A stretch of DNA of 64,000 nt, taken from assembly GCA_913057785.1 (NCBI GenBank), contig CAJXPD010000002.1, positions 1 to 64,000 on the forward strand. Direction: 5' to 3'. Below, piece after piece: positions 1 through 64,000 of the stretch. The position numbers were made by a program, and so were the translations under genes. How positions within the stretch are numbered: position 1 is the first letter of the stretch; each line of letters begins with the position of its first letter. The DNA comes from an uncultured Lewinella sp. (lineage in GTDB: Bacteria > Bacteroidota > Bacteroidia > Chitinophagales > Saprospiraceae). A model generated the notes under the pieces. It searched no databases. It saw only the letters and a program-made list of their open reading frames with translations, and was not told the origin of the DNA.

Positions 1-2
1 CA

Positions 3-62
3 TACCTGGAAGGTACGGCGAGGCTTTTTAACGTGGACCAGGACAAAATTTGCCGTTCGTAG
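3..62 (+). pseudogene. possible transposase remnant (HTH fragment)
   Basis: The frame open from the left edge reads a short peptide with a helix-turn-helix-like stretch, ARLFNVDQDKICR, before a stop at 60-62. This resembles the HTH of IS1-type and related transposases. It lies 14 bases before a terminal-repeat-like sequence (77-90), which supports an insertion-sequence remnant. Only 19 residues are visible, so the family is uncertain. The minus strand is also open here, from an ATG at 86, and could be the real coding strand. Confidence 0.3.
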
Positions 63-90
63 CCGATTGATGGAATTTTAAACATACTCT
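54..90. mobile_element. insertion-sequence-like end with terminal repeat AGAGTATGTTTAAA
   Basis: Read on the minus strand from 90, the sequence starts AGAGTATGTTTAAA and continues through ATCAATCGGCTAC. The same start and the same inner block occur at 25542-25579 in the MITE-like element. The shared stretch of about 36 bases with few mismatches suggests this is the outer end of the parental insertion sequence, whose body lies to the left of the window. Confidence 0.5.
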
Positions 91-327
91 AAACCAAACC
101 TCTCCGTCCACATGCCTTCTATATCCGTTAATTCCCTATAAATACGCCTTGAAGCCGTATTCACCTACTGGGATGCAACCCTTGTCGATTATCCTTGTCT
201 ATAGACATAGAAACTTGTTTCTTCAGGATTAGTTATCCATGTAGCAAAGACCGAAGACACTCATTATCACAAGACTATAGTTTTTGCTTCATGTCTTTTA
301 AACCAGGCCATCCTGACCCAAGAAGGC
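91..327. other. intergenic region upstream of the sigma factor gene
   Basis: I see no convincing gene here. A TATAGTTTTTG stretch at 276-286 resembles a Bacteroidota -7 promoter element (TAnnTTTG) and would give a leader of about 35-60 bases for the sigma factor gene. No terminator or RNA gene was recognised. Confidence 0.3.
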
Positions 328-957
328 TTGAATAGATGGAATTTGGACATGATACCTAAAAGAAAAATCAGCTCAACATCAAAACCCGAGTTAAAAAAGT
401 TGGATTACATAAGTACACATCGGGATATCGTTGAGGAATGTAAACGGGGAAATCGCCAGGCTCAATTTGAGCTTTACCGACTATATGCCAAGGGTATGTA
501 CAATATCTGCTTGCGCATGGTAGGCAGAGAAAACGATGCGGAAGACCTGTTACAAAACTCCTTCATCGATGTCTTTAGCAAACTACATACTTTCCGCTAC
601 CAATCCTCCATTGGAGCTTGGATTAAGCGAATTGTAGTAAATAATTGCATCAACTTCCTAAAGCGGAAGCGGATATATTTTGAAGACTTAAATAATGCCT
701 ACGAGTATGAGTTTTCCCACCAAGAAGAAGACTTAGGAGGTGGGAAGGTCAACGTGGATGCCATCAAGCAAGCACTATACCAGCTTCCTGATGGTTACCG
801 GGTGGTATTTTCCTTATATTCGTTGGAAGGCTATGATCACAAAGAAATCGCTCAGATCTTGAATGTGACCGAAGCTACTTCCAAATCACAGTATAGTAGA
901 GCGAAGAAGAAACTGAAAGAATTATTGAAGAACAAATCTTTACTTTCAAACTATTAA
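328..957 (+). CDS. RNA polymerase ECF-type sigma factor
   Basis: This is a sigma-70 family extracytoplasmic-function sigma factor that would direct RNA polymerase to a stress or envelope regulon. Region 2 spans roughly residues 45-115 (AEDLLQNSFIDVFSKL and the following IKRIVVNNCINFLKR). Region 4 spans about 148-200 (YQLPDGYRVVF, then the helix-turn-helix YDHKEIAQILNVTEATSKSQ). The length of 209 residues is normal. The start here is TTG at 328; an ATG at 349 is an equally good start. The next gene encodes a membrane protein of anti-sigma-like architecture, so the usual sigma/anti-sigma pairing is likely. The regulon is unknown. Confidence 0.9.
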   Translation: MNRWNLDMIPKRKISSTSKPELKKLDYISTHRDIVEECKRGNRQAQFELYRLYAKGMYNICLRMVGRENDAEDLLQNSFIDVFSKLHTFRYQSSIGAWIKRIVVNNCINFLKRKRIYFEDLNNAYEYEFSHQEEDLGGGKVNVDAIKQALYQLPDGYRVVFSLYSLEGYDHKEIAQILNVTEATSKSQYSRAKKKLKELLKNKSLLSNY

Positions 958-1004
958 ACTGATCAGAAGGATACTAAAATCTTTCCAGATCTTATTATAG
1001 AGAT

Positions 1005-1574
1005 ATGCACCAAGATAGCCTCGAAAAATTTATCCAAGATAACCGGGAGTCATTTGATGACGCCTACCCCAGCCTCAAGAGCTGGGCGGTGATCGAGCAG
1101 TCTTTAACGGAGCAAAAAGTTAAGCAATTAACGAGCAGGCGATTATTGAAGATTGCTGCTGCCGTCCTCCTTATCTTTACCGCTGGAGGGTTAATTGGCA
1201 GTTACCTCACACAGGCCACACAGGCTCCCCCTAGCGTTCTAGCTACCATACTTCCGGATATCTCTCCTGAGTTGGTTGCCCTAGAACAACACTACCTCGA
1301 ACAAATAGAAGAAAAATCTGCACAATTAGCTAGCTTCCCTCAAGATCAAGAGGTAGTCGGAGATCTCCAATTCATAGATGAAGCCATGGAAGAGCTACGA
1401 CTAGAATTAGAGGTGGCACCGAAAGGCGCCGAAGAACAGATCATAACCAATTTGATCCGTAGTTATCAAATTAAGGTTAAGATCCTTGAGCGGGTTTTGG
1501 AACGAATCGGTTCTGAGACGCCCAACACGGAGCCAGTAGTCAAAAAGAAGAAAAGTAATGAAATTAGTATCTAG
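1005..1574 (+). CDS. membrane protein, probable anti-sigma factor
   Basis: I do not recognise a named family. The protein has a cytoplasmic N-terminal part of about 45 residues, one transmembrane segment (about residues 47-67, IAAAVLLIFTAGGLIGSYL), and a periplasmic acidic, helix-rich part. That topology and its place directly after an ECF sigma gene fit an anti-sigma factor. No zinc-binding ZAS motif is visible, so the role is inferred from context. Its end overlaps the next gene by 17 bases, suggesting translational coupling. Confidence 0.55.
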   Translation: MHQDSLEKFIQDNRESFDDAYPSLKSWAVIEQSLTEQKVKQLTSRRLLKIAAAVLLIFTAGGLIGSYLTQATQAPPSVLATILPDISPELVALEQHYLEQIEEKSAQLASFPQDQEVVGDLQFIDEAMEELRLELEVAPKGAEEQIITNLIRSYQIKVKILERVLERIGSETPNTEPVVKKKKSNEISI

Positions 1575-2739
1575 GCAACACGGGAATACTCGAGAAGTTA
1601 CTTTCCCTGGTCTGACCATGGTCCCCAGAGTAGCTTGGTTGCTATTGATCGTTCTGCTGGGTGCCGCCGGAGTACCTTCCGATGAAGAAGAAGGCAGAAG
1701 AGAATTCACTAAAACGATCAAGAAGGAGTTCGATATCAGTCTTGACGGAACGGTCGAGGTGTTAACGAAATACGGGAAGGTTGAAGTGAATACCTGGGAT
1801 CGTAGTCGTGTAAAGATCGAAGTTCAAATGGTGGTTCGCACCTTAAATGAGACTTCTGCTCAGGAGGTGTTTGAGCGCATTAATGTAGACTTCACCAATA
1901 GCCCGAACTATGTAAAAGCCGCTACCAATATCTCAACCAATAAAGATTGGTGGGCCGGATGGGGAGACAACAAGACGGATTATACGATCAATTATGAGAT
2001 CTATATGCCCGCCAGTATTCACCTGGAGCTTGATACCAAACATTGCGATGTTCTTGTAGGAGAGTTAGAGGAAAGCGCCACGGTGGAGATGAAGTATGGC
2101 AATTTCCAGTTTGCCGGCTTGGATGAAGAAACTGAACTGAATCTGGCCTTTTGTAACGGACGGATCGACAAAGCGAAATACATCGACGCGAATCTTAATC
2201 ACTGCACGCTCAAGTTATCTACGGCAGAGGAGGTCAATATCTCTTCCCGTTACAGTAACCTTTCCATAGATGATGCGCAAGATGTACGAGTGGATTCCAA
2301 ATACGACAACTATAAGTTAGGACAAGTCGCAAACTTCAGAAATAGTGGCCAATACGATAATATAGAAATTGTCGAAGCCTCAAATGTTTTTGTTGACTCT
2401 AAATATTCAATAGTTACCGCCTCTACTGTAGCCAAGCAGCTAGATGTAGAACTAGATAATGGAGGCCTGGTAATCTCACGCATGGCCAAAGGATTTTCAG
2501 CGGTAAATCTCCTAGGCAGATTCACTGACTTTCAGGTAGGTGTAGAAGCAGGAGCACAGTACAAACTAGATGCCCTGGCTGATTATGCCGGAATTGGTTA
2601 TCCGAAGAGTATGACTGTTACTTATGAGAAGGCAAAATCTACCACTCACGAAGTAATGGGTCATGAAGGAAACAAAGCTGGTGAAGCCTTGATCAAAGCC
2701 CGATTAAATTACGGGGCGCTAAAGGTCAAGCACAACTAG
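1558..2739 (+). CDS. exported DUF4097-like putative adhesin-type protein
   Basis: This is an exported protein of about 390 residues. The hydrophobic signal core is VAWLLLIVLLGAAG; the better start for a signal peptide is ATG at 1618, while ATG at 1558 overlaps the preceding stop and gives a long basic leader. The mature part is made of repeated short beta strands (KYGKVEVNTWDR, KYGNFQF, RYSNLSI, KYDNYKL, QYDNIEI, KYSIVTA), typical of the beta-helical DUF4097/DUF2807 putative adhesin families. With the sigma and anti-sigma genes it forms a likely operon, so it may be part of an envelope-stress module. The molecular function is unknown. Confidence 0.65.
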   Translation: MKLVSRQHGNTREVTFPGLTMVPRVAWLLLIVLLGAAGVPSDEEEGRREFTKTIKKEFDISLDGTVEVLTKYGKVEVNTWDRSRVKIEVQMVVRTLNETSAQEVFERINVDFTNSPNYVKAATNISTNKDWWAGWGDNKTDYTINYEIYMPASIHLELDTKHCDVLVGELEESATVEMKYGNFQFAGLDEETELNLAFCNGRIDKAKYIDANLNHCTLKLSTAEEVNISSRYSNLSIDDAQDVRVDSKYDNYKLGQVANFRNSGQYDNIEIVEASNVFVDSKYSIVTASTVAKQLDVELDNGGLVISRMAKGFSAVNLLGRFTDFQVGVEAGAQYKLDALADYAGIGYPKSMTVTYEKAKSTTHEVMGHEGNKAGEALIKARLNYGALKVKHN

Positions 2740-2742
2740 CCA

Positions 2743-2764
2743 AGCCACCCAGACGTGGCTTTTA
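2743..2764 (+). terminator. hairpin terminator after the sigma operon
   Basis: AGCCAC (2743-2748) pairs with GTGGCT (2755-2760) and is followed by TTTA. It is a short intrinsic-terminator-like hairpin directly after the stop at 2739. Confidence 0.5.
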
Positions 2765-2806
2765 GTTAAGCATTTTATACTAATCCAATTTTATATTAAG
2801 GGTAAG

Positions 2807-2834
2807 CCACTCGTTTTTGCGGGTGGTTTTTTCT
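2807..2834 (+). terminator. intrinsic terminator
   Basis: CCACTCG (2807-2813) pairs with CGGGTGG (2820-2826, one G-T pair) and is followed by a T-rich run to 2834. It is stronger than the hairpin at 2743 and separates the sigma operon from the MBL gene. Confidence 0.7.
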
Positions 2835-2883
2835 TTATATATTGAGTACTTCTCTCAATAGAGCTGACACAATAAGCAACAAC

Positions 2884-4290
2884 ATGACTGTACAATTCTG
2901 TGGTGCCGCACGCGAAGTGACCGGAAGTTGCCATTTGATTACCCTTAGTGATGGCTATAAGATTCTATTGGATTGTGGACTTTACCAAGGCTATAGCAGC
3001 CATATGAAGGACTTCAATGAAACCTTCTTATTCAAACCTGAAGAAATTAACTGCCTGATCCTTTCCCACGCCCACATCGATCATTCCGGGCGTATCCCCA
3101 AGTTGGTCAAGGAGGGCTTTTCTGGCTGTATCCATAGCACGCACGCCACGCGCAGCTTATGCTCTATCATGTTGTTAGATAGTGCGATGATACAGACAAG
3201 AGATGCTGAGTACTTCAACAAAAGGATGAAAAAAAAGGGAAAGAAGTTTGAAGTGAGAGAGCCTTTGTACAAAGCCGAGCATGCGCATCAGACCATGAAG
3301 CAGTTCGTCAGCTATGCTTATGATCGCTGGTTTCAAATTCATGAGGGAGTAGAGGTATTATTCCGAGATGCAGGGCATATTCTTGGAAGTGCGAGCGTAA
3401 CATTGAAAATTCGTGAAAATGGTCGGACCAGGATGATTGGATTCACCGGAGATATAGGTCGCCCAAATAGACCTATCCTACGTGATCCAATTCCCATGCC
3501 GGAAGTAGAATATCTTATTTGTGAATCTACTTATGGAGATAAGGATCACATGGCCGCTCCTTCGGAGATAGAACGTTTTCTTGAGATTATAAAAGAGACT
3601 TGTGTAGAGAAGAAAGGGAAATTACTAATCCCTGCCTTTAGTGTCGGTAGAACCCAGGAGATCGTATACATGTTGGATCAATTAGAAACGAAAGGAAGAT
3701 TACCACATATTCCCGTTTATGTAGACAGCCCACTTGCCGTCAATGCTACTACGATCTTCGGTGCTCATCCAGAGTGTTTCGACAACCAGTTACATGAGTA
3801 TATGCTCGTGGATGATAACCCATTCGGATTTAATGCCTTGGAGTATGTCAAATCCGTAGAAGTCTCGAAACAACTCAACCATACTACGGAGCCTTGCATC
3901 ATTATCAGTGCCTCTGGCATGATGAACGCAGGTCGGGTGAAGCATCATCTTTACAACAGTATGGATAAGAAGCGGAATACTATCTTGATTGTAGGTTACT
4001 GCTCTCCGAATACACCGGGAGGAAAGCTTCGTGCGGGAGCCGAAGAACTTAGGCTCTTTGGAGACCTCAAGCCGGTTAATGCAGATGTCGAAATCATGGA
4101 TTCCTTCTCTGCTCATGCCGATCGAAATGAAATGGTCGACTTCATTCACAATCAACGCGGCCACTTGAAAAAACTATTCTTGGTACATGGTGTGCTAGAC
4201 CGCCAAGAAAGCTTCCAGGAGATGTTGGGAGAAAATGGTTTTAGGCAAGTAGAGATTCCAACCTTAGGTCAAGTTTTTGAATTAAAGTAG
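2884..4290 (+). CDS. MBL-fold beta-CASP hydrolase (RNA-processing exonuclease-like)
   Basis: This is a metallo-beta-lactamase-fold protein with a beta-CASP domain, the family of CPSF73-like RNA nucleases (often annotated YsH1/RNA specificity factor). The zinc motif SHAHIDHSGRIP is near residues 60-70, further ligands are in RDAGHILGSAS and FTGDIG, and beta-CASP features include IPAFSVGRTQE, the ISASGMMNAGR block and the C-terminal SFSAHADR and LVHG. The length of 468 residues is normal. I chose ATG at 2884 because a TTG at 2842 would lie just behind the terminator tail and the family usually begins at MTVQFCGAAREVTGS. RNA is the expected substrate but is not proven by sequence. Confidence 0.85.
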   Translation: MTVQFCGAAREVTGSCHLITLSDGYKILLDCGLYQGYSSHMKDFNETFLFKPEEINCLILSHAHIDHSGRIPKLVKEGFSGCIHSTHATRSLCSIMLLDSAMIQTRDAEYFNKRMKKKGKKFEVREPLYKAEHAHQTMKQFVSYAYDRWFQIHEGVEVLFRDAGHILGSASVTLKIRENGRTRMIGFTGDIGRPNRPILRDPIPMPEVEYLICESTYGDKDHMAAPSEIERFLEIIKETCVEKKGKLLIPAFSVGRTQEIVYMLDQLETKGRLPHIPVYVDSPLAVNATTIFGAHPECFDNQLHEYMLVDDNPFGFNALEYVKSVEVSKQLNHTTEPCIIISASGMMNAGRVKHHLYNSMDKKRNTILIVGYCSPNTPGGKLRAGAEELRLFGDLKPVNADVEIMDSFSAHADRNEMVDFIHNQRGHLKKLFLVHGVLDRQESFQEMLGENGFRQVEIPTLGQVFELK

Positions 4291-4334
4291 AACAGGAAAG
4301 ATGTTAGGGAATAGAACAAATAAGAGATAAACCT

Positions 4335-5480
4335 ATGTCTGGTTTGTTCGGTACCATCACGCTTATCTTTTTGTCCATTGGATGTGCCCAAGGGGTATTC
4401 TTTGGAATCCAGCTACTGGCCACTAGATCCAATCCTTCTAAAAATAGATTTCTAGCCTGTCTCTTGCTTCTTTTCTCCTATCGCTTATTCAATCAAATCC
4501 TGCTCTTTTTTGGGATTGGGAAATATGATTGGTGGTATCATTCTACCCTTGAGTTGAGTTGGAGCTACGGGGCTTTAATCTTCCTTTATGTCAAGGCCAG
4601 CGCCAAGACCTCCTATACATTTTCGCAAAGCGATCGACTGCTGTTTATCCCGGTCGTGCTTCAGATAATTTTGAGCATTTTCGTCAGGTCCCAGAACTTC
4701 TTCTGGGATGGGACACGCGAGAGTTTATCCTGGCTGGGCTATTGGGGCTATGTGCTTTGGATGAATTATTCTACCGTCCCTTTCATCGCTTCCCTACTCA
4801 TTCTCTACTACCTGAAGCAAGCTCAAGATTGCCTGGTATCAATTGACCCTAACGAAAGGAATCCTAAACCCTACCAGTTTACCAAAAAACTACTGACTAA
4901 TACTAGAAGGTTCTATATTATAGTAGTGGCCATTTACCTTTTGGATTTCTTATTAATCCGCTTGGTGAATCAAGAAGCCTACTATTACTTCAATCGTTTT
5001 TATTACAATCCGTTTTTGATCAGCATTTCTATATTGACTTATGTTTTGAGCTTTGAAGGTTACAAACAAAGAAAAATAAGCTTGATTAATCCTAAGCCAC
5101 AACTCAAGCAAAAGGATAGGAAAGTCCTAGAAGAGATTGCCAAAAAATTAGATCAGTTGATGAGTACGCAGCAACCTTTCAAGAACCCCAACCTCTCCTT
5201 GGACGAGCTCGCCAAAATGCTAGGAACCAAACCTTACCTCCTGAGTCAAACCCTCAAGTTTATTCACAACACCTCTTTTTATCCATACATTACTCAGTTT
5301 CGCATAGAAGCGTTTAAAGCACTCCTATTGGATCCAAAACACACCCAATTTTCCTTACTGGGCTTGGCCTATAGTGCTGGCTTCAATTCTAAGTCTTCCT
5401 TCAATCGAGCCATTAAAAAACACTATCAAGTTACCCCCAGCGAATTTCGGCGGCGCTTGCTGAAAGAAATGGGGCAATAA
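4335..5480 (+). CDS. membrane-anchored AraC-family transcriptional regulator
   Basis: The N-terminal 240 residues contain about six to seven hydrophobic segments, and the C-terminal 100 residues form an AraC-type double helix-turn-helix (SLDELAKMLGTKPYLLSQTLK and LLGLAYSAGFNSKSSFNRAIKKHYQVTPSEFRR). This 7TM-plus-AraC architecture is common in Bacteroidota and suggests a membrane sensor that acts on DNA directly. The ligand is unknown. It lies 31 bases before the downstream hydrolase reading frame and may regulate it. Confidence 0.88.
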   Translation: MSGLFGTITLIFLSIGCAQGVFFGIQLLATRSNPSKNRFLACLLLLFSYRLFNQILLFFGIGKYDWWYHSTLELSWSYGALIFLYVKASAKTSYTFSQSDRLLFIPVVLQIILSIFVRSQNFFWDGTRESLSWLGYWGYVLWMNYSTVPFIASLLILYYLKQAQDCLVSIDPNERNPKPYQFTKKLLTNTRRFYIIVVAIYLLDFLLIRLVNQEAYYYFNRFYYNPFLISISILTYVLSFEGYKQRKISLINPKPQLKQKDRKVLEEIAKKLDQLMSTQQPFKNPNLSLDELAKMLGTKPYLLSQTLKFIHNTSFYPYITQFRIEAFKALLLDPKHTQFSLLGLAYSAGFNSKSSFNRAIKKHYQVTPSEFRRRLLKEMGQ

Positions 5481-5550
5481 AAGGTGCCAATGAGCTTATT
5501 GACACGTTCAAGTGGGGAAATATGTAGAGCTTGCCGAAAAAATCACCGAG

Positions 5551-7044
5551 ATGAAACAATTCGTAATTGCTTTCGCATGGACAGGGCTATTTGTGCTCTT
5601 TAACTCCTGTTCAAGAATTCCAGACGTATCGAGCAACACTGCTAGATTTATTGAAAACAAGAAAGGCCCCGTTGATATACCCAAAGGACAATCTTATCGC
5701 TTTGGCTACTTAGAGGTACCGGAAAACCGCCAGAACCCGAACTCCAATCGGATTCAACTGCCCGTTTACATTTTCAAAAGCCGCAACCCTAACCCTAAAC
5801 CTGATCCGATTATCTATACCGTTGGAGGTCCCGGATATTCCACTATGCCCTCTGCTCCTTATATGGAGTATTATCAATACTTAGATGATCGAGATTTCAT
5901 TTTGATAGAACAAAGAGGAAATTACTATGCTAAGCCCCACCTGGGTTGTCCAGAGTGGGCTAAGGCAAGGTACCTAGCCCAATTACCCACTACTAGTCCG
6001 ACTGAAGCCGATAGCCTAAGAAAGCAGGCTGCCCTGGCTTGCAGAGGCCGACTCAAACAGGAAGGAATCGATCTAAATGGCTACCATACCATTGAGAGTG
6101 CTGCCGATATTGCCGACCTAATTAAGGTACTTGGGATTGAAGCGTATAACCTTTTGACTATCTCCTATAGTACCAAAATAGCCCAAGTCCTGATGCGTGA
6201 TCATCCCAAAGGCATTCGAAGTGTAGTAATGGATTCTCCACTGCCATTAGAGGTGAGTTACGATGAAGAAAGTGTTCAAAATCTACTAGAAACACTTGAC
6301 CAAGTACTTTCGGAATGCGAAAATTCTACCCCCTGTAATCAGGCCTTTCCTAATCTCAAGAAGCGTTTCTACGACTACCTAGAAGCAATTACAGTCGATC
6401 CCCTAGAAGTACTAGTCAAGAACTCAGAAACCGGAAAGCAGGAGGCCTTTCGTGTTCAAGGGAAGGAGATTGCTTTATTGTTCTCGACCATATCAAGTGA
6501 TGATATTCCCACCGTACCGCTAGCTATCCAAAACCTAATGGACGGAGATCAAACTGTGTTAAAGGAATTCCTTAGTTCCCGTTTAGAAGCCCCTGGGGAC
6601 GGTTCTGGCATTGGGATGAGATTATCGGTATGGTGTGCAGAGGAGTATCCATTTGCTTCTCAGCAAACAATTAAAGAGGAAACGAATAGATACCCGATAA
6701 CTAAAGGCTTATCCCCGGAAACCTATTCAGCTACAGTCTGCAATACATGGAAGGTAAATATGCAGCCTGCCACGGAAAATGTGGCCATCACGAGCGACAT
6801 ACCCGTATTACTCATGAGTGGGGAATTTGATAGCGATACGCCTCCAAAATGGGCTAGTCAAATGCGTCCTAACTTCAGCAATAGTTTCCATTTGGTGTTC
6901 CCAGGTTGGAGACATACGGTGACGACCTATTGGAGCAAGCCCTGTGGAATGGAGTCGGCCAATGCTTTCTTCAATGATCCTTCTTCAGAACCCAGGCTAG
7001 ATTGTTTTACCAAAATTAAGGCACCAAATTTTCAACTCCAGTAG
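5551..7044 (+). CDS. alpha/beta-hydrolase lipoprotein, TAP/prolyl-aminopeptidase-like
   Basis: This is an exported alpha/beta hydrolase of the tripeptidyl-aminopeptidase type. The N-terminus has a lipoprotein signal with cysteine in FNSC; ATG at 5551 gives a compact signal peptide, whereas the frame opens upstream from GTG at 5512. GGPGYS forms the oxyanion region, the acid is probably in SGEFDSDTPP, and the histidine is in GWRHTV. The nucleophile elbow reads TISYST instead of the usual GGSYGT, so the serine is kept but both flanking glycines are replaced. It should cleave N-terminal residues from peptides in the periplasm or at the outer membrane, but the odd elbow makes activity uncertain. 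Confidence 0.8.
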   Translation: MKQFVIAFAWTGLFVLFNSCSRIPDVSSNTARFIENKKGPVDIPKGQSYRFGYLEVPENRQNPNSNRIQLPVYIFKSRNPNPKPDPIIYTVGGPGYSTMPSAPYMEYYQYLDDRDFILIEQRGNYYAKPHLGCPEWAKARYLAQLPTTSPTEADSLRKQAALACRGRLKQEGIDLNGYHTIESAADIADLIKVLGIEAYNLLTISYSTKIAQVLMRDHPKGIRSVVMDSPLPLEVSYDEESVQNLLETLDQVLSECENSTPCNQAFPNLKKRFYDYLEAITVDPLEVLVKNSETGKQEAFRVQGKEIALLFSTISSDDIPTVPLAIQNLMDGDQTVLKEFLSSRLEAPGDGSGIGMRLSVWCAEEYPFASQQTIKEETNRYPITKGLSPETYSATVCNTWKVNMQPATENVAITSDIPVLLMSGEFDSDTPPKWASQMRPNFSNSFHLVFPGWRHTVTTYWSKPCGMESANAFFNDPSSEPRLDCFTKIKAPNFQLQ

Positions 7045-7058
7045 AAGCTCTTCCAAGT

Positions 7059-7105
7059 CCTAGAAGACTTGCTTGTTGTCGAGGCAAGTCTTCTAGGTCG
7101 ATTTT
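7059..7105. terminator. bidirectional terminator between convergent genes
   Basis: A perfect 14-bp stem, CCTAGAAGACTTGC (7059-7072) with GCAAGTCTTCTAGG (7084-7097), encloses an 11-base loop and is followed by ATTTT. It lies between the convergent hydrolase and SDR genes and can serve both. Confidence 0.8.
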
Positions 7106-7123
7106 AAAAAACGCTAACATTAT

Positions 7124-7927
7124 TTAAACCCCCAATCGCTTTCTCCAGTAATCAGCAATCATACTCAGCACTCGTTTCCTTGACAGGAACTTGAATAATA
7201 TAAGTTGGAATCTTCTTCCTGTCACAATATAATGCTTGCCCGCTAGAAAGGCATCCAAGCCGAGTTGGGCTACTTCATCTGAGGACATCAATTTTGCTTG
7301 GGAATTGTCAACCCCAGATTCATTAGCCACCGTTGCAAAATTGCTGGCTGTTCCACCAGGACAGAGGCAAAACACCTTGATATTCGTTTCGGATAACTCA
7401 CCTACTAAGCCCTCAGTGAAGTTCAAAACAAAACTCTTAGTAGCCGCATAGACTGAGCTATAGGGTACGGGAATAAAGGAAGCTGTGGAGCCCACATTGA
7501 TGATCCCTGCTGCTGGTTTTTCTCTAAAATCCTCCACGTACAAATGACAGAGTTCCATTAGGCTCGTCACATTCAGCTGAATCATTTTGACATACTCTTC
7601 CAACGAAAAGTCCTCAAACTTCCCCCACTTGCCATAGCCTGCATTGTTTACCAAGAGATCGATGTCAATTTGGTCTTTCTGTAGCTGCTCATACAATTCC
7701 GAAGCCGCATTCAGTTGACTAAGATCCTTTTGATAGACATGGACACTGACCTGCTTCGTATTTTGAATATCGTTAGCAATCTCCTCCAACTTAGCCTGCG
7801 TCCTTGCTACAAGAACCAGATGCGCCCCTTTCGACGCCAATAGATAAGCGAAGGACTTACCAATACCAGATGATGCGCCCGTTACCAATGCCGTTTTATC
7901 CTTTAGATTCATTTGTTTTTTCAACAA
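7124..7927 (-). CDS. SDR-family NAD(P)-dependent oxidoreductase
   Basis: This is a short-chain dehydrogenase/reductase. The Rossmann glycine motif TGASSGIG is near residue 17, NNAG near 90, the catalytic serine in NVGSTASF, and the YxxxK pair in YAATK. The length of 267 residues is typical of the DltE/YdfG-like subgroup. The substrate cannot be told from sequence. It lies 48 bases downstream of a Crp-type regulator on the same strand, so the two probably form one transcription unit. Confidence 0.9.
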   Translation of the reverse strand: MLKKQMNLKDKTALVTGASSGIGKSFAYLLASKGAHLVLVARTQAKLEEIANDIQNTKQVSVHVYQKDLSQLNAASELYEQLQKDQIDIDLLVNNAGYGKWGKFEDFSLEEYVKMIQLNVTSLMELCHLYVEDFREKPAAGIINVGSTASFIPVPYSSVYAATKSFVLNFTEGLVGELSETNIKVFCLCPGGTASNFATVANESGVDNSQAKLMSSDEVAQLGLDAFLAGKHYIVTGRRFQLILFKFLSRKRVLSMIADYWRKRLGV

Positions 7928-7975
7928 TGATAAGGCCTAGGCATGAGTAAAACCTTGCCATTTAGCAAGAAAAGG

Positions 7976-8551
7976 CTAGTTCGCAATTTTTAACCTACTT
8001 AAAGTAAAGGGAGAAATGCCAAGAAAAGAAGCAATTTGGTAGCGAGGTGCATACAGGGCAGCTTGATCATACCTTTCCAAAAAGAGTTGATAAGCTTCTT
8101 GGGCAGTGCTGTTGGCTAGCTTTCTTTGAAAGTTCACCTTTTCTAATAAGAGATTGGAAATGTAGTTTTGCTCGAAGTAGGCCCAATGTTCAATACGATC
8201 CAGCAATGTGTTTTGGGCGATCTTGTTTAGAACGAGTATCTGACAATCTTGGATAGCTTCTATTAAGCGTTGGCTCCTGACCCCTGTTCTAAAGCTATTC
8301 AGATCGGTACAGAAGGAATTTTCCTGGAAAAAGCCTGAAGTGATTTCTTTTCCTTCCTCATCATAGTAATAGCTTCTCATTAAGCCGCTCTGAATGTAAC
8401 AGATGGCCTGATTTTGTTCTCCGCTGCGCATCAGAAAACCTCCCTTTTTCAACCGCTGTGGAACCAGATGACCTTCAAGTAGTTTTTGATCCTCAGGGCC
8501 TAGAGAAATGTAGGGCAGAATTTTATCGATCACTTTTTCTATGGAAGGCAT
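7976..8551 (-). CDS. Crp/Fnr-family transcriptional regulator
   Basis: This protein has a cyclic-nucleotide-binding beta-roll domain (about residues 15-125, with IQSGLMRSYYYDEEGKE) and a short C-terminal helix-turn-helix (YQIASFLGISPFTLSRLK). The length of 191 residues is typical of Bacteroidota Crp-like regulators, which often lack the residues needed for cAMP. It probably controls itself and the downstream SDR gene; the promoter just upstream carries two identical palindromic motifs. Confidence 0.88.
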   Translation of the reverse strand: MPSIEKVIDKILPYISLGPEDQKLLEGHLVPQRLKKGGFLMRSGEQNQAICYIQSGLMRSYYYDEEGKEITSGFFQENSFCTDLNSFRTGVRSQRLIEAIQDCQILVLNKIAQNTLLDRIEHWAYFEQNYISNLLLEKVNFQRKLANSTAQEAYQLFLERYDQAALYAPRYQIASFLGISPFTLSRLKIAN

Positions 8552-8594
8552 GCATTCGAATTTTAGAGTATGAACGGATTAAACACTCCTCAAT

Positions 8595-8625
8595 TATCGA
8601 TAGCAAAAGTATGAATATCGATAGC
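8595..8625 (-). promoter_or_regulatory. promoter with paired TATCGATAGC operators
   Basis: On the plus strand, TATCGATAGC occurs at 8595-8604 and again at 8616-8625, exactly 21 bases apart; each contains the palindrome TATCGATA. On the minus strand a -7-like element TACTTTTG lies between them (8604-8611). The arrangement suggests an operator overlapping the promoter of the Crp-type regulator gene. Confidence 0.5.
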
Positions 8626-8691
8626 ACATTGTTGGATTGCCATTAGGTAGGGAGAGCGGTTGAAATATTCCGACCACCTACCTTAACGACC

Positions 8692-8727
8692 AATAGCCCA
8701 TAGTCTAGGCATTGACTATGGGCCATT
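8692..8727. terminator. strong hairpin after the 8758-9489 gene
   Basis: GCCCATAGTC (8696-8705) pairs perfectly with GACTATGGGC (8714-8723) around an 8-base loop, with a 3-bp extension beyond one mismatch. It follows the minus-strand gene ending at 8758. No clear T-run follows on that strand, so it may be an RNA 3'-end stabiliser rather than a classical terminator. Confidence 0.45.
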
Positions 8728-8757
8728 AGTATTTGGCAAAATATATAGGAAAAAGAC

Positions 8758-9489
8758 CTAGCCTGGAGTTTCCCTACTCTGAATCTTATTCAACACCAGG
8801 GCAGCCTTCATCAAGAAATCATCATGATGCTGCGTGTACTCGTTGTATACCATCATCAGTCTAGCGGCATCAAAACAGGCCGACTTCGGCATGATCTGAC
8901 GAGCAGCGATGGGGTGCAACCAATACTCTAGGTTGTTAGATCGTAGGTAACTCATGTCGTAGTCAAAATTGATCACGACAGAAAGCTTGTTCAAGGAGAA
9001 AAGGTAGTCTGTCTCCTTGTTGAGGTCTTTCTGGATGTCTATGATATTGTACCGCTCGAAGTTTACGCCAGAGCGCTCACAAAGGAATACGTCACGGCGA
9101 CCATCAAATACGATGATATCGCGGAAACGGTACTTTCTCAAGTTCTTTAATAAAAAGTTCCTGATTTGCATTTTGGTAGGACGAAGCTGCTGGAAAGCGA
9201 AACGCAAGCCTCTTTCATCCATCCGAAATTCTTCATCATAGTTTTTACGGCGACGAGACCGTAGATTGATGACCTCCCTTCCACGGCCGACTGTGTGGCC
9301 CAATTCATCAACCTTTGAAAAAACGCTAACAATGTCAATGTTGGCTTGATTGTTCCAACTTTCTAGAAAAATTTTGTTAGAGCCGTTTTCGAAGACTAAT
9401 AATGCAATTTCACTGATCGCGTAAAAATTGGGGTAACCGCCGTAAATGTTGCCATACTTTAATTCTAAAAATGCTACGTTTGTGTTCAC
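8758..9489 (-). CDS. uncharacterised protein with degenerate DEDD-exonuclease-like fold
   Basis: I do not recognise a named family. The layout recalls 3'-5' exonucleases of the RNase T/DEDD fold: an N-terminal strand FLELKYG followed by ISEIALLVFENG, a central IIVFDGRRDVFLCERSG followed by IIDIQKDL, and a C-terminal FDAARLMMVYNEY helix. The usual motif-I Asp-x-Glu is not clear, so catalysis is doubtful. The remaining arginine-rich region (about 80-115) may bind nucleic acid. It is a single gene with its own upstream region; the function is unknown. Confidence 0.45.
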   Translation of the reverse strand: MNTNVAFLELKYGNIYGGYPNFYAISEIALLVFENGSNKIFLESWNNQANIDIVSVFSKVDELGHTVGRGREVINLRSRRRKNYDEEFRMDERGLRFAFQQLRPTKMQIRNFLLKNLRKYRFRDIIVFDGRRDVFLCERSGVNFERYNIIDIQKDLNKETDYLFSLNKLSVVINFDYDMSYLRSNNLEYWLHPIAARQIMPKSACFDAARLMMVYNEYTQHHDDFLMKAALVLNKIQSRETPG

Positions 9490-9664
9490 GGTTTAAGGAT
9501 GTAGTTTGATTTAATTAATGTGGTTAACCTGTTTTCAGTATAGTGTTTCTAAACGCAAGTTATAATAATTATCTATACCCGAAAAATTTAATACCAACAA
9601 AAATAGGGGGATTCGGCTAATCTCAAACGCTTGATAGTCGAGGTTTAATAGCTGGTTTTGGTAC

Positions 9665-10771
9665 CTATTCTAGGAATAGAAAACGCCCATTTTCGTAGAT
9701 TTTCTCATCATCTGCGTAAATAATTCCACCATTTCTCATATTCGTGATCATGTCCCAGTGAACAGAGGATTTATTCTGCCCACCCGCTTGCAAGTAGGAT
9801 TGTCCGATAGCCATATGTACAGACCCTCCGATCTTCTCATCGAAGAGAATATTTTTAGTCAGTCGATCAATGTTATAGTTGGTTCCAATAGCTGCCTCTC
9901 CGAATCGCCTAGTCCCCTCTAAAGCAAAGATTTTATCCAAAAAAGCTTGCCCTCGACTGGCCTCCCATTTCTCAATGTATCCATCCTTTACCCATAGGCT
10001 TACATTTTCCACCTCATGGCCCATATAAATGCCCGGAAATGAAAACCGAATCACTCCGTTGACGGAGTCTTCCACGGGAGAGGTATAAACCTCACCAGAA
10101 GGCATATTCGTTTGACCATCTGAATTGATCCAGGTTCGACCCTTGGTAGAAAAACTAATGTCAAAATCTTCTCCCACATAGCGAACCTGCTCTCTGCTGT
10201 TCAACAGATCAACAATCTGTTGCTGTTCCTTTCGCACATTTAACCAGCTCTGCTTAGGATCATCATCAAACAAACGACACGCGCTATACACGAAGCTTTC
10301 GTATTCCTCCAGGGCCATTCCAGCATTCTGGGCACTGGCCAAGGTGGGGTATTGGCAGAGATTTCTCTTCAAATCTCTGGTAGCGGTTCTTTCAAAATAT
10401 AGTTGTGAAAACGGTTGATGGGCTGTCTGGCGGATTTTAGCCTTTTCGGAGTCGACATCCTGATCTTCTCTCAAGTTGTAGGGAGCCCGAATATATAGGT
10501 AAGCATCGAAGTTTTGCATCGCCTCCTTGTAGAGAGTAGATACATAACTCAATTGTTTGTCTGTCTTGGCTTCTTTCAGAAACAGTCTGTACTTCTCTCG
10601 GAAATCCATATCAACTTCCACAATAGCCCCTGCCCTAACCGCCAGGCGAAAGACTTCTCGCACCAGTGGTTCGGCCAATTGAGTTGTGCGGATGTACAAA
10701 CGTTCTCCTTCTTGAATCTCAAGGCAATAGTGTACTAATAAGTCGGCGTACTTCTCTAAAATCGGATTCAT
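9665..10771 (-). CDS. M29-family aminopeptidase
   Basis: This is a metal-dependent aminopeptidase of the thermophilic M29 family (aminopeptidase T/AmpS), which removes N-terminal residues from peptides in the cytoplasm. Family signs are the conserved NMPSGEVYTSPVEDSVNG block, where the glutamate is a metal ligand, the GHEVENV region, and a C-terminal SVHWDMITNMRNGG with the metal-binding His and Asp. The length of 368 residues is normal. It lies 30 bases behind hflX on the same strand and may be the last gene of that operon. Confidence 0.9.
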   Translation of the reverse strand: MNPILEKYADLLVHYCLEIQEGERLYIRTTQLAEPLVREVFRLAVRAGAIVEVDMDFREKYRLFLKEAKTDKQLSYVSTLYKEAMQNFDAYLYIRAPYNLREDQDVDSEKAKIRQTAHQPFSQLYFERTATRDLKRNLCQYPTLASAQNAGMALEEYESFVYSACRLFDDDPKQSWLNVRKEQQQIVDLLNSREQVRYVGEDFDISFSTKGRTWINSDGQTNMPSGEVYTSPVEDSVNGVIRFSFPGIYMGHEVENVSLWVKDGYIEKWEASRGQAFLDKIFALEGTRRFGEAAIGTNYNIDRLTKNILFDEKIGGSVHMAIGQSYLQAGGQNKSSVHWDMITNMRNGGIIYADDEKIYENGRFLFLE

Positions 10772-10801
10772 GTGTAGTCATTATCTTTTCGATACTTCTT
10801 C

Positions 10802-12016
10802 CTACCAATATTTAGCTTGGTAAGGGTATCGAACGTGGTACTGCTCTTGTATAGCTTCCGTTAGCTTGGCGCGAAGCTCATTCATATTCTCTTTTGTCAA
10901 AGCTGAAATAAAAACATTGTTTTCGCCAAACTGGTTGCTCAAACCTTGTTTCAATCCTTCTTCTACCTCTTGCTTGCCTTCCTCATCCAAAAGTGGATCA
11001 AAATATAAATCTCTATACTTGTCAATCTTATTAAAGACCATTAGCGTTGGCTTCTCTAACACATTCAGGTCTTTCAAGGTCTGATTAACCGTTCTAACAT
11101 GGTCTTCATGCTGCGGATGGGCAATATCTACGACATGCACCAATAGATCACTCTCTCTAACCTCGTCCAGTGTAGACTTAAAACTTTCTACCAAGTGGTG
11201 AGGCAATTTTCGAATAAAACCGACCGTGTCAGACAACAAAAAAGGCATAGCCCCAAATACGACTTTACGAACTGTAGTGTCTAGGGTTGCAAATAACTTA
11301 TTTTCTGCAAAGACTTCTGACTTGCTCAAGGTGTTCATTAAGGTTGACTTTCCCACATTGGTGTAACCTACCAAAGCCACTCGAATCATTTGCCCGCGGG
11401 TTTTCCGCTGCGTCATATTTTGCCGATCGATCTTCTCCAGCTTGGTTTTGAGCTTGGAGATCTGATCTCGTACAATACGACGGTCAGTCTCGATCTCTTT
11501 CTCCCCAGGACCTCTCATACCGATACCACCACGTTGGCGTTCCAAGTGAGTCCAAAGACCACGAAGCCTCGGCAGCATATATTGAAGCTGTGCCAATTCT
11601 ACTTGCGTCTTGGCTTGGGCGGTCTGTGCACGACTAGCGAAAATGTCCAAGATCAAACTACTTCGATCGATAATCTTGACCTTGAGCTTTTCTTCCAGAA
11701 TACTATTCTGCTTGCCTGAGAGATCATCATCAAAGATGACCATATTGATCTCCTCGTGACGTTCGATATACTCACTGACCTCTTCTAACTTTCCTTTGCC
11801 AATAAAGGTCTTACTATCGGGATGCGGGAGCTTTTGCACAAAACGTTTTATCGTCTTTGCACCTGCTGTCTCCGCTAGAAACTCTAATTCATCAAGATAT
11901 TCTTGGACTTGTGTTTCGGATTGGTCTCTGGTTACAAGCCCTACCAGGATGGCATATTCGGTTTGTTTCTTAAGCCCTAACTTTTGTTTTTCGCCTAAAT
12001 TCCATTCGTTTCCCAT
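10802..12016 (-). CDS. hflX: GTPase HflX
   Basis: HflX is a ribosome-associated GTPase that splits stalled or stressed ribosomes. The N-terminal HflX domain spans about residues 20-190, including the conserved QRGGIGMRGPGEKEIETDRR block. The G domain follows with G1 GYTNVGKST, G3 DTVGF, G4 NKID and a G5-like SALT. The length of 404 residues is normal. It lies 6 bases behind envC-like and 30 bases before the M29 gene, indicating co-transcription. Confidence 0.95.
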   Translation of the reverse strand: MGNEWNLGEKQKLGLKKQTEYAILVGLVTRDQSETQVQEYLDELEFLAETAGAKTIKRFVQKLPHPDSKTFIGKGKLEEVSEYIERHEEINMVIFDDDLSGKQNSILEEKLKVKIIDRSSLILDIFASRAQTAQAKTQVELAQLQYMLPRLRGLWTHLERQRGGIGMRGPGEKEIETDRRIVRDQISKLKTKLEKIDRQNMTQRKTRGQMIRVALVGYTNVGKSTLMNTLSKSEVFAENKLFATLDTTVRKVVFGAMPFLLSDTVGFIRKLPHHLVESFKSTLDEVRESDLLVHVVDIAHPQHEDHVRTVNQTLKDLNVLEKPTLMVFNKIDKYRDLYFDPLLDEEGKQEVEEGLKQGLSNQFGENNVFISALTKENMNELRAKLTEAIQEQYHVRYPYQAKYW

Positions 12017-12022
12017 AGAAAA

Positions 12023-13252
12023 CTAGCCTCTTTTACTTTTATTGACCCAATGTACAGGATTGAGTCTTTGTTTTTCTCTCCAGATTTCAAAATGTAGCTC
12101 GGGTTTGTCCCGACCTACCTTGCCAATTCGTTGGCTGGCACTAATCTGTTCCCCTCTTTTCACGAAGGTATCCTCTAAATTAGAGTAAACAGAATAATAC
12201 TGTCCATGTTGTAATATCACGGTAGTTTTGTAGCCGGGAATAAACTGTACACCAACTACTTCACCATCAAATATCGCATAGACAGTTGCCTCTTTGTCAG
12301 TTTCTATATCAATACCATTGTTACTAATTTGAATCCCCTTCAGTGTAGGGTGAGGTTGGGTTCCGAAATTTTTGGTGATGATGCCCTCTTGGACTGGCCA
12401 GGGCAGACGGCCTTTGTTTTTTCTGAAGTTGGCTACCAGGTTACTAGCTACAGCTGTACCTCCCACAACATCTTTGGCTTCTTCTTTACGCTTTGCGAGT
12501 GCTTCACTGCTCCTCGCTGCTTTGCGTCGCTTGGCCATTTCTGCTACAATAATCTCTTCGATCGCATCATTGAGCTTTTGGTGGGCAGCTTGTTGCTTTT
12601 CCAGGACACCTGAGAGCTGAGCCTCATTTTCCTTTAAGGAACTAAGTATTTCATCTTTTTCTTTTAACTCCTTGCTAAGCAAAGATTGTTGTCGGACACT
12701 GGAGGCCAATAATTTTTGCTTCTCCTCCTTTCTGGCTACCAAAGTGGAAGCGCGATCCCGCAGGCTTTCTTGTGTAGCAATGATGACGTCCGCCTGTCGT
12801 TTTCGGTAACGATCATATTGGCGGATATACTGCCAACGCCGATAGGCATCATTAAAGTTCCGTGCAGAGAAAAGAAATACGAGAAAACTTTGCGACTTGC
12901 GATGCCGATAGGCAATCTGTAGCATTTGACTATACTCCTTCTTTAGGCGATCAATATCATTGCTAAGAAAGGTAATTACTTCATCGACTCGCAGGATACT
13001 AGCATCCGTGAGTACCAATTCCTCCTTTAGGGTATTGATTAGTTGTTGTCTTTTCTTGATTTGCCGTTGTAGAACGAAGAAGCGATCTAGGGCAGCTTCC
13101 TTATTCTTTTTGGCTGTGGCGAGAAGATTAGAGGTTTGTTCAATCTCTTGAATAAGCTGCTTCCGTTGTTCTTCGAGCACCTTGCGGTCCTGTCCGAAAA
13201 TCGATAGGGGAATGTAAAAAAGTAGTATGACTGTGATTAGGTATTTGCCCAT
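12023..13252 (-). CDS. EnvC-like murein hydrolase activator (degenerate M23 domain)
   Basis: This exported protein has a signal peptide (about residues 1-20), a long coiled coil (about 22-255) and a C-terminal LytM/M23 domain (about 300-405). EnvC proteins sit in the periplasm and activate amidases that split the septal wall. The LytM zinc site is degenerate: the expected His before GIDIE is Asn, the His of the YxHL position is Asn (YSNL), and the final motif reads ELHFEIW instead of HLHFE. This fits a non-catalytic activator rather than an endopeptidase. It is in a tight cluster, 4 bases from DUF4292 and 6 from hflX. Confidence 0.88.
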   Translation of the reverse strand: MGKYLITVILLFYIPLSIFGQDRKVLEEQRKQLIQEIEQTSNLLATAKKNKEAALDRFFVLQRQIKKRQQLINTLKEELVLTDASILRVDEVITFLSNDIDRLKKEYSQMLQIAYRHRKSQSFLVFLFSARNFNDAYRRWQYIRQYDRYRKRQADVIIATQESLRDRASTLVARKEEKQKLLASSVRQQSLLSKELKEKDEILSSLKENEAQLSGVLEKQQAAHQKLNDAIEEIIVAEMAKRRKAARSSEALAKRKEEAKDVVGGTAVASNLVANFRKNKGRLPWPVQEGIITKNFGTQPHPTLKGIQISNNGIDIETDKEATVYAIFDGEVVGVQFIPGYKTTVILQHGQYYSVYSNLEDTFVKRGEQISASQRIGKVGRDKPELHFEIWREKQRLNPVHWVNKSKRG

Positions 13253-13256
13253 TAGC

Positions 13257-14045
13257 TTAATCTACACGCGTGTATCTCTTCGGAATGTCAAATCTAAAGG
13301 CCGTGGGTTCATTCAAAACCACCTTTGAAAAAGAGATTTCGATGCTAACTTGTCCGGTCTCCTGACTATTTAAATCGACATTACGAAGATACGAAAAATT
13401 CTGATTATCTGAGGTTTCTGCATATTCCTGCAGTAGAAATGCCAGGCTTCTGCGACTCGTTTTATCTTCAAAAGTCATCTTGTTTAACAAGAAACTTTCG
13501 GGTGCAAGCCAAAAGTCATTCACCTTACTTCCTTCACTGGCAAACAAGTGATACGCTTCTGCCGTATTTTCCAGTTTCAAATTGCGATTTACATAGAAGA
13601 TAGGATTGCCAAGAATTAGCGCTTGCAAGGAGTTAAAATCCGCCGGTAAATTGTATTCCTGCTCCAGATATTCCAGGTTTTGTGCCATATACTCATTCCT
13701 CAATCGATTGAGTACAAAAACAGAGTCTTGGGTCACTTTTACCCGAGCTACTTCAAACCCCAACTTCTTTACGTTCATCCACAATACACTATCCTTACGT
13801 AATTTAATCGTTGAGGTTGCTCCCATCTTTTGGCCTAAGCCTTCAAAGCCTATTTTAGCCTTTCCTGTTAGCCATTCCGCCTGCACTTGATTGCGGATCA
13901 TTCTCTGTTGCACCTTGGCCGGGCTCAACTCATCTGGCTTGGCAGAAGTGATTTTCCTGATGCTCTTGCAAGAAGAGGCAAGCAGTAAGAAGGCGAGTAG
14001 AAGGGTTTTGGATAATTTGGAGTTACTAAGCAAAGCGTATATCAT
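13257..14045 (-). CDS. DUF4292-family lipoprotein
   Basis: The N-terminus is a lipoprotein signal with cysteine in LLLASSC, followed by a beta-rich domain matching Bacteroidota DUF4292 proteins, which resemble LolA/LolB lipoprotein carriers in overall form. It probably resides at the outer membrane. It lies 4 bases from both neighbours; the TPR - DUF4292 - M23 order is conserved in Bacteroidota and hints at a shared envelope role. The biochemical function is unknown. Confidence 0.8.
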   Translation of the reverse strand: MIYALLSNSKLSKTLLLAFLLLASSCKSIRKITSAKPDELSPAKVQQRMIRNQVQAEWLTGKAKIGFEGLGQKMGATSTIKLRKDSVLWMNVKKLGFEVARVKVTQDSVFVLNRLRNEYMAQNLEYLEQEYNLPADFNSLQALILGNPIFYVNRNLKLENTAEAYHLFASEGSKVNDFWLAPESFLLNKMTFEDKTSRRSLAFLLQEYAETSDNQNFSYLRNVDLNSQETGQVSIEISFSKVVLNEPTAFRFDIPKRYTRVD

Positions 14046-14049
14046 AAGG

Positions 14050-15765
14050 TTATTTCAACAGTTTCTTCTGTGCAATCTTCCGTTCTAACAAGGAGGAACG
14101 ATTCCCTTTTTCTTGGGCTTTAGTCCAAAAAGAAATAGCCTGTTCGGCTTCTCCCTGCTGGAACAATAGGTCTCCATAGTATTCTAAGACTTTGGGGTCC
14201 TCCCCTCCTTTGCCACCGATAGCTTTATCTAGCCACTTCTGCGCTGCAGAATAATCCTTTAGCAAATACAAAACCCTACCGTATTCTGCCTGCACAATCG
14301 AGATCTTTGGTGCTAAGTCCAGCCCTTTCTTAGAAAGAGACTTAGCTCGTTCCCCTTGACCTTCCCTTTCCGCTACCGCCTTAGCATAACGCATATAAGT
14401 CATGGCAGATTTTTCATTCAGGGCTAAAGCCTCTGTAAATGATTGGTCAGCTTCTGAATAACTGCCTTCTGCATTGTATGCTTCACCGATCTGGTTCAAG
14501 ACATCAAATTTCAATTTGCCATCCTGGCCAGCCATCAACAAGGCTTGATCGAGCACATCGATAGCATCACCGGTTTCCCCTATTTGTATGAGAGAGAGTC
14601 CATTCAAATAATAGACAATGGCTTTATTTGGGAAGATGTCCATGACTTCTGCAGATACTTTCTGCAGCGATTCGAAGTCTTGGTTTTCGAAATGGATATA
14701 CATTACATTCTCCCAGACCGCAAAAACCGTTTCATCCAATTCCAATGTCTTCAGGTACTTCGGTAAGGCAAGTGTCGCACGATCGGTGTGATAAAGAATA
14801 TCTCCTGCCGCGGCAAACCCCTTGGCATCGCCAGGGTGTACCTCCTCCAATATATCGGTTAATTGGATCAACTGATCCGCTAGTTGTTGGTCATTATCAT
14901 TTGCTACTTTATTGATGAGCGGAAACAGCTTTCCAAGTTTGAGGTCAATACTGACATCAGCTTGAGAAAAGATCGGTTTGAGGCTTTCAATATATTGTCC
15001 TTCGCGACTATTCCCTGCACTACCGGACAAGGCCAATTTTGCTTTTGCATTATTGGGATCAATCTTCAATATTTCACGATAAGTAGATTCTGAATTTTTT
15101 CGATCTCCGATCTGATCGTAAAAATTGGCAAGTAGTATTCGGTAAGAAACTTTTTGAGGGAATGCATTTACCAACTTCTGCAATTCTTTGCCTGCCTTTT
15201 TATTTTCGCCACTTCCAAGATAAAGGGCATGCTTACGTCGTATCGTCTCTTCGTTGATACCTTTTTGCTTTTCCAGGGCATCATAAGCTTTGATGGCCCT
15301 ATCAATTTCATTGTCTTTAACCAGGTAAAAAGCCCATTTGAAGTAGTAAGAATCGTTGCTGGGATATGTCTTAACCAATTGTGCGTATAGATCCGCAGCC
15401 TCTTCGAACTGTCCTGTCTTCTCGTATACGTCGGCTAAGAATTGTTGGTACCAAACATTTTCAGGGGCGTTGGCCATTGCTTTCTTCAAAGACTTGATGG
15501 CCTCATCATTCTTGTTGGTAGCAGTGTAGATGCGAGCCAATTCATAGGCTGCGGCATGGTTAGTCTTATCTTTCTTCAGTACCTCTTCAAACAGGGGAAT
15601 GGCCTTATCGAAGTTGCCTAGCAGGCGCTCCCCGCTAGCTTCAATAAATAACTTCTGGATACCAATTTCTTGTTCTGATACTCTTTGGGCCAGAATCGGC
15701 AGGCTTAATAGTACTAGAAAAAAGCTTATTACCGGGGTTTTACCACAACTACTCATAACGGTCAA
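14050..15765 (-). CDS. exported TPR-repeat protein
   Basis: After a signal peptide (about residues 1-26) the protein consists of tandem tetratricopeptide repeats over almost its entire length, for example NHAAAYELARIYTATNKNDEA, AVWENVMYIHFENQDFESL and PKVLEYYGDLLFQQGEAEQA. TPR proteins are scaffolds for protein-protein contact. It is the first gene of the minus-strand run to hflX and presumably works with the DUF4292 and EnvC-like proteins in the periplasm. No enzymatic motif is seen. Confidence 0.88.
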   Translation of the reverse strand: MTVMSSCGKTPVISFFLVLLSLPILAQRVSEQEIGIQKLFIEASGERLLGNFDKAIPLFEEVLKKDKTNHAAAYELARIYTATNKNDEAIKSLKKAMANAPENVWYQQFLADVYEKTGQFEEAADLYAQLVKTYPSNDSYYFKWAFYLVKDNEIDRAIKAYDALEKQKGINEETIRRKHALYLGSGENKKAGKELQKLVNAFPQKVSYRILLANFYDQIGDRKNSESTYREILKIDPNNAKAKLALSGSAGNSREGQYIESLKPIFSQADVSIDLKLGKLFPLINKVANDNDQQLADQLIQLTDILEEVHPGDAKGFAAAGDILYHTDRATLALPKYLKTLELDETVFAVWENVMYIHFENQDFESLQKVSAEVMDIFPNKAIVYYLNGLSLIQIGETGDAIDVLDQALLMAGQDGKLKFDVLNQIGEAYNAEGSYSEADQSFTEALALNEKSAMTYMRYAKAVAEREGQGERAKSLSKKGLDLAPKISIVQAEYGRVLYLLKDYSAAQKWLDKAIGGKGGEDPKVLEYYGDLLFQQGEAEQAISFWTKAQEKGNRSSLLERKIAQKKLLK

Positions 15766-15893
15766 AAATTTATTACTTCAGTCGAGCCATCAAAACACAA
15801 AAGTCGGAACTTTATTCCTGATATTCAACTCTTTGTTCTCAATGGCTCGAAGCCGCTATGTTATAACGTCCTTGTGGGTAAAAGATTGCTTTT

Positions 15894-17348
15894 CTACGAC
15901 TCTCCTCCCATCTCTTGATCTATGATCGTAACCTTCAGGGTATTGGTACGGTGTCTCTGATGAATCGGCATGCTAGCGGTATTGACAATTACATCACCAG
16001 ACTTCAGTTTCCCGGAAGCCTTAAGGATTTCCGTAACGTCATTAAATGTATCATCGGTAGTGGTAAAACGATCATAGTAGAAACAACGAACCCCCCAAAC
16101 TAAATTTAGCGTGGCTAGCATATGCATTCGGTCGGAAAAGATGTAGATCTCAGGCTTAGCCCGATAACTAGATATTTTAAAGGCAGTGTAACCAGAACTA
16201 GTCATACCAACAATAGCCTTGGCTTTGATCTCCTCCGCAACTCGAGCTGCATTGAAGCAAACCGCATCGGAAAGATAGGTTCTGGATTTTTCGGATGGCG
16301 TAGGTCTTCTTCCCTCGAATGAATAGTGCTTTTCCGTTTCGTCGATGATTTTGTTCATCGCTTGCACTACCTTTACGGGGTGTTTCCCTACCGAAGTTTC
16401 TCCGCTAAGCATCACCGCATCAGCTCCATCCAATACAGCATTGGCGACGTCTGTGATTTCTGCTCGAGTTGGACTTGGATTGGTGATCATACTATCCATC
16501 ATTTGTGTAGCAACGATCACTGGTCGTGCACGTTGAATACATTTGCGGATAATCTCCTTTTGTATAGAAGGCAATTTTTCCATTGGTACTTCAATACCTA
16601 AATCTCCACGCGCTACCATGATTCCGTTAGAAGCCTTGATAATTTTATCGATCTTTTCGATGGCTTCTGGCTTTTCGATCTTGGAAATGGTTTTAGCCTG
16701 GTGGCCTGCCGCATCGATTCTGCTCTGTAGATCCTTAATGTCTTTAGGAGATCGCACAAAGGAAAGAGCAATCCAGTTTACAGGTTGCGTAAGTATGAAA
16801 GCTAGATCTCGTTCGTCCTTTTCTGTAATACAAGGAAGAGAGATTTTCGTATTAGGTAGGTTTACTCCTTTATTTGAAGAAAGAACACCGCCAAATAAAA
16901 CTTTTAGGCGTACGGTATCTACCTCATTCGTTTCCAATACTTCTAATACCAGTTTACCATCATCCACCAAAACACGTTCTCCGACTTTCACATCTTGGGC
17001 AAACTGCGGGTAGCTCATGTAGATCTTTTCCATGGTACCCAAGCATTCTTCATTCACAAAGGTAAGCACATCCCCTTCTTTGATCGGGAGCGCATTATTT
17101 TCAATCTTACCGACACGCAGCTTTGGTCCCTGTAGATCTGCCAAAATACCAACATGCAAATTGTACTTCTCGTTAATGTAGCAAATGCGGTTGATCACTT
17201 CCTTGTGATCTTCATGACTACCATGAGAAAAATTCAAACGAAACACATCAACACCTGCTTTTACTAGTTCTAAAAGATTCTCATAAGAGCTGGAAGCCGG
17301 GCCAACAGTAGCTACAATCTTGGTATTTTGCCAATCTACAATTTTCAT
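15894..17348 (-). CDS. pyk: pyruvate kinase
   Basis: Pyruvate kinase makes pyruvate and ATP from phosphoenolpyruvate and ADP in the last step of glycolysis. Visible signs are the N-terminal TKIVATVGPASS, FRLNFSHGSHEDH, ISKIEKPEAIEKID with the catalytic lysine, the MVARGDLGIEVP metal site, ATQMMDSMI, PTRAEITDVANAVLDG and the LSGETSVGKHP block. The length of 484 residues is normal. It is separated from the TPR gene by 128 bases and probably transcribed from its own promoter above 17348. Confidence 0.97.
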   Translation of the reverse strand: MKIVDWQNTKIVATVGPASSSYENLLELVKAGVDVFRLNFSHGSHEDHKEVINRICYINEKYNLHVGILADLQGPKLRVGKIENNALPIKEGDVLTFVNEECLGTMEKIYMSYPQFAQDVKVGERVLVDDGKLVLEVLETNEVDTVRLKVLFGGVLSSNKGVNLPNTKISLPCITEKDERDLAFILTQPVNWIALSFVRSPKDIKDLQSRIDAAGHQAKTISKIEKPEAIEKIDKIIKASNGIMVARGDLGIEVPMEKLPSIQKEIIRKCIQRARPVIVATQMMDSMITNPSPTRAEITDVANAVLDGADAVMLSGETSVGKHPVKVVQAMNKIIDETEKHYSFEGRRPTPSEKSRTYLSDAVCFNAARVAEEIKAKAIVGMTSSGYTAFKISSYRAKPEIYIFSDRMHMLATLNLVWGVRCFYYDRFTTTDDTFNDVTEILKASGKLKSGDVIVNTASMPIHQRHRTNTLKVTIIDQEMGGES

Positions 17349-17820
17349 TATACGATGCTTTTAATCAGGTTAAGTTCGTCGTAGAAACCTATTCATAACC
17401 AGCAGAAAATCAATTATTTTTTACTGATTTTCCGCAAAAATAACAATCCTAGTGTATACTAAGTGTAAAACTTACAATAAATAAAGGGCCTCTAAAGTAA
17501 AATAATCCTGAAGAATAGGTGAAATCTGACGGGAAATCGATCCTATATAAGGATAAAAGGTGTAGAAAAATGAACTATTTGACTGAAATAGAGGGATTTT
17601 GGTCTACAAATATGATTTGGCATTGCGCCGAATTTTATCCCAATAGGTTTGGCCAGGGCAAGTAATTGTTGAAGAAATCGGGGATTTAGCCTCTATTGAC
17701 CCAATATGTACCTATCTGCGGGCTCCTTCAGCCACTCAAAAAATAATGAAAAACTTTGGTTATCAAGGGACTTATCTTTTTCTTTGCAGCTGATTCGTAA
17801 ACCAATAAAGCGGATTTCTT
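17349..17820. other. divergent promoter region between pyk and acpP
   Basis: No gene is seen in this 472-base gap. An inverted repeat at 17402-17435 (GAAAATCA with TGATTTTC, extended by GC/GC beyond one mismatch) lies about 55-85 bases upstream of pyk and could be an operator or leader hairpin. The right end holds the acpP promoter. Confidence 0.4.
17755..17786 (+). promoter_or_regulatory. probable acpP promoter
   Basis: A -33-like TTTG (17755-17758) is followed after 20 bases by TTTCTTTG (17779-17786), close to the Bacteroidota -7 consensus TAnnTTTG. An alternative -7, TATCTTTT, overlaps it at 17773. It gives a leader of about 28 bases to the acpP start. Confidence 0.4.
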
Positions 17821-18063
17821 ATGTCTAGCATTGCAGAAAGAGTACAGAAAATTATTGTCGACAAATTAGGTGTTGACGCTTCTGAGGTTACACCAGAGGC
17901 AAGCTTTACGAATGATCTAGGTGCAGATTCACTAGATACGGTAGAGCTAATCATGGAATTTGAAAAGGAATTCGAAATTGCTATTCCTGACGAAAAAGCT
18001 GAGAATATTCAGACAGTAGGTCATGCCATTGAATACCTTGCAGGTGAACTAGAAAAAGGGTAA
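17821..18063 (+). CDS. acpP: acyl carrier protein
   Basis: The acyl carrier protein holds growing fatty acids on a 4'-phosphopantetheine arm. The attachment serine is in [10 protein letters not shown] (about residue 39), within a normal-length 80-residue acidic four-helix protein. It stands directly before fabF, the standard fatty-acid-synthesis arrangement. A strong terminator separates the two genes, so acpP is probably made in excess from its own transcript. Confidence 0.97.
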
Positions 18064-18107
18064 TCGACCTATCGCAAAGAATAATTTGATACTAGATAAT
18101 TATTCCT

Positions 18108-18148
18108 AAATCCACAAGTTGGAAGTTCCTTCCGATTTGTGGATTTTT
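18108..18148 (+). terminator. intrinsic terminator after acpP
   Basis: AAATCCACAA (18108-18117) pairs with TTGTGGATTT (18137-18146), with a further GGAAG/CTTCC stem inside the loop, followed by more T residues. It is one of the strongest hairpins in the window. Confidence 0.8.
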
Positions 18149-18227
18149 ATCACTCTTCTTTAAGTAGATACTTCCCAAAGACTCAGGCTTAGCCTGAACA
18201 AGATTTTCTTCAAATTTATACTGGGAT

Positions 18228-19475
18228 ATGAAAAGGGTTGTTGTAACTGGACTTGGGGCTCTTACACCGATCGGTAATAATATCGAGGAGTATGCTGCAG
18301 CTCTAATGAATGGAGTCAGTGGTGCAAATGCCATTACGCACTTTGATGCAAGTAAGTTTAAGACACAGTTTGCCTGTGAAATCAAGGACTTAGATACTGC
18401 TGATGTATTGGATCGTAGAGATTTACGCCGTATGGATAAATTCTCCCAATACGCTATGATGACGGCTCACGAAGCGATCAAACAATCTGGGATAGACAGC
18501 GAAGATCTTAATAAGGATAGAATTGGAGTAATTTGGGCTTCTGGAATTGGAGGCCTACGTTCATTAGAAAAGGAAATTGAAGATTTTGAGGGAGGCGATG
18601 GTACCCCACGCTATAATCCCTTCATGATCCCAAAAATGATCGCAGATATTGCATCTGGTCTGATCTCAATGCGCTTCGGTTTCCGCGGTATCAACTACGC
18701 TACCGTTTCGGCTTGTGCTTCTTCATCACATGCCCTTATGAATGCCTTCGATTATATTCGCCTGGGAAGAAATGATATCATTGTAACCGGGGGATCAGAA
18801 GCTACCGTAACCAAGGCGGGTATTGGTGGTTTCAATGCCATGAAAGCTTTATCTACCCGTAACGATGACTGTAAGACAGCATCACGTCCCTTTGACGTAG
18901 ATAGAGACGGTTTTGTTTTGGGAGAAGGTGGTGGTGCCATTATCTTAGAGGAATTAGAACATGCCAAAAAGAGAGGCGCGCATATCATTGCGGAAATCGT
19001 AGGCGCCGGAGCTACAGCTGACGCCCACCATTTGACTGCACCACACCCCGAAGGATTAGGAGCAGCCAATGTGATGAAAATGGCTTTGGAAGACGCGGGC
19101 TTGGCTACCACGGATGTTGACTATATTAATGTACATGGTACATCCACTCCACTAGGAGACGTTGCAGAAGTAAAAGCTATCCAGAAGGTATTTGGAGAGC
19201 ATGCTTTTAAGCTGAATATCAGTTCCACTAAATCAATGACCGGCCACTTGTTAGGAGCAGCGGGTGCAATAGAGGCAATTGCCTGCATTTTGGCCATTCA
19301 GCATAATAAGATTCCACCAACGATCAACCACTTTACGGACGATCCGGCTTTTGATCCTAAGTTAAATCTGACGTTCAATGAAGCCCAGGAAAGAGAAGTA
19401 AATGTGGCCCTAAGTAATACTTTCGGCTTTGGTGGTCATAATTCATCAGTGATCTTTAAGCGATTCGAAGAGTAG
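18228..19475 (+). CDS. fabF: beta-ketoacyl-ACP synthase II
   Basis: FabF condenses malonyl-ACP with acyl-ACP during fatty acid elongation. The catalytic cysteine is in TVSACASSSHA, the two histidines in NVHGTSTPLGD and SMTGHLLGAAGA, and the C-terminal NTFGFGGHN block is present. The length of 415 residues is normal. It follows acpP by 164 bases across a terminator, so it likely has its own promoter or depends on read-through. Confidence 0.97.
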   Translation: MKRVVVTGLGALTPIGNNIEEYAAALMNGVSGANAITHFDASKFKTQFACEIKDLDTADVLDRRDLRRMDKFSQYAMMTAHEAIKQSGIDSEDLNKDRIGVIWASGIGGLRSLEKEIEDFEGGDGTPRYNPFMIPKMIADIASGLISMRFGFRGINYATVSACASSSHALMNAFDYIRLGRNDIIVTGGSEATVTKAGIGGFNAMKALSTRNDDCKTASRPFDVDRDGFVLGEGGGAIILEELEHAKKRGAHIIAEIVGAGATADAHHLTAPHPEGLGAANVMKMALEDAGLATTDVDYINVHGTSTPLGDVAEVKAIQKVFGEHAFKLNISSTKSMTGHLLGAAGAIEAIACILAIQHNKIPPTINHFTDDPAFDPKLNLTFNEAQEREVNVALSNTFGFGGHNSSVIFKRFEE

Positions 19476-19912
19476 AATCACTTTATTTGAAAAGATAGGT
19501 TGTTCAGATTTGCATCTAGAGCATCAAGAAGTGTTCAGGAATGAATAATGGATATTAGTAACCACATTATTCACTCTTTAACATTTGCCTGCTATCGAAT
19601 ATGAACTTTGGCAGGTTGCTGAAGGTGGCTAATCCAAGACCGGACGGATTCTATCGTTCTTGATCTTCTTACCTAGAAACCAAAGAACTATAGTTTTTCT
19701 GGCCCTGCATTATCCATACTTTCGGATTCCATTCCAATCTGTGCATCTTTTCCACTCAATTTAGCGTTTCTACTAATTCCATTCGCTTTTTACACTGCTA
19801 TATTCATTGGTAACCTGAGGCGGGAAAGAAGTGTTTCCGCAAGTGTGTCCAGAAGTCTCTGAAGCAAGATGATCCTGACCGTTCATCCGCTGCTGTTGTT
19901 CTTATTACCAGA
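19476..19912. other. intergenic region between fabF and rnc
   Basis: I see no gene in these 437 bases. TGAATAATG (19542-19550) pairs with CATTATTCA (19565-19573), a hairpin followed by CTCTTTA that may end the fabF transcript. AACTATAGTTTTT near 19686-19698 resembles the TATAGTTTTT found upstream of the sigma factor gene and may be a promoter element for rnc. Confidence 0.35.
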
Positions 19913-20722
19913 ATGACATCAGAAAGTACCGGCCATGGCGGGTTGCCTGATTACCTTTTTCTTAACAAAAAGTGGATGGCATTACTTAGATTTATTCAGC
20001 GGATTTACAACTACTACTTCTCTCCCGACAAAATGCTGGCGAAGCGGCTAAGGTCCCTAACTGGATTCATTCCTGCTAACCTCGACATCTTCAAATTAGC
20101 TTTCTCGCACAAATCAACGATTTCTGATAAGGCTTATGCCCTACAGAACAACGAACGTTTGGAGTATTTAGGAGACGCTGTTTTGGGAACTATTGTAGCA
20201 GAATACCTCTTCAAAAAGTATCCCAATAGCAACGAGGGTTTTCTAACCAAAATGCGGTCGAAGATCGTTAAGCGGAAGTCTTTGAATAAAATCGGAGACA
20301 AAATGGGATTGGACATGCTCTTGGCAGAATACAATAATACACGCTTGAGCCGCTCGATGCTTGGAAATGCAGTAGAAGCTTTGGTGGGCGCTGTATACCT
20401 AGAGCAGGGCTATTTTCGTACTAAGCGTTTTGTCATTAGAAAAGCATTACGCAACTATGTAGATGTACACGAGCTGGAAAGCTTCGATGACAACTACAAA
20501 AGTCAGCTACTGGAATGGTGTCAAAAGAATGGCCAGACCGTTAGCTACAAACTTCTGGCTCGCTACAAATTCGAAAAACGCGATCGCTTTAAAGTTGCGG
20601 TTATGGTCAATGGAAAAAAGATGGCAGTTGCAGATGATTTCAACAAGAAAAGTGCAGAGCAAACGGCTTCTGAAAAGGCCATGCAAGCACTTGGTATTCT
20701 AGTTGAGGCAGAGGAAGATTAA
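19913..20722 (+). CDS. rnc: ribonuclease III
   Basis: RNase III cleaves double-stranded RNA in rRNA maturation and mRNA decay. The signature NERLEYLGDAVLGTIVAEYLF (here with tyrosine in the usual ERLEFLGD) carries the catalytic acids, a second acidic site is in NAVEALVGAVYLEQG, and the C-terminal double-strand-binding domain spans about residues 195-262. The frame opens at ATG 19913; ATG at 19976 gives a more usual N-terminus (MALLRFIQRIYN), so the true protein may be 21 residues shorter. Confidence 0.95.
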   Translation: MTSESTGHGGLPDYLFLNKKWMALLRFIQRIYNYYFSPDKMLAKRLRSLTGFIPANLDIFKLAFSHKSTISDKAYALQNNERLEYLGDAVLGTIVAEYLFKKYPNSNEGFLTKMRSKIVKRKSLNKIGDKMGLDMLLAEYNNTRLSRSMLGNAVEALVGAVYLEQGYFRTKRFVIRKALRNYVDVHELESFDDNYKSQLLEWCQKNGQTVSYKLLARYKFEKRDRFKVAVMVNGKKMAVADDFNKKSAEQTASEKAMQALGILVEAEED

Positions 20723-20816
20723 GTGCTTTTCTTTTTTTAGCCGAGTTCATACTTCCAACCTTTAGGGTCTAAGCCCTTTCGTGTTCTACGTTACAGAACG
20801 TGTTTAATTCAGCTTT

Positions 20817-22106
20817 ATGAATTACGATCAGCTGTATGCATTGGCACCAGACTCCGATACCTTGCAGAAAGCAAGAGGAGTATCCTATGCCGGCAGAAAA
20901 TGGCTGATGATCGAAGGCAATGAAAAGCTGCTCTGGGCAAATTATCAAACCGCTCCCTCCCTCATCCACAAAGTTGTAGTAGACCTTGAAAAACAGAGGT
21001 TTGGATGCACTTGCAGGAGCCGACAACGTCCTTGCAGACATGCACTAGGGTTATTAATGCTCCTTCTCCGCCAAGATGAAAGGATTCGGGTAAGCTATGA
21101 TCCTCCCGATTGGGTGATGAAGTGGCAAAATATCCAGGCTCAACCTCCTGTACCCACAGAACCTAACCCGATCCCCGTACAATCACAACGTATCGCCGCC
21201 AAACGCTATGCCAGCATGCAAGAGGGTGTGATTGAATTGAAGCAGTGGCTTAGCAATCTTATCCGGCAGGGATTGGCCGTAGCTAAGGAACAACCTGCAG
21301 ACTCCTGGGATGCCTTCGCTGCCCGGATGGTCGATGCTAAACTAGGAAGCATTGGCAAGCAAATAAGGTTGGTAAAAGGCTTTTTGAATGAAGAGGATTG
21401 GCATGAGCGGCTTTTAGCCTTGATAGGCGATCTTCATCTGTTTGCGCAAAGTTTTCAGCAATTGGATCGACTCCCTCCCAATCTACAAGATGAGTTGATA
21501 AGCTATGCGGGGGTGAATATGAAAAAGGATGTGGTACTTTCACAAAAGGGGATCTTTGATCATTGGCTGATCCTAGGCCAAACCTTTGGGGAAGAAGAGA
21601 ATTTGCGCTATCGACGTTGTTGGTTACTAGGAGAAAAAAGTCAGCAATTTGCCCTTCTACTAGATTTTGTGTTTGGCCAGAATAGTTTTGAGCAACAATG
21701 GCCCGTGGGAGCTGCCCTACGAGCCGAGGTCGTATTCTATCCAGCTAGTCGTCCGCAACGGGCACTTCTAAAGGAATTTGGCTGGTCACAAAAGGTATTT
21801 GAAGGTCTAAATGGTTATCCTTCCTTCGAATCTTTAGCTAAAGGATATGCGGAAGCACTTGCTGAGAATCCGTGGATCGGCTACTTTCCCTGCCTCATAG
21901 ATGATGTAATTCCAATCCTAGAAGGAGAAGAATTAATGCTACTCGATCAGGCTAAGGGATTTCTTTCCTTAGGGAAACCCATTACCGCCAGCTGGAAACT
22001 ATTGGCCCTGAGTGGTGGCCATCCAATCAGTGTATTTGGGGAATGGAATGGGGCCATGTTCTTCCCCCTGACAGCTATCGCAGAGGGGAGAGTGGTGGCG
22101 CTGTAG
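20817..22106 (+). CDS. SWIM zinc finger protein
   Basis: The SWIM motif CxC-x(n)-CxH is seen as CTCRSRQRPCRH near residues 64-75. SWIM domains bind zinc and mediate DNA or protein contact. The rest of the 429 residues is uncharacterised. Bacterial SWIM proteins often sit with MoxR ATPase and VWA genes, but none are here; the neighbours are rnc and a convergent wzz-like gene. The function is therefore open. Confidence 0.8.
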   Translation: MNYDQLYALAPDSDTLQKARGVSYAGRKWLMIEGNEKLLWANYQTAPSLIHKVVVDLEKQRFGCTCRSRQRPCRHALGLLMLLLRQDERIRVSYDPPDWVMKWQNIQAQPPVPTEPNPIPVQSQRIAAKRYASMQEGVIELKQWLSNLIRQGLAVAKEQPADSWDAFAARMVDAKLGSIGKQIRLVKGFLNEEDWHERLLALIGDLHLFAQSFQQLDRLPPNLQDELISYAGVNMKKDVVLSQKGIFDHWLILGQTFGEEENLRYRRCWLLGEKSQQFALLLDFVFGQNSFEQQWPVGAALRAEVVFYPASRPQRALLKEFGWSQKVFEGLNGYPSFESLAKGYAEALAENPWIGYFPCLIDDVIPILEGEELMLLDQAKGFLSLGKPITASWKLLALSGGHPISVFGEWNGAMFFPLTAIAEGRVVAL

Positions 22107-22136
22107 GAACATCTAATCTTCGATATCTTTTCTTTT

Positions 22137-23381
22137 TCACAGACGTGGGAGCTTGATTCGGGCAAACTGGATACGGATAAAGGAAATCGGCTTAGTCACA
22201 AGGCTTCGCAACTTTAGCCAGATGCTTCGATACGATGCAACAGGAGCGTTCTCTTCCTTCTTCTCCGTGTCTTCTCCCTCACTACCGACTCCTTGATCAC
22301 CATCTTCATCCACCTCACGCAGTACATCCTTAAATAGTTTAAAACTCACGATCAGGAAGAGTGCCAAAGCAAAACCCCCAATCCCACCTTTTACCGCGGC
22401 AACTTTAGCGGAAGGTTTGTAGTAGTCTATCGGAGGAAGTGTTTTATCAATGAGCTGCATCAATACGGTCTCATTATCCATGTCAATCTTTGCTCCTTTC
22501 AACTGTTCCAATGAAGCGAGATAACCCGTTTTGTTAATCTCTGCTTCTACCTCCAACCTGAGAATCTTATTGTGCATGGACTTCCGGTAAGGCTCCGAAA
22601 TCAAGGAATCTGGTTGTTTTAGGTAGCGTTCGTAAGTATCGCGGCTTTTGTTGAGATCATAATACAACCGCCGGTAGTTATCAGCCAGCGAATCCGTCTC
22701 CGCAGCCATTTCTTCATAGGCGACCTGCGGAGAGAAAAGGGTATTCTTGTCAATTCTTTGGATGGTTTTTTCTAAGAGGAAATCGATAATGATTAAGGAG
22801 AGTTCTGGGTCTGGCGTAGAGGTACTGATCGCAATCACGCCGAGTTTCTCATCAATTCCAAAACTAACAAAGCCGTCTACATGCCCTCCTATCGGAGTGC
22901 TAATTTTGTCCAGGATGAGCTTGAATATCTTCGATTCTTGTAGCGTGAAGTCTGGAATCGTATCATGCTCGAATAGAAAACCAACGGGAATATCGGGATC
23001 AAGGTCCTCTGGTTTATGGTCATAATAGACCTGTAGATATCGATTAATTAGCAGGGAATCAGTGGGAATGGAATCAATTTTTTCCAAAAGAAGTTCCCGC
23101 ATAAGCATCTTTGAGTTTAAAAGACGCGTATATATCTGGATAAGGGTTTTAAACTCTTTTTCAATCTTATGAGGTAAGACTGAAATTTGGACATTTGCCG
23201 GATAAGTTGGTTTTACTTTAGAAATTTTTCTATATTGGAGTATTCCTAGGGACATGGTCAAGATCCCAATTATATACCACCTCTTCAACACAAACAAGAA
23301 ATACTCCCAAGCCTTCAACAGAAGGGCCCGAATTGAAATTTCGTCAGGTTTTCTCGCGTAATTGTTGTTTGGGTTACTCAT
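22137..23381 (-). CDS. Wzz-type polysaccharide chain-length determinant / co-polymerase
   Basis: This inner-membrane protein of 414 residues has one transmembrane segment near each end (about residues 31-50 and 328-347) and a large periplasmic helical domain between them, the polysaccharide co-polymerase fold. Such proteins set chain length in Wzx/Wzy-dependent surface polysaccharides. A Pro-rich region just before the second membrane segment (PPIDYYKPSAKVA) is typical. The C-terminal cytoplasmic tail is acidic and shows no tyrosine-kinase P-loop. It is divergent from the polysaccharide operon starting at 23652. Confidence 0.82.
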   Translation of the reverse strand: MSNPNNNYARKPDEISIRALLLKAWEYFLFVLKRWYIIGILTMSLGILQYRKISKVKPTYPANVQISVLPHKIEKEFKTLIQIYTRLLNSKMLMRELLLEKIDSIPTDSLLINRYLQVYYDHKPEDLDPDIPVGFLFEHDTIPDFTLQESKIFKLILDKISTPIGGHVDGFVSFGIDEKLGVIAISTSTPDPELSLIIIDFLLEKTIQRIDKNTLFSPQVAYEEMAAETDSLADNYRRLYYDLNKSRDTYERYLKQPDSLISEPYRKSMHNKILRLEVEAEINKTGYLASLEQLKGAKIDMDNETVLMQLIDKTLPPIDYYKPSAKVAAVKGGIGGFALALFLIVSFKLFKDVLREVDEDGDQGVGSEGEDTEKKEENAPVASYRSIWLKLRSLVTKPISFIRIQFARIKLPRL

Positions 23382-23530
23382 CTAATGGTCTCAAAAGCAG
23401 CTTTTCATTCTCAACTTTTCAGTGAGTTTGCATTGTTTGGTCAAAATGCTTCTACGGTAAAACGGGGGCAGAAGTTGTGCCAATAAATAAATTTAGCTGC
23501 TACACAGGACAACACACCTAGCATATATCT

Positions 23531-23626
23531 ACCATAAAAAGGCTTCCACCTACCAAAAAAAGGCTCAAGACAGCCAATTATCGAAATGTCGAACTTATTA
23601 CCTGTCTTGACGTGAAATTTACATTG
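23531..23626 (+). promoter_or_regulatory. 21-bp phased direct repeats and promoter (module A)
   Basis: Three repeats, TACCATAAA (CC at 23532), TACCAAAAA (CC at 23553) and the weaker AGCCAATTA (CC at 23574), are spaced exactly 21 bases. The -7-like AAATTTACATTG follows 44 bases after the last CC. A start of transcription near 23628 leaves about 25 bases to the asparagine-synthetase-like gene. Modules B and C in the same locus share this layout. Confidence 0.6.
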
Positions 23627-23651
23627 CCTACAGATAATCAAAACTACTTAT

Positions 23652-25496
23652 ATGCTAATTAGATGTACCCGGACCCCAGCTCAGGCTCCTAAAAATGCCC
23701 TTTCTGAAAAAATAGGTTTCTTCCATTGTACTTATGAACTAGAAACAACAGATTACCGCGTAGATGGAACACACTTCGTATTTTTTGTTGAAACCAATCT
23801 GACGCACTCTAAATTTGAGGCTGTCGCTCAAAAGCTCAAGTCTCTTGATCGTTTGGAACAACGCGGAATTCACAAACTACTCAATGGGAACTATTTCCTC
23901 ATGGCCATCGAAAAGGAAGGTTTGCATGTGCACATGATGAGAGATGCTTCCGGAATAAAGACCGCCTACTACTCCCTAAGCAGGTCTCAGCTGTGTACGG
24001 GCTCAGTCATGCATGAGGTAGCTCGTTACCAAAAAAGAGTTGCCTTTAACAAAGCAGGAGTATTCCAACTGCTATACTCTGGCTACCTGCTAGATGGGTT
24101 TACCTTCTATGAAGGAGTGAGTGAGATAAAAATGGGACAACACCTCATTTTCAATGAGGAACTTGAACTCGTTTCTAAGACCGTTTATGCTGTCAAACTT
24201 GCTCAATATGACAATCCTTACTCGGAAGAGGAAAACTTCCGCATGCTGCGACGAGAATTTCAACTAGCCCACAAACCTTTCCTCTCAGCAAAAAACCGGG
24301 TTCTTTTGTCTGGAGGGTTGGACTCCATTGCTATGCTAATCTCGTTGGATGACATCGCCAACGGAGATCACCTCGATTCCCTATCCTTCAAAGTAAAGGA
24401 TACAACCCAGGATGAATCAGTCTATTCCACTAGCATTGCAGAGCACTTGGAAATTGAGAATACACTGAAGGAGATTGACCCTAATGATCCACAGGTGATC
24501 AAGGATTTCGAAGCTAAGGTCCTTCGAATGAATAACCCCTATTACGGTACTTGGATCTTTGGCCATTTCAAGGGTACGCCGGAAGAAATGTACTACGCCG
24601 GCCAGGATACTCGCTTACATACTCCCGCCCTAAATGAGGTAGATAAATGGGCCTATTCCCTACTAAAGCACCAGGATAAATGGTGGTTGAAGAATGGTCT
24701 TAATCCGTTTAGCAAGAAGGTAGTTATCCCAATTCTCAAAGCATTGGGATGGGAGAAAACCAACAGTAGAATCTTCCGGAACCTCTACAAGGCCATGCAT
24801 ATCTTTGATCTGAAAAAGTACATCAATAAGTTCTACCTTAAGATAGACAAGCAGAAGATCAAGGACAAAGGCCTACCTACTGATTATTATGAGAAAATCA
24901 CCCGTCTTCTGGATCTGGACATAGACAAATGCCCAAGCAGTAGAGCGCTTTACAATGAAATTGTACGGCTAAAATGGAGCGAGCAATACATCTACGATAT
25001 GCGCTACCTCCAAGACATTGCTCGAATCAACAATACCTACATCGCAATGCCTTTCTACAACAAGGAAGTTGCAGAGTTCAGCTCAGGTATCCCATTTGGG
25101 ATGGCAACAAAACCGATGCTAGGCCGTGCTCGCTTTGGCGGCAGAAAGAACATTATCTATAAATACGTCCTACGTAAGGCCTTCCGAGATAAACTAAATG
25201 ATTTGACCTATTATCGGGCAAAGGCTGTATCCATGACCTTGCATCAATTGTTTAATGGCCCACTTGGGAAGAAGGTAGGCGAGATCTTGAAGAAGGACCT
25301 CGAGAGCAAGGATTCCTTCATCAAGCAGTTCCGCTTGAGTAAGGTTGCCAATAAATACTTTGACAAGTCGACTTGGGAATACGGAGACTCTGATTACCTA
25401 CACTTAGCCTACTATATAGCCACTTTGGCTGTTTACCATCACCAGGTCGTATTGGCTCCCAAAACAAAGGACAACGTAGCCGTATCGGCCACTTGA
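23652..25496 (+). CDS. asparagine-synthetase-like amidotransferase without the glutaminase cysteine
   Basis: The C-terminal part is a class-B asparagine synthetase-type ATP-pyrophosphatase domain with the PP-loop LLSGGLDSIAM (about residues 218-228). The N-terminal part keeps the Ntn-hydrolase-like fold (GNYFLMAIEKEG, MRDASGIKTAYYS), but residue 2 is Leu, not the catalytic Cys, so it cannot use glutamine in the usual way. Homologues in polysaccharide loci amidate sugar acids or other acceptors; here the acceptor is unknown. It is the first gene of the plus-strand polysaccharide run and has the phased-repeat promoter immediately upstream. Confidence 0.75.
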   Translation: MLIRCTRTPAQAPKNALSEKIGFFHCTYELETTDYRVDGTHFVFFVETNLTHSKFEAVAQKLKSLDRLEQRGIHKLLNGNYFLMAIEKEGLHVHMMRDASGIKTAYYSLSRSQLCTGSVMHEVARYQKRVAFNKAGVFQLLYSGYLLDGFTFYEGVSEIKMGQHLIFNEELELVSKTVYAVKLAQYDNPYSEEENFRMLRREFQLAHKPFLSAKNRVLLSGGLDSIAMLISLDDIANGDHLDSLSFKVKDTTQDESVYSTSIAEHLEIENTLKEIDPNDPQVIKDFEAKVLRMNNPYYGTWIFGHFKGTPEEMYYAGQDTRLHTPALNEVDKWAYSLLKHQDKWWLKNGLNPFSKKVVIPILKALGWEKTNSRIFRNLYKAMHIFDLKKYINKFYLKIDKQKIKDKGLPTDYYEKITRLLDLDIDKCPSSRALYNEIVRLKWSEQYIYDMRYLQDIARINNTYIAMPFYNKEVAEFSSGIPFGMATKPMLGRARFGGRKNIIYKYVLRKAFRDKLNDLTYYRAKAVSMTLHQLFNGPLGKKVGEILKKDLESKDSFIKQFRLSKVANKYFDKSTWEYGDSDYLHLAYYIATLAVYHHQVVLAPKTKDNVAVSAT

Positions 25497-25541
25497 GGTG
25501 AAGAAACTGTAACCCTTATTTGATAATTCAGTACACATTAA

Positions 25542-25597
25542 GAGTATGTTTAAAGTTTAATCAATCGGCTACCGGCCGAGAAGATGAACATACTCTG
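25542..25597. mobile_element. 56-bp MITE-like element
   Basis: Perfect 10-bp inverted ends AGAGTATGTT (25542-25551) and AACATACTCT (25588-25597) enclose a core with a TCGGC/GCCGA stem. The left 38 bases match the insertion-sequence-like end at 54-90 of the window. It lies between two polysaccharide genes and carries no coding sequence. It is best read as a miniature element moved by the parental transposase. Confidence 0.6.
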
Positions 25598-25624
25598 AGC
25601 AAATAACCCCCTAGTTAAAAAGTC

Positions 25625-26368
25625 ATGAAGTCGTTCCTAACTGCCATCATTAGCTTGCTAGTTCCGTCCAAACTAGCTGTACCGTTACTTAACCTACTCG
25701 GACACAAAATACATCCTACGGCCAAAATAGGTTGTTCTTTTCTACGGTGTGATCATATCTATATGGATAAGCACACCCATATTGGTCATCTCAATATTAT
25801 CCAGGTTAGAAAGCTTCTCTTACGAGAAAGGGCCTTCATTAAATCAAAAAACAGGATTAAGGGCCCTTTGAATATTCTCATGCGAAGAGAATCAGCCATT
25901 GCAAGAGACAATAGCATTTTCCGCGGTGCGCCGCCGATCTGCTTGGGCGTAGCCACACTCCGCCTAGATGAGCTCGGGCAAGTTATTAGTAAACATCACC
26001 TTGATTGTACAAAACCCATTAGTGTCGGGAAAAACTCCACGATAGGAGGACTCGGCACCCAATTCTGGACGCACGGATTCATGCATGCCCCCACTGGCCG
26101 CAAACGAATTCGTGTAGAGGGAGAGATCATCATTGGTAATAATGTCTACGTCGGGTCCCGCTGCGTTTTCAACCCAGGGGTAAAAGTTGGTGATAGCATC
26201 TCCATTGGCAGCAATGCCGCTGTAGCCAAGTCTCTCCATGAGCCTGGTATGTACGTATCCCAAAGATTACGGCACATCCAACGGAATATTGAAGATGTGG
26301 AAGCAAAGCTGGAAAGGAAAGAACAGTACACCCTAGAAACTGCCGTATATGAAAAAGCTATCCATTAA
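25625..26368 (+). CDS. left-handed beta-helix acyltransferase
   Basis: Hexapeptide repeats (IGGLGTQFWTHGF, IIIGNNVYVGSRCVFNPGV, KVGDSISIGSNAAV) show a left-handed beta-helix acyltransferase, related to WbbJ-type sugar O-acetyltransferases. The histidine in WTHGFMH is the likely catalytic base. It probably acetylates a sugar of the surface polysaccharide. It overlaps the next gene by 20 bases, so both are translated from one message. Confidence 0.82.
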   Translation: MKSFLTAIISLLVPSKLAVPLLNLLGHKIHPTAKIGCSFLRCDHIYMDKHTHIGHLNIIQVRKLLLRERAFIKSKNRIKGPLNILMRRESAIARDNSIFRGAPPICLGVATLRLDELGQVISKHHLDCTKPISVGKNSTIGGLGTQFWTHGFMHAPTGRKRIRVEGEIIIGNNVYVGSRCVFNPGVKVGDSISIGSNAAVAKSLHEPGMYVSQRLRHIQRNIEDVEAKLERKEQYTLETAVYEKAIH

Positions 26369-27656
26369 ACTCGTAGACCTCCTGCCACAACTTAAGGCGC
26401 AGCTAGTGAAGCTTTCTGGGTTTACGATCGTTTTTGGATTCATCAAACTTAATGCTTTTACTGCGGCGCTTTTTCTATCCAACTTTGTGGATGATACGGC
26501 AGATTATGGTCTATTTGAATATGCCTTGTCTATCGGGCTTATCATGTCCATTCCCTTGAACTTCGGTTTGCAAGGAGCCTATCCTTTTTTCAACCTAAAA
26601 TCAAAAAGAGAAGGTTTTAAGTCAGTCTTCTATTTTCATTCACTGACGATTAGCGGTGCTCTGGGCCTCTGTTTTTTGATCAATCAGTTTGTGTTCACCC
26701 TAATGCCGGATAAGCTAGCCTTCGCGCTATTGATCGGCGGAATAATAGCCATGCAAGTGATGCTGTCTTCTATTTTGAAGTCGCATGAGAAGATTTTTCC
26801 GGCCGTTTTCTTGGATGGAGGGCTATTTCTAGTTTTAAATCTATACAATCTTTGGTTGTATTCCTCAGGGACTACGCTAGATTTCGCCGTACTAGAGTTG
26901 ATTTTTGGCATCTATCTAGTGTTCCTATTCGGCTTGCATGCCTACCGATTCCTAAGAACAAGAAATGACTTTTCTTGGGCCAATTATAGAGAGTCTATGC
27001 GGTTTGGAAAGAATTTGCTGGTTTCCTCCTTCCTAATTATTTGCCTAACCGGCAGTGCTCGGATCTTCATTGAGTACTTTTTGGATATGGAGCAGGTCGG
27101 CATCTATGCGTTTTATTTCCGCTTTGCCGCGGCAGTGGTCATGATACATCAAGTCGTAAATATTGTTTTCTTCAAAAAAATGTATCAAGCTCCTCCAGCT
27201 GCCCTAGATAAGTACTTCTCTCTATTCTTGATCTTCATCTTAATTGTTGGAAGTGTTTTGCTCTTTTTGGTCCCCCTTGTATTCAAGGGATCACTCCGCC
27301 TACTGGATGAAACCTGGCAAGAATATCATTTACTCTATGCAATCTTGAGCTTCCAAATGGTCTTCTGGATCTGTATGGCCTTGAACGAAAATATCCTTTA
27401 TAGAGAGGAGCTATCCAACAAGATGAACATTTGGTTTTTGGGCTTATTCTTGGCCATGGGTGGTGGTATTTACCTCCTGCATAGTCAGCAACAGCTCAAT
27501 TTATTTAACCTGACTTTGATTAATTCCATTTGCCTGGTATTGGCCTGTGAAGTCCAATTCATGCTTTTGAGAAAACGACAACTATCCTTCGCAAAAACTA
27601 GAAGTCTAAACCTCATTTTTGGCGCAATCTTGCTGCTGATATTCTTTTACCTGTAG
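26349..27656 (+). CDS. oligosaccharide flippase (Wzx-like membrane protein)
   Basis: The 435-residue protein contains about twelve hydrophobic segments in the pattern of the MOP-superfamily polysaccharide transporters that flip lipid-linked repeat units across the inner membrane. No catalytic motif is expected. It overlaps the acyltransferase gene by 20 bases and lies upstream of a Wzy-like polymerase, giving a Wzx/Wzy/Wzz set in this locus. Confidence 0.8.
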   Translation: MKKLSIKLVDLLPQLKAQLVKLSGFTIVFGFIKLNAFTAALFLSNFVDDTADYGLFEYALSIGLIMSIPLNFGLQGAYPFFNLKSKREGFKSVFYFHSLTISGALGLCFLINQFVFTLMPDKLAFALLIGGIIAMQVMLSSILKSHEKIFPAVFLDGGLFLVLNLYNLWLYSSGTTLDFAVLELIFGIYLVFLFGLHAYRFLRTRNDFSWANYRESMRFGKNLLVSSFLIICLTGSARIFIEYFLDMEQVGIYAFYFRFAAAVVMIHQVVNIVFFKKMYQAPPAALDKYFSLFLIFILIVGSVLLFLVPLVFKGSLRLLDETWQEYHLLYAILSFQMVFWICMALNENILYREELSNKMNIWFLGLFLAMGGGIYLLHSQQQLNLFNLTLINSICLVLACEVQFMLLRKRQLSFAKTRSLNLIFGAILLLIFFYL

Positions 27657-27686
27657 CTTATTTTTGAAAGATAATCCCCTTAAGAA

Positions 27687-29069
27687 ATGAACATTTGTAT
27701 CCTATCAAATTTTACAAAAACCTATCTATTCCACGAAATTGCTCAGCAGCTGGAAAAGAGTAATATCCACGCCTTCTGGATAGCTACTAACCGCCCTTTG
27801 TATCAGTTCTTAGTATCACAATACGGTGAAGGTAGAGTGCTTTTGATCAACCTGACCTATAGTGAGCGCCCGGCTTTAACCGTCAACGACTTTAAGCTGA
27901 ACGAATTGATGTACGGAGACCGCTATCTAAGGCATAAAACGGAGGTAGGCTTCCGTTATCTCCGGCATATTCAGAAGCCCATCTATGATTTCATAGCTAA
28001 CAATCAGATCAAAGCTGTTTTTGGAGAAATTACCTGGTCACATGAAGTGCTGATACACCGCATGTGCAAGCAATGCCCAGAATTAGGCTGTACCTTCTTG
28101 AACCCTCATGTGGTTCGAATTCCAGATAATCGGTTTGCCTTCTACACAGATGAGCGGCAGAGTCGGCTTCTACAAATTGAAAGAGAAGAAGAATGGGATG
28201 GTGCAATTCTGGAAGCTAGAAAGCCTGATTATCTGAAGCTCAATGATAAAATTGTCAAAAAATCCAGCAGCTTAGCTGGTAGACTCAATAGACTTAAAAG
28301 GTTTATTACCAATGAAAATATGGATCCGCTAGATCCGACCTTACTCCCCAATGTCAGAGCGCGTGTCCGCATGGCCTGGAATCAGGAATGGAATAAAGAG
28401 ACCTATAAATCGGTTAGTCGAATATCATTTGACGAGGTAAAGCACCAGCCTTTTGTCTTCCTAGGGCTCCATAAACAACCTGAGGCATCCGTCGATGTCT
28501 TTGGACGATATTATGAGGATCAGCTTTTGAATATTAAGAACCTTTGGAGAGCCCTGCCGGAGGGTTGGAACCTTCTGATCAAGGAACACACCAATGCCAT
28601 CGGTGATCGATCAAAGGATTTCTACCGAGCCATTAAGCAATTAGCTGGTGTGTTTTTGGTTGATGAAAAGACTAATTCCTATGAAATGATTCGGCAGGCA
28701 GCATTGGTAGCCACGATTACGGGGACCATAGCCTATGAGGCAGCATTGATGAAGGTGCCATCCGTAACCTTTGCCCCCACCTTCTTTAACCAATTGAATA
28801 CTTGTGCTACCATTGATTTAAGGGATATTAATCAACACATGCTTTCCGATATCGCCAACTCCTTGCAGGAAAGGCCGGATAATCGAGAAGCCTTCTCTAA
28901 ATATATTTTCATAAACTCTTTTGAAGGTAGAATGATTGATCCGATATCTGACCCCCGGTCCATCACTCCTGAAAATGTTGCCTTATTGTCTGAGGGGATG
29001 AAGCAAGCACTCGCGTTTACGCAAAAGCAAGCTTCTAGCCAGCAAGTGTTGGGGCAACAAACAGCTTAG
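27687..29069 (+). CDS. capsule-type glycosyltransferase / surface carbohydrate biosynthesis protein
   Basis: The C-terminal half resembles capsular polysaccharide synthesis proteins of the KpsC/KpsS type: LLIKEHTNAIGDRS, VFLVDEKTNSYEMIRQAALVATITGTIAYEAALMKVPSVTF. The TGTIAYEAA block is the usual nucleotide-sugar-binding part. It is soluble, 460 residues. It is the only obvious glycosyltransferase in the locus and therefore a candidate for adding pseudaminic acid or another sugar; the donor is unknown. Confidence 0.7.
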   Translation: MNICILSNFTKTYLFHEIAQQLEKSNIHAFWIATNRPLYQFLVSQYGEGRVLLINLTYSERPALTVNDFKLNELMYGDRYLRHKTEVGFRYLRHIQKPIYDFIANNQIKAVFGEITWSHEVLIHRMCKQCPELGCTFLNPHVVRIPDNRFAFYTDERQSRLLQIEREEEWDGAILEARKPDYLKLNDKIVKKSSSLAGRLNRLKRFITNENMDPLDPTLLPNVRARVRMAWNQEWNKETYKSVSRISFDEVKHQPFVFLGLHKQPEASVDVFGRYYEDQLLNIKNLWRALPEGWNLLIKEHTNAIGDRSKDFYRAIKQLAGVFLVDEKTNSYEMIRQAALVATITGTIAYEAALMKVPSVTFAPTFFNQLNTCATIDLRDINQHMLSDIANSLQERPDNREAFSKYIFINSFEGRMIDPISDPRSITPENVALLSEGMKQALAFTQKQASSQQVLGQQTA

Positions 29070-29075
29070 TCTTGC

Positions 29076-30329
29076 ATGCGGAAATTAGCCATTGCCCTCT
29101 TAGTCGTAATGACCTATACTGGCATTAGCTTTGCCAACATTGGCAAGGCTATGCTCACCCCCTTTCATCTCATCATGGGGTTCTGCATTGGCTATGGATT
29201 GATCCTAAGCAGGAAAAATAGCACCTATACCTGGTTTACCCTAGTCGTCTTTCTCGTCTATGTGCTAATCGTCAACGTAGTCCAGTACCCCAACATTAGG
29301 TACACGTCAGTCGTTTACACCATAGTCTATGGTTTAGAGACCACTATCTTATACAATATGATTCGGCGCTGTCCAGCTGGTGACATCGTATTTGCTTTTA
29401 AACTCATCATCTACAGCTATGCCGTAAACTTGTTCTTTGGCTTTGCTTTCGACACCATCGGGTTTCGAAATGCCTTTGTACTGAAGTATATCAAAGTGTA
29501 TTATCATGAAGGCGGCGGCGGCGGAAGACCTATGGGCTTTTCCAGTGAACCTTCCTATGCAGCTTTCATGCTTAGTGTGGCCTTCTTGTGCTACTCGCAT
29601 ATGCGAGATCATGCGCGGGATAAGCCCACCTTCAAAGTTGCCTTGGCTTATATGATGTGCATTGTACTATCCAAATCCGCCTACGGCTTTATTTTCGTTG
29701 CCGTAAATCTGATGGATTGGGCAGTAATGTTCTACAAAAAAGGAGATGCCATACTGCGAAAGTTATTTCCTTACCTAGGAGTGGTAGCTATAGGAGGGCT
29801 GGTGTTGTTTATCCAAAACTCTTCGAATGAAGTAGCCACCCGGTTAAGTAATGTTTCTGAAGTACTATTCGATCCGAGCTTGGACAAAAAGAAACGGATG
29901 GTCAAACTCCAGGAAGTAGATGGAAGTGCCTTTGCACGAATCGGTCCTACCTATCTATTGCTCACCGCCGGCGAAGATAGTGATATCAACTACTGGACTG
30001 GGCAAGGCGCTGGGGCTGCCGGCGTTTTCCTCGCCGATTTCATGGCGGGCATCATTGTCGACGATGACACGGAAAAAATTGATACGGGCATTATCCCCGC
30101 TTTCTTTTTCGACTACGGGATCATCGGATTTATACTGCTACTAATCTTTTTGATCAATTGCTTTAGCCGTCTTGGCTTCCCTTATTGGCTAATGTTCTTC
30201 CTTGTATTGCCAAATGCCAATATTAATACTCAATTGCTTTGGTTCGCTATTCTAAGCTACACCTTCGTTTCCGTCTGGAAAGCCAAGCCGGGTGCTATAC
30301 CCGATCTTCAGACTGCTCCCATCCAATAA
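29076..30329 (+). CDS. Wzy-like O-antigen/polysaccharide polymerase
   Basis: This integral membrane protein has about ten hydrophobic segments and a large polar loop (about residues 250-335), as in Wzy/O-antigen ligase proteins. A short GGGGGRPMGFSSEPSYAA stretch matches the conserved region before a membrane segment in this family. It would join repeat units in the periplasm, with chain length set by the Wzz-like protein at 22137. It starts 6 bases after the previous gene. Confidence 0.72.
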   Translation: MRKLAIALLVVMTYTGISFANIGKAMLTPFHLIMGFCIGYGLILSRKNSTYTWFTLVVFLVYVLIVNVVQYPNIRYTSVVYTIVYGLETTILYNMIRRCPAGDIVFAFKLIIYSYAVNLFFGFAFDTIGFRNAFVLKYIKVYYHEGGGGGRPMGFSSEPSYAAFMLSVAFLCYSHMRDHARDKPTFKVALAYMMCIVLSKSAYGFIFVAVNLMDWAVMFYKKGDAILRKLFPYLGVVAIGGLVLFIQNSSNEVATRLSNVSEVLFDPSLDKKKRMVKLQEVDGSAFARIGPTYLLLTAGEDSDINYWTGQGAGAAGVFLADFMAGIIVDDDTEKIDTGIIPAFFFDYGIIGFILLLIFLINCFSRLGFPYWLMFFLVLPNANINTQLLWFAILSYTFVSVWKAKPGAIPDLQTAPIQ

Positions 30330-30419
30330 TCGGGTTATTTCTACCAAAAATATTCTCATCTAGTCCGAAAACAGAATATGTACCGTTCCTCTCCCTTTTT
30401 GAGGCCATCTTTGTATTGT
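30321..30419 (+). promoter_or_regulatory. 21-bp phased direct repeats and promoter (module B)
   Basis: ATCCAATAA (CC at 30323), TACCAAAAA (CC at 30344) and GTCCGAAAA (CC at 30365) are spaced exactly 21 bases. The -7-like CATCTTTGTATTG has TTTG 45 bases after the last CC. The first repeat lies inside the end of the polymerase gene. Confidence 0.6.
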
Positions 30420-30469
30420 CAGAAGGGCAAAACAACAGACACCAGGTTGACCCGCCCCGACACAAAACT

Positions 30470-30496
30470 ATGAACAACAACAATTTTATGAAGTAA
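30470..30496 (+). CDS. possible leader peptide MNNNNFMK
   Basis: A nine-codon reading frame (ATG to TAA) encodes four consecutive asparagines. It lies in the leader transcribed from module B, before the hairpin at 30539. A second mini-frame, MNTLPKEA at 30524-30550, runs into that hairpin. The layout resembles a leader peptide for attenuation, but no competing antiterminator was established and the peptides may be chance. Confidence 0.25.
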   Translation: MNNNNFMK

Positions 30497-30538
30497 GAAT
30501 TAACACAAAGAGCAAACACATCAATGAACACACTTCCT

Positions 30539-30584
30539 AAGGAAGCGTAAAAAGCTTCATGGCTTTGATCGCTTCCTTTTCTTT
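30539..30584 (+). terminator. intrinsic terminator or attenuator in the GEVED-gene leader
   Basis: AAGGAAGCG (30539-30547) pairs with CGCTTCCTT (30570-30578); an inner AAAGC/GCTTT stem stabilises the loop; a T-rich run follows. It lies about 160 bases after the module B promoter and 41 bases before the start of the GEVED-domain gene, so it can cut off that transcript. Confidence 0.6.
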
Positions 30585-30624
30585 CATTTTCAACAATCAA
30601 CAAATTTCCAAAAAACACAATACG

Positions 30625-31284
30625 ATGAGAACTCAATCCTTATACTTTTGCTTAATTTTTTTGGTTCTAGCAACTGTTAGCCTAAATGGACAGTCAGCCT
30701 GGACTATAGGTAGGACAGATTCTTCAAGTATGACCAGCTATTTTGAAAGCGTAGATACAATTCACTATGAGCCCGTCCTTGGGATTGATGGAAAGACCTA
30801 TTTAAATGCTCAGGAAGCAGTCTTTTCCGGTATTGCTAGTTGGACAAAAACGGAAGTACTTAGCTACAACAAAGTGGAGATAGAACAACCCCGTATTAGC
30901 TGGATTGAATTCATGGAAATTAATGGTATGCAAACCGAGAACATGAGTTCGGAAGAAGGATATCAAGATCAGTCCAACTACATTTTCGATCTATTTACAG
31001 GAGGATCAAATTATATGTTCTTGAATGCGGAACAAGTTCAGGATATTTGTGAAATGAAGTGGAAAATCTGGATTGATTTCAACGAAAATCATGAATTTGA
31101 AAAAGACGAATTGGTATTCGAAGGAGCTGGAGCCCAGCAAGAAATTCAACTACAACTGCCAAGCATTCAACAAAGAGAATTGATCACCCGGATGCGTGTG
31201 GCATGGGCACCGGAAGAGGCTACTTGTGGGAGTAATTCCTTAGTAGTAGGAAGCGTAAAAGATGTGTCTGTTTACATTCAATAA
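30625..31284 (+). CDS. exported GEVED-domain protein
   Basis: After a signal peptide (LYFCLIFLVLATVSLNG) the protein of about 219 residues ends in a beta-sandwich with KIWIDFNENHEFEKDELVFEGAG and a final ITRMRVAW, matching the GEVED domain found in Bacteroidota secreted proteins. ATG at 30625 is chosen because the upstream ATG at 30559 lies within the terminator hairpin. No T9SS sorting domain is seen. It sits between the polymerase and the pseudaminic acid genes, so it may be a surface protein tied to the polysaccharide, but this is inference. Confidence 0.65.
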   Translation: MRTQSLYFCLIFLVLATVSLNGQSAWTIGRTDSSSMTSYFESVDTIHYEPVLGIDGKTYLNAQEAVFSGIASWTKTEVLSYNKVEIEQPRISWIEFMEINGMQTENMSSEEGYQDQSNYIFDLFTGGSNYMFLNAEQVQDICEMKWKIWIDFNENHEFEKDELVFEGAGAQQEIQLQLPSIQQRELITRMRVAWAPEEATCGSNSLVVGSVKDVSVYIQ

Positions 31285-31678
31285 ACTAAGTGTAATAGGT
31301 AGGTCGAAGACCTAATTGCAAAGAGTCCTCCCAAAATTTACCAAAAAACGAAGGTTTTCTACCAAAAACCGAAAAGCCCCTCTCCATTTGATCATTTATA
31401 GGCACATTTGTATTGCCACTTACACAGATCACCACCATAAAATTTAAGACACTATACGGTCGTAGAAGCGTAACTGAGAGCAGTGCAGTTAGTGTCAATC
31501 GTATCCATATTTGCAAGTTAATCTATAGCCAATCAAAAAGCGGTATACGGAGATTTCGTCTGGATATTGGCTGATTATGAAAGGATTTTAGACTTCAAAT
31601 AGGGCCGATGTAGTCGGTTTATTTTTTATTACCCATAGGTCTCATTATCATTTTGTTCACCCTAAAAAAGAGTCAAGT
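31285..31678. other. intergenic region upstream of pseB
   Basis: This 394-base gap contains regulatory module C (31339-31416) and a leader of about 260 bases to pseB. In the leader I see only tiny frames with immediate stops and no strong hairpin. Confidence 0.4.
31339..31416 (+). promoter_or_regulatory. 21-bp phased direct repeats and promoter (module C)
   Basis: TACCAAAAA at 31339-31347 and again at 31360-31368 are identical and exactly 21 bases apart. The -7-like CACATTTGTATTG has TTTG 45 bases after the last CC, the same distance as in module B. It should drive the pse genes from about 31417. Confidence 0.65.
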
Positions 31679-32734
31679 ATGCTAAACTTGAACGGTAAAT
31701 CTATCCTAGTAACTGGAGGAACGGGTTCCTTTGGTAAGAAATTCATTAGCACCGTCCTACACCGCTTCCCACAGGTAAAAAAAGTTGTAGTTTATTCCCG
31801 AGATGAGTTGAAACAATACGAAATGTCTCAACAATTCTCTCCTGTGAAGTATCCTGCCATGCGTTATTTCATCGGTGATGTAAGAGACCAAGAAAGGCTA
31901 ATTCAGGCCACCGAAGGCATTGATATTGTAGTTCACGCTGCCGCTCTGAAACAAGTACCTGCAGCTGAGTACAACCCTACCGAGTGTATTAAGACGAACG
32001 TAAACGGATCACAGAATATCATTAAGGCAGCCATTACCAATAACGTCAGTTGCGTAGTTGCCCTTTCCACAGATAAAGCAGCCGCACCAGTGAATCTATA
32101 TGGAGCGACGAAGCTCTGTTCTGACAAGTTATTCGTAGCTGCTAACAATATGCGTGGGGACCGAGATGTGAAGTTTTCAGTAGTCAGATATGGGAATGTT
32201 GCAGGCTCTCGCGGCTCAGTCATTCCTTTTTTCATGAAGAAACGAGCGGACGGATTTTTGCCGATCACGCATCAGGATATGACAAGGTTCAACATTTCTC
32301 TTGAGGGAGGTGTAGCTTTAGTTCTCTTTGCCATTGAAAATTCAATAGGTGGGGAAATTTTTGTTTCTAAACTTCCCTCCTATCGAATCGGAGATGTGGC
32401 TACTGCGATTGCCCCGAATTGCGAGCAACGAATCGTAGGAATTCGACCAGGGGAGAAATTACATGAAGAAATGATTACCCAGGCAGATTCCTTCAACACC
32501 ATCGAACTGGATCGCCATTATATTATCTGTCCAACCAACTTGCAGTACCAAGGGCTTTCCAAAGACAACTACTTGACGAATTACGAACGGTTCAACGCAA
32601 GGTCAGTACCCGTAGGCTTCAGTTACAATTCTGGAGACAATACGGAATGGGTAGGAGTAGAAGAAATCCGAGATATCATCAAGACACATGTTGACCCTCA
32701 CTTCGTACCTAGCGAGCTGGTAGAAGCCGCTTAA
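31679..32734 (+). CDS. pseB: UDP-N-acetylglucosamine 4,6-dehydratase (inverting)
   Basis: PseB carries out the first step of pseudaminic acid synthesis, converting UDP-GlcNAc to the 4-keto-6-deoxy-L-AltNAc intermediate. It shows the NAD-binding GGTGSFGKKF, the catalytic pair in STDKAA, and YGATK with the YxxxK motif. The length of 351 residues is slightly longer than the usual 330-340. It begins the pse run and lies about 260 bases behind module C. Confidence 0.92.
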   Translation: MLNLNGKSILVTGGTGSFGKKFISTVLHRFPQVKKVVVYSRDELKQYEMSQQFSPVKYPAMRYFIGDVRDQERLIQATEGIDIVVHAAALKQVPAAEYNPTECIKTNVNGSQNIIKAAITNNVSCVVALSTDKAAAPVNLYGATKLCSDKLFVAANNMRGDRDVKFSVVRYGNVAGSRGSVIPFFMKKRADGFLPITHQDMTRFNISLEGGVALVLFAIENSIGGEIFVSKLPSYRIGDVATAIAPNCEQRIVGIRPGEKLHEEMITQADSFNTIELDRHYIICPTNLQYQGLSKDNYLTNYERFNARSVPVGFSYNSGDNTEWVGVEEIRDIIKTHVDPHFVPSELVEAA

Positions 32735-32759
32735 AGTTTCACCTACAAAAGAATATGCC

Positions 32760-33920
32760 ATGCTAAATATCCCCTACGGAAGACAGCACATCTCGCAAGA
32801 TGATGTGGAAGCGGTGGTCAAGACTTTACAAGCGGCCTATCTCACACAAGGGCCGACAGTGCAGGCTTTTGAAGAAGCATTTGCACAATACGTAGATGCT
32901 AGATATGCGGTGGCGGTAACCAATGGTACAGCAGCCTTACATCTTTGTGCCTTGGCCCTGGGTGTAGAGCCAGGTACTAAGGTCATCACTACTCCGATTA
33001 CTTTCGCTGCATCTGCCAACTGCATCCGCTATTGCGGTGGTCAAGTTGTATTTGCGGATGTAGAGCCAAATACAGCACTTCTAGATATAGAGAAAGTGCG
33101 CCTTCTATTAGAAAGTCACCCTAAAGGGACTTTCAGCGGCATCATTCCGGTAGATTTTGCCGGGCAGGCGGTAGACCTTGCCTCCTTTAGAGCGTTAGCG
33201 GATGAATATGATCTTTGGATCATCGAGGATGCTTGCCACGCTCCGGGCGGATACTTCACCGACGGAAAGGGCATGAAGCAAAGATGCGGTAATGGGCAAT
33301 TTGCAGATGCCGCCATATTTTCCTTTCACCCGGTAAAACACATTGCCTGTGGAGAGGGGGGGATGATCACCACCAATGATCGGGAAATTTATGAAAAGCT
33401 GCTTTTGCTGCGAACCCATGGCATCACAAAAGATCCGACCCAACTTCAGGAGAATCACGGAGGATGGTACTACGAAATGCAGGAACTAGGTTTCAATTAC
33501 CGAATCTCAGATATCAATTGCGCTTTGGGCTTATCACAAATGAATCGAGCCCATGCGCGCCTGGCCAAACGCCAAGCGATAGCCAAAGTATATGATCAGG
33601 CTTTTATGGACACACCGATTCGGCCGCTTACCCAACCGCTGGACGGCGGTCACGCCTATCATTTGTACGTGATACAGACGCAAGAACGAAAACTGCTGTA
33701 TGACCAATTGAGGGCTCAGGGGGTATATGCCCAAGTACATTATATCCCCGTGCATTTGCAACCTTACTACCAACGTTTGGGGTGGCGCAAAGGAGATTTA
33801 CCAGTAGCTGAAGAATACTACGAGCAATGTTTAAGCCTTCCGATGTATCCTGAGTTAACCCTTGCAGAACAGCTTCAAGTTATTGAACTAACCAAGTCTT
33901 CTATACTATGCGAACACTAG
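32760..33920 (+). CDS. pseC: UDP-4-amino-4,6-dideoxy-AltNAc aminotransferase
   Basis: PseC is a PLP-dependent aminotransferase of the DegT/DnrJ/EryC1 family that aminates the PseB product at C4. The PLP lysine is in SFHPVKHIACGEGG, and the NGTAALHL, VDFAGQ and EDACHAPGG motifs are present. The length of 386 residues is normal. It overlaps pseF by 13 bases. Confidence 0.93.
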   Translation: MLNIPYGRQHISQDDVEAVVKTLQAAYLTQGPTVQAFEEAFAQYVDARYAVAVTNGTAALHLCALALGVEPGTKVITTPITFAASANCIRYCGGQVVFADVEPNTALLDIEKVRLLLESHPKGTFSGIIPVDFAGQAVDLASFRALADEYDLWIIEDACHAPGGYFTDGKGMKQRCGNGQFADAAIFSFHPVKHIACGEGGMITTNDREIYEKLLLLRTHGITKDPTQLQENHGGWYYEMQELGFNYRISDINCALGLSQMNRAHARLAKRQAIAKVYDQAFMDTPIRPLTQPLDGGHAYHLYVIQTQERKLLYDQLRAQGVYAQVHYIPVHLQPYYQRLGWRKGDLPVAEEYYEQCLSLPMYPELTLAEQLQVIELTKSSILCEH

Positions 33921-34633
33921 CCATTATCCCTGCACGAGGAGGGAGCAAAAGAATCCCGAACAAGAACGTTCGGAATTTCTTGGGCAAGCCGATCATCGCC
34001 TATTCCATTCATACCGCATTAGATTCAGACCTCTTTGATGAGGTTATGGTTTCGACGGATAGTGAGATGATAGCAGATGTCGCAACCAGCTTTGGTGCCA
34101 ACATCCCTTTTATGCGTTCCAATGCCTCGTCTTCGGATCGTGCGACTACCGTAGATGTCCTGATAGAGGTGCTCAGCAAATACAAGGAGCAAGGAATCCA
34201 TTTCAAATATGCTTGCTGCATCTATCCTACAGCGCCATTTATTTCTCACTATCGACTGAAAGCTGCGCTCGGGAAGCTGAGAAGAGAGGCTCTGGATACC
34301 GTGATGCCTGTGGTGCCTTTTAGCTACCCCGTGCAACGGTCTTTTACCATGATAGAGGGCAAGCTCGGAATGATGATGCCTGAACATATTAATACTCGCT
34401 CTCAAGACTTAGAAACAGCTTACCACGATTGCGGTCAATTTTACTGGTTTGACGTGGAAAAACTCCTCGCAAACGGGAATCTAATTACCGCCAATACTGG
34501 AGCCATTATCCTTCCGGAAATGGAAGTTCAAGATATAGATCAAGAAAGCGACTGGAAATTAGCCGAACTCAAATATCAATTAATCCATCAATTACATGAG
34601 AACGAAAGTACTACTAAGGGCAGACGGGCATAA
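33908..34633 (+). CDS. pseF: pseudaminic acid cytidylyltransferase
   Basis: PseF activates pseudaminic acid to the CMP-sugar. The N-terminal nucleotide-binding motif AIIPARGGSKRIPNKN and the YPTAPF and QDIDQESDWKLAE motifs are those of CMP-sialic-acid-type synthetases. The length of 241 residues is normal. It overlaps both pseC and the pseG-pseH fusion, showing tight coupling. Confidence 0.93.
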   Translation: MRTLAIIPARGGSKRIPNKNVRNFLGKPIIAYSIHTALDSDLFDEVMVSTDSEMIADVATSFGANIPFMRSNASSSDRATTVDVLIEVLSKYKEQGIHFKYACCIYPTAPFISHYRLKAALGKLRREALDTVMPVVPFSYPVQRSFTMIEGKLGMMMPEHINTRSQDLETAYHDCGQFYWFDVEKLLANGNLITANTGAIILPEMEVQDIDQESDWKLAELKYQLIHQLHENESTTKGRRA

Positions 34634-36044
34634 TCGAATGGGATTAGGACATGTAGTCCGTTCACTAGCACTAGCCAAAATGCTAGAAGAAGACTTTGAA
34701 TGTCAGTTCATTGTTAGGGAGCCCAGCCAAACGCTTAGACAACTCATAGAATCCGAAGGTTTTCCTGTAGTCAGACTCAACGAGAGAGTACTACCAGCTC
34801 ATGAAGCTCAGTACATCGCCCATCATTTTCTTCGAGGAGACGAGATCGTGGTCTTAGATGGGTACCATTTCGACAGCAGCTACCAAGAGACTATTAAGCA
34901 GGTCGCCGGTAAATTGGTTTGCATTGACGATATACATCAAACGCACTTTTGGGCCGATACGATCATCAACCATACCAGTGGGATCAGTACAGAAGAGTAT
35001 CAAAAAGAAGACTACGCCCAGCTGATGTTAGGCTTCGAATATGTATTGCTGCGTCAGCCATTCTTGGACGCAGCTAAACATAGGAGCCCAAGAAAAGAAA
35101 AGAGCAAGGGACAAGCTGCCTTTATATGCATGGGGGGAGCCGACCCGGACAACGCAACCATTAAGGCATTAGCCATCTGTGCTCATCGAGAGGATGTAAG
35201 CGAATGTCATGTGGTGATTGGCGGTGCCTATTTGCACCATGACCAGTTGAATGATTTCTGTAAAAGGAGCGAACTAAAAATCAACATATACAGCAACCTG
35301 AATGCCGATAATATGGTAGTGTTAATGTCCAATTGTGATTTGGCCATTTGCCCACCTAGTACCGTTGCCTTAGAATACCTGTGTACTGGACATCAGCTCT
35401 ACTTAATGCAAACTGCTGATAATCAGACTTACTTACATCAGTATCTGACGGAAAACAAATTGGCACAAAACTGGACTGACCTCGCAGCAGGTGCAAAAAG
35501 GACAGCCAGAGCAGAAGTAATCAATCGACTATTTGATGGCAAGAGTGATCGTAGGTTATTGAAGCATTTTCGGGCCCTTGACTACGATATGCACTGCGGT
35601 TTCCGTAAGGCCACAGATGGAGATATGTTATTGTATTTCAAATGGGCCAATGATCCAATGACTCGCCAACAGTCATTTCATCCTGAACCCATCAAAATCG
35701 AAGATCATCGCGCCTGGTTCCAACAGAAAATGGCAGATCCTAAGGTGATGATGTATATCATGCAATACAAAGGAAAGCCGGTAGGACAAATTAGGTTCGG
35801 TATCAATGGGGTCGCCCTACTGAGCTATTCCATTGACCCTAGTGAAAGAGGCAAGAGCTTTGGAACCTACATGGTAAAGCAATCCATCAAGGAATTGGCA
35901 AAAGACCTGGACCGACCTATTAATGTAGTTGGATACGTAAAAAAGGATAACCTAGCCTCTAATAAGGCCCTTTCAAACCTGGGGTTTGAGCCTATTAAAA
36001 GCGACCGAGAAACCTCGATCAAGTACTTATTAAAGGCCAGTTAA
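34596..36044 (+). CDS. pseG: PseG-PseH fusion: UDP-sugar hydrolase and N-acetyltransferase
   Basis: Residues about 1-325 form a PseG-type hydrolase that removes UDP (RADGHNRMGLGHVVRS with the catalytic-site histidine, VLDGYHFDSSYQ, CMGGADPDNATIKAL). Residues about 332-482 form a GNAT acetyltransferase of the PseH type (FRKATDGDMLLYFKWANDP, IDPSERGKSFGTYMVK, NLASNKALSNLGFE). The two successive steps, C4-N acetylation (PseH) and UDP release (PseG), are therefore on one chain, with a short basic linker. PseG and PseH are separate proteins in Campylobacter and Helicobacter. It overlaps pseF by 38 bases. Confidence 0.88.
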   Translation: MRTKVLLRADGHNRMGLGHVVRSLALAKMLEEDFECQFIVREPSQTLRQLIESEGFPVVRLNERVLPAHEAQYIAHHFLRGDEIVVLDGYHFDSSYQETIKQVAGKLVCIDDIHQTHFWADTIINHTSGISTEEYQKEDYAQLMLGFEYVLLRQPFLDAAKHRSPRKEKSKGQAAFICMGGADPDNATIKALAICAHREDVSECHVVIGGAYLHHDQLNDFCKRSELKINIYSNLNADNMVVLMSNCDLAICPPSTVALEYLCTGHQLYLMQTADNQTYLHQYLTENKLAQNWTDLAAGAKRTARAEVINRLFDGKSDRRLLKHFRALDYDMHCGFRKATDGDMLLYFKWANDPMTRQQSFHPEPIKIEDHRAWFQQKMADPKVMMYIMQYKGKPVGQIRFGINGVALLSYSIDPSERGKSFGTYMVKQSIKELAKDLDRPINVVGYVKKDNLASNKALSNLGFEPIKSDRETSIKYLLKAS

Positions 36045-36086
36045 TAGTTAGGACTAAGCATTCATTTATCCCTTAAGAATATACTT

Positions 36087-37130
36087 ATGAAAGTAATGAA
36101 CATAGGCGGGCAACTTATTGGCCCAACCTACAAGCCATTCATCATTGCTGAAATGTCTGGCAATCACAACCAATCACTAGAAAGAGCACTGGAGATCGTA
36201 GACGCAGCGGCAGAAGCCGGAGCTCATGCCATCAAACTACAGACGTATACGGCAGATACGATGACCGTGAAGGGAGCATATACCATAAAGGATCAAAACT
36301 CTCTTTGGAACGGGCGGGAGCTATATGAACTCTATCAACAAGCCTATACCCCCTGGGATTGGCACAAAGTGATATTTGATCGAGCCAAGAGTCACGGGAT
36401 GCTAGCCTTTAGCTCCCCCTTCGACGCCTCGGCAGTGGATTTCTTGGAAACCCTAGATGTCCCCGCCTATAAAATCGCGTCCTTCGAAAACACAGACCAC
36501 CCTTTACTTCGCAAAGTAGCCCAAACTGGAAAACCCGTTATCATGTCGACAGGGGTAGCCACCTTAGCTGATATCGACGAGGCGGTGCGAGTATTGCAGG
36601 ATAATGGCTGCACTTCTCTAGCAATATTAAAGTGTACCTCTACTTATCCAGCGACCCCCTCTACTTCGAATATTGCTACGATTCCACATATGGCTCGTCT
36701 TTTTGAAGATGTGCAAGTAGGCTTGTCAGATCATACCATGGGGATAGGTGTCGCCGTAGCAGCCGTAGCCCTAGGAGCCACCATAGTTGAAAAGCATTTC
36801 ACCCTCTCCAGAGCCGATGGCGGTGTGGATAGTGCTTTTTCTTTAGAGCCTGATGAATTGAAAGCCCTAGTGAAAGAAACGGGCCGTGCAGCCTTGTCTT
36901 TAGGACGAATCCAGTACGGCGTGCAAAAGGCAGAAAAAAATAGCAAGAAGTTTAAACGATCAGTATACGCAGTCAAAGATATTCTACCAGGAGAATCACT
37001 GAGTGATCAAAATCTCCGTGTTATTCGTCCGGGTGATGGACTGGAGCCTAAATACTTTGATACGTTGCTTGGCAAAACGGCTAAGCAAAAAATCAAAGCC
37101 GGAACACCCCTTTCCTGGGAATTAGTATGA
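36087..37130 (+). CDS. pseI: pseudaminic acid synthase
   Basis: PseI condenses the 6-deoxy-AltdiNAc sugar with phosphoenolpyruvate to form pseudaminic acid. It is a NeuB-family TIM barrel (FIIAEMSGNHNQS, AIKLQTYTADTMT, KIASFE, LSDHTMGI, VEKHFTLSR) with a C-terminal SAF/antifreeze-like domain (about residues 285-345). The length of 347 residues is normal. It is the last gene of the pathway and is followed by a strong terminator. Confidence 0.94.
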   Translation: MKVMNIGGQLIGPTYKPFIIAEMSGNHNQSLERALEIVDAAAEAGAHAIKLQTYTADTMTVKGAYTIKDQNSLWNGRELYELYQQAYTPWDWHKVIFDRAKSHGMLAFSSPFDASAVDFLETLDVPAYKIASFENTDHPLLRKVAQTGKPVIMSTGVATLADIDEAVRVLQDNGCTSLAILKCTSTYPATPSTSNIATIPHMARLFEDVQVGLSDHTMGIGVAVAAVALGATIVEKHFTLSRADGGVDSAFSLEPDELKALVKETGRAALSLGRIQYGVQKAEKNSKKFKRSVYAVKDILPGESLSDQNLRVIRPGDGLEPKYFDTLLGKTAKQKIKAGTPLSWELV

Positions 37131-37649
37131 AAAAACAGGGCTACCTACAGCCCTTAAAGAGGTAGGTTATATTTTAGGGGAATTTTTGTTGGGAGTCATA
37201 TTTTTGGCTCCCAATTTTTTTTTGCATATTGTAGGCTCACACCTACCTAAAACTTTTTCGGATTATTTCCGTATACCATCTAGTACAAAGAAATCATATA
37301 TTCTTTATACATATGTGACAATGCTTTAAGGTCAACTCCTTTATGGGTACACCTTAACAAACCCACCAATATATCTTCTTCAAACATGGCCTTGATTGCT
37401 GTAACTCCGCAATCCAGAAACTGAATTGATTCTATTAATCAGCAATAGTAAGCCATTCTGTTACCTAACATTTCAGATAATGGAAAGGCAAAGCCAAATG
37501 ATGCGTGGGATAGGAGAAAATTCCTTCCTCTAGGTACCCATGCTATGCTCTATGGATCGAACCGATTTAGTTTTATTCATCTGGAATGTGGCCTAATGCC
37601 TTAAATCAGTTCAGACATAATTTATTCCCAAACAAATAAAGAACCCTAC
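37131..37649. other. intergenic region between pseI and the H-NOX operon
   Basis: This 519-base gap holds a small hairpin CTACCT/AGGTAG (37141-37165), the strong pseI terminator at 37189-37223, and then about 420 bases with no gene. It must contain the promoter of the NO-sensing operon. I looked for a sigma-54 -24/-12 pair, given the NtrC-type gene, and found none with correct spacing. Confidence 0.45.
37189..37223 (+). terminator. intrinsic terminator after pseI
   Basis: TTGGGAGTC (37189-37197) pairs with GGCTCCCAA (37206-37214, one T-G pair), followed by nine T residues. This ends the polysaccharide operon. Confidence 0.85.
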
Positions 37650-38192
37650 ATGAAAGGTATTGTATTCACGGGATTCCTAGATATGGTTGAAGAAAAGTTC
37701 GGCTATGATATCGCGGATGAAATAATCTCGGAAGGAAATCTCCCCTCGGGTGGTTCCTACACCTCTGTTGGCACTTATTCCCATGGAGAAATGGTTCAAT
37801 TAATCATGGGGCTGAGTCAAAAGACCCAAAAAGACGCCCCTTCTTTATTGAAGGCCTTCGCCCTGTACTTTTTCGACACATTGGAAAAGACCTACCCGCA
37901 ATTTCTTGAAGCGGCAGATAATGCGTTCGACTTCTTGGAATCCATTGAAAATTACATTCACGTCGAAGTACGGAAACTCTATCCAGATGCCGAGCTCCCT
38001 ACTTTTGAAACTAACCTTCTAGGGGATAATACCCTCGAAATGATCTACACCTCCGAAAGAGCCATGTCTGATTTTGCAGAGGGCTTGATGGAGCGAGCCA
38101 TTGGCTACTATGGAGAAGAAGCTACCATAGAAAAAAAGAAGCTAAGTGAAGATGGCAAGAAGGTCCAATTCGTAGTGATCAAGAAAGGCTAG
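37650..38192 (+). CDS. H-NOX heme nitric-oxide sensor protein
   Basis: This is a stand-alone H-NOX (HNOB) domain of 180 residues. The heme-ligating histidine is His104 in NYIHVEVRKLYPDAELP, and the heme-propionate motif YxSxR is present as Tyr133-Thr-Ser135-Glu-Arg137. H-NOX proteins bind NO (and sometimes O2) and control a partner histidine kinase. No distal tyrosine typical of O2 binders could be assigned. It lies 2 bases before a hybrid histidine kinase, the classic H-NOX/kinase pair, and starts a six-gene operon. Confidence 0.93.
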   Translation: MKGIVFTGFLDMVEEKFGYDIADEIISEGNLPSGGSYTSVGTYSHGEMVQLIMGLSQKTQKDAPSLLKAFALYFFDTLEKTYPQFLEAADNAFDFLESIENYIHVEVRKLYPDAELPTFETNLLGDNTLEMIYTSERAMSDFAEGLMERAIGYYGEEATIEKKKLSEDGKKVQFVVIKKG

Positions 38193-38194
38193 GC

Positions 38195-40309
38195 ATGGAT
38201 CAGATCGAGGTATTTAAACGCAGGGTCGAAAGAGAACGCAATGCTCGAAAGCAAGCTGAGGCTATTCTGGAACAGAAAGCCCTAGAACTCTTTCATGCTA
38301 ATGAAGAACTGCGCAGACTCAATGAAAACCTCGAAACTAAGGTAGAACAACGAACCCGGAAACTAGAGGTTAGCGAGCAGAAGCATCGTAGGATCATGGA
38401 AAACATGCAATTGGGGCTCATTGAAATGGACCTCAATCTAACGATCATTCGAGCCTATGATAAGTTCTGTCAGATGACTGGATACACCTGCGAAGAGTTG
38501 GAAGGCAGGAACGTTGGAGATATTCTCTTGACGGAAGAGGACTTGGCTCGTTTGCAACAGGAGGTTCAAGATGATCAACAAGGAGCGGGTGCTAGTTTCG
38601 AGATTCAACTGATCAAGAAAAATGGAAAAAGGCTTTGGGTTCTGGTCTCCATAAGCCCCATCTATGACCTGAACAATGAGTTGGTCGGTTCATTGGGTAT
38701 AAACTTTGACCTGTCCGCCAGAAAAGAGTTGGAGAATGACTTGGCTACAGCCAGAGATGAAGCTGAACTAGCAAAAGATGCAGAGAGTCAATTTCTGGCT
38801 CGCATGAGTCATGAGATCAGGACGCCACTAAATGCGATCATTGGGATGTCACATATTTTATTTGACACCAATCCTACTGATGCTCAGCAAGAATATCTCT
38901 CGATCTTAAAGAGCTCCGCGGATATCTTGCTCGCCTTGATCAATGATATCTTGGATTTCTCCAAGATTCAGGCCGGTGAAATCTCAGTAAACCCTAAGGA
39001 GTTCGACCTTCCAGGATTAGTTCGCTCTTTGCAAAAGACATTCCAGCATAAACTGGAAGGAAAGCCGGTAGAAGTGGTGGCCAATGTAGATTACAATATC
39101 AAGAATCTACTGATTGGTGATGACCTCCTACTCAATCAAATTCTACTGAATTTGATGGGCAATGCCGCCAAGTTCACTTCCGAAGGGCAGATCGGAGTAC
39201 AAGTCAAGGTGCTGCAGCGACAAGGGAAGCAGGTGAAACTTGAATTTATCGTTCACGATACGGGCATTGGGGTCTCCAAGGAAAAATTGGAACTCATTTT
39301 CGAGAACTTCAAGCAAGCAGATGGAGATGTAAGGCACAAGTTCGGTGGAACGGGGCTCGGGCTGGCCATCACCAGGCAATTGGTGGAATTACAAGGCGGG
39401 CACATCTATGCGGAAGGAGAATTAGGGGTTGGCACCTCTTTCATTTTCACCATCGAATATGAAGATTCAGGAATCCTGCCCACACTAGTTACCGAAAAAT
39501 TACCTACCGCGGCAGAAGTGGATGTGGCAGATGTTCAGATACTAGTCGCGGAGGATAACATCATGAATCGTAAGTACGTCGCTACCCTTTTCAAAAAGTG
39601 GAAAATCCCTATTCACTTCGCCCACAATGGAAAGGAGGCGGTAGAAAGAGCCCAAGAAAAAACCTTTGATCTCATCCTAATGGATATTTCAATGCCAGAG
39701 ATGGATGGATACGAGGCCACTATAGCTATACGCAACACCCAAAACCCAAATCAACATACCCCAATTGTAGCTTTGACAGCTTCTGCTTTGGTATCCAAAA
39801 AAGATAAGGCCTTCGAGATTGGTATGACCGATTACATGGCCAAACCCTACAAGCCAATGAAGCTATTACAGAAAATAAAATCTCACATTAATTCCAGACA
39901 TACACCAAAAATAGAAATGGAAGAAAACAAGAATTTCACATTCAATGAGAAACTGGATGTCGAGACACTCGAAGCTCTTTATGAAGATGATTTGGAGTAC
40001 GCGGCTGATCTTTTTGAAACGTTCCTCGACTTCACGGTCGAAGAATTCAGACCCTTGAAAGGGTTCATTGAAGCAGAGGATTGGGCAACAGCCAAGGGGC
40101 TTGCCCACAAATTGAAACCGACCTTCTCTATGGTGGGTTTATCTATCGTTGAATCCAAAATGATGGAAATTGAACATCTAGCCATGCAACAAGGAGACAA
40201 AGAAAAAATTCTCCAATTGCACCAAGAAGTTGAATCGGCCATCGAAGAATATGTCCCTATTCTAAACGCTGATCTTGACAAAATGAAGCGCATCATCGGC
40301 GTTGCTTGA
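38195..40309 (+). CDS. H-NOX-associated hybrid histidine kinase (PAS-HisKA-HATPase-REC-HPt)
   Basis: In order it has an N-terminal coiled coil (about 5-60), a PAS domain (about 62-180), a HisKA dimerisation domain with phospho-acceptor His206 in MSHEIRTP, an HATPase domain (about 305-422, HDTGIGV and GGTGLGL), a receiver domain with Asp497 in ILMDISMP, and an HPt domain with His638 in LAHKLKPTF. It has no membrane segment, so it is a cytosolic kinase likely controlled by the H-NOX protein encoded 2 bases upstream. The internal receiver and HPt make a full phosphorelay that can pass phosphate to the two response regulators downstream. Confidence 0.93.
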   Translation: MDQIEVFKRRVERERNARKQAEAILEQKALELFHANEELRRLNENLETKVEQRTRKLEVSEQKHRRIMENMQLGLIEMDLNLTIIRAYDKFCQMTGYTCEELEGRNVGDILLTEEDLARLQQEVQDDQQGAGASFEIQLIKKNGKRLWVLVSISPIYDLNNELVGSLGINFDLSARKELENDLATARDEAELAKDAESQFLARMSHEIRTPLNAIIGMSHILFDTNPTDAQQEYLSILKSSADILLALINDILDFSKIQAGEISVNPKEFDLPGLVRSLQKTFQHKLEGKPVEVVANVDYNIKNLLIGDDLLLNQILLNLMGNAAKFTSEGQIGVQVKVLQRQGKQVKLEFIVHDTGIGVSKEKLELIFENFKQADGDVRHKFGGTGLGLAITRQLVELQGGHIYAEGELGVGTSFIFTIEYEDSGILPTLVTEKLPTAAEVDVADVQILVAEDNIMNRKYVATLFKKWKIPIHFAHNGKEAVERAQEKTFDLILMDISMPEMDGYEATIAIRNTQNPNQHTPIVALTASALVSKKDKAFEIGMTDYMAKPYKPMKLLQKIKSHINSRHTPKIEMEENKNFTFNEKLDVETLEALYEDDLEYAADLFETFLDFTVEEFRPLKGFIEAEDWATAKGLAHKLKPTFSMVGLSIVESKMMEIEHLAMQQGDKEKILQLHQEVESAIEEYVPILNADLDKMKRIIGVA

Positions 40310-40330
40310 CCCCCTTAAAATCCCTGACAA

Positions 40331-41023
40331 ATGGTATTAAACTGTATTATCGTTGACGATGACCTGATGGCCCGAAAAGGGCTAGAAAGACTTTGCGACA
40401 AATCAGAACTACTCAACACGATAGGTATCTGTGAAAACGCGAAGAAAGCACTCGAGCTTCTTTCTAAAGAAGTCGTCGATCTCATTTTCCTGGATATAGA
40501 GATGCCAGAAATCACGGGAATCGAATTTCTAGAAAATGCCGTTTCCCTACCCCAAGTAATATTTACAACATCTAACAAAGAATACGCCTACGAGGCCTAC
40601 AATTATCAAGTGACTGATTTTCTAAAGAAACCCATTACCTACCCTCGCTTCAAGCAAGCGGTAGAGAAGGCTTACGCCATTCATGAGAAGAACAATGCCT
40701 ACAAGGCCAATGCACAAGAAGTATACGTAAGGGAAGATGGTCGATTCGTAAGGATCCCCTTTGACCATATCCTATATTTCGAAAATGTTGGCGATTATGT
40801 ACGAGTCAAAACGGTTCAAGGGAGCCATATTATTCACGGTACCCTGAAAGGTATCAATGGTAAACTAGACAACCCTAGATTCTTGAAGGTTCATCGCTCC
40901 TTTATCGTCAACCTCAGTAAGATTAAGGATATCGAGGAAAATACACTGGTGATAGAAAAGAAAGTTATACCGATCAGCCGAGCCAATAAGCCTGTATTAA
41001 TGGGCAAACTCAATTTACTTTAA
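40331..41023 (+). CDS. LytTR-family response regulator
   Basis: The receiver domain (about residues 1-118) keeps the acidic pocket VDDD and the phospho-acceptor Asp55 in IFLDIEMPE. The LytTR DNA-binding domain follows (about 130-228: FVRIPFDHILYFENVGDYVRV, LKVHRSFIVNLSKI). LytTR regulators bind pairs of 9-bp direct repeats about 21 bp apart. It lies 21 bases behind the H-NOX kinase and 25 before the NtrC-type regulator. Its targets are unknown; the phased sites in the polysaccharide locus are candidates. Confidence 0.93.
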   Translation: MVLNCIIVDDDLMARKGLERLCDKSELLNTIGICENAKKALELLSKEVVDLIFLDIEMPEITGIEFLENAVSLPQVIFTTSNKEYAYEAYNYQVTDFLKKPITYPRFKQAVEKAYAIHEKNNAYKANAQEVYVREDGRFVRIPFDHILYFENVGDYVRVKTVQGSHIIHGTLKGINGKLDNPRFLKVHRSFIVNLSKIKDIEENTLVIEKKVIPISRANKPVLMGKLNLL

Positions 41024-41048
41024 TCCACACAAACCTGATCGATTATAG

Positions 41049-42413
41049 ATGGCAGCCCAAACTCAAAATACACGAATATTTGTCGTTGAAGATGACCCGA
41101 TTTATCAGCGGATGATTAAATATCTCATGGAATTTAATCCCGATCATGAGGTCCATGTTTTTTCCACTGGTCAAGAATGTCTTCAACAATTAGATAAACA
41201 ACCCAACATCATTTCGCTTGACTATAGTCTCCCCGATATGACTGGAGAGGAAGTGCTGCGTAAGATTAAGGCCGCTAATCAAGATATTCACGTGCTAATT
41301 CTCTCCGGGCAGCAGGATATAGCGACCGCCGTAAAACTGTTGAAGAACGGAGCCTTTGACTATATCACTAAGGACAGTGAAACCAAAGATCGTTTGCTGA
41401 ATGCCATTAGGCATATCAAAGATCAAAAGAACCTCAAGGAGGAGGTAAACATGTTGCGGGAAGAGCTCGAAATTAAGTATGAGTTTGGCAATTCCGTGAT
41501 TGGAAACAGTTCTGTGATGCAGCCCGTCTTTCGCATGATGAAGAAGGCAGCCCAAAGTAACATCACTGTGTCCTTGTACGGTGCTACTGGCACGGGCAAG
41601 GAAGTGGTAGCGAAGAGTATTCACTTTAATTCTCCAAGGCAAAAAGGCCCATTCATTCCCGTGAATATGGGAGCCATTCCTAGAGAATTAGTAGAAAGCG
41701 AGCTTTTTGGGCATGAGAAAGGAGCCTTTACCGGAGCCATCGCTCGGAAAAAGGGGCACTTCGAATTAGCTAATGGAGGAACGCTATTTCTTGATGAAGT
41801 AGCAGAGATGGATCTTAGCACCCAAACAAAATTGCTGCGCGCCCTGCAGGAACGCGAGATCATACGAGTTGGCGGTGAAAAACCTATCCCTTTTGATACC
41901 AGAATTATCATTGCCACACATAAAGATCTAGGAGCTGAAGTCCGGAAAGGCAGATTTCGAGAAGACCTCTATTATAGACTATTGGGCCTGAATATTAAAC
42001 TTCCGCTCCTGATGGAAAGAGGCAACGATATTTTACTGTTGGCTCAAGCATTCTTAGACCGATTCACAACTCAGAACGGTATGGGCAAAATGTCCATTGC
42101 TAAATCTGCCAAAAACAAGTTGATGGAATACAGCTATCCCGGAAATGTGCGAGAGATCAAGGCCATAATGGAATTAGCAGCTGTATTAGCCAATGATCAG
42201 ATCATTCACGAGGAGGATATCCAATTCAACAGCATCCAAAGAGAAGCAGGTTTTCTCACGCAAGAGCTAACCCTTGAAGGGTATAAAAACCTCATCATTA
42301 AATCCTTCTTGGATAAATACAATGATGATGTAATGCTAGTAGCTAAAAAACTCGACATCGGTAAGTCGACGATCTACCGCATGCTAAAAGAAGAAAGAGT
42401 GCAAGCAAATTAA
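41049..42413 (+). CDS. sigma-54-dependent NtrC-type response regulator
   Basis: It has a receiver domain with Asp58 in ISLDYSLPD, an AAA+ domain with Walker A GATGTGKE (178-185), the sigma-54 contact motif GAFTGA (225-230), FLDEVAEM, and a C-terminal Fis-type helix-turn-helix (VAKKLDIGKSTIYRML). It should activate sigma-54 promoters when phosphorylated. Shewanella H-NOX circuits also contain an NtrC-type regulator (HnoC). It lies in the same operon as the LytTR regulator, so two outputs are wired to this sensor set. Confidence 0.94.
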   Translation: MAAQTQNTRIFVVEDDPIYQRMIKYLMEFNPDHEVHVFSTGQECLQQLDKQPNIISLDYSLPDMTGEEVLRKIKAANQDIHVLILSGQQDIATAVKLLKNGAFDYITKDSETKDRLLNAIRHIKDQKNLKEEVNMLREELEIKYEFGNSVIGNSSVMQPVFRMMKKAAQSNITVSLYGATGTGKEVVAKSIHFNSPRQKGPFIPVNMGAIPRELVESELFGHEKGAFTGAIARKKGHFELANGGTLFLDEVAEMDLSTQTKLLRALQEREIIRVGGEKPIPFDTRIIIATHKDLGAEVRKGRFREDLYYRLLGLNIKLPLLMERGNDILLLAQAFLDRFTTQNGMGKMSIAKSAKNKLMEYSYPGNVREIKAIMELAAVLANDQIIHEEDIQFNSIQREAGFLTQELTLEGYKNLIIKSFLDKYNDDVMLVAKKLDIGKSTIYRMLKEERVQAN

Positions 42414-42534
42414 AGTCACTTTTCCGAGCCTTGACATTTGCTATTTACAATAACCAAATCCTTAAAGAGAGGTGCCTATCACCCTTTTTCCATGGGTAGG
42501 CGAATACATTATAAATCATTTACAACACCAAAAA

Positions 42535-43653
42535 ATGCTCCTAACCCATTTAGAACTAAACACAGTTATTCAGGAAGTCCAACGTTTTTCCCTAGAAGAA
42601 AACGATATTCTAATGTTGCTAATAGCAACTGATTCCTCCACTCCTGTTAAGCCCATTGTTGAATCCTTGCAAAAATTGGAAATCCCTTTCTTTGGGGCGC
42701 TTTTTCCCGGGATTATATATGGCACAAAGGAAATTACAGAAGGAATCATCATCAAGAAATGGAAAGCGGCGACAGCTCCTATCATCATCAAGGACGTCGC
42801 TAGTAAGCAGCTGACGGGATTGGATAAGTTGGTTTTGCCTGAAACCCAAGAAAAATTGACTGCTTTCACTTTTATTGATGGTTTAACTGTCCAGATCGAC
42901 AACTTCCTGGATAGTCTAAATAACATCATTGGAGGAAAAGTTAATTTCATTGGAGGGGGAGCAGGTGTAATGAGCTTCGAGCAACAGCCTTGTGTCTTTA
43001 CCAATGAGGGTTTCTTCGAAGATGCTGCGGTTGTGTGCCTGACCGCAGAAAAAAGTCGATTGGGTGTACGGCATGGATGGGAAAAGGTGGCAGGACCCCT
43101 TGTTGCCACTCATACAGAAGGGAATGTCATTCATCAATTGAATTGGAACAATGCCTTTGAAGAATATAAGGCCATCATCAAAGCAGATAGCGGTCTAGAG
43201 ATCGATCACAGCAATTTCTTTGAGATAGCTAAAAATTACCCCTTCGGTATCTATCGTGAAAACGAAGAGGATATCGTTAGGGATTCCTTTAAAGTGGGCG
43301 AAAACGGAGAACTTATCTGTTTTGGAGAGGTTAAACCTCATACCGTGTTGAATGTATTAAAGGGAGAACCAGGTACACTCATTGATGCCGCCCAAGAGGC
43401 CATTAATGATTGTAAAACCCAAAATGCTAGCCATCTAGCGGCAACAGAGACAATGGTAGTCAATTGCATTTCCCGTCGACACTTTCTGGAAAATGCCTTT
43501 GAAGATGAAATGGATATTATTGCCAAAGAAGTAAAAAAAGTTGAAGGGGAAGTCCCGCACGGCATCCTAAGCCTAGGAGAAATCTCTTCCTATGGCACAG
43601 GCCTGCTGGACATTTTCAATAAAACCATAGTGGTAGGCACCTTCAGCAATTAG
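42535..43653 (+). CDS. FIST-domain protein, NosP-like NO sensor
   Basis: The protein has an N-terminal FIST domain (LMLLIATDSSTPVKPIVESLQKL, PFFGALFPGII) and a C-terminal FIST_C domain (GVRHGWEKVAG, PFGIYRENEEDIVRDSF, HGILSLGEISSYGTGLLDIFNKT). NosP, a heme-based NO sensor of proteobacteria, belongs to the FIST family and works with an adjacent kinase (NahK). The same gene pair is seen here. I chose ATG 42535 over GTG 42472, which overlaps its own AGAGG. A heme ligand cannot be assigned from the sequence, so NO sensing is inferred from family and context. Confidence 0.8.
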   Translation: MLLTHLELNTVIQEVQRFSLEENDILMLLIATDSSTPVKPIVESLQKLEIPFFGALFPGIIYGTKEITEGIIIKKWKAATAPIIIKDVASKQLTGLDKLVLPETQEKLTAFTFIDGLTVQIDNFLDSLNNIIGGKVNFIGGGAGVMSFEQQPCVFTNEGFFEDAAVVCLTAEKSRLGVRHGWEKVAGPLVATHTEGNVIHQLNWNNAFEEYKAIIKADSGLEIDHSNFFEIAKNYPFGIYRENEEDIVRDSFKVGENGELICFGEVKPHTVLNVLKGEPGTLIDAAQEAINDCKTQNASHLAATETMVVNCISRRHFLENAFEDEMDIIAKEVKKVEGEVPHGILSLGEISSYGTGLLDIFNKTIVVGTFSN

Positions 43654-43663
43654 TCAACTAAGA

Positions 43664-46516
43664 ATGGCCGATCATAGTAAGATAATTCAGGATATTTCTT
43701 TACTGTACGAGCTTTCGCTCTCGGTAGGAAACTCCCTGGACTTTACTGAAAATGCCAAGAGCTTTCTCGACACGCTAATTAGTCGAAAAGGCTTAGCATT
43801 TGCTTCTGTTTGGACACAAAACGGAAAGCAATTTGAATTGCAATGCGGCATCCCTAGGTTCCGAATCGACAAGTCGGTAATAGCGGAGTCCCACCCCATT
43901 CCAAGCAAACTCAAGGAGACGCCATTCTTCAGTATTCATTGCGACGACCCCTCTTTTGTCGACTTCATTCAAGAAAAGGACATAGAAACTGGCACCTACT
44001 GCATTTTCTCCCTGAAGGAGGTCGGTTTTCTGAAGTTGTTCGCTCTCAACAGAAAGGCCCCCTTCTCCAAGCTGGAAATGGGGCAATTGAATTCGGTCAT
44101 TACCAAGTTTGCTATTTCCTTGAAGGGGTCCCTAGCGCACAAGCAACTGTTCAAGGAGACAGAGGAGAGACAGGAGGCTGAAAAAGCCCTGAAAGCAACG
44201 AATGAAAGGCTGGCGGACCTATTCGACAATATGTATGATGCACTAATCATACTCGATAATGACGGTTACATCACGGAGGCCAATAAAGCAGCTAGATGTA
44301 TGCTGGGCTACCCCGAGAACGAGCATCCTAACATTGATATAAAAAGTATCCTCCATCCCGACGATCAGGAAAGAGCCTTCGAGTATTACAAGATGTTATT
44401 GAAGGATGACTTTTACAGTGGTTACGAAGGGCGTATTACTCAAAGAGACGGCTCAATCATTCATATCGAGGTGAATTCCAATGCCATTTATGAAAACGGA
44501 GAAATGATCGGCTCCAGGAATCTCCTTCGGGATGTCACGGAAAGAATAAATGCCGAGAAAGCATTACGCGAAAGTGAGGAAAAGTATCGTGGGATCATTG
44601 AAAACATGGAGCTAGGCTTAATGGAGGTGACCTTGGATCAAACGATTGTCCGACCCTATCCCATTTTCTGTGAGATGGTAGGCTATACAGCTGAAGAGTT
44701 AATCGGTCAAAATGCTGAGGAACTATTCCTACCTTATGAATTCAAAGAAACCTTACACAAGCAGGAAGCAGAAAGGCGGCAAGGGATGGCTGGCGTCTAT
44801 GAAATTCAAATCAAAAGAAAAGACGGGAGTAGGATATGGGTGCTGATCAGTGGCGCCCCAATCAAGGATAAAAAGGGTGAGGTAGTTGGCTCCGTCGGAA
44901 TCCATTACGATATAACGGCACGCAGAGAACTCGAGCAGAGTCTATCCAGAGCCAAGGATAGGGCAGAAAAAGCCCAACTCGCGGAGCGCCAATTCTTAGC
45001 TAATATGAGCCATGAGATTCGCACACCTATGAATGCGGTAATTGGCATGACCCATCTGCTCTATGAAACGACTCCTAACGAACCCCAAAAAGAATATCTG
45101 GATTCCTTGCGCTTCTCCGCCGATAGCTTGATGGGGATCATCAATAATATTCTCGACCTTTCTAAGATTGGAGCTGGTGAGGTAGAATTCGAATACAAGC
45201 CCTTTGACCTGGTACAGTTGCTTCACTCCTTGCAAAGGACCTTCCAATTTAAGGTGAGGGAGAAGCCCATTAGTACAGTCTTGGATATCGACTCAAAGAT
45301 CAAAAACTTGGTCATTGGCGATTCTACCAGACTCAATCAGATCTTCACCAATCTGCTTGGAAATGCTAGTAAATTCACGCAGAGAGGAACGATAGGGATA
45401 CGAGCTCAACTGGTATCCGAAAGTCCAGAGGAATACGTAATAGAATTCCATGTGCATGATACCGGGATTGGCATTGCCAAAGAAAAACAAGAAGCGATCT
45501 TTCAAAACTTCAAGCAAGCCGATCTTAAGATCACCCGGGAATTTGGTGGTACGGGACTGGGCTTGACTATTGTAAAAGAGTTGGTAGAGTTGCAATCGGG
45601 CAGTATTCGTTTAGAAAGTGAATTGGGTCGAGGGTCCACCTTTGTGGTTAGAATGCCATTTAAGAATTCTGGGGTGCCCATCAGCGAGAAAGCTGTGCTC
45701 CCAGAAGGGAGCTCAACTGATATCGAATCAGTATTGAAAGATCTCAGGGTACTATTGGTAGAGGATAATCTGATGAACCAAAAACTGGCTTCGCGTATAC
45801 TTGAGAAATGGGGTGCCACCTATAAGATAGCCGGAGACGGAGTAAAAGCAGTAGAAGCCAGCAAAGCAAATGAATATGATTTGATCTTGATGGATATTCA
45901 CATGCCCCAAATGGATGGTTGTGAAGCCACGATCGCCATCAGAGGGGATGCCGAGAATCCGAATCAAGGGACCCCCATTATTGCCCTAACTGCGGCGGCC
46001 TTGCTCGAAGAAAAGACAAGGGCCCTAAATGCAGGCATGAATGATTTTGTTACGAAACCTTTTTCTCCCAGAATTCTAAAGGAACAAGTATTGAAAGCCC
46101 TAGGTTTTAAGCGACCTCTCCTACCCCAGCAAAGTAAGGTGTCGGAAGCCAAGATAAAGATCGACCTAAAATACCTCCAAGAATTTAGTGGTGGCGATGT
46201 CTACTTTATTCGAGATATGCTGGAAACCTTTATGCATGAAGCGCCAGCCACCTTTGTACGAGTGCAGAACGAGTTCAAGGAGGAAAACTGGGAAGGTGTC
46301 TACAAAGGAATCCATAAAATCAAGCCTAGCTTTTTAATGCTCGGGCTACAAGAGCAATATGACAAAGCAGCTAAGGCCGAATCCGATGTGCGAGCTGATA
46401 CTTTTGATACCAATTCGCTCAAAAAAATTGTAGATCAGTTACAGGAAGACACCCTACAAGTCATCCCCGTCATTCAGGGCACATTAAATGAACTGACCAA
46501 GGCCTCTTTGGAGTAA
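43664..46516 (+). CDS. FIST/NosP-associated hybrid histidine kinase
   Basis: This 950-residue soluble kinase has an N-terminal GAF-like region (about 1-160), two PAS domains (about 180-295 and 305-422), HisKA with phospho-acceptor His450 in MSHEIRTP, HATPase (about 550-668), a receiver with Asp744 in LMDIHMP, and HPt with His884 in IHKIKPSF. From the second PAS on, it closely matches the H-NOX kinase, so the two are paralogues. It lies 10 bases after the FIST gene, the NosP/NahK arrangement. It probably feeds the same response regulators as the H-NOX kinase. Confidence 0.92.
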   Translation: MADHSKIIQDISLLYELSLSVGNSLDFTENAKSFLDTLISRKGLAFASVWTQNGKQFELQCGIPRFRIDKSVIAESHPIPSKLKETPFFSIHCDDPSFVDFIQEKDIETGTYCIFSLKEVGFLKLFALNRKAPFSKLEMGQLNSVITKFAISLKGSLAHKQLFKETEERQEAEKALKATNERLADLFDNMYDALIILDNDGYITEANKAARCMLGYPENEHPNIDIKSILHPDDQERAFEYYKMLLKDDFYSGYEGRITQRDGSIIHIEVNSNAIYENGEMIGSRNLLRDVTERINAEKALRESEEKYRGIIENMELGLMEVTLDQTIVRPYPIFCEMVGYTAEELIGQNAEELFLPYEFKETLHKQEAERRQGMAGVYEIQIKRKDGSRIWVLISGAPIKDKKGEVVGSVGIHYDITARRELEQSLSRAKDRAEKAQLAERQFLANMSHEIRTPMNAVIGMTHLLYETTPNEPQKEYLDSLRFSADSLMGIINNILDLSKIGAGEVEFEYKPFDLVQLLHSLQRTFQFKVREKPISTVLDIDSKIKNLVIGDSTRLNQIFTNLLGNASKFTQRGTIGIRAQLVSESPEEYVIEFHVHDTGIGIAKEKQEAIFQNFKQADLKITREFGGTGLGLTIVKELVELQSGSIRLESELGRGSTFVVRMPFKNSGVPISEKAVLPEGSSTDIESVLKDLRVLLVEDNLMNQKLASRILEKWGATYKIAGDGVKAVEASKANEYDLILMDIHMPQMDGCEATIAIRGDAENPNQGTPIIALTAAALLEEKTRALNAGMNDFVTKPFSPRILKEQVLKALGFKRPLLPQQSKVSEAKIKIDLKYLQEFSGGDVYFIRDMLETFMHEAPATFVRVQNEFKEENWEGVYKGIHKIKPSFLMLGLQEQYDKAAKAESDVRADTFDTNSLKKIVDQLQEDTLQVIPVIQGTLNELTKASLE

Positions 46517-46595
46517 TCAGTAATAGCTATCGTAAGTCAGATCGAATCAGATGGTGTGTCATCCATGATATAAGGCTAGATATACTCTAACGGAA

Positions 46596-46603
46596 TATAT
46601 TTG
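46596..46603 (+). promoter_or_regulatory. -7 promoter element of the 46641 gene
   Basis: TATATTTG matches the Bacteroidota TAnnTTTG consensus exactly and lies 38 bases before the start codon. Confidence 0.45.
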
Positions 46604-46640
46604 TAGTACCAAAGTAAACAGCACCAAATAGCAAAATGGA

Positions 46641-47105
46641 ATGGCATCACTACAAATACCTAATTTGATTCTTGTAGCCCTTGTATTACTTACCTTATTA
46701 AATATTTCATGTGTCACTGGATCTAAATACAGCCATGAGTCCCTACCCACATTTCTGATGGGTGAGTTTGAAGACGACTATGGGGTTCAGTATCAAATAG
46801 ACCAGCAAGTATTTCGTTTACTGCCCAATGATAAGTTCCACATCATAAGTGTAAATAAAGCTGATGGCTTTTTAATACTTCAAAATGATTCCCTTAACAC
46901 CTATGCTCCTTCTTTATTCACAAGAATTGATTACCAAAAGCTAAAAAATATGGAGCCTTATGAATGGGCTTTTTGCTTTAGTAGCTTTAAAGAAGCAAGT
47001 GTAAAAGAGGCCATAAATAACGTCAATACTAAAAGAGCAGATTTAATGACCGGATGTAATGGATTTCCTTTTTCTAGAATGAAGAAATCAGGCAACTCAC
47101 AGTAA
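46641..47105 (+). CDS. hypothetical lipoprotein
   Basis: I do not recognise the family. The N-terminus is a lipoprotein signal with the cysteine in LLNISC (about residue 24). The mature part is about 130 residues, polar, with two further cysteines (WAFCFSS and MTGCNGF) that could form a disulfide. It stands alone behind the NO-sensing operon and has its own promoter element. Confidence 0.6.
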   Translation: MASLQIPNLILVALVLLTLLNISCVTGSKYSHESLPTFLMGEFEDDYGVQYQIDQQVFRLLPNDKFHIISVNKADGFLILQNDSLNTYAPSLFTRIDYQKLKNMEPYEWAFCFSSFKEASVKEAINNVNTKRADLMTGCNGFPFSRMKKSGNSQ

Positions 47106-47267
47106 AACTTGTCTTATCTATAGGCGATATTCAGGCAGTATTCCATGAAGTGCGTAGGAGCGTATTCACTTTGTTAAAACCTTATTGTCCTACTGGTTTG
47201 TGTATACCCCCTGAAACCTCTAGGAGCATAGAAGATTTGCCTTTTTCCAGCCACTGGCTTTGTTTCT

Positions 47268-47750
47268 TTACCATGGCATTCGTATAGCACTCAAATAAGT
47301 CCAAGTAATAAAAAGCACTTGTAGCGGTATTCTAAACCATAAATACATCATGCCGTGTCCATCGAATGTTCCCTGCTGATAGTTTACATTATTAATAGAA
47401 GCATAGATATTAGCTGGTAACATTAACAGGAGAAAAAGAATAAGTGCCCATCCAGATAATACTTTGAGTTGAGGGATTAGCAAACCTACTGCTAATAGTA
47501 TTTCAAATACTCCAGTTAGATAAACAAACCTTTCTTTAAAAGGAATAAAATCAGGAATCATCATTGACATTCCTTTTGTAAAAACAAAATGTCCAATAGC
47601 TGTAAATACAAGCATAATAGCCATGGCAATTCTTGCTGACAGGGCAAATTCATATTCCGCTTTGATAATTCTAATTGCAAAGGTCGATAGAATAAAACTT
47701 AATAGAAGAACGATTAATGGTTTCATGTTTTCTGAGTTGTTGAGTAACAA
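47268..47750 (-). CDS. DoxX-family membrane protein
   Basis: The 160-residue protein has four hydrophobic segments in DoxX/MauE-like order and the small-residue-rich GVFEILLAVGLLIPQLKVLSGWALI stretch (residues spread over segments 2-3). DoxX proteins are inner-membrane proteins linked to redox or respiratory functions, with no settled activity. It lies downstream of a Crp-type regulator on the same strand (38-base gap), so the regulator probably controls it. Confidence 0.78.
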   Translation of the reverse strand: MLLNNSENMKPLIVLLLSFILSTFAIRIIKAEYEFALSARIAMAIMLVFTAIGHFVFTKGMSMMIPDFIPFKERFVYLTGVFEILLAVGLLIPQLKVLSGWALILFLLLMLPANIYASINNVNYQQGTFDGHGMMYLWFRIPLQVLFITWTYLSAIRMPW

Positions 47751-47788
47751 AATTCCGAAAACAACGAAGTAGAAACAATGAATCCAAG

Positions 47789-48355
47789 TTAAGTAATACG
47801 TCTTCTTATCCTACTCAATGCTTGTGGAGTAACGCCAATATAGGAGGCAATATATTTGAGTGGAATTTGTTGCAATAATTTGGGGCGGTCAGAGAATAGG
47901 TCCAAATATCGTTCTTCTGCTGTTTTACTCAATAAGGAAAGTTCCCGCTTAGATTTGATTAAAAACATCCTTTCAGCCATTTTTCGTCCGATAGTATTTC
48001 CGCTACTTGTGCTTTCATAGACTTCTTCTAAGTCTTTATGCGAAATTTTCCACAAAAGGGTATCTGTCAAAGTTTCGATTTGGTATTCAGAAGGAGTTCG
48101 TGTTAAAAATGAATCATAAGCTGTGACAAATTCATTCTCGAATAAAAACCCAAAAGTCAAATCGGACTCTTCCCCTGGAACATAAAACCTGACTATACCT
48201 TTTGATATAAAAGACATATAGTTCTCCACTTCTCCATATTTCAAAAGAATAGCATGTTTCTTGAGTTCTACCTCTTGCAATTTTGAGGCAAAAAACTGCC
48301 AATCAGCATCACTCATTGGAGTGATATTTTCAATAAACTTTCTAATCTCGTTCAT
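47789..48355 (-). CDS. Crp/Fnr-family transcriptional regulator
   Basis: This regulator has a cNMP-binding-type beta roll (about residues 15-120, ILLKYGEVENYMSFISKGIVRFY) and a C-terminal helix-turn-helix (LKYIASYIGVTPQALSRIRRR). At 188 residues it is of the same class as the regulator at 7976. It probably acts on the adjacent DoxX gene. The ligand is unknown. Confidence 0.88.
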   Translation of the reverse strand: MNEIRKFIENITPMSDADWQFFASKLQEVELKKHAILLKYGEVENYMSFISKGIVRFYVPGEESDLTFGFLFENEFVTAYDSFLTRTPSEYQIETLTDTLLWKISHKDLEEVYESTSSGNTIGRKMAERMFLIKSKRELSLLSKTAEERYLDLFSDRPKLLQQIPLKYIASYIGVTPQALSRIRRRIT

Positions 48356-48573
48356 TTACGGACCTTTTTGGCTTGTGGCTAACTCATGAATATCTGTAAC
48401 TATGAAAAGAGAATATCCTTATGCAGAACAAGGGTAGTAGTATTATCCTCCATTTTTCACATGGTTAGACTTTGCCTAGTCCCCACTTAAAACGACCAAA
48501 ATATTTCTTAAGGTTCTACATTTTGTCTTGAAGATCACACATGCATCAAATCTTCTTACGAAGTTGCTTTCAG

Positions 48574-49356
48574 CTAATGCTTTATCAATGGAAGAGTACT
48601 TATGCCAAATTCTGATTGAACAACAAGCAGGTAAATTCCTGGTGCCCTGTTAATACTCAAATATAGAAAGCGACCTTGATTACTGATATTGGATTGTACT
48701 TCTTTTCCCATTAGATCAAATATTGATACACTCACTGCTTTATTCGCTAAATCCGACCCCAAATCTACAGTAAACTCGTCTGTTGAAGGATTAGGGTATA
48801 CATGAATACTGTGTATGGATTGATTCTCGGCTACAGAAACCACTTGATTACAGCCTAAACCATTACCCGAGATACCCTGTATCGTAGATGGCGAGACACT
48901 CTCAATATATATTTGGTCTTCGTCATCCGGGTTGAAAGGCCATTCATCTCTAATGGTAATTGCACCACACAATTTCGCACAGCTTTCACCCAACACTTGA
49001 ATTCTGGTTTTGGCTCTTTTTTCTAAGAATCCACTTTCTATAATACCTTGTGTGGTACCCTCCAACTTAAGGGTAACATCATGACTTCTTCCTCTATATT
49101 CTTGCTGCATTACGATCTGACCGCTTCCCAGAAAATGGTGGTTAATGGGGGCTGCACCATAATTTTTACAGTTTATAACATGAAGCCTATCCCCATCATC
49201 TGTGTAGCTAGTGGTATAACTAGCGCCAAAAGTATGATAAGAATTCCCAACCATTTCGATGTCAAAATCTTGGCCATCGTCTGAGTTGATTAAAGAACCA
49301 TTACCGGCCCCCTCTCCTCCACATAAATACATATTTAGCGTTGTAAAGATTGCCAC
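48574..49356 (-). CDS. C-terminal fragment of the frameshifted pectate-lyase-like protein, with T9SS sorting domain
   Basis: The last about 75 residues form a type IX secretion sorting domain (IHVYPNPSTDEFTVDLG, VSIFDLMGKEVQ, APGIYLLVV). The preceding part is beta-rich and continues the gene ending at 49301: shifting frame near 49315-49321 joins YNAKYVFMWGGEG-type sequence directly to AGNGSLINSDDG. No start signal is evident, and the nominal ATG lies inside the upstream frame. It is therefore best read as the 3' part of one gene of about 970 codons. Confidence 0.75.
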   Translation of the reverse strand: MAIFTTLNMYLCGGEGAGNGSLINSDDGQDFDIEMVGNSYHTFGASYTTSYTDDGDRLHVINCKNYGAAPINHHFLGSGQIVMQQEYRGRSHDVTLKLEGTTQGIIESGFLEKRAKTRIQVLGESCAKLCGAITIRDEWPFNPDDEDQIYIESVSPSTIQGISGNGLGCNQVVSVAENQSIHSIHVYPNPSTDEFTVDLGSDLANKAVSVSIFDLMGKEVQSNISNQGRFLYLSINRAPGIYLLVVQSEFGISTLPLIKH

Positions 49357-51481
49357 CTGTTCGATTTACAAAATGTCCCATAAATCGAAAATCACCATTT
49401 CCTTCAACAAGTATGCCATTTCCAATGTCCCCAATTCTTTCTGATTCATTACCACTTGGGCTTGACCAAGTTGTATTATTCCATGCCGGAAAATCTATTT
49501 TTCGTGCATTTCTCCATGCTTCTGTCTTAGCTTGGAAATTTTCAATTACACTCGTTTCAGATGAGCTACTTCCAATCCTCACCAATTGATTGATGGAACA
49601 ACCAAAAATAAATTCCATATGATGCCCTCCTCCCGCTGAAAAATCAATACCATCATAGATATTACTCAACACGACATTATATGCCCAATTTTTATCTGTT
49701 CCTTCAACAGCATAAGGGTATTCATGAAGAATTGTATCCCCGGTTAATTGGTTCCACATCTGTTCCGGTCGATACAGGTACAGGCTTTTCATTCCTGAAT
49801 TGGCTTGTAATTGAATATCTGAAGGCCCAGAAGGATTATCTTTATTGGCAAACAATGCCAATATTGATCTTCCATCTCCATTGTTCGGGTTGTCATTTAT
49901 TCCCCGAAGTTCTACATGTTCAGGCACATTAATGCTACTGTTTAATCTGTAAACACCAGTTGGAATAAAAACTACACAGCCAGCTAATGAAGTAGCCACT
50001 GTACCTGCTGAATCCAGTGCATCCTGGAATGCATCAGTATCATCTATCATGCCATCACCCATCGCCCCAAAATCAGTCACCGTGAAAATATGACGCTCAC
50101 CTGGCGGCGGCGCAGGCACTTGATGTTGAACGTCTAGGAATGGATAATCTTTTCGGTCTATTTCTATGAAATCGTGAACAGAAGTAGTATCAATTATGAT
50201 TTCAGCTGCACTGCTGTTTGAAAAATTAGCAATGTCTAGATTTCCAGTTGAAACCTGATTGCCGTATACGACCGCACGAGATACCTGATTGCCAAGTTGA
50301 ATGTGATCCTTATCATGTTTTTCAAAAGTACAGCCAACAACACTCAAATAACCTGAGTCGGCTTGAATGGCATGGCCCGAACCCCAATCATTAAATGAGC
50401 ATTTTGTAAAACCTACCACGCCCGTTTGCTGAACGATAAGTTTGTCTTCACTACTAAAGCTGATGTTATTGAATTGAAGATTTGCCGCCATGTCATGTAC
50501 ATGAAGGGCTGTATCCGTGGCATGTATTGACCCACCTGTTATCACCCATCCATGGTCTTTTGTATGGCCAAAATCAAGAGCTGTGCGGCAATTAGAGATA
50601 TTAATATCAAATACTCGGGGAGAAGATTGTTCTGTAGTTTTAATGCCTGTACTGTAGCCATCAATTTCCACACCAACAAAAACACCACCACCAGCGCCAC
50701 CACCAGAAAGAATGGCTACACCGTTGACAGACTCAATCGATGTTTTGATGGCATCGTAGTCAACCACTCCTAATCCAGATTGAGACCAATATTCGGGGCC
50801 AAAATGAATGTTTTCTATCCGTGGGGTAGCAGAGGAATTGTGCACATATATCCCATTTGAGATAGGACAACCATAAACTCCTATCACGGTTGGGAATTTT
50901 ACGGACTGCCCTCCTTGTGGCTCGTATCGAATGCCTTTATAAGAATTGACTAGTGTAACATTTCTAACGACAGCAAACACTCCCAAAGCATCAATGGTAT
51001 AAGGATACGCAATGGGGATGGATGTTAATTTCTGTTGAGGGTAGTAAATCGATAAGTCTCGGACCATGGAGTAATCAGACAAACTTATGGCAGACAAAGT
51101 CTCTTCTGTTCCATAATCTATATGAAGTACCGTTCCAGCCACCGTTTTATCTTGATCTGTTGGTCGCTTCCAGTCGCCTCTCAAAGTCACCTGATTGGGA
51201 ATTACCAACGGGCTTTCAATAAGATATGTGCCAGACGGTAAAAAGACAATGCCTCCATATTTCGTATTGGCCATATCCAAGGCTGCCTGAATAGCAGCAG
51301 ACGCATCCTGCCTCCCCGTACTATCAGCATTAAAATCCCTGACTGCATTGATGGTATACACTGGTACATCAAAATCGGAATATTCGGTATTGGCAATTTT
51401 CCCCCTGCTATAGTTTTGACTGCTTGCCACAAAAGGTAAGGCTAGCAAGATTGTTAATGTAACTAGAAAATTAATTTTCAT
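49301..51481 (-). CDS. secreted protein with two pectate-lyase-3/GH55-like domains (frameshifted at the 3' end)
   Basis: After a signal peptide (LVTLTILLALPFVASSQ) there are two parallel-beta-helix domains of the Pectate_lyase_3/GH55 type, each starting with the same pattern: AVRDFNADSTGRQDASAAIQ with FLPSGTYLIESPL, and VTDFGAMGDGMIDDTDAFQ with FIPTGVYRLNSSI. Such proteins bind or split polysaccharides outside the cell. The frame ends at MWRRGGR after a likely one-base loss; the other frame carries the T9SS signal needed for export across the outer membrane. If the shift is real, the 726-residue product would lack its sorting domain. Confidence 0.8.
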   Translation of the reverse strand: MKINFLVTLTILLALPFVASSQNYSRGKIANTEYSDFDVPVYTINAVRDFNADSTGRQDASAAIQAALDMANTKYGGIVFLPSGTYLIESPLVIPNQVTLRGDWKRPTDQDKTVAGTVLHIDYGTEETLSAISLSDYSMVRDLSIYYPQQKLTSIPIAYPYTIDALGVFAVVRNVTLVNSYKGIRYEPQGGQSVKFPTVIGVYGCPISNGIYVHNSSATPRIENIHFGPEYWSQSGLGVVDYDAIKTSIESVNGVAILSGGGAGGGVFVGVEIDGYSTGIKTTEQSSPRVFDINISNCRTALDFGHTKDHGWVITGGSIHATDTALHVHDMAANLQFNNISFSSEDKLIVQQTGVVGFTKCSFNDWGSGHAIQADSGYLSVVGCTFEKHDKDHIQLGNQVSRAVVYGNQVSTGNLDIANFSNSSAAEIIIDTTSVHDFIEIDRKDYPFLDVQHQVPAPPPGERHIFTVTDFGAMGDGMIDDTDAFQDALDSAGTVATSLAGCVVFIPTGVYRLNSSINVPEHVELRGINDNPNNGDGRSILALFANKDNPSGPSDIQLQANSGMKSLYLYRPEQMWNQLTGDTILHEYPYAVEGTDKNWAYNVVLSNIYDGIDFSAGGGHHMEFIFGCSINQLVRIGSSSSETSVIENFQAKTEAWRNARKIDFPAWNNTTWSSPSGNESERIGDIGNGILVEGNGDFRFMGHFVNRTGGNLYNAKYVFMWRRGGR
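49313..49323 (-). other. frameshift site in the pectate-lyase-like gene
   Basis: On the minus strand the sequence is ATGTGGAGGAGAGGGGG. One extra G after TGG would read Met-Trp-Gly-Gly-Glu-Gly-Ala-Gly and join the two frames. A homopolymer-rich purine run is a usual place for a natural slip or a sequencing error. Confidence 0.65.
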
Positions 51482-51674
51482 GATAGAAATCGAGATTGAG
51501 CTCTGCTTAACAAGTTGAACATTGATAGTTTAATAACCCCGCATCTAGTCTTACTTAGGTTTATTCCCTGCCAACATCGGTGGTGGATGGAAAAAGATTG
51601 CAAGGTACAGAAAAAGCCAAGCGTCTTACAAGACATAATGCTGGCTCGATCAATAGTCATTTTCTGAACTTGCG

Positions 51675-52922
51675 CTAATGATTGAATGGCCTTTCATTTA
51701 TCCAATGAAATCCTCGGTTTATCAATCTAAAATCATCTAGTCCTCTTTTTTGTAAGGAAATTTTCAAGGTATCTCCGCCAACTATTCCATTTAACTCTAA
51801 ACGATTTGCCTCCGGAATTTCATACGAAAGACTTAGGCTGGCACTATCAATTTTCGTTGAAAACCATACTTGTTTTTCAACCGTATCTATTCTCATTTGG
51901 AATCGATCGAGCTCACCCGTCATCTTCTTTACAACAGCTTCTCGTTTCTTTTCAACAATAAGATAGTGCCACCGATATGAATCAGTTATTAGTGGGGGTA
52001 ATAATTCCCCATTCTTCTCAAACAGCTGAGTTTTCCATAAGCCAGAAATTTCGGATTTCTCTTTCAACTGTTCTGTGATATCAAATTGCACCAACAATTG
52101 AATCATAACGATCCCCACGATCAGAACAACAACTATCTTCTTAATAGATGATACTATGCTATTCGTTCTAGCCTGCTTAAATGTTGATTGAATTTGTTTT
52201 TTGGATACTTGTTCATTCCTGATAAAGAAATCTACCAATCTCTTCTGGTCAGCTAGAATCAAAATCAATGAGAAGAACACGATATGAGCAGAGACTATTT
52301 TTACCGGAATATCATAGGTCAAATTCATCATGAATACGTTGCTCATAACGCCCACGATAATTATGCTTCCTAAGGTTGTAGTCTTTCTTGAAAGCATGAG
52401 GGTTCCTCCTAATACTTCGGCTAAGCCGATAAAAATATTGTAGCCATGTGAATGCCCCATAAATGTCCAAGCCAACCCCATGGGAGAAAGCTCTCCAACA
52501 GTTTGTACAAGTTTTTCAAAACTGTGATCTGGAAATTGACCTTTGAACACCTTACCCAAACCATAGAGGAGCATCGATAAAAACAATGCGACTCTAATTA
52601 TTACTGTCAATAAATTGTATTGTCGACTGTAATCTCTCTCCTTGCGATCAACTAATGACCATACCGCAACTATGATTGCAGTTAGGCATACATTGAAGGT
52701 TAATCTTACGTAATCGAATACCCGGTCTCCACTTCCCGTACTTTCTAGTTTAACCTCACTCCCATAACCTAAAATATACTTAGCGAACCAATTGATTGTC
52801 GATTCTAGCAATGAAGAGAACAGTAATGTTACGATAAACAATATGATATAAGTATACAGTACCCTAAAGGCTAACTTCTTCCATTTACCCCAACTTTCTT
52901 GCTCATGTATCGTTTCTTTCAT
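51675..52922 (-). CDS. DoxX-like multispanning membrane protein
   Basis: The N-terminal about 235 residues have six or seven hydrophobic segments, including a DoxX-like unit (SMLLYGLGKVFKGQFP, IFIGLAEVLGGTLMLSRKTT). A further hydrophobic segment near residue 265 leads into a C-terminal polar domain of about 140 residues, probably periplasmic (ISGLWKTQLFEKNGELLPPL). No enzymatic motif is visible. It is a single gene between the pectate-lyase-like gene and the aspartyl protease. Confidence 0.65.
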   Translation of the reverse strand: MKETIHEQESWGKWKKLAFRVLYTYIILFIVTLLFSSLLESTINWFAKYILGYGSEVKLESTGSGDRVFDYVRLTFNVCLTAIIVAVWSLVDRKERDYSRQYNLLTVIIRVALFLSMLLYGLGKVFKGQFPDHSFEKLVQTVGELSPMGLAWTFMGHSHGYNIFIGLAEVLGGTLMLSRKTTTLGSIIIVGVMSNVFMMNLTYDIPVKIVSAHIVFFSLILILADQKRLVDFFIRNEQVSKKQIQSTFKQARTNSIVSSIKKIVVVLIVGIVMIQLLVQFDITEQLKEKSEISGLWKTQLFEKNGELLPPLITDSYRWHYLIVEKKREAVVKKMTGELDRFQMRIDTVEKQVWFSTKIDSASLSLSYEIPEANRLELNGIVGGDTLKISLQKRGLDDFRLINRGFHWINERPFNH

Positions 52923-53019
52923 CGATTCTTGATTTTTCTAATGACGGCTAAGGCATCAATTTCAGTAGCACTGAAATGAGGATCCCAAAGCCTAGTTCGT
53001 ATGAAATTCACCTCGGATT

Positions 53020-54237
53020 CTAGTATTTCACGGTCTTAAGCGTAATTGTTTTCTCCTTTCCTTCGCTAAGGAAGGTCAACTTTGTTGTTTCGTTCTCCTG
53101 CCAACCATAACCATTTAGATAGAGTTGGCAATGCTTAAGTACATTTTCATTTTTGTCCCGGAGGTTGAACTGGTTAAGTTGTAGGATTGTGTCCCCTAAT
53201 TTAAGCCCTTTCCTTTCTGCTTCACTCCCCACTTGTAAGGCGCTGACGATGTAAACTCCACCTTCATAGCGGGGCAGGAAGCCCATACTCGCTTTCATAG
53301 CCGTGGCCTTTTGGATACTTTCTTTGGGTTGGAAATAGAATTTTTTCTGCTGATAATCGATGGTTATGACCCCATACTTCATGAGCCCTGTTCCAACCCG
53401 AGAACGGGATCGCTTGCTCACGTCAGCATAGAAGCCTTCCAGTACCGCATCGCCAAGTTCCAGCTGTTCAATGTAAGTCGTGTAAGCGGCCATAGGTTTC
53501 GGAATGACTCCAGAAGAGCCCAATGAAGTGACCCCAAAATAAGTCTCCACAGGATGTTGCTTGAACCTCGATTTTTGGCGAAGTTGCTCAATGGTCTTTG
53601 TCTTAAAACTGAAAAGATCATCTGATCCAGAATCAAAAACCACCCATTCCTTACCAAATGGTGATACCTCTACCTTGATATAAGGCATCGATGTTTTCCG
53701 CTGGATTTTCACCGGTATCTCTCCTCCTTTAGGGAGGCTTAATTTTAGAGAATTATCACTCAACTTGATCTTCTTTTCCGGGAGATTCAGTTCTAGGATT
53801 AACCCCCTCAAAAAATCTCTACCAATGATTCCATCAGCTGCCAAACAGCTGAAGGGGTATTCACTGTAGTCACTTACAATGGCATTGTAATTGCTAAACT
53901 CTAAGCTTCCAAAGCGAACTGATGGCACCTTGACATAAGGCACCTTTTTGCTCAATTTATTGATACCAACTACATTCGCAACCGCCACTTGTTCAAATGA
54001 AAACTGCTCTTGAATATCAGTTGAGATGGCTAGAGTGCCGCCGGTATCTAAGATAAATCGATAGGTCTTTCCTTCAATTTCAACAGGGATGAAGATTAGC
54101 CCACGAACCCATTCAAACTCAATTTCTTCTAAGAAATCTCGCTGCGTTAAGGTGGCTGACTTTTGGCAAAAAATACTTTGCGTGAGCAATAGGGGGCCTA
54201 TCAAAAGGAAGAGAGCTTTGGAGTAGAGCGAGGACAT
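53020..54237 (-). CDS. exported aspartyl protease with PDZ domain
   Basis: A signal peptide (about 1-24) is followed by a retroviral-type aspartyl protease region with two active-site motifs, FILDTGGT (about residue 62) and VVFDSGSD (about 198), and a C-terminal PDZ domain (about 310-400: GSEAERKGLKLGDTILQLN). Each single-chain protease of this type may act alone because both aspartates are present. It would act in the periplasm or on the cell surface; the substrate is unknown. Confidence 0.85.
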   Translation of the reverse strand: MSSLYSKALFLLIGPLLLTQSIFCQKSATLTQRDFLEEIEFEWVRGLIFIPVEIEGKTYRFILDTGGTLAISTDIQEQFSFEQVAVANVVGINKLSKKVPYVKVPSVRFGSLEFSNYNAIVSDYSEYPFSCLAADGIIGRDFLRGLILELNLPEKKIKLSDNSLKLSLPKGGEIPVKIQRKTSMPYIKVEVSPFGKEWVVFDSGSDDLFSFKTKTIEQLRQKSRFKQHPVETYFGVTSLGSSGVIPKPMAAYTTYIEQLELGDAVLEGFYADVSKRSRSRVGTGLMKYGVITIDYQQKKFYFQPKESIQKATAMKASMGFLPRYEGGVYIVSALQVGSEAERKGLKLGDTILQLNQFNLRDKNENVLKHCQLYLNGYGWQENETTKLTFLSEGKEKTITLKTVKY

Positions 54238-54255
54238 CTGTATAGTTTTAGTTTC

Positions 54256-54270
54256 AGAGTATGTTTAAAC
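54256..54270 (+). repeat. solo copy of the element end AGAGTATGTTTAAAC
   Basis: The first 14 bases are identical to the outer ends at 77-90 (minus strand) and 25542-25555. The inner ATCAATCGGC block is absent, and no opposite end is seen nearby, so it may be a decayed remnant or an end used by chance. Confidence 0.35.
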
Positions 54271-54362
54271 TAACTCTTTATAGCTTCCGCAATATAATAG
54301 CTTATCCTCGCTCTAGAAAGAAATTGCTAGGAGATCCCATTCAATAGGTCATTCCGTAAATA

Positions 54363-55148
54363 TTACTCCCCTCCTTTAGGGCCATAAAAGACTACCCAAG
54401 TCTTGAAGTCGGCAGTAAAATCAACAAAACGGTGTTCTTGGCCAGCTGGTACGAAAAGAACATCATGCGGTCCAAAAGAATAACGCTCATCCTCTCGTAG
54501 GAAGGTTCCCGTACCACTAATAACCACATACAACTCATCCTTCTCATGCGGACTTTGCTTATCCACTCCATCTGGAATGTACAGCTCCACCTCAAGTGTC
54601 CCGCTACGCAGCAAAGTCACAAATTCATTAGGGGCGATTTCTTGCAGGCGATCTTGAGCCATTTTCAGTGGAATATGATAAGGGATCGCTAAAGTCTCCT
54701 CAGCTATCCCATTTCTAAGCTGTCTAACATGATGTTCCAAATGGTCCACATAATCCGTTAGTAACCATTCTAAGGTATACAGATTAGTGTCATATTGCAC
54801 AGGTAGGGCTAAGGATTCCGCAGACTGGTTTTCCATGACACCGACAACCTGGCGATTCAGCGCTCCCCAAAGGTTCAATAGGTCTTCAATGGGTTGCTGC
54901 TGGTACTGGCTAATCAGGACATTCTGGTCTTGGTCATATTTGCGCACCGTGTACGGGCTCGGCAAGAACTGGGCTTCAATGAATCGTTTCAAATTGTAAG
55001 TAGCCGAATCGATCAGATGCCCTAGTATTTCTTTCTTCGACCAGCGTTCTGGGCTGGGTTTGTGGGAAGCTTTTTCATCGCCCAGCAAGGTAAAAAGTTG
55101 AGGCACTTCCTTGAGGGCAGCTTGTAAGCGGGTGATTTGGTCTTTCAT
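54363..55148 (-). CDS. DinB-family / cupin fusion protein
   Basis: The N-terminal part (about residues 1-155) is a DinB/YfiT-like four-helix bundle with metal-ligand-like histidines (SKKEILGHLIDS and TDYVDHLEHHVRQL). The C-terminal part (about 170-260) is a cupin_2 domain (SPHEKDELYVVISGTGTF, GPHDVLFVPAGQEHRFVDF) with metal-ligand histidines. ATG at 55148 is preferred to the TTG at 55199. Fusion of the two metal-binding folds is unusual. The function is unknown; DinB-like proteins often act in thiol or detoxification chemistry. Confidence 0.78.
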   Translation of the reverse strand: MKDQITRLQAALKEVPQLFTLLGDEKASHKPSPERWSKKEILGHLIDSATYNLKRFIEAQFLPSPYTVRKYDQDQNVLISQYQQQPIEDLLNLWGALNRQVVGVMENQSAESLALPVQYDTNLYTLEWLLTDYVDHLEHHVRQLRNGIAEETLAIPYHIPLKMAQDRLQEIAPNEFVTLLRSGTLEVELYIPDGVDKQSPHEKDELYVVISGTGTFLREDERYSFGPHDVLFVPAGQEHRFVDFTADFKTWVVFYGPKGGE

Positions 55149-55234
55149 ACCTTTAATTTGATAGGTTGTTACCTTTGCATAAGGATGGATCGAAGACAAA
55201 AGTTCCCTAATAAAGGATACTGATCACAAATACT

Positions 55235-55873
55235 TTATGCCCTCTCCGTTATACAATCAACACTAATTTGATAAAGGTCCCCAGCCACCTCCTCCATGGA
55301 GCGATTGCCATCGATCGAAACGATTTTTTCTACGTCGTTCAAAAGATCAAATGCCTTTTGGTAAGTGGCATAGACCTTCTTAATATTCTCCAGCGTTTCG
55401 TAGATCTCTACATCGGCACGGTTGGCATGTACACGGTCAAAACCAACTTGAGGAGGGATATCTATAAAGATATTTAGATCTGGTCGTAGTAGTTCCGCAC
55501 TTAGGGCATTGGATTGGATCACCCAGTCTAAAGGCATATGAGCCCCATGGTAAGCGTAGGAGGAAAAATAATAACGATCCGTAATCACAGTAAACCCCTC
55601 TTCCAACTTCTTTAATACCCCATTAACGGGATTCTGCAGGTGGTCCAATCGATCAGCGACAAACAAGGCTGCGATGGTTTTATCATCAGCGGTAATCCGG
55701 GTGGAGAACATTTGGCGAATCAAAGATCCTATGGGTCCATTGGTAGGTTCGAAAGTGGGGTAAATCTTATGTCCTTCCGCCTTTAGGCGAGAACAAAGTT
55801 CGGCTACTTGTGTGCTCTTTCCAGAACCATCGATACCTTCTACGGCAATGAATTTTCCTCTTTTACTTTGCAT
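55235..55873 (-). CDS. tmk: thymidylate kinase
   Basis: Thymidylate kinase phosphorylates dTMP to dTDP for DNA synthesis. The P-loop is EGIDGSGKST (about 13-22), the substrate-binding DR motif is in ITDRYYFSSYAY, and a FIDIPP segment follows. The length of 212 residues is normal. It has no operon partner of related function; the next gene is a STAS-like protein on the same strand. Confidence 0.95.
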   Translation of the reverse strand: MQSKRGKFIAVEGIDGSGKSTQVAELCSRLKAEGHKIYPTFEPTNGPIGSLIRQMFSTRITADDKTIAALFVADRLDHLQNPVNGVLKKLEEGFTVITDRYYFSSYAYHGAHMPLDWVIQSNALSAELLRPDLNIFIDIPPQVGFDRVHANRADVEIYETLENIKKVYATYQKAFDLLNDVEKIVSIDGNRSMEEVAGDLYQISVDCITERA

Positions 55874-55900
55874 GGCTTTTGCTTAGGCCAGCAAAGGTAA

Positions 55901-56329
55901 TCATACTTGGTGGGATTCTGAAGGAAGCTGAGATACTGGCGTTTTCCTTAACCAACAAAGGGCATTCTGTCGGTCGCGAAAGAAGCGCAAACAAAGGCCT
56001 CGGTTACTTGCTACATTTTCAGCAAAAACATTGTGTTCAAAGCCAGTTGACCTTTCATCTAAGAAGGCAATACGCAACTTGCTGCCATCCCTGCCCAATT
56101 CTTCCTGAATGTATTTTATCGCATTATAGCTATCCAGAACGGATAGTCTTTTTGAAGTCTTGCCTTCGATTAGAACATCCCAAATGTTACAGGCTTTCAA
56201 GCTTGCATACATCTTGTTGAAACGTATTATCGTATGTTCATAGCTTTGCTCTCCAATGCATTCGAAATGCACTAGGGTAGGCAAAAGCTTTATCGTCACC
56301 AACGGCTGTCCTGGTGTAATAGCTGCCAT
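55901..56329 (-). CDS. STAS/SpoIIAA-like fold protein, uncharacterised
   Basis: The 142-residue protein alternates strands and helices as in SpoIIAA-like (STAS/SEC14-type) proteins: LVHFECIGEQSYEHTIIRFN, WDVLIEGKTSKRLSVLDSYNAIKYIQEEL (parts), LRIAFLDERS. It has no signal peptide. No catalytic residues are known for this group. The call rests on the secondary-structure pattern and is tentative. It lies 27 bases upstream of tmk on the same strand. Confidence 0.4.
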   Translation of the reverse strand: MAAITPGQPLVTIKLLPTLVHFECIGEQSYEHTIIRFNKMYASLKACNIWDVLIEGKTSKRLSVLDSYNAIKYIQEELGRDGSKLRIAFLDERSTGFEHNVFAENVASNRGLCLRFFRDRQNALCWLRKTPVSQLPSESHQV

Positions 56330-56472
56330 GTTGTACTCACTGTGGGTGTGATATAGTGTTTGTTCCTCACCGATAATTCAAAGGCGCTATATAGCTCTAT
56401 GAATATATATGATGAGGGAGCAAATATAACAAAAAGGCGACTACAGTGATCCGCAGGAATGGCGTTCCTGTT

Positions 56473-57045
56473 CTATTTCTGGTCCTCTTTTAGGAATTCG
56501 TCCGTAAAATGAGCCTTACGTTTAGGCTGGGCAAACTTTCCCTCATTATAAGCTTTGGAGCCGCCCTTGGGGATTGATAAACTTTGCCATTCTGCTCCTT
56601 TGAGCATCCTTCCAATGTATACGATTTGACCCATGTGATAAGTGTAATGAGCCAGCTGCCGGTTGATGGCCTCGACTATGGTGTGGCCCATATTTCGTAT
56701 GTAAATGGTTTGTCCAAAGTTTTCCTCTGTGACACAGTCTAAGGCACTAAAAAGACAGGTCCACCCTTCTTCCCACTTCGCTAACATTTCTTCACGAGAG
56801 GCAATATCTGCTTCAAATTCTCCTTCCCGGTTTCGCCATTCCTTTTCTCCGTCTTCTTCCAAAAAATTAGTCCATCGGGAGAGCATGTTCCCCCAAAGAT
56901 GTTTCACGACTACAGCGATGCTATTGCTCTCTGGGTTAAACTGCCAAAAAAGTTCTTTCTCAGATAATTGGTCAAAGGAGCGATCTCCAAGAAGCTTGTA
57001 ATACTCAAATTGTTTCCGAACACTGGTCAAATAGTTCTCTTCCAT
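56473..57045 (-). CDS. DUF1572 / DinB-like protein
   Basis: The protein of 190 residues matches the DUF1572 group of DinB-like four-helix proteins: NSIAVVVKHLWGNMLSRWTNFL and LAHYTYHMGQIVYIGRML, each with a conserved metal-ligand-type histidine. These proteins are of unknown function, often in stress or thiol contexts. It lies 1 base behind the VOC-family gene, so the two are co-transcribed. Confidence 0.82.
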   Translation of the reverse strand: MEENYLTSVRKQFEYYKLLGDRSFDQLSEKELFWQFNPESNSIAVVVKHLWGNMLSRWTNFLEEDGEKEWRNREGEFEADIASREEMLAKWEEGWTCLFSALDCVTEENFGQTIYIRNMGHTIVEAINRQLAHYTYHMGQIVYIGRMLKGAEWQSLSIPKGGSKAYNEGKFAQPKRKAHFTDEFLKEDQK

Positions 57046-57046
57046 A

Positions 57047-57712
57047 TTAGCGGATTGTTAGTTCTTCAGATTCATAATGTATGTGCCAGCTCTGCTTCCC
57101 CTCACTCCACTCCACTTCAAACCTGCTAGCAGAAATTGGTTCATCCGTAGGGAACCACTTCTTCTTTTCATAATTCACCACGATAAATAGTCCTTCCTCA
57201 TTACCCAGCGCACAAAAGCGATCAAAACTTCCATCATAAATGGGAAATGGGATTGCTTCATTTAGTTGCCAATGAATTTGCTCTATATCCTTGGTCCCCA
57301 CTCCCACTTCGCTAATGCAAGTGCACTGTTTACTAGTAAAGGTCGGGCGTGTTGGGATGGCTAAATTCCGTCTGGCGATAAACTCTACAATATTTCCTCC
57401 CGGATCATGGAAATAGATCGCTTCCGCATTCCAATTGCTAAAATCAACGATTTCCTTTCCATTAAAAGGTAGTATGGGAAGACGTTCCTTTAACCAAGAC
57501 AAGGCTAAGTTCGTGCTGTGTGAGGGGATATTTATTGCAAAATGAGTAGGCTTAGCTCGATCCGCAGCTTTAAACTGTAAACGAGTTTCCCCGATCTGTA
57601 CGGAAAAACTCGTTTTTCCCGCTTCCACCAGTGGAAAAGCAAGGGTTTCTGTATAAAATGCTTGCTGGGCTAGTAGGCGGTTGGTATGTAATGTGAGGAG
57701 GGAAAAACTCAT
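57047..57712 (-). CDS. VOC-family (glyoxalase-like) protein
   Basis: Two beta-alpha-beta-beta-beta modules are visible: LLTLHTNRLLAQQAFYTETL with IYFHDPGGNIVEFIAR, and CISEVGVGTKDIEQIHWQL with IYDGSFDRFCALGNEEGLFIVV. This is the vicinal oxygen chelate fold of glyoxalases and dioxygenases. The substrate is unknown. ATG at 57712 gives the usual start; the frame is open to 57739. It overlaps the DUF1572 operon. Confidence 0.8.
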   Translation of the reverse strand: MSFSLLTLHTNRLLAQQAFYTETLAFPLVEAGKTSFSVQIGETRLQFKAADRAKPTHFAINIPSHSTNLALSWLKERLPILPFNGKEIVDFSNWNAEAIYFHDPGGNIVEFIARRNLAIPTRPTFTSKQCTCISEVGVGTKDIEQIHWQLNEAIPFPIYDGSFDRFCALGNEEGLFIVVNYEKKKWFPTDEPISASRFEVEWSEGKQSWHIHYESEELTIR

Positions 57713-57775
57713 GTCAACATTATTGGATTTTTCCAGCAAAAAGTCAAGCCCTTCCCCGCTTGGATCGTATTCCCT

Positions 57776-58441
57776 TTATTCCTGCTTCATCAAGACGAAG
57801 GTCTCTTCTTTGTCTCCTACCTTCCGTTTCCATTGTAACTTTGTTTTACTAAGAAATTCAAAAGTCCAGCGACTATCCTCGGCATCCCCCCCATCACTAA
57901 TCAACCGCAAGATCGGTTGGTGACCATCGATGTGCCAAACCCCAGACTTTCGCCCTTCCGAGGTACGAGCTACGTATCGTCGATCCCATTTAATGAAGAT
58001 AGATTGCATGTGTCCCGGAGTTTCTCCTTCGTTGAAAGTCCAAAAACCAACCATCTCATCCCAAGGGGCAAGCGGAATATTTGAAGCTCTTTTCAATAGC
58101 ACAACTACCGCTTGGCCTTCTTCCTCTCTTTCCATTTGCATTCCCTCTCCATCAACCTTGTAAGCAAATGGTCCCATCGGATCAGCTTGGCCACTTTCAT
58201 TTCGGAATTGAACCATTCCTTTCTCTTCATCCAACTTGTAGGAGCCGATCATATTCCGTACCCCACCATTCCCTGAGCTGAGGCTTTCGTCCTCCTCAAA
58301 TTGAAACCACTTCGCCACCGGAGTGAGCATTTCTGTTCCAACCTTAACTTCCTGAACCGTCCACAGACCGGCAAATTGGGCTTGCATGGCCGGGTAAAAT
58401 AGTCCCAGATAAAACAAGCCGACTAAGTACATTTTTTTCAT
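57776..58441 (-). CDS. exported uncharacterised protein
   Basis: I do not recognise a named family. A signal peptide (MYLVGLFYLGLFYPAMQAQ) is followed by two similar beta-rich parts, each starting with a GxWT pattern (AGLWTVQEVKVG and VGFWTFNEGET), suggesting an internal duplication of a lipocalin-like or fatty-acid-binding-like half-barrel. It lies 64 bases upstream of the VOC gene start. Confidence 0.5.
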   Translation of the reverse strand: MKKMYLVGLFYLGLFYPAMQAQFAGLWTVQEVKVGTEMLTPVAKWFQFEEDESLSSGNGGVRNMIGSYKLDEEKGMVQFRNESGQADPMGPFAYKVDGEGMQMEREEEGQAVVVLLKRASNIPLAPWDEMVGFWTFNEGETPGHMQSIFIKWDRRYVARTSEGRKSGVWHIDGHQPILRLISDGGDAEDSRWTFEFLSKTKLQWKRKVGDKEETFVLMKQE

Positions 58442-58510
58442 CTATCTTTTTATGCTGGAAGATGAAGCACATACTTGTTTTGGTGGGTATAGGCTTAGGT
58501 TTTCAGAAGA

Positions 58511-59047
58511 TCAACTTCTTTTTTGCTGAAAACCTGGATTGAACCATGTCATTTCGAGGGGAGTTTCCAGGCTTCCGTCCAAGTTGAGGATCTTATGTTT
58601 GAGCCGCCCTTCCTCAATGAACCCCATTTTCCGGTAAAATCGAATAGCCGAAGTATTTTGCTCTCTTACAAATAGCTCAACGCGCAGCACTTCGGTAAAC
58701 TTTGTTTGTACCTCTTCCAGAAAAGCCAGGAAAAGCTGTTTTCCCAAACCCTTACCTTGAAAATCCGGATGAACGACTATAGTGAGGTCAGCCAAGATAT
58801 GTCGAAAAGCGCTGAGTCCTGGCTTATAGGCATGAATTTCTGCGATGATCGATTGCGCTTTGGCGGGGTCTGCTATGTGATAAGCAATACCGGATTGAAT
58901 GCTCTTTTGTAAAAAGGAGCGCACATAATCCGAGGTCACCTCTTCCTCAATTCTAATGATGCCTCCAGAATGTCGAACTACTTCAGTATATAAATCTAAA
59001 ACCGCTTTGATATCGGCAGAACTACTCTTTTGAATCTGATACTGCAT
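58511..59047 (-). CDS. GNAT-family N-acetyltransferase
   Basis: This is an acetyl-CoA-dependent N-acetyltransferase of 178 residues. The acetyl-CoA loop is in HPDFQGKGLGKQLFLAF, and the C-terminal NTSAIRFYRKMGFIEEGRLKH is the usual motif B. It resembles amino-acid- or toxin-acetylating members, but the substrate cannot be told. It is a single gene. Confidence 0.88.
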   Translation of the reverse strand: MQYQIQKSSSADIKAVLDLYTEVVRHSGGIIRIEEEVTSDYVRSFLQKSIQSGIAYHIADPAKAQSIIAEIHAYKPGLSAFRHILADLTIVVHPDFQGKGLGKQLFLAFLEEVQTKFTEVLRVELFVREQNTSAIRFYRKMGFIEEGRLKHKILNLDGSLETPLEMTWFNPGFQQKRS

Positions 59048-59092
59048 GGCTAAACATGAGCTTTTAATTTGGAAGAGTCAAACGTATCCTGT

Positions 59093-59614
59093 CTAATCAA
59101 GCTTTATAGGAACACCATCATCCGCATCGATCTCCCAACGCTCGCCGTAAATGGACAGATAGGAAATCTTAAGCTCCACTCGATTTTCCTCTATCAGTTC
59201 AACTATTCTTCGAGCCGAGTAGAGATCTTTGGTTGCAATTAGGGATATTGCTTTGCCCGCCGGGACCATTTTACCAGGTGCAATATCAGAATAGACAAAA
59301 TACACAGAGTCCTTTGGGTTTCGATTGGTTAACTCCAACAAATATTCGGAAAACCTGCCTTCATACAGCTCACCTTTTTCCTTAATCTCTATTTCTTCCA
59401 ATAAAGCCGGTCCGACACCAACATTACTCAGTACGTATTCCATATTCGCCGTACCTCCATTATGAAAGCCGAGTTCTAGATAAGGGAAGACTGCCGCATA
59501 CTGTTGGTCTCGGATCAAATTGGTTTGGTAAATGAAGACGGTAAGTGTCCCCACACTCAGCAGAATAGCAAAAAAACTCATGAATTTATCTGAGTTCCAG
59601 AATCTCTTTTTCAT
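59093..59614 (-). CDS. uncharacterised membrane-anchored protein
   Basis: I do not recognise the family. One hydrophobic segment (FMSFFAILLSVGTLTVFIY, about residues 11-29) anchors a periplasmic or cytoplasmic domain of about 140 residues with beta-rich pattern (YLELGFHNGGTANMEYVLSNVG). Such proteins occur beside transport or signalling genes without known role. No partner is obvious here. Confidence 0.5.
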   Translation of the reverse strand: MKKRFWNSDKFMSFFAILLSVGTLTVFIYQTNLIRDQQYAAVFPYLELGFHNGGTANMEYVLSNVGVGPALLEEIEIKEKGELYEGRFSEYLLELTNRNPKDSVYFVYSDIAPGKMVPAGKAISLIATKDLYSARRIVELIEENRVELKISYLSIYGERWEIDADDGVPIKLD

Positions 59615-59812
59615 GATAACAATCGGTTGAAATATTTCAGTAATAAGGATTCCTTAAATTGCGAATCCCCAGCATTTACAAGGTCCTTAACAATTTCTTT
59701 AGCCCGAAAAGGGATAGCAGTTCAAAATGTTAAAATAACAAAACTAGGCCTGTCCCCCCATTGTCCCCTGGTCTTTTTTGGCTTCTGAAAAAAAAGAGAC
59801 GTACTTAATAAT

Positions 59813-62707
59813 ATGAAAACGATTAGACCCATATTATTACACCTAGCCTTATCTTTTGTTAGCTTCTCCCTATTAGCTACTCCCATTGAGGATAACTATG
59901 AAGAGATTCTAAGAGTTCACCTCAATAACCTATTAGGAAGTAAATCTTTTTCATTCCAGTCCTTGGATGTACAAGCGGCCGACAAAGCGGTAAGCGGAAA
60001 TGGAACCTTTTTTGGCACCTCCAATGTAGGTTTCGAACTACAGTATGATAGCAACGATAAACTTGGGTACTTTGAAGCTACGATGCCTTCCAATGCCAAA
60101 GTACAAGTATCGAACAGAGCCCTTCAGAAACTAGCTGGACAAAAACTTCAGAAGTTATTACCGGATGCCTTATCCAAAGGCGTCTATCTCGAAAAATTCA
60201 GTTTCACTGCGAATAAAGAAAGTAAGAAGATTGAAAATCTCAATCTTTGGTTTAACTGCCTACGTAATTGGGAATTACTCGAGGGAAGTTCCTTTAGCCT
60301 CGAGCAAGTAAAGATCAATTTTTTGATTGACCACCCCACGGATAAAGCCAAGCGCACCTTGGAAGGGCAACTAACTGGCATAACCCAAGTGGGAAGCAAA
60401 CCGCTAGAGCTTAGCGGAAAGATCAGAAGCAAAAAAGAGAATCTCCAACTCAGTGCAAAAACGGAGAGCCTACAACTTAAGAGTACACTACAGTCTCTAG
60501 CTGGAAGATCGAGTATCAAAGGTATTCGCATTCCGGACGGCGTAGTAAACCTTTCGCTCAAAGAAGGTCTGCTGACCGTAGCCCCTTACCAAAAATGGAT
60601 CACGCTCGATGCCAATTCGAATCTTGGCGAAACGGACATCTTCGTCAGTAAAAATCTAGGGAAATCAAGACGAGAGAAGAAGAAGATCCAATACATCGTT
60701 AAGATCACCACCCCGAAGGATTTCAAATTATCCAAACTCAGTCAGAAACTCAAGGTATTAGACAAACTTCCGCTTGGTGGTCAAACCATTGTACTGTCTT
60801 CAGCGGAAAAAGATAAAAAAGAAACATCCAGCATTCCAACGCTGGCACAAATCAAATCTGGCGTAAATAAGGGATGCAATTACATTGCCAACCTGGACCT
60901 TAGCAAGATTAGCCTAGATAAGTTGATCGGCGTCAAGAACCTGATCGTCAACTCGACCTTGAGTGATAAATTACATGATGTAGTATTGGAATCTGAACTG
61001 GATACCGATATCACTATAGGAAGCGGCAACAAGCTAAAAAATGTACTATTCCGATTACAACCGTCCCCCCAGAACTTTGCCATTTCCCTACTGGGGGTTA
61101 TGAACGCTCAGATCAACGATGACAAGTTAGAATTCAAGGGTGGAGTTGAATTAGTGTTGTCAGACCAAACTTTGAACTTCCTAGCCATGATGAAGGGGGA
61201 CTGGAGAAATCCTCTTGGGGCCAAAGGTTTGGTGATGAGCAATGTGGCGATGCAAATGGGCGCCAGTTTCACGACTGCTCCCGTCTTACTGCCTAACGTC
61301 GCCTTGAGTGGAGAGCTTAAGATTGGTAGCTTCAAAGGAGCCGCTGCCTTGGCCTTTGACACTCGAAATCCTACCAAAAGTATGATTGCGGCCAGCTTCA
61401 ATAGAATTGAATTGGATGACCTATTCAAAATGGTAGTGGATAAAAAGACGCAGCAAAAGATACCCAAGGCCATCCAGGAGGCGCTCTCCAAGGTGCTGTT
61501 CAAAGACATGGAGTTTCAGATTGTACCGTCCCCCATCCAAATTGTAGATGTTAAGTACGATCCCGGGTTTCGGGCAGCAGGTGCAGTTTCGATTTTGGGC
61601 GTGAGTGGCGAAGGACGACTGGAAATTGACTATACCAATGGAATCCTTTTACAAGGTGCTGTAGACCCGATTGAAGTTGGGCCATTTAAGCTTACCGGAG
61701 CCGGGCGCAATAAGAGACCTGGTCTCTTGGCTGATCTTCGCATGGGAAAAACACCTGAAATTGCCCTGAATGGAAAAGTAAGCTTACTGGGTTTAAGTGC
61801 TAATACAGATGTAAGTATCAAATCCAACGGCTTCCGATTCAAGGTTGGTGGTAAAGTTTTTGACATCTTCCAAGGGGATATCACAGCCAGCGGACAAGCC
61901 CTTAACCAAGGAGGAAACATGTACCTCAAGGTGAAAATGAAAACAGATATCTGGAACTACTTAGATAAAAAACTGACAGGATTCGTAGAGGAAGGGACCA
62001 GCAATGCCATAAAAAAATTATCGGCCAAGCAGCAGGACATCTTGGCTGCCGAAAAGAAGGTAGAAGGCTGGGATAAGGAGATTAATCGCCTCCGAGAAGT
62101 CGTGAAGAAGGAACAAGCAAAAGATAGAGCTAAATACCAGAAAGCCTATGACGATGTAGAGCGCCAGCAAGCTAAGGTGAATGGCTTGAACAGCAAGATC
62201 GATGCACTCAAAAAAGAGATCAAGTCTAAAAATAAGATCACCGAAGCCCACAAGATCATTGCGTTACAGGCAAAGTTGAAGCCTTTGCAGATTGCCAAGG
62301 GTACGGCTTGGACCGCTTTGGAAGGTTACCAGTTGGTGCTAAAAGGATTGAAGAAAGGAAATACCAATCCAGATCTAGATCCAAAAATCATTGCTGCGAA
62401 GTCATCACGCTTGGCCGCCTTAGGAGGCTTGAAGACAGCGAGAGGTTCCTTGGAAGCCTTGAAATTCACCTTGGGTGTAACCGGTAAAACAGCGACTTTC
62501 ATTATCGACAAGGGATTAGATGCCTTGGTCAAAATACACGCCGCAGAATTTGAAGGTAAATTGGATGCGGTTAAAGGCGGAAGTGTTCGTTTGGAACTAG
62601 ATATAGAATGGAGAGGAAAGCGAAAAGACATGAACTTGAACTTCAATTTTCATAACCCGCTCAGCACCTTAAAGGATTTTGCTGACAGACTCATGAAGGA
62701 AGACTAA
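59813..62707 (+). CDS. large exported beta-repeat protein with C-terminal coiled coil
   Basis: I do not recognise a named family. A signal peptide (about 1-22) is followed by about 670 residues of amphipathic beta repeats with recurring blocks such as AKVQVSNRALQKLAGQKLQ, LSKLSQKLKVLDKLPLGGQTIVL and KVSLLGLSANTDVSIKSNGF. Residues about 730-800 form a charged coiled coil (EKKVEGWDKEINRLREVVKKE, part). The pattern recalls lipid-transport or AsmA/TamB-like beta-rich proteins, but no family signature is certain. It probably sits in the periplasm. A strong hairpin follows at 62742. Confidence 0.45.
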   Translation: MKTIRPILLHLALSFVSFSLLATPIEDNYEEILRVHLNNLLGSKSFSFQSLDVQAADKAVSGNGTFFGTSNVGFELQYDSNDKLGYFEATMPSNAKVQVSNRALQKLAGQKLQKLLPDALSKGVYLEKFSFTANKESKKIENLNLWFNCLRNWELLEGSSFSLEQVKINFLIDHPTDKAKRTLEGQLTGITQVGSKPLELSGKIRSKKENLQLSAKTESLQLKSTLQSLAGRSSIKGIRIPDGVVNLSLKEGLLTVAPYQKWITLDANSNLGETDIFVSKNLGKSRREKKKIQYIVKITTPKDFKLSKLSQKLKVLDKLPLGGQTIVLSSAEKDKKETSSIPTLAQIKSGVNKGCNYIANLDLSKISLDKLIGVKNLIVNSTLSDKLHDVVLESELDTDITIGSGNKLKNVLFRLQPSPQNFAISLLGVMNAQINDDKLEFKGGVELVLSDQTLNFLAMMKGDWRNPLGAKGLVMSNVAMQMGASFTTAPVLLPNVALSGELKIGSFKGAAALAFDTRNPTKSMIAASFNRIELDDLFKMVVDKKTQQKIPKAIQEALSKVLFKDMEFQIVPSPIQIVDVKYDPGFRAAGAVSILGVSGEGRLEIDYTNGILLQGAVDPIEVGPFKLTGAGRNKRPGLLADLRMGKTPEIALNGKVSLLGLSANTDVSIKSNGFRFKVGGKVFDIFQGDITASGQALNQGGNMYLKVKMKTDIWNYLDKKLTGFVEEGTSNAIKKLSAKQQDILAAEKKVEGWDKEINRLREVVKKEQAKDRAKYQKAYDDVERQQAKVNGLNSKIDALKKEIKSKNKITEAHKIIALQAKLKPLQIAKGTAWTALEGYQLVLKGLKKGNTNPDLDPKIIAAKSSRLAALGGLKTARGSLEALKFTLGVTGKTATFIIDKGLDALVKIHAAEFEGKLDAVKGGSVRLELDIEWRGKRKDMNLNFNFHNPLSTLKDFADRLMKED

Positions 62708-62741
62708 AACACACTGACCGTTCCCTAAGTATGACATTTGG

Positions 62742-62783
62742 AGGCCCAATGGATTCCGTTTACCACAGAATTTCATTGGGCCT
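62742..62783 (+). terminator. terminator-like hairpin after the 964-residue protein gene
   Basis: AGGCCCAATG (62742-62751) pairs perfectly with CATTGGGCCT (62774-62783) around a 22-base loop. The following sequence is only moderately T-rich. Confidence 0.6.
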
Positions 62784-62871
62784 TCCTCTATCTGTGAACT
62801 TATCATCTTTCCGAAAGTTGTAGTTTAAAAGATCCTTTCTATTTTTATTTTCCTTATACCCAAATACGCAT

Positions 62872-63561
62872 ATGAGCAAACTAAATTGGAAAACCTACAC
62901 TTTCGAATTCCTCTCCATATTTGTAGCGGTAATATCGGCCTTCGCCCTCACCAATTGGGATGATAAAAGAAGAGATCGACATACCGAAGTGAAGATTCTT
63001 ACAGAAATCCGGAATGGCTTGAAAAAAGACATCAAAGATGTACAGCTTAATCTAGCGGGCCATAGTGCTGGCATCAAGGCCTGCCAATTTGTTCGTAAAA
63101 TGGCCAACGGTCAAGCCGTACATAAGGACTCTTTTGCCTACCACTACTTTAATCTTACCCGAGATTTCATATCCATTCAAAATAGCTCTGGATATGAATC
63201 CCTCAAATCCAATGGGCTCGGCACCATTCACAATGATTCCTTACGCTTGAAGGTTATCGATATCTATGAATATGATTTTCGGAATATGGCGAAACTAGAG
63301 GAAGACTACAAGGAAATGCAATATCACACCAGCTTTTTCCGGCCAATCAATGATATTTTAAGTCCGAACTTCGGCTTCAATGAAAGTGGTCAGATCCAGA
63401 TCAATGTGCCTTTGGACTTAAGGCCGAAGGATAAACAGCTTCTACTGTCTTATCTCTGGAAAATTGAGATGAATCGAAATTTTGTGCAGCGGTTTTATGG
63501 TGATATCGAAAGTAAGATCGAAAAGGTAATTGGCTTTATCGAGCAAGAAATTCAAAGTTAA
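62872..63561 (+). CDS. DUF6090-like membrane protein
   Basis: An N-terminal membrane segment (FEFLSIFVAVISAFALTNW) with a following DDKRRDRHTEVKILTEIRNGLKKD stretch matches a Bacteroidota family (DUF6090-like) with a short N-terminal anchor and a helical domain. The length of 229 residues is typical. The function is unknown. It lies 164 bases behind the large protein, after the hairpin. Confidence 0.55.
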   Translation: MSKLNWKTYTFEFLSIFVAVISAFALTNWDDKRRDRHTEVKILTEIRNGLKKDIKDVQLNLAGHSAGIKACQFVRKMANGQAVHKDSFAYHYFNLTRDFISIQNSSGYESLKSNGLGTIHNDSLRLKVIDIYEYDFRNMAKLEEDYKEMQYHTSFFRPINDILSPNFGFNESGQIQINVPLDLRPKDKQLLLSYLWKIEMNRNFVQRFYGDIESKIEKVIGFIEQEIQS

Positions 63562-63567
63562 CTTACG

Positions 63568-64000
63568 CTACGATCCGTCAGCCCAAGGCATGGTCCACAG
63601 ACCGCTCATTTTGCCATTTTTATCAAGGGTTACACGTACCTCGGCCAGCTCTTTCGTCTCCTTGAAGCTGCCTTTAAATCGATAAATTCTAAAGTCTGCC
63701 GTTTCTACCGTCTGCAGCACCTCACCGATCGAGAGGCCCTCAATGGTACCATATTTCTCCTGTAAGAAATCACAAGCCTCCTGTTGTCGATCTGGAGTAA
63801 GGCCATCCACCATCGTCAAAGTAGCTTCAGCAGTAGTCAAATTGACAAATTCGCCAGAAACACAAGCCTCCAAAATCTTCTTCGCCAGCGCCTCCGCCTT
63901 GGCTAACTCAGCTTGATCGATAGCTTCATCCGGCACTCTTTCATACCCACTGGAACAAGCAGATAACAAAAGAATGCATACCATCAATGTCGCAAAACAA
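63568..64000 (-). CDS. lipoprotein, partial (cut by window end)
   Basis: A lipoprotein signal with cysteine in LLLSAC is followed by about 125 residues of an unrecognised alpha/beta domain (TADFRIYRFKGSFKET, AEVRVTLDKNGKMSGLW), which resembles small DUF3887-like or hypothetical Bacteroidota lipoproteins. The frame is open to the right edge (start at 63984 or beyond it), so the N-terminus may be incomplete. It is convergent with the gene ending at 63561. Confidence 0.55.
   Translation of the reverse strand, partial: CFATLMVCILLLSACSSGYERVPDEAIDQAELAKAEALAKKILEACVSGEFVNLTTAEATLTMVDGLTPDRQQEACDFLQEKYGTIEGLSIGEVLQTVETADFRIYRFKGSFKETKELAEVRVTLDKNGKMSGLWTMPWADGS

Follow-up and report, generated by a model that had tools for sequence, protein, structure and literature searches.

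Genome comparison supports a link between phased repeat arrays at surface-sugar promoters of an uncultured Lewinella and a LytTR response regulator encoded beside an H-NOX sensor

Three promoters in a polysaccharide locus of an uncultured Lewinella sp. carry direct repeats phased at exactly 21 bp, and genome comparison supports a link between these arrays and one predicted LytTR response regulator, the orthologue of the protein encoded at positions 40331–41023 of the window (the whole stretch of DNA that was analysed, 64,000 nucleotides; Table 1). With a probability of roughly 0.8, the arrays are operators through which this regulator activates surface promoters, with input from the H-NOX sensor and kinase encoded next to it and NO as the most likely signal. 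This reading rests on the observed arrays, their fixed geometry, conservation and intergenic position, and their linkage to regulator, H-NOX and kinase.

Table 1. Coordinates of arrays, promoter elements and genes in the window.
Feature	Positions	Strand	Remarks
Repeat array R1-R2-R3	23530..23587	+	CC at 23532, 23553, 23574; 5' of asparagine-synthase-like gene
-7-like element GAAATTTA	23614..23621	+	fixed offset from array; asparagine-synthase-like promoter
Asparagine synthase-like protein, 614 aa	23652..25496	+	Pfam PF00733, 53.1 bits
Hexapeptide acetyltransferase-like protein	25625..26368	+	Pfam and NCBIfam matches, all under cut-offs
Repeat array R1-R2-R3	30321..30378	+	CC at 30323, 30344, 30365; 5' of GEVED gene
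-7-like element CATCTTTG	30406..30413	+	GEVED promoter
GEVED-domain protein	30559..31284	+	Pfam PF20009, 26.4 bits
Repeat array, R2 and R3 slots only	31339..31375	+	CC at 31341, 31362; 5' of pse operon
-7-like element CACATTTG	31403..31410	+	pse promoter
pseB, pseC, pseF, pseG(/H), pseI, CMP-pseudaminic acid synthesis	31679..37130	+	NCBIfam TIGR03589, 03588, 03584, 03590, 03586, above cut-off; PseH domain match below cut-off
H-NOX haem-NO-binding sensor protein	37650..38192	+	Pfam PF07700, E 1.3e-39, 136.2 bits
Hybrid histidine kinase, PAS-HisKA-HATPase-REC-Hpt	38195..40309	+	domain matches
LytTR response regulator	40331..41023	+	REC PF00072 72.1 bits, LytTR PF04397 73.9 bits, both above cut-off
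Sigma-54-type response regulator	41049..42413	+	next gene after LytTR regulator
FIST-domain protein	42472..43653	+	Pfam PF08495 and PF10442
Second hybrid histidine kinase	43664..46516	+	

An earlier note on this DNA had given the positions of the CC and the exact 21-bp spacing, and both were found correct at all three promoters when the positions were rechecked. The type of repeat it described is present at most slots; the third repeats at 23572 (AGCCAATTA) and 30363 (GTCCGAAAA) are degenerate. The repeats, with a 9-bp core and a 12-bp gap, follow the consensus [TA]ACC[AG]AAAAnnGA, whose three most informative positions are both C and the G following the A-run. This agrees with the LytTR-like geometry that had been proposed, as published LytTR sites consist of repeats of 9–11 nt with 11–13 nt between them (PMC4847170). 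A search for TACCAAAAA-N12-TACCAAAAA with up to three mismatches returned five matches in the window against 0.13 expected, a number reached in none of 100 shuffles. Four of them fall in the three arrays; the match at 4880 is unrelated to the arrays and was discarded. The pse array, which occupies only the promoter-proximal two of the three slots, matches this pattern perfectly and was found by model R1 (E 1.7e-4) despite being absent from its training set. With a 97-position profile spanning array and -7 element, only these three places, all part of its training set, reach E ≤ 1e-13 in the window (next E 0.011), and no array was detected 5' of the H-NOX operon.

The -7 element of Bacteroidota promoters reads TAnnTTTG. 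TTTA (23618) and TTTG (30410 and 31407) begin 44, 45 and 45 bases downstream of the last CC, the distances that had been claimed; none of the three octamers is a perfect TAnnTTTG. Among same-genus sites found with a repeat-only model lacking the -7 element, TTTG stands at offset 88/89 in 29 of 42 (two of the 44 sites, located at contig ends, are omitted), the remaining 25 occurrences of TTTG being scattered across 119 positions. The other 13 sites comprise four with TTTA at this offset and nine back-to-back partners with neither tetramer. The TA preceding TTTG is frequently imperfect in same-genus sites, and transcription starts have not been mapped. In the congener G002, the orthologous asparagine-synthase-like promoter has TTTTG at the -7 position, and the surroundings of the GEVED -7 element are identical in 14 of 14 columns across three species. 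Contrary to the -7 reading, only one of 14 columns is conserved in the pseB -7 region of a four-species alignment; this segment is probably misaligned, because every one of the species has TTTG or TTTA in register. The -7 element is in register in 31 of 41 loci from other genera as well, which is not independent evidence since these loci were picked with a model containing it.

A genome-wide scan, proposed in the earlier note, was only partly discriminating: the loose pattern stayed near background (69 matches versus 59 in a reversed control), whereas a clean separation was obtained only with close matches and with the profile. As two repeats with three mismatches proved too loose at this scale, the pattern was replaced by a profile. 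The repeat-only profile detects 15 arrays in the genome itself; two congeners have 13 and 15. Single pattern matches that look like coding sequence, C13:19317- among them, were rejected. In the congeners G001 and G002 the same three promoters carry arrays (5' of the asparagine-synthase-like gene at G001:C79 46106- and G002:C323 12078+; 5' of the GEVED gene in both), and the pseB array is also found in a third congener. Repeats R2 and R3 of the pse array are identical in 30 of 32 columns in four species, compared with 27 of 120 for the flanking columns 5' of them, and 32 same-genus sites align gap-free across 97 columns. The two outcomes named beforehand as refuting were not observed. Conservation at orthologous loci is evident in congeners, and placement is not random with respect to promoters: 33 of 34 other-genus arrays checked are intergenic in DNA of which 90% is occupied by open reading frames (34 of 48 matches; weaker ones and tandem copies in L252 and L255 were excluded). 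Across 20 loci from other genera, period 21 accounts for 53 pair sites versus 1–4 at periods 23–26; the excess at periods 20 and 22 (24 each) and 28 (19) is ascribed to slippage in A-runs. Nine pairs of arrays are divergent, with a back-to-back spacing of 78–79 or 67–68 bp. The pair on G001:C41 measures 79 bp from the first real repeat, the 58 bp given by the model resulting from R1 being placed one slot out.

The partner of the arrays was sought in 398 genomes of the family, inferred to be Saprospiraceae, using cut-offs of E ≤ 1e-5 for arrays and E ≤ 1e-62 for regulator orthologues. The orthologue is present in 58 of 63 array-bearing genomes versus 35 of the 335 others. Conversely, 58 of 93 regulator-bearing genomes have arrays versus 5 of 305 that lack the regulator (odds ratio 99, p 6e-39), the numbers being 54 of 89 versus 5 of 305 when the own genus is excluded; shared ancestry is not corrected for in these counts. 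Among the 118 array matches listed outside the genus (E ≤ 1.2e-5, no more than 10 candidates per genome being scored, with 93 of 97 regulator places used), 47 share the contig of the regulator, all within 16 kb of it. Eight of the listed arrays have their start 8–196 bp past the regulator match, on the same strand, and the regulator of G020 is preceded by an array at a distance of 382 bp. At these cut-offs, 35 of the 93 regulator-bearing genomes have no array and five array-bearing genomes have no regulator. The array contigs of G315, G100 and G093 contain a partial or weaker relative, or an H-NOX near the contig end, which leaves G119 and G322. The suggestion that LytTR proteins bind the repeats has thereby gained a specific candidate; DNA binding itself has not been shown.

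The search for arrays was extended to 80 named loci of relatives. The clearest array outside Saprospiraceae records, in a Bacteroidia MAG (L279, regulator 44% identical), immediately follows the regulator (E 0.0009), and the remaining non-Saprospiraceae loci score E 0.01 or worse. Since, in addition, period 21 is not enriched in loci L272–L343 (72 loci, with L276 the only one from Saprospiraceae), the array code appears to belong mainly to Saprospiraceae. When 295 genomes from across the class were sampled, matches at E ≤ 1e-5 were confined to the own genome and G690; three further genomes (G452, G670 and G707) have matches between 1e-5 and 1e-4. G690, the best match outside the family (E 6.9e-8), was rejected as a 21-bp minisatellite. 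Relatives of the regulator are found in G707 (55% identity) and G670 (46%). The array site of G707 reads poorly.

Directly behind the pse genes of the window follow those for H-NOX, kinase and LytTR regulator, with the kinase gene beginning 2 bp behind that for H-NOX. A haem-ligand histidine and a YxSxR motif are hallmarks of H-NOX proteins. Both are present, as the His in ENYIHVEVRK and the stretch YTSER, in an alignment with the nearest solved chain, 6bdd_A (E 2e-48, residues 1–178), judged from sequence alone. In genomes with an H-NOX, arrays occur in 54 of 81 that have the regulator versus 3 of 59 that lack it. No H-NOX was found in 12 regulator-bearing genomes.

In the proposed mechanism, each repeat would form the site of one LytTR domain, and two or three repeats exactly two helical turns apart would bring the bound protein to the same side of the helix. 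The regulator would sit immediately 5' of the -33 region, at a constant 44–45 bp before the -7 element, and would most likely activate transcription there. NO, sensed by the adjacent H-NOX, is the most likely upstream signal, which the hybrid kinase could relay through its REC and Hpt domains to the LytTR regulator. Binding, activation over repression, phosphotransfer and the identity of the signal are all inferred, in the absence of binding, expression or NO data. The predicted regulon is the cell surface, namely pseudaminic acid and other polysaccharide genes, secreted or adhesin-like proteins and some signalling proteins. This suggests, without proving it, that a gas signal controls the surface coat of the cell. 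A wider view, held only tentatively and at slightly less than even odds, regards H-NOX, hybrid kinase, LytTR regulator and phased arrays as an NO-responsive master switch for the Saprospiraceae surface matrix. Back-to-back arrays, whose two spacings differ by one helical turn, might then assemble into larger nucleoprotein complexes where promoters of multi-copy surface genes diverge.

Since most repeats contain about five consecutive A and recur every two helical turns, they could be phased A-tracts bending the promoter DNA, or UP-like elements, without any specific regulator. This is very improbable, as bending needs neither the CC nor the G that are most informative, and predicts neither co-occurrence with the orthologues of one regulator nor near-absence from the class-wide sample. 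If the arrays are LytTR operators, the main binder might still be another LytTR protein, with the window regulator merely linked to the locus: given 94 LytTR matches in the genome, a paralogue could replace this regulator on the arrays or bind alongside it. A weak array with three mismatches lies 5' of a LytTR kinase/regulator pair (C14:39990-); as a case of autoregulation it is near chance (E 0.05) and was not used. Co-occurrence across the family and physical linkage point to the 40331 orthologue, and the sole paralogue compared (C60 type) is present in 13 of 398 genomes, with an array in one of the six that lack the 40331 type, which leaves little room for a different binder.

A repressor is also conceivable, since CoxC, a LytTR protein whose triplet operator overlaps the -35 box, acts as one (PMC11347149). 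The array might likewise block the promoter until the signal releases the block, yet some 27 bp separate its end from the -7 element downstream, an arrangement resembling that of activating LytTR sites. Moreover, conservation in the asparagine-synthase-like and GEVED promoters is lowest in the spacer holding the -33 region, as is inferred to be expected of activator-dependent promoters; repression is therefore considered unlikely. Somewhat less unlikely is that arrays and regulator belong together but receive another input. Regulators without linked kinase exist in G020, L268 and L265, 39 of 97 regulator loci (some at contig ends) lack an H-NOX within 6 kb, and the gene run in the window also includes the sigma-54-type regulator, the second hybrid kinase and the FIST protein, its domain being that of NosP NO sensors. 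Control by H-NOX and kinase is favoured over such an input by the same-strand H-NOX within 6 kb in 58 of the 97 loci, from many genera, and by a kinase-regulator fusion in G095.

Saprospiraceae abound in wastewater plants, where their role is little understood (PMC9304909). With the regulator, the sequence of its operator and a gas as probable signal, regulation of flocs and biofilms in this family becomes directly testable, and the array with its -7 offset offers a readable regulatory code for uncultured genomes. LytTR triplet operators and H-NOX kinase pathways are each already known; no description of their combination was found in the literature searched. Triplet operators are described for RcoM and CoxC, which resemble the window system in their LytTR DNA-binding domain, in three direct repeats at two-helical-turn spacing (18–21 bp for CoxC; 12–13 bp between repeats for RcoM1) and in responding to a gas, NO being only inferred here (PMC11347149). 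They differ in that they respond to CO, control cox genes and stem from Afipia and Paraburkholderia, and in the repeat itself, TTCNNGCA or TTNNNGCN as opposed to TACCAAAAA (PMC11347149), whereas the window system is proposed to combine Bacteroidota promoters and a surface regulon with a phospho-regulator acting behind an H-NOX kinase. AgrA, YpdB and the LytTR Regulatory Systems likewise have repeat pairs mostly just upstream of -35 (PMC4227749, PMC4847170, PMC6193735), but usually only two repeats, belong to other phyla and, in the portions available, are reported without H-NOX. H-NOX/histidine kinase pathways, such as that of Shewanella with H-NOX, kinase and HnoC, share an H-NOX gene beside a histidine kinase, response regulators and biofilm-tied outputs; in the portions available of a review on them, the outputs are c-di-GMP enzymes, HnoC or quorum-sensing relays, and the review makes no mention of LytTR (PMC8738867). 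If the operator model is true, it adds a LytTR output to H-NOX signalling.

The earlier note had described direct repeats with a period of 21 bp before three genes of the window, and its coordinates are right (see table). The period holds throughout. At 23572 and 30363, however, the third repeat is degenerate. At the pse promoter, copies are confined to the two slots nearest the promoter. Allowing up to three mismatches, TACCAAAAA-N12-TACCAAAAA gives five matches in the window (0.13 expected), four of which fall in the three arrays. The loose pattern, scanned across the genome, proves little on its own, with 69 matches versus 59 for a reversed control in the 11.36-Mb assembly. The close matches do line up: many of those with 0–2 mismatches recur on few contigs as R1-R2-R3 at 21-bp steps (R3 being the slot nearest the promoter), R3 often reading nnCCGAAAACAGAAAA and TTTG usually lying at one fixed distance. 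A repeat-only sequence profile built from 12 sites (58 positions, without the -7 element) recovered 15 sites in the own genome at E < 0.004, the next best reaching 0.04; three (the pse site, C434 and C5:192) lie outside the training set. The arrays thus form a family within the own genome. Profile E-values are rough, the own assembly carries 7.9% contamination, and many compared genomes are fragmented.

Positions of the arrays, the regulator neighbourhood and other features
Feature	Window	G001 (contig C79)	G002 (contig C323)	Other sequence
Array before asparagine-synthase-like gene	23530	46106	12078	
Array before GEVED gene	30321	39318	18811	
Array before pse operon	31339	38320	19814	
H-NOX gene	37650-38192			
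Hybrid kinase	38195-40309			
LytTR response regulator	40331-41023			
Sigma-54 response regulator, FIST-domain protein, second hybrid kinase	41049-46516			
Array without -7 element				G000 C5:192-243
Inverted repeat CGATGGTGTATTAAATGCGTGG				G000 C5:~300-430
Tandem units of ~290 bp				L255 10508-11729; L252 2981-3636
21-bp minisatellite TTCCAAAAATAGAATATNNTT				G690 C58:6551-6627

Among 60 genomes including the own one, the 58-position profile found a match at E ≤ 0.01 in 11, with 13, 15 and one sites in the same-genus genomes G001, G002 and the fragmented G003, and one or two in each of seven others. Conservation upstream of orthologous loci, on which the note had staked its proposal, is borne out, as all three arrays are kept before the same genes in G001 and G002, in order and spacing. 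Thirty-two sites of the genus align without gaps over 97 columns. Because the 58-nt profile excludes the -7 element, the TTTG offset is an independent test: TTTG stands at offset 88 or 89 in 29 of 42 sites, and the remaining 25 occurrences between offsets 60 and 180 are scattered over 119 positions. The 13 sites lacking it comprise four with TTTA there (asparagine-synthase-like gene of the own genome and of G001, LruC1, pseB of G002) and nine that are partners in a back-to-back pair. At pseB, four species agree at 30 of the 32 columns of R2 and R3, versus 27 of 120 in the upstream flank; at the asparagine-synthase-like and GEVED genes this contrast is weak because the flanks are themselves well conserved.

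Nine back-to-back pairs were found (own genome C13, C5, C374; G001 C72, C41, C158; G002 C39, C185, C327), some of them orthologous and hence fewer than nine independent cases. Their first repeat slots lie 78–79 bp apart in seven and 67–68 bp in two, a difference of about one helical turn. In the seven pairs testable on both sides, TTTG occupies the -7 place on one side only. The genes behind C41 and C158 of G001 share the start MYKVSTLTILFF..., the C41 gene having no Pfam match. In the own genome, an array lies no more than about 110 bp from one end of each of the contigs C5, C13, C374, C266 and C434, and C5 and C13 have identical final 29 bases; genes behind such contig-end arrays are probably multi-copy. 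Downstream of the C5 array lies an inverted repeat with its complement further on, perhaps a terminator. Behind the regulator of two relatives (L255, L252), each tandem unit has its own array and -7 element, and a short ORF is possible.

The note had suggested a single LytTR regulator, and comparison now singles out the one at 40331-41023, binding being inferred from comparative evidence alone. The own genome has 94 LytTR matches, mostly in frames of response-regulator size. G020 belongs to a different genus; it has a strong array (E 2.9e-8) 382 bp ahead of a LytTR response regulator whose best match in the own genome is this protein (55% identity). Two separate searches, one with the regulator and one with a 97-position profile trained on same-genus sites alone, covered 398 genomes of the family (Saprospiraceae, judging by the closest relatives that carry a name). 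With only ten array candidates per genome scored and cut-offs of E ≤ 1e-5 (array) and E ≤ 1e-62 (orthologue), arrays occur in 58 of 93 genomes with an orthologue versus 5 of 305 without (odds ratio 99, p 6e-39); excluding the own genus leaves 54 of 89 versus 5 of 305. These p-values take no account of shared ancestry, to which the physical linkage seen in 32 genomes is less sensitive. Among the 118 array matches listed outside the genus, 47, from those 32 genomes, are on the contig of the orthologue, all within 16 kb of it (about one expected by chance, roughly estimated for 5-Mb genomes), and eight start on the regulator's strand, 8–196 bp beyond the point where its match ends. Five array-bearing genomes lack a strict orthologue: G315 and G100 both have a relative close to the array, 45% identical and 1.8 kb away in G315, partial and 0.5 kb away in G100; in G093 three arrays, one of them preceding a PseB-like gene, share a contig that stops 0.7 kb past an H-NOX gene, so that the regulator may lie in a gap; G119 and G322 remain unexplained. 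The control, a LytTR paralogue on C60, is present in 13 genomes; six of these lack the 40331 type, and one of the six carries an array. Sampling 295 genomes across the class gave just two at E ≤ 1e-5, the own genome and G690, with three more reaching 1e-4; the G690 hit, outside the family, was rejected as a minisatellite mimicking an array.

In the window the H-NOX and hybrid kinase genes directly follow the pse operon and precede the regulator. In 58 of 97 regulator loci H-NOX is encoded on the same strand within 6 kb, mostly 2.1–3.2 kb off, and in those inspected loci that include H-NOX a kinase sits between the two; G095 encodes kinase and regulator as a single protein. Of the H-NOX genomes that have the regulator, 54 of 81 carry arrays, versus 3 of 59 of those that lack it; arrays therefore follow the regulator rather than H-NOX itself. 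The window H-NOX matches solved H-NOX chains, best 6bdd_A (E 2e-48; labelled aldolase), which we take to be the Kordia algicida H-NOX. FIST, encoded downstream, is the domain of NosP, and this gene run possibly holds two NO sensors.

Shared control of surface-sugar genes, as envisaged in the note, is too narrow: polysaccharide and pse genes are included, but the array-preceded genes make up a surface and signalling regulon. In the own genus these are pseB, the asparagine-synthase-like and GEVED genes, two DUF4842 proteins (one scanned as LruC), a T9SS-sorted protein, a DUF2911 protein and an SdrD-B-like protein. Other genera add GlmS behind regulator and array (L246, L249, L250, L276), PseB-like genes judged by sequence start (G244, G093), glycosyltransferases, STAS and receiver-domain proteins, and a protein read as a flippase without family match. 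Scanning 28 first genes gave five STAS, four receiver-domain, three GlmS-type, two T9SS-tail and two ClpB proteins; the ClpB genes, both found downstream of tandem array units, are unlikely to be direct targets.

Experimental data on binding, direction of control and gas signal are lacking. In the open-access literature, most subscription papers being outside the search so that absence is no proof, nothing was found on LytTR in Saprospiraceae or on nitric oxide with H-NOX in this family; it apparently yielded no system joining H-NOX with LytTR, and on LytTR polysaccharide regulons in Bacteroidota only work on transmembrane regulators. That NO is the signal is an inference from H-NOX adjacency and known H-NOX kinases (PMC8738867). 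Most published LytTR sites consist of two direct or inverse repeats, each 9–11 nt long, separated by 11–13 nt (PMC4847170), and those of LytTR regulatory systems lie close upstream of -35 (PMC6193735). The arrays have a LytTR-like geometry. They lie upstream of the presumed -33 region and do not overlap it, which favours a regulator that would activate transcription. RcoM1 and CoxC bind triplets with two-turn spacing, and CoxC represses, requiring all three repeats (PMC11347149); the arrays share this triplet two-turn geometry, with another repeat sequence.
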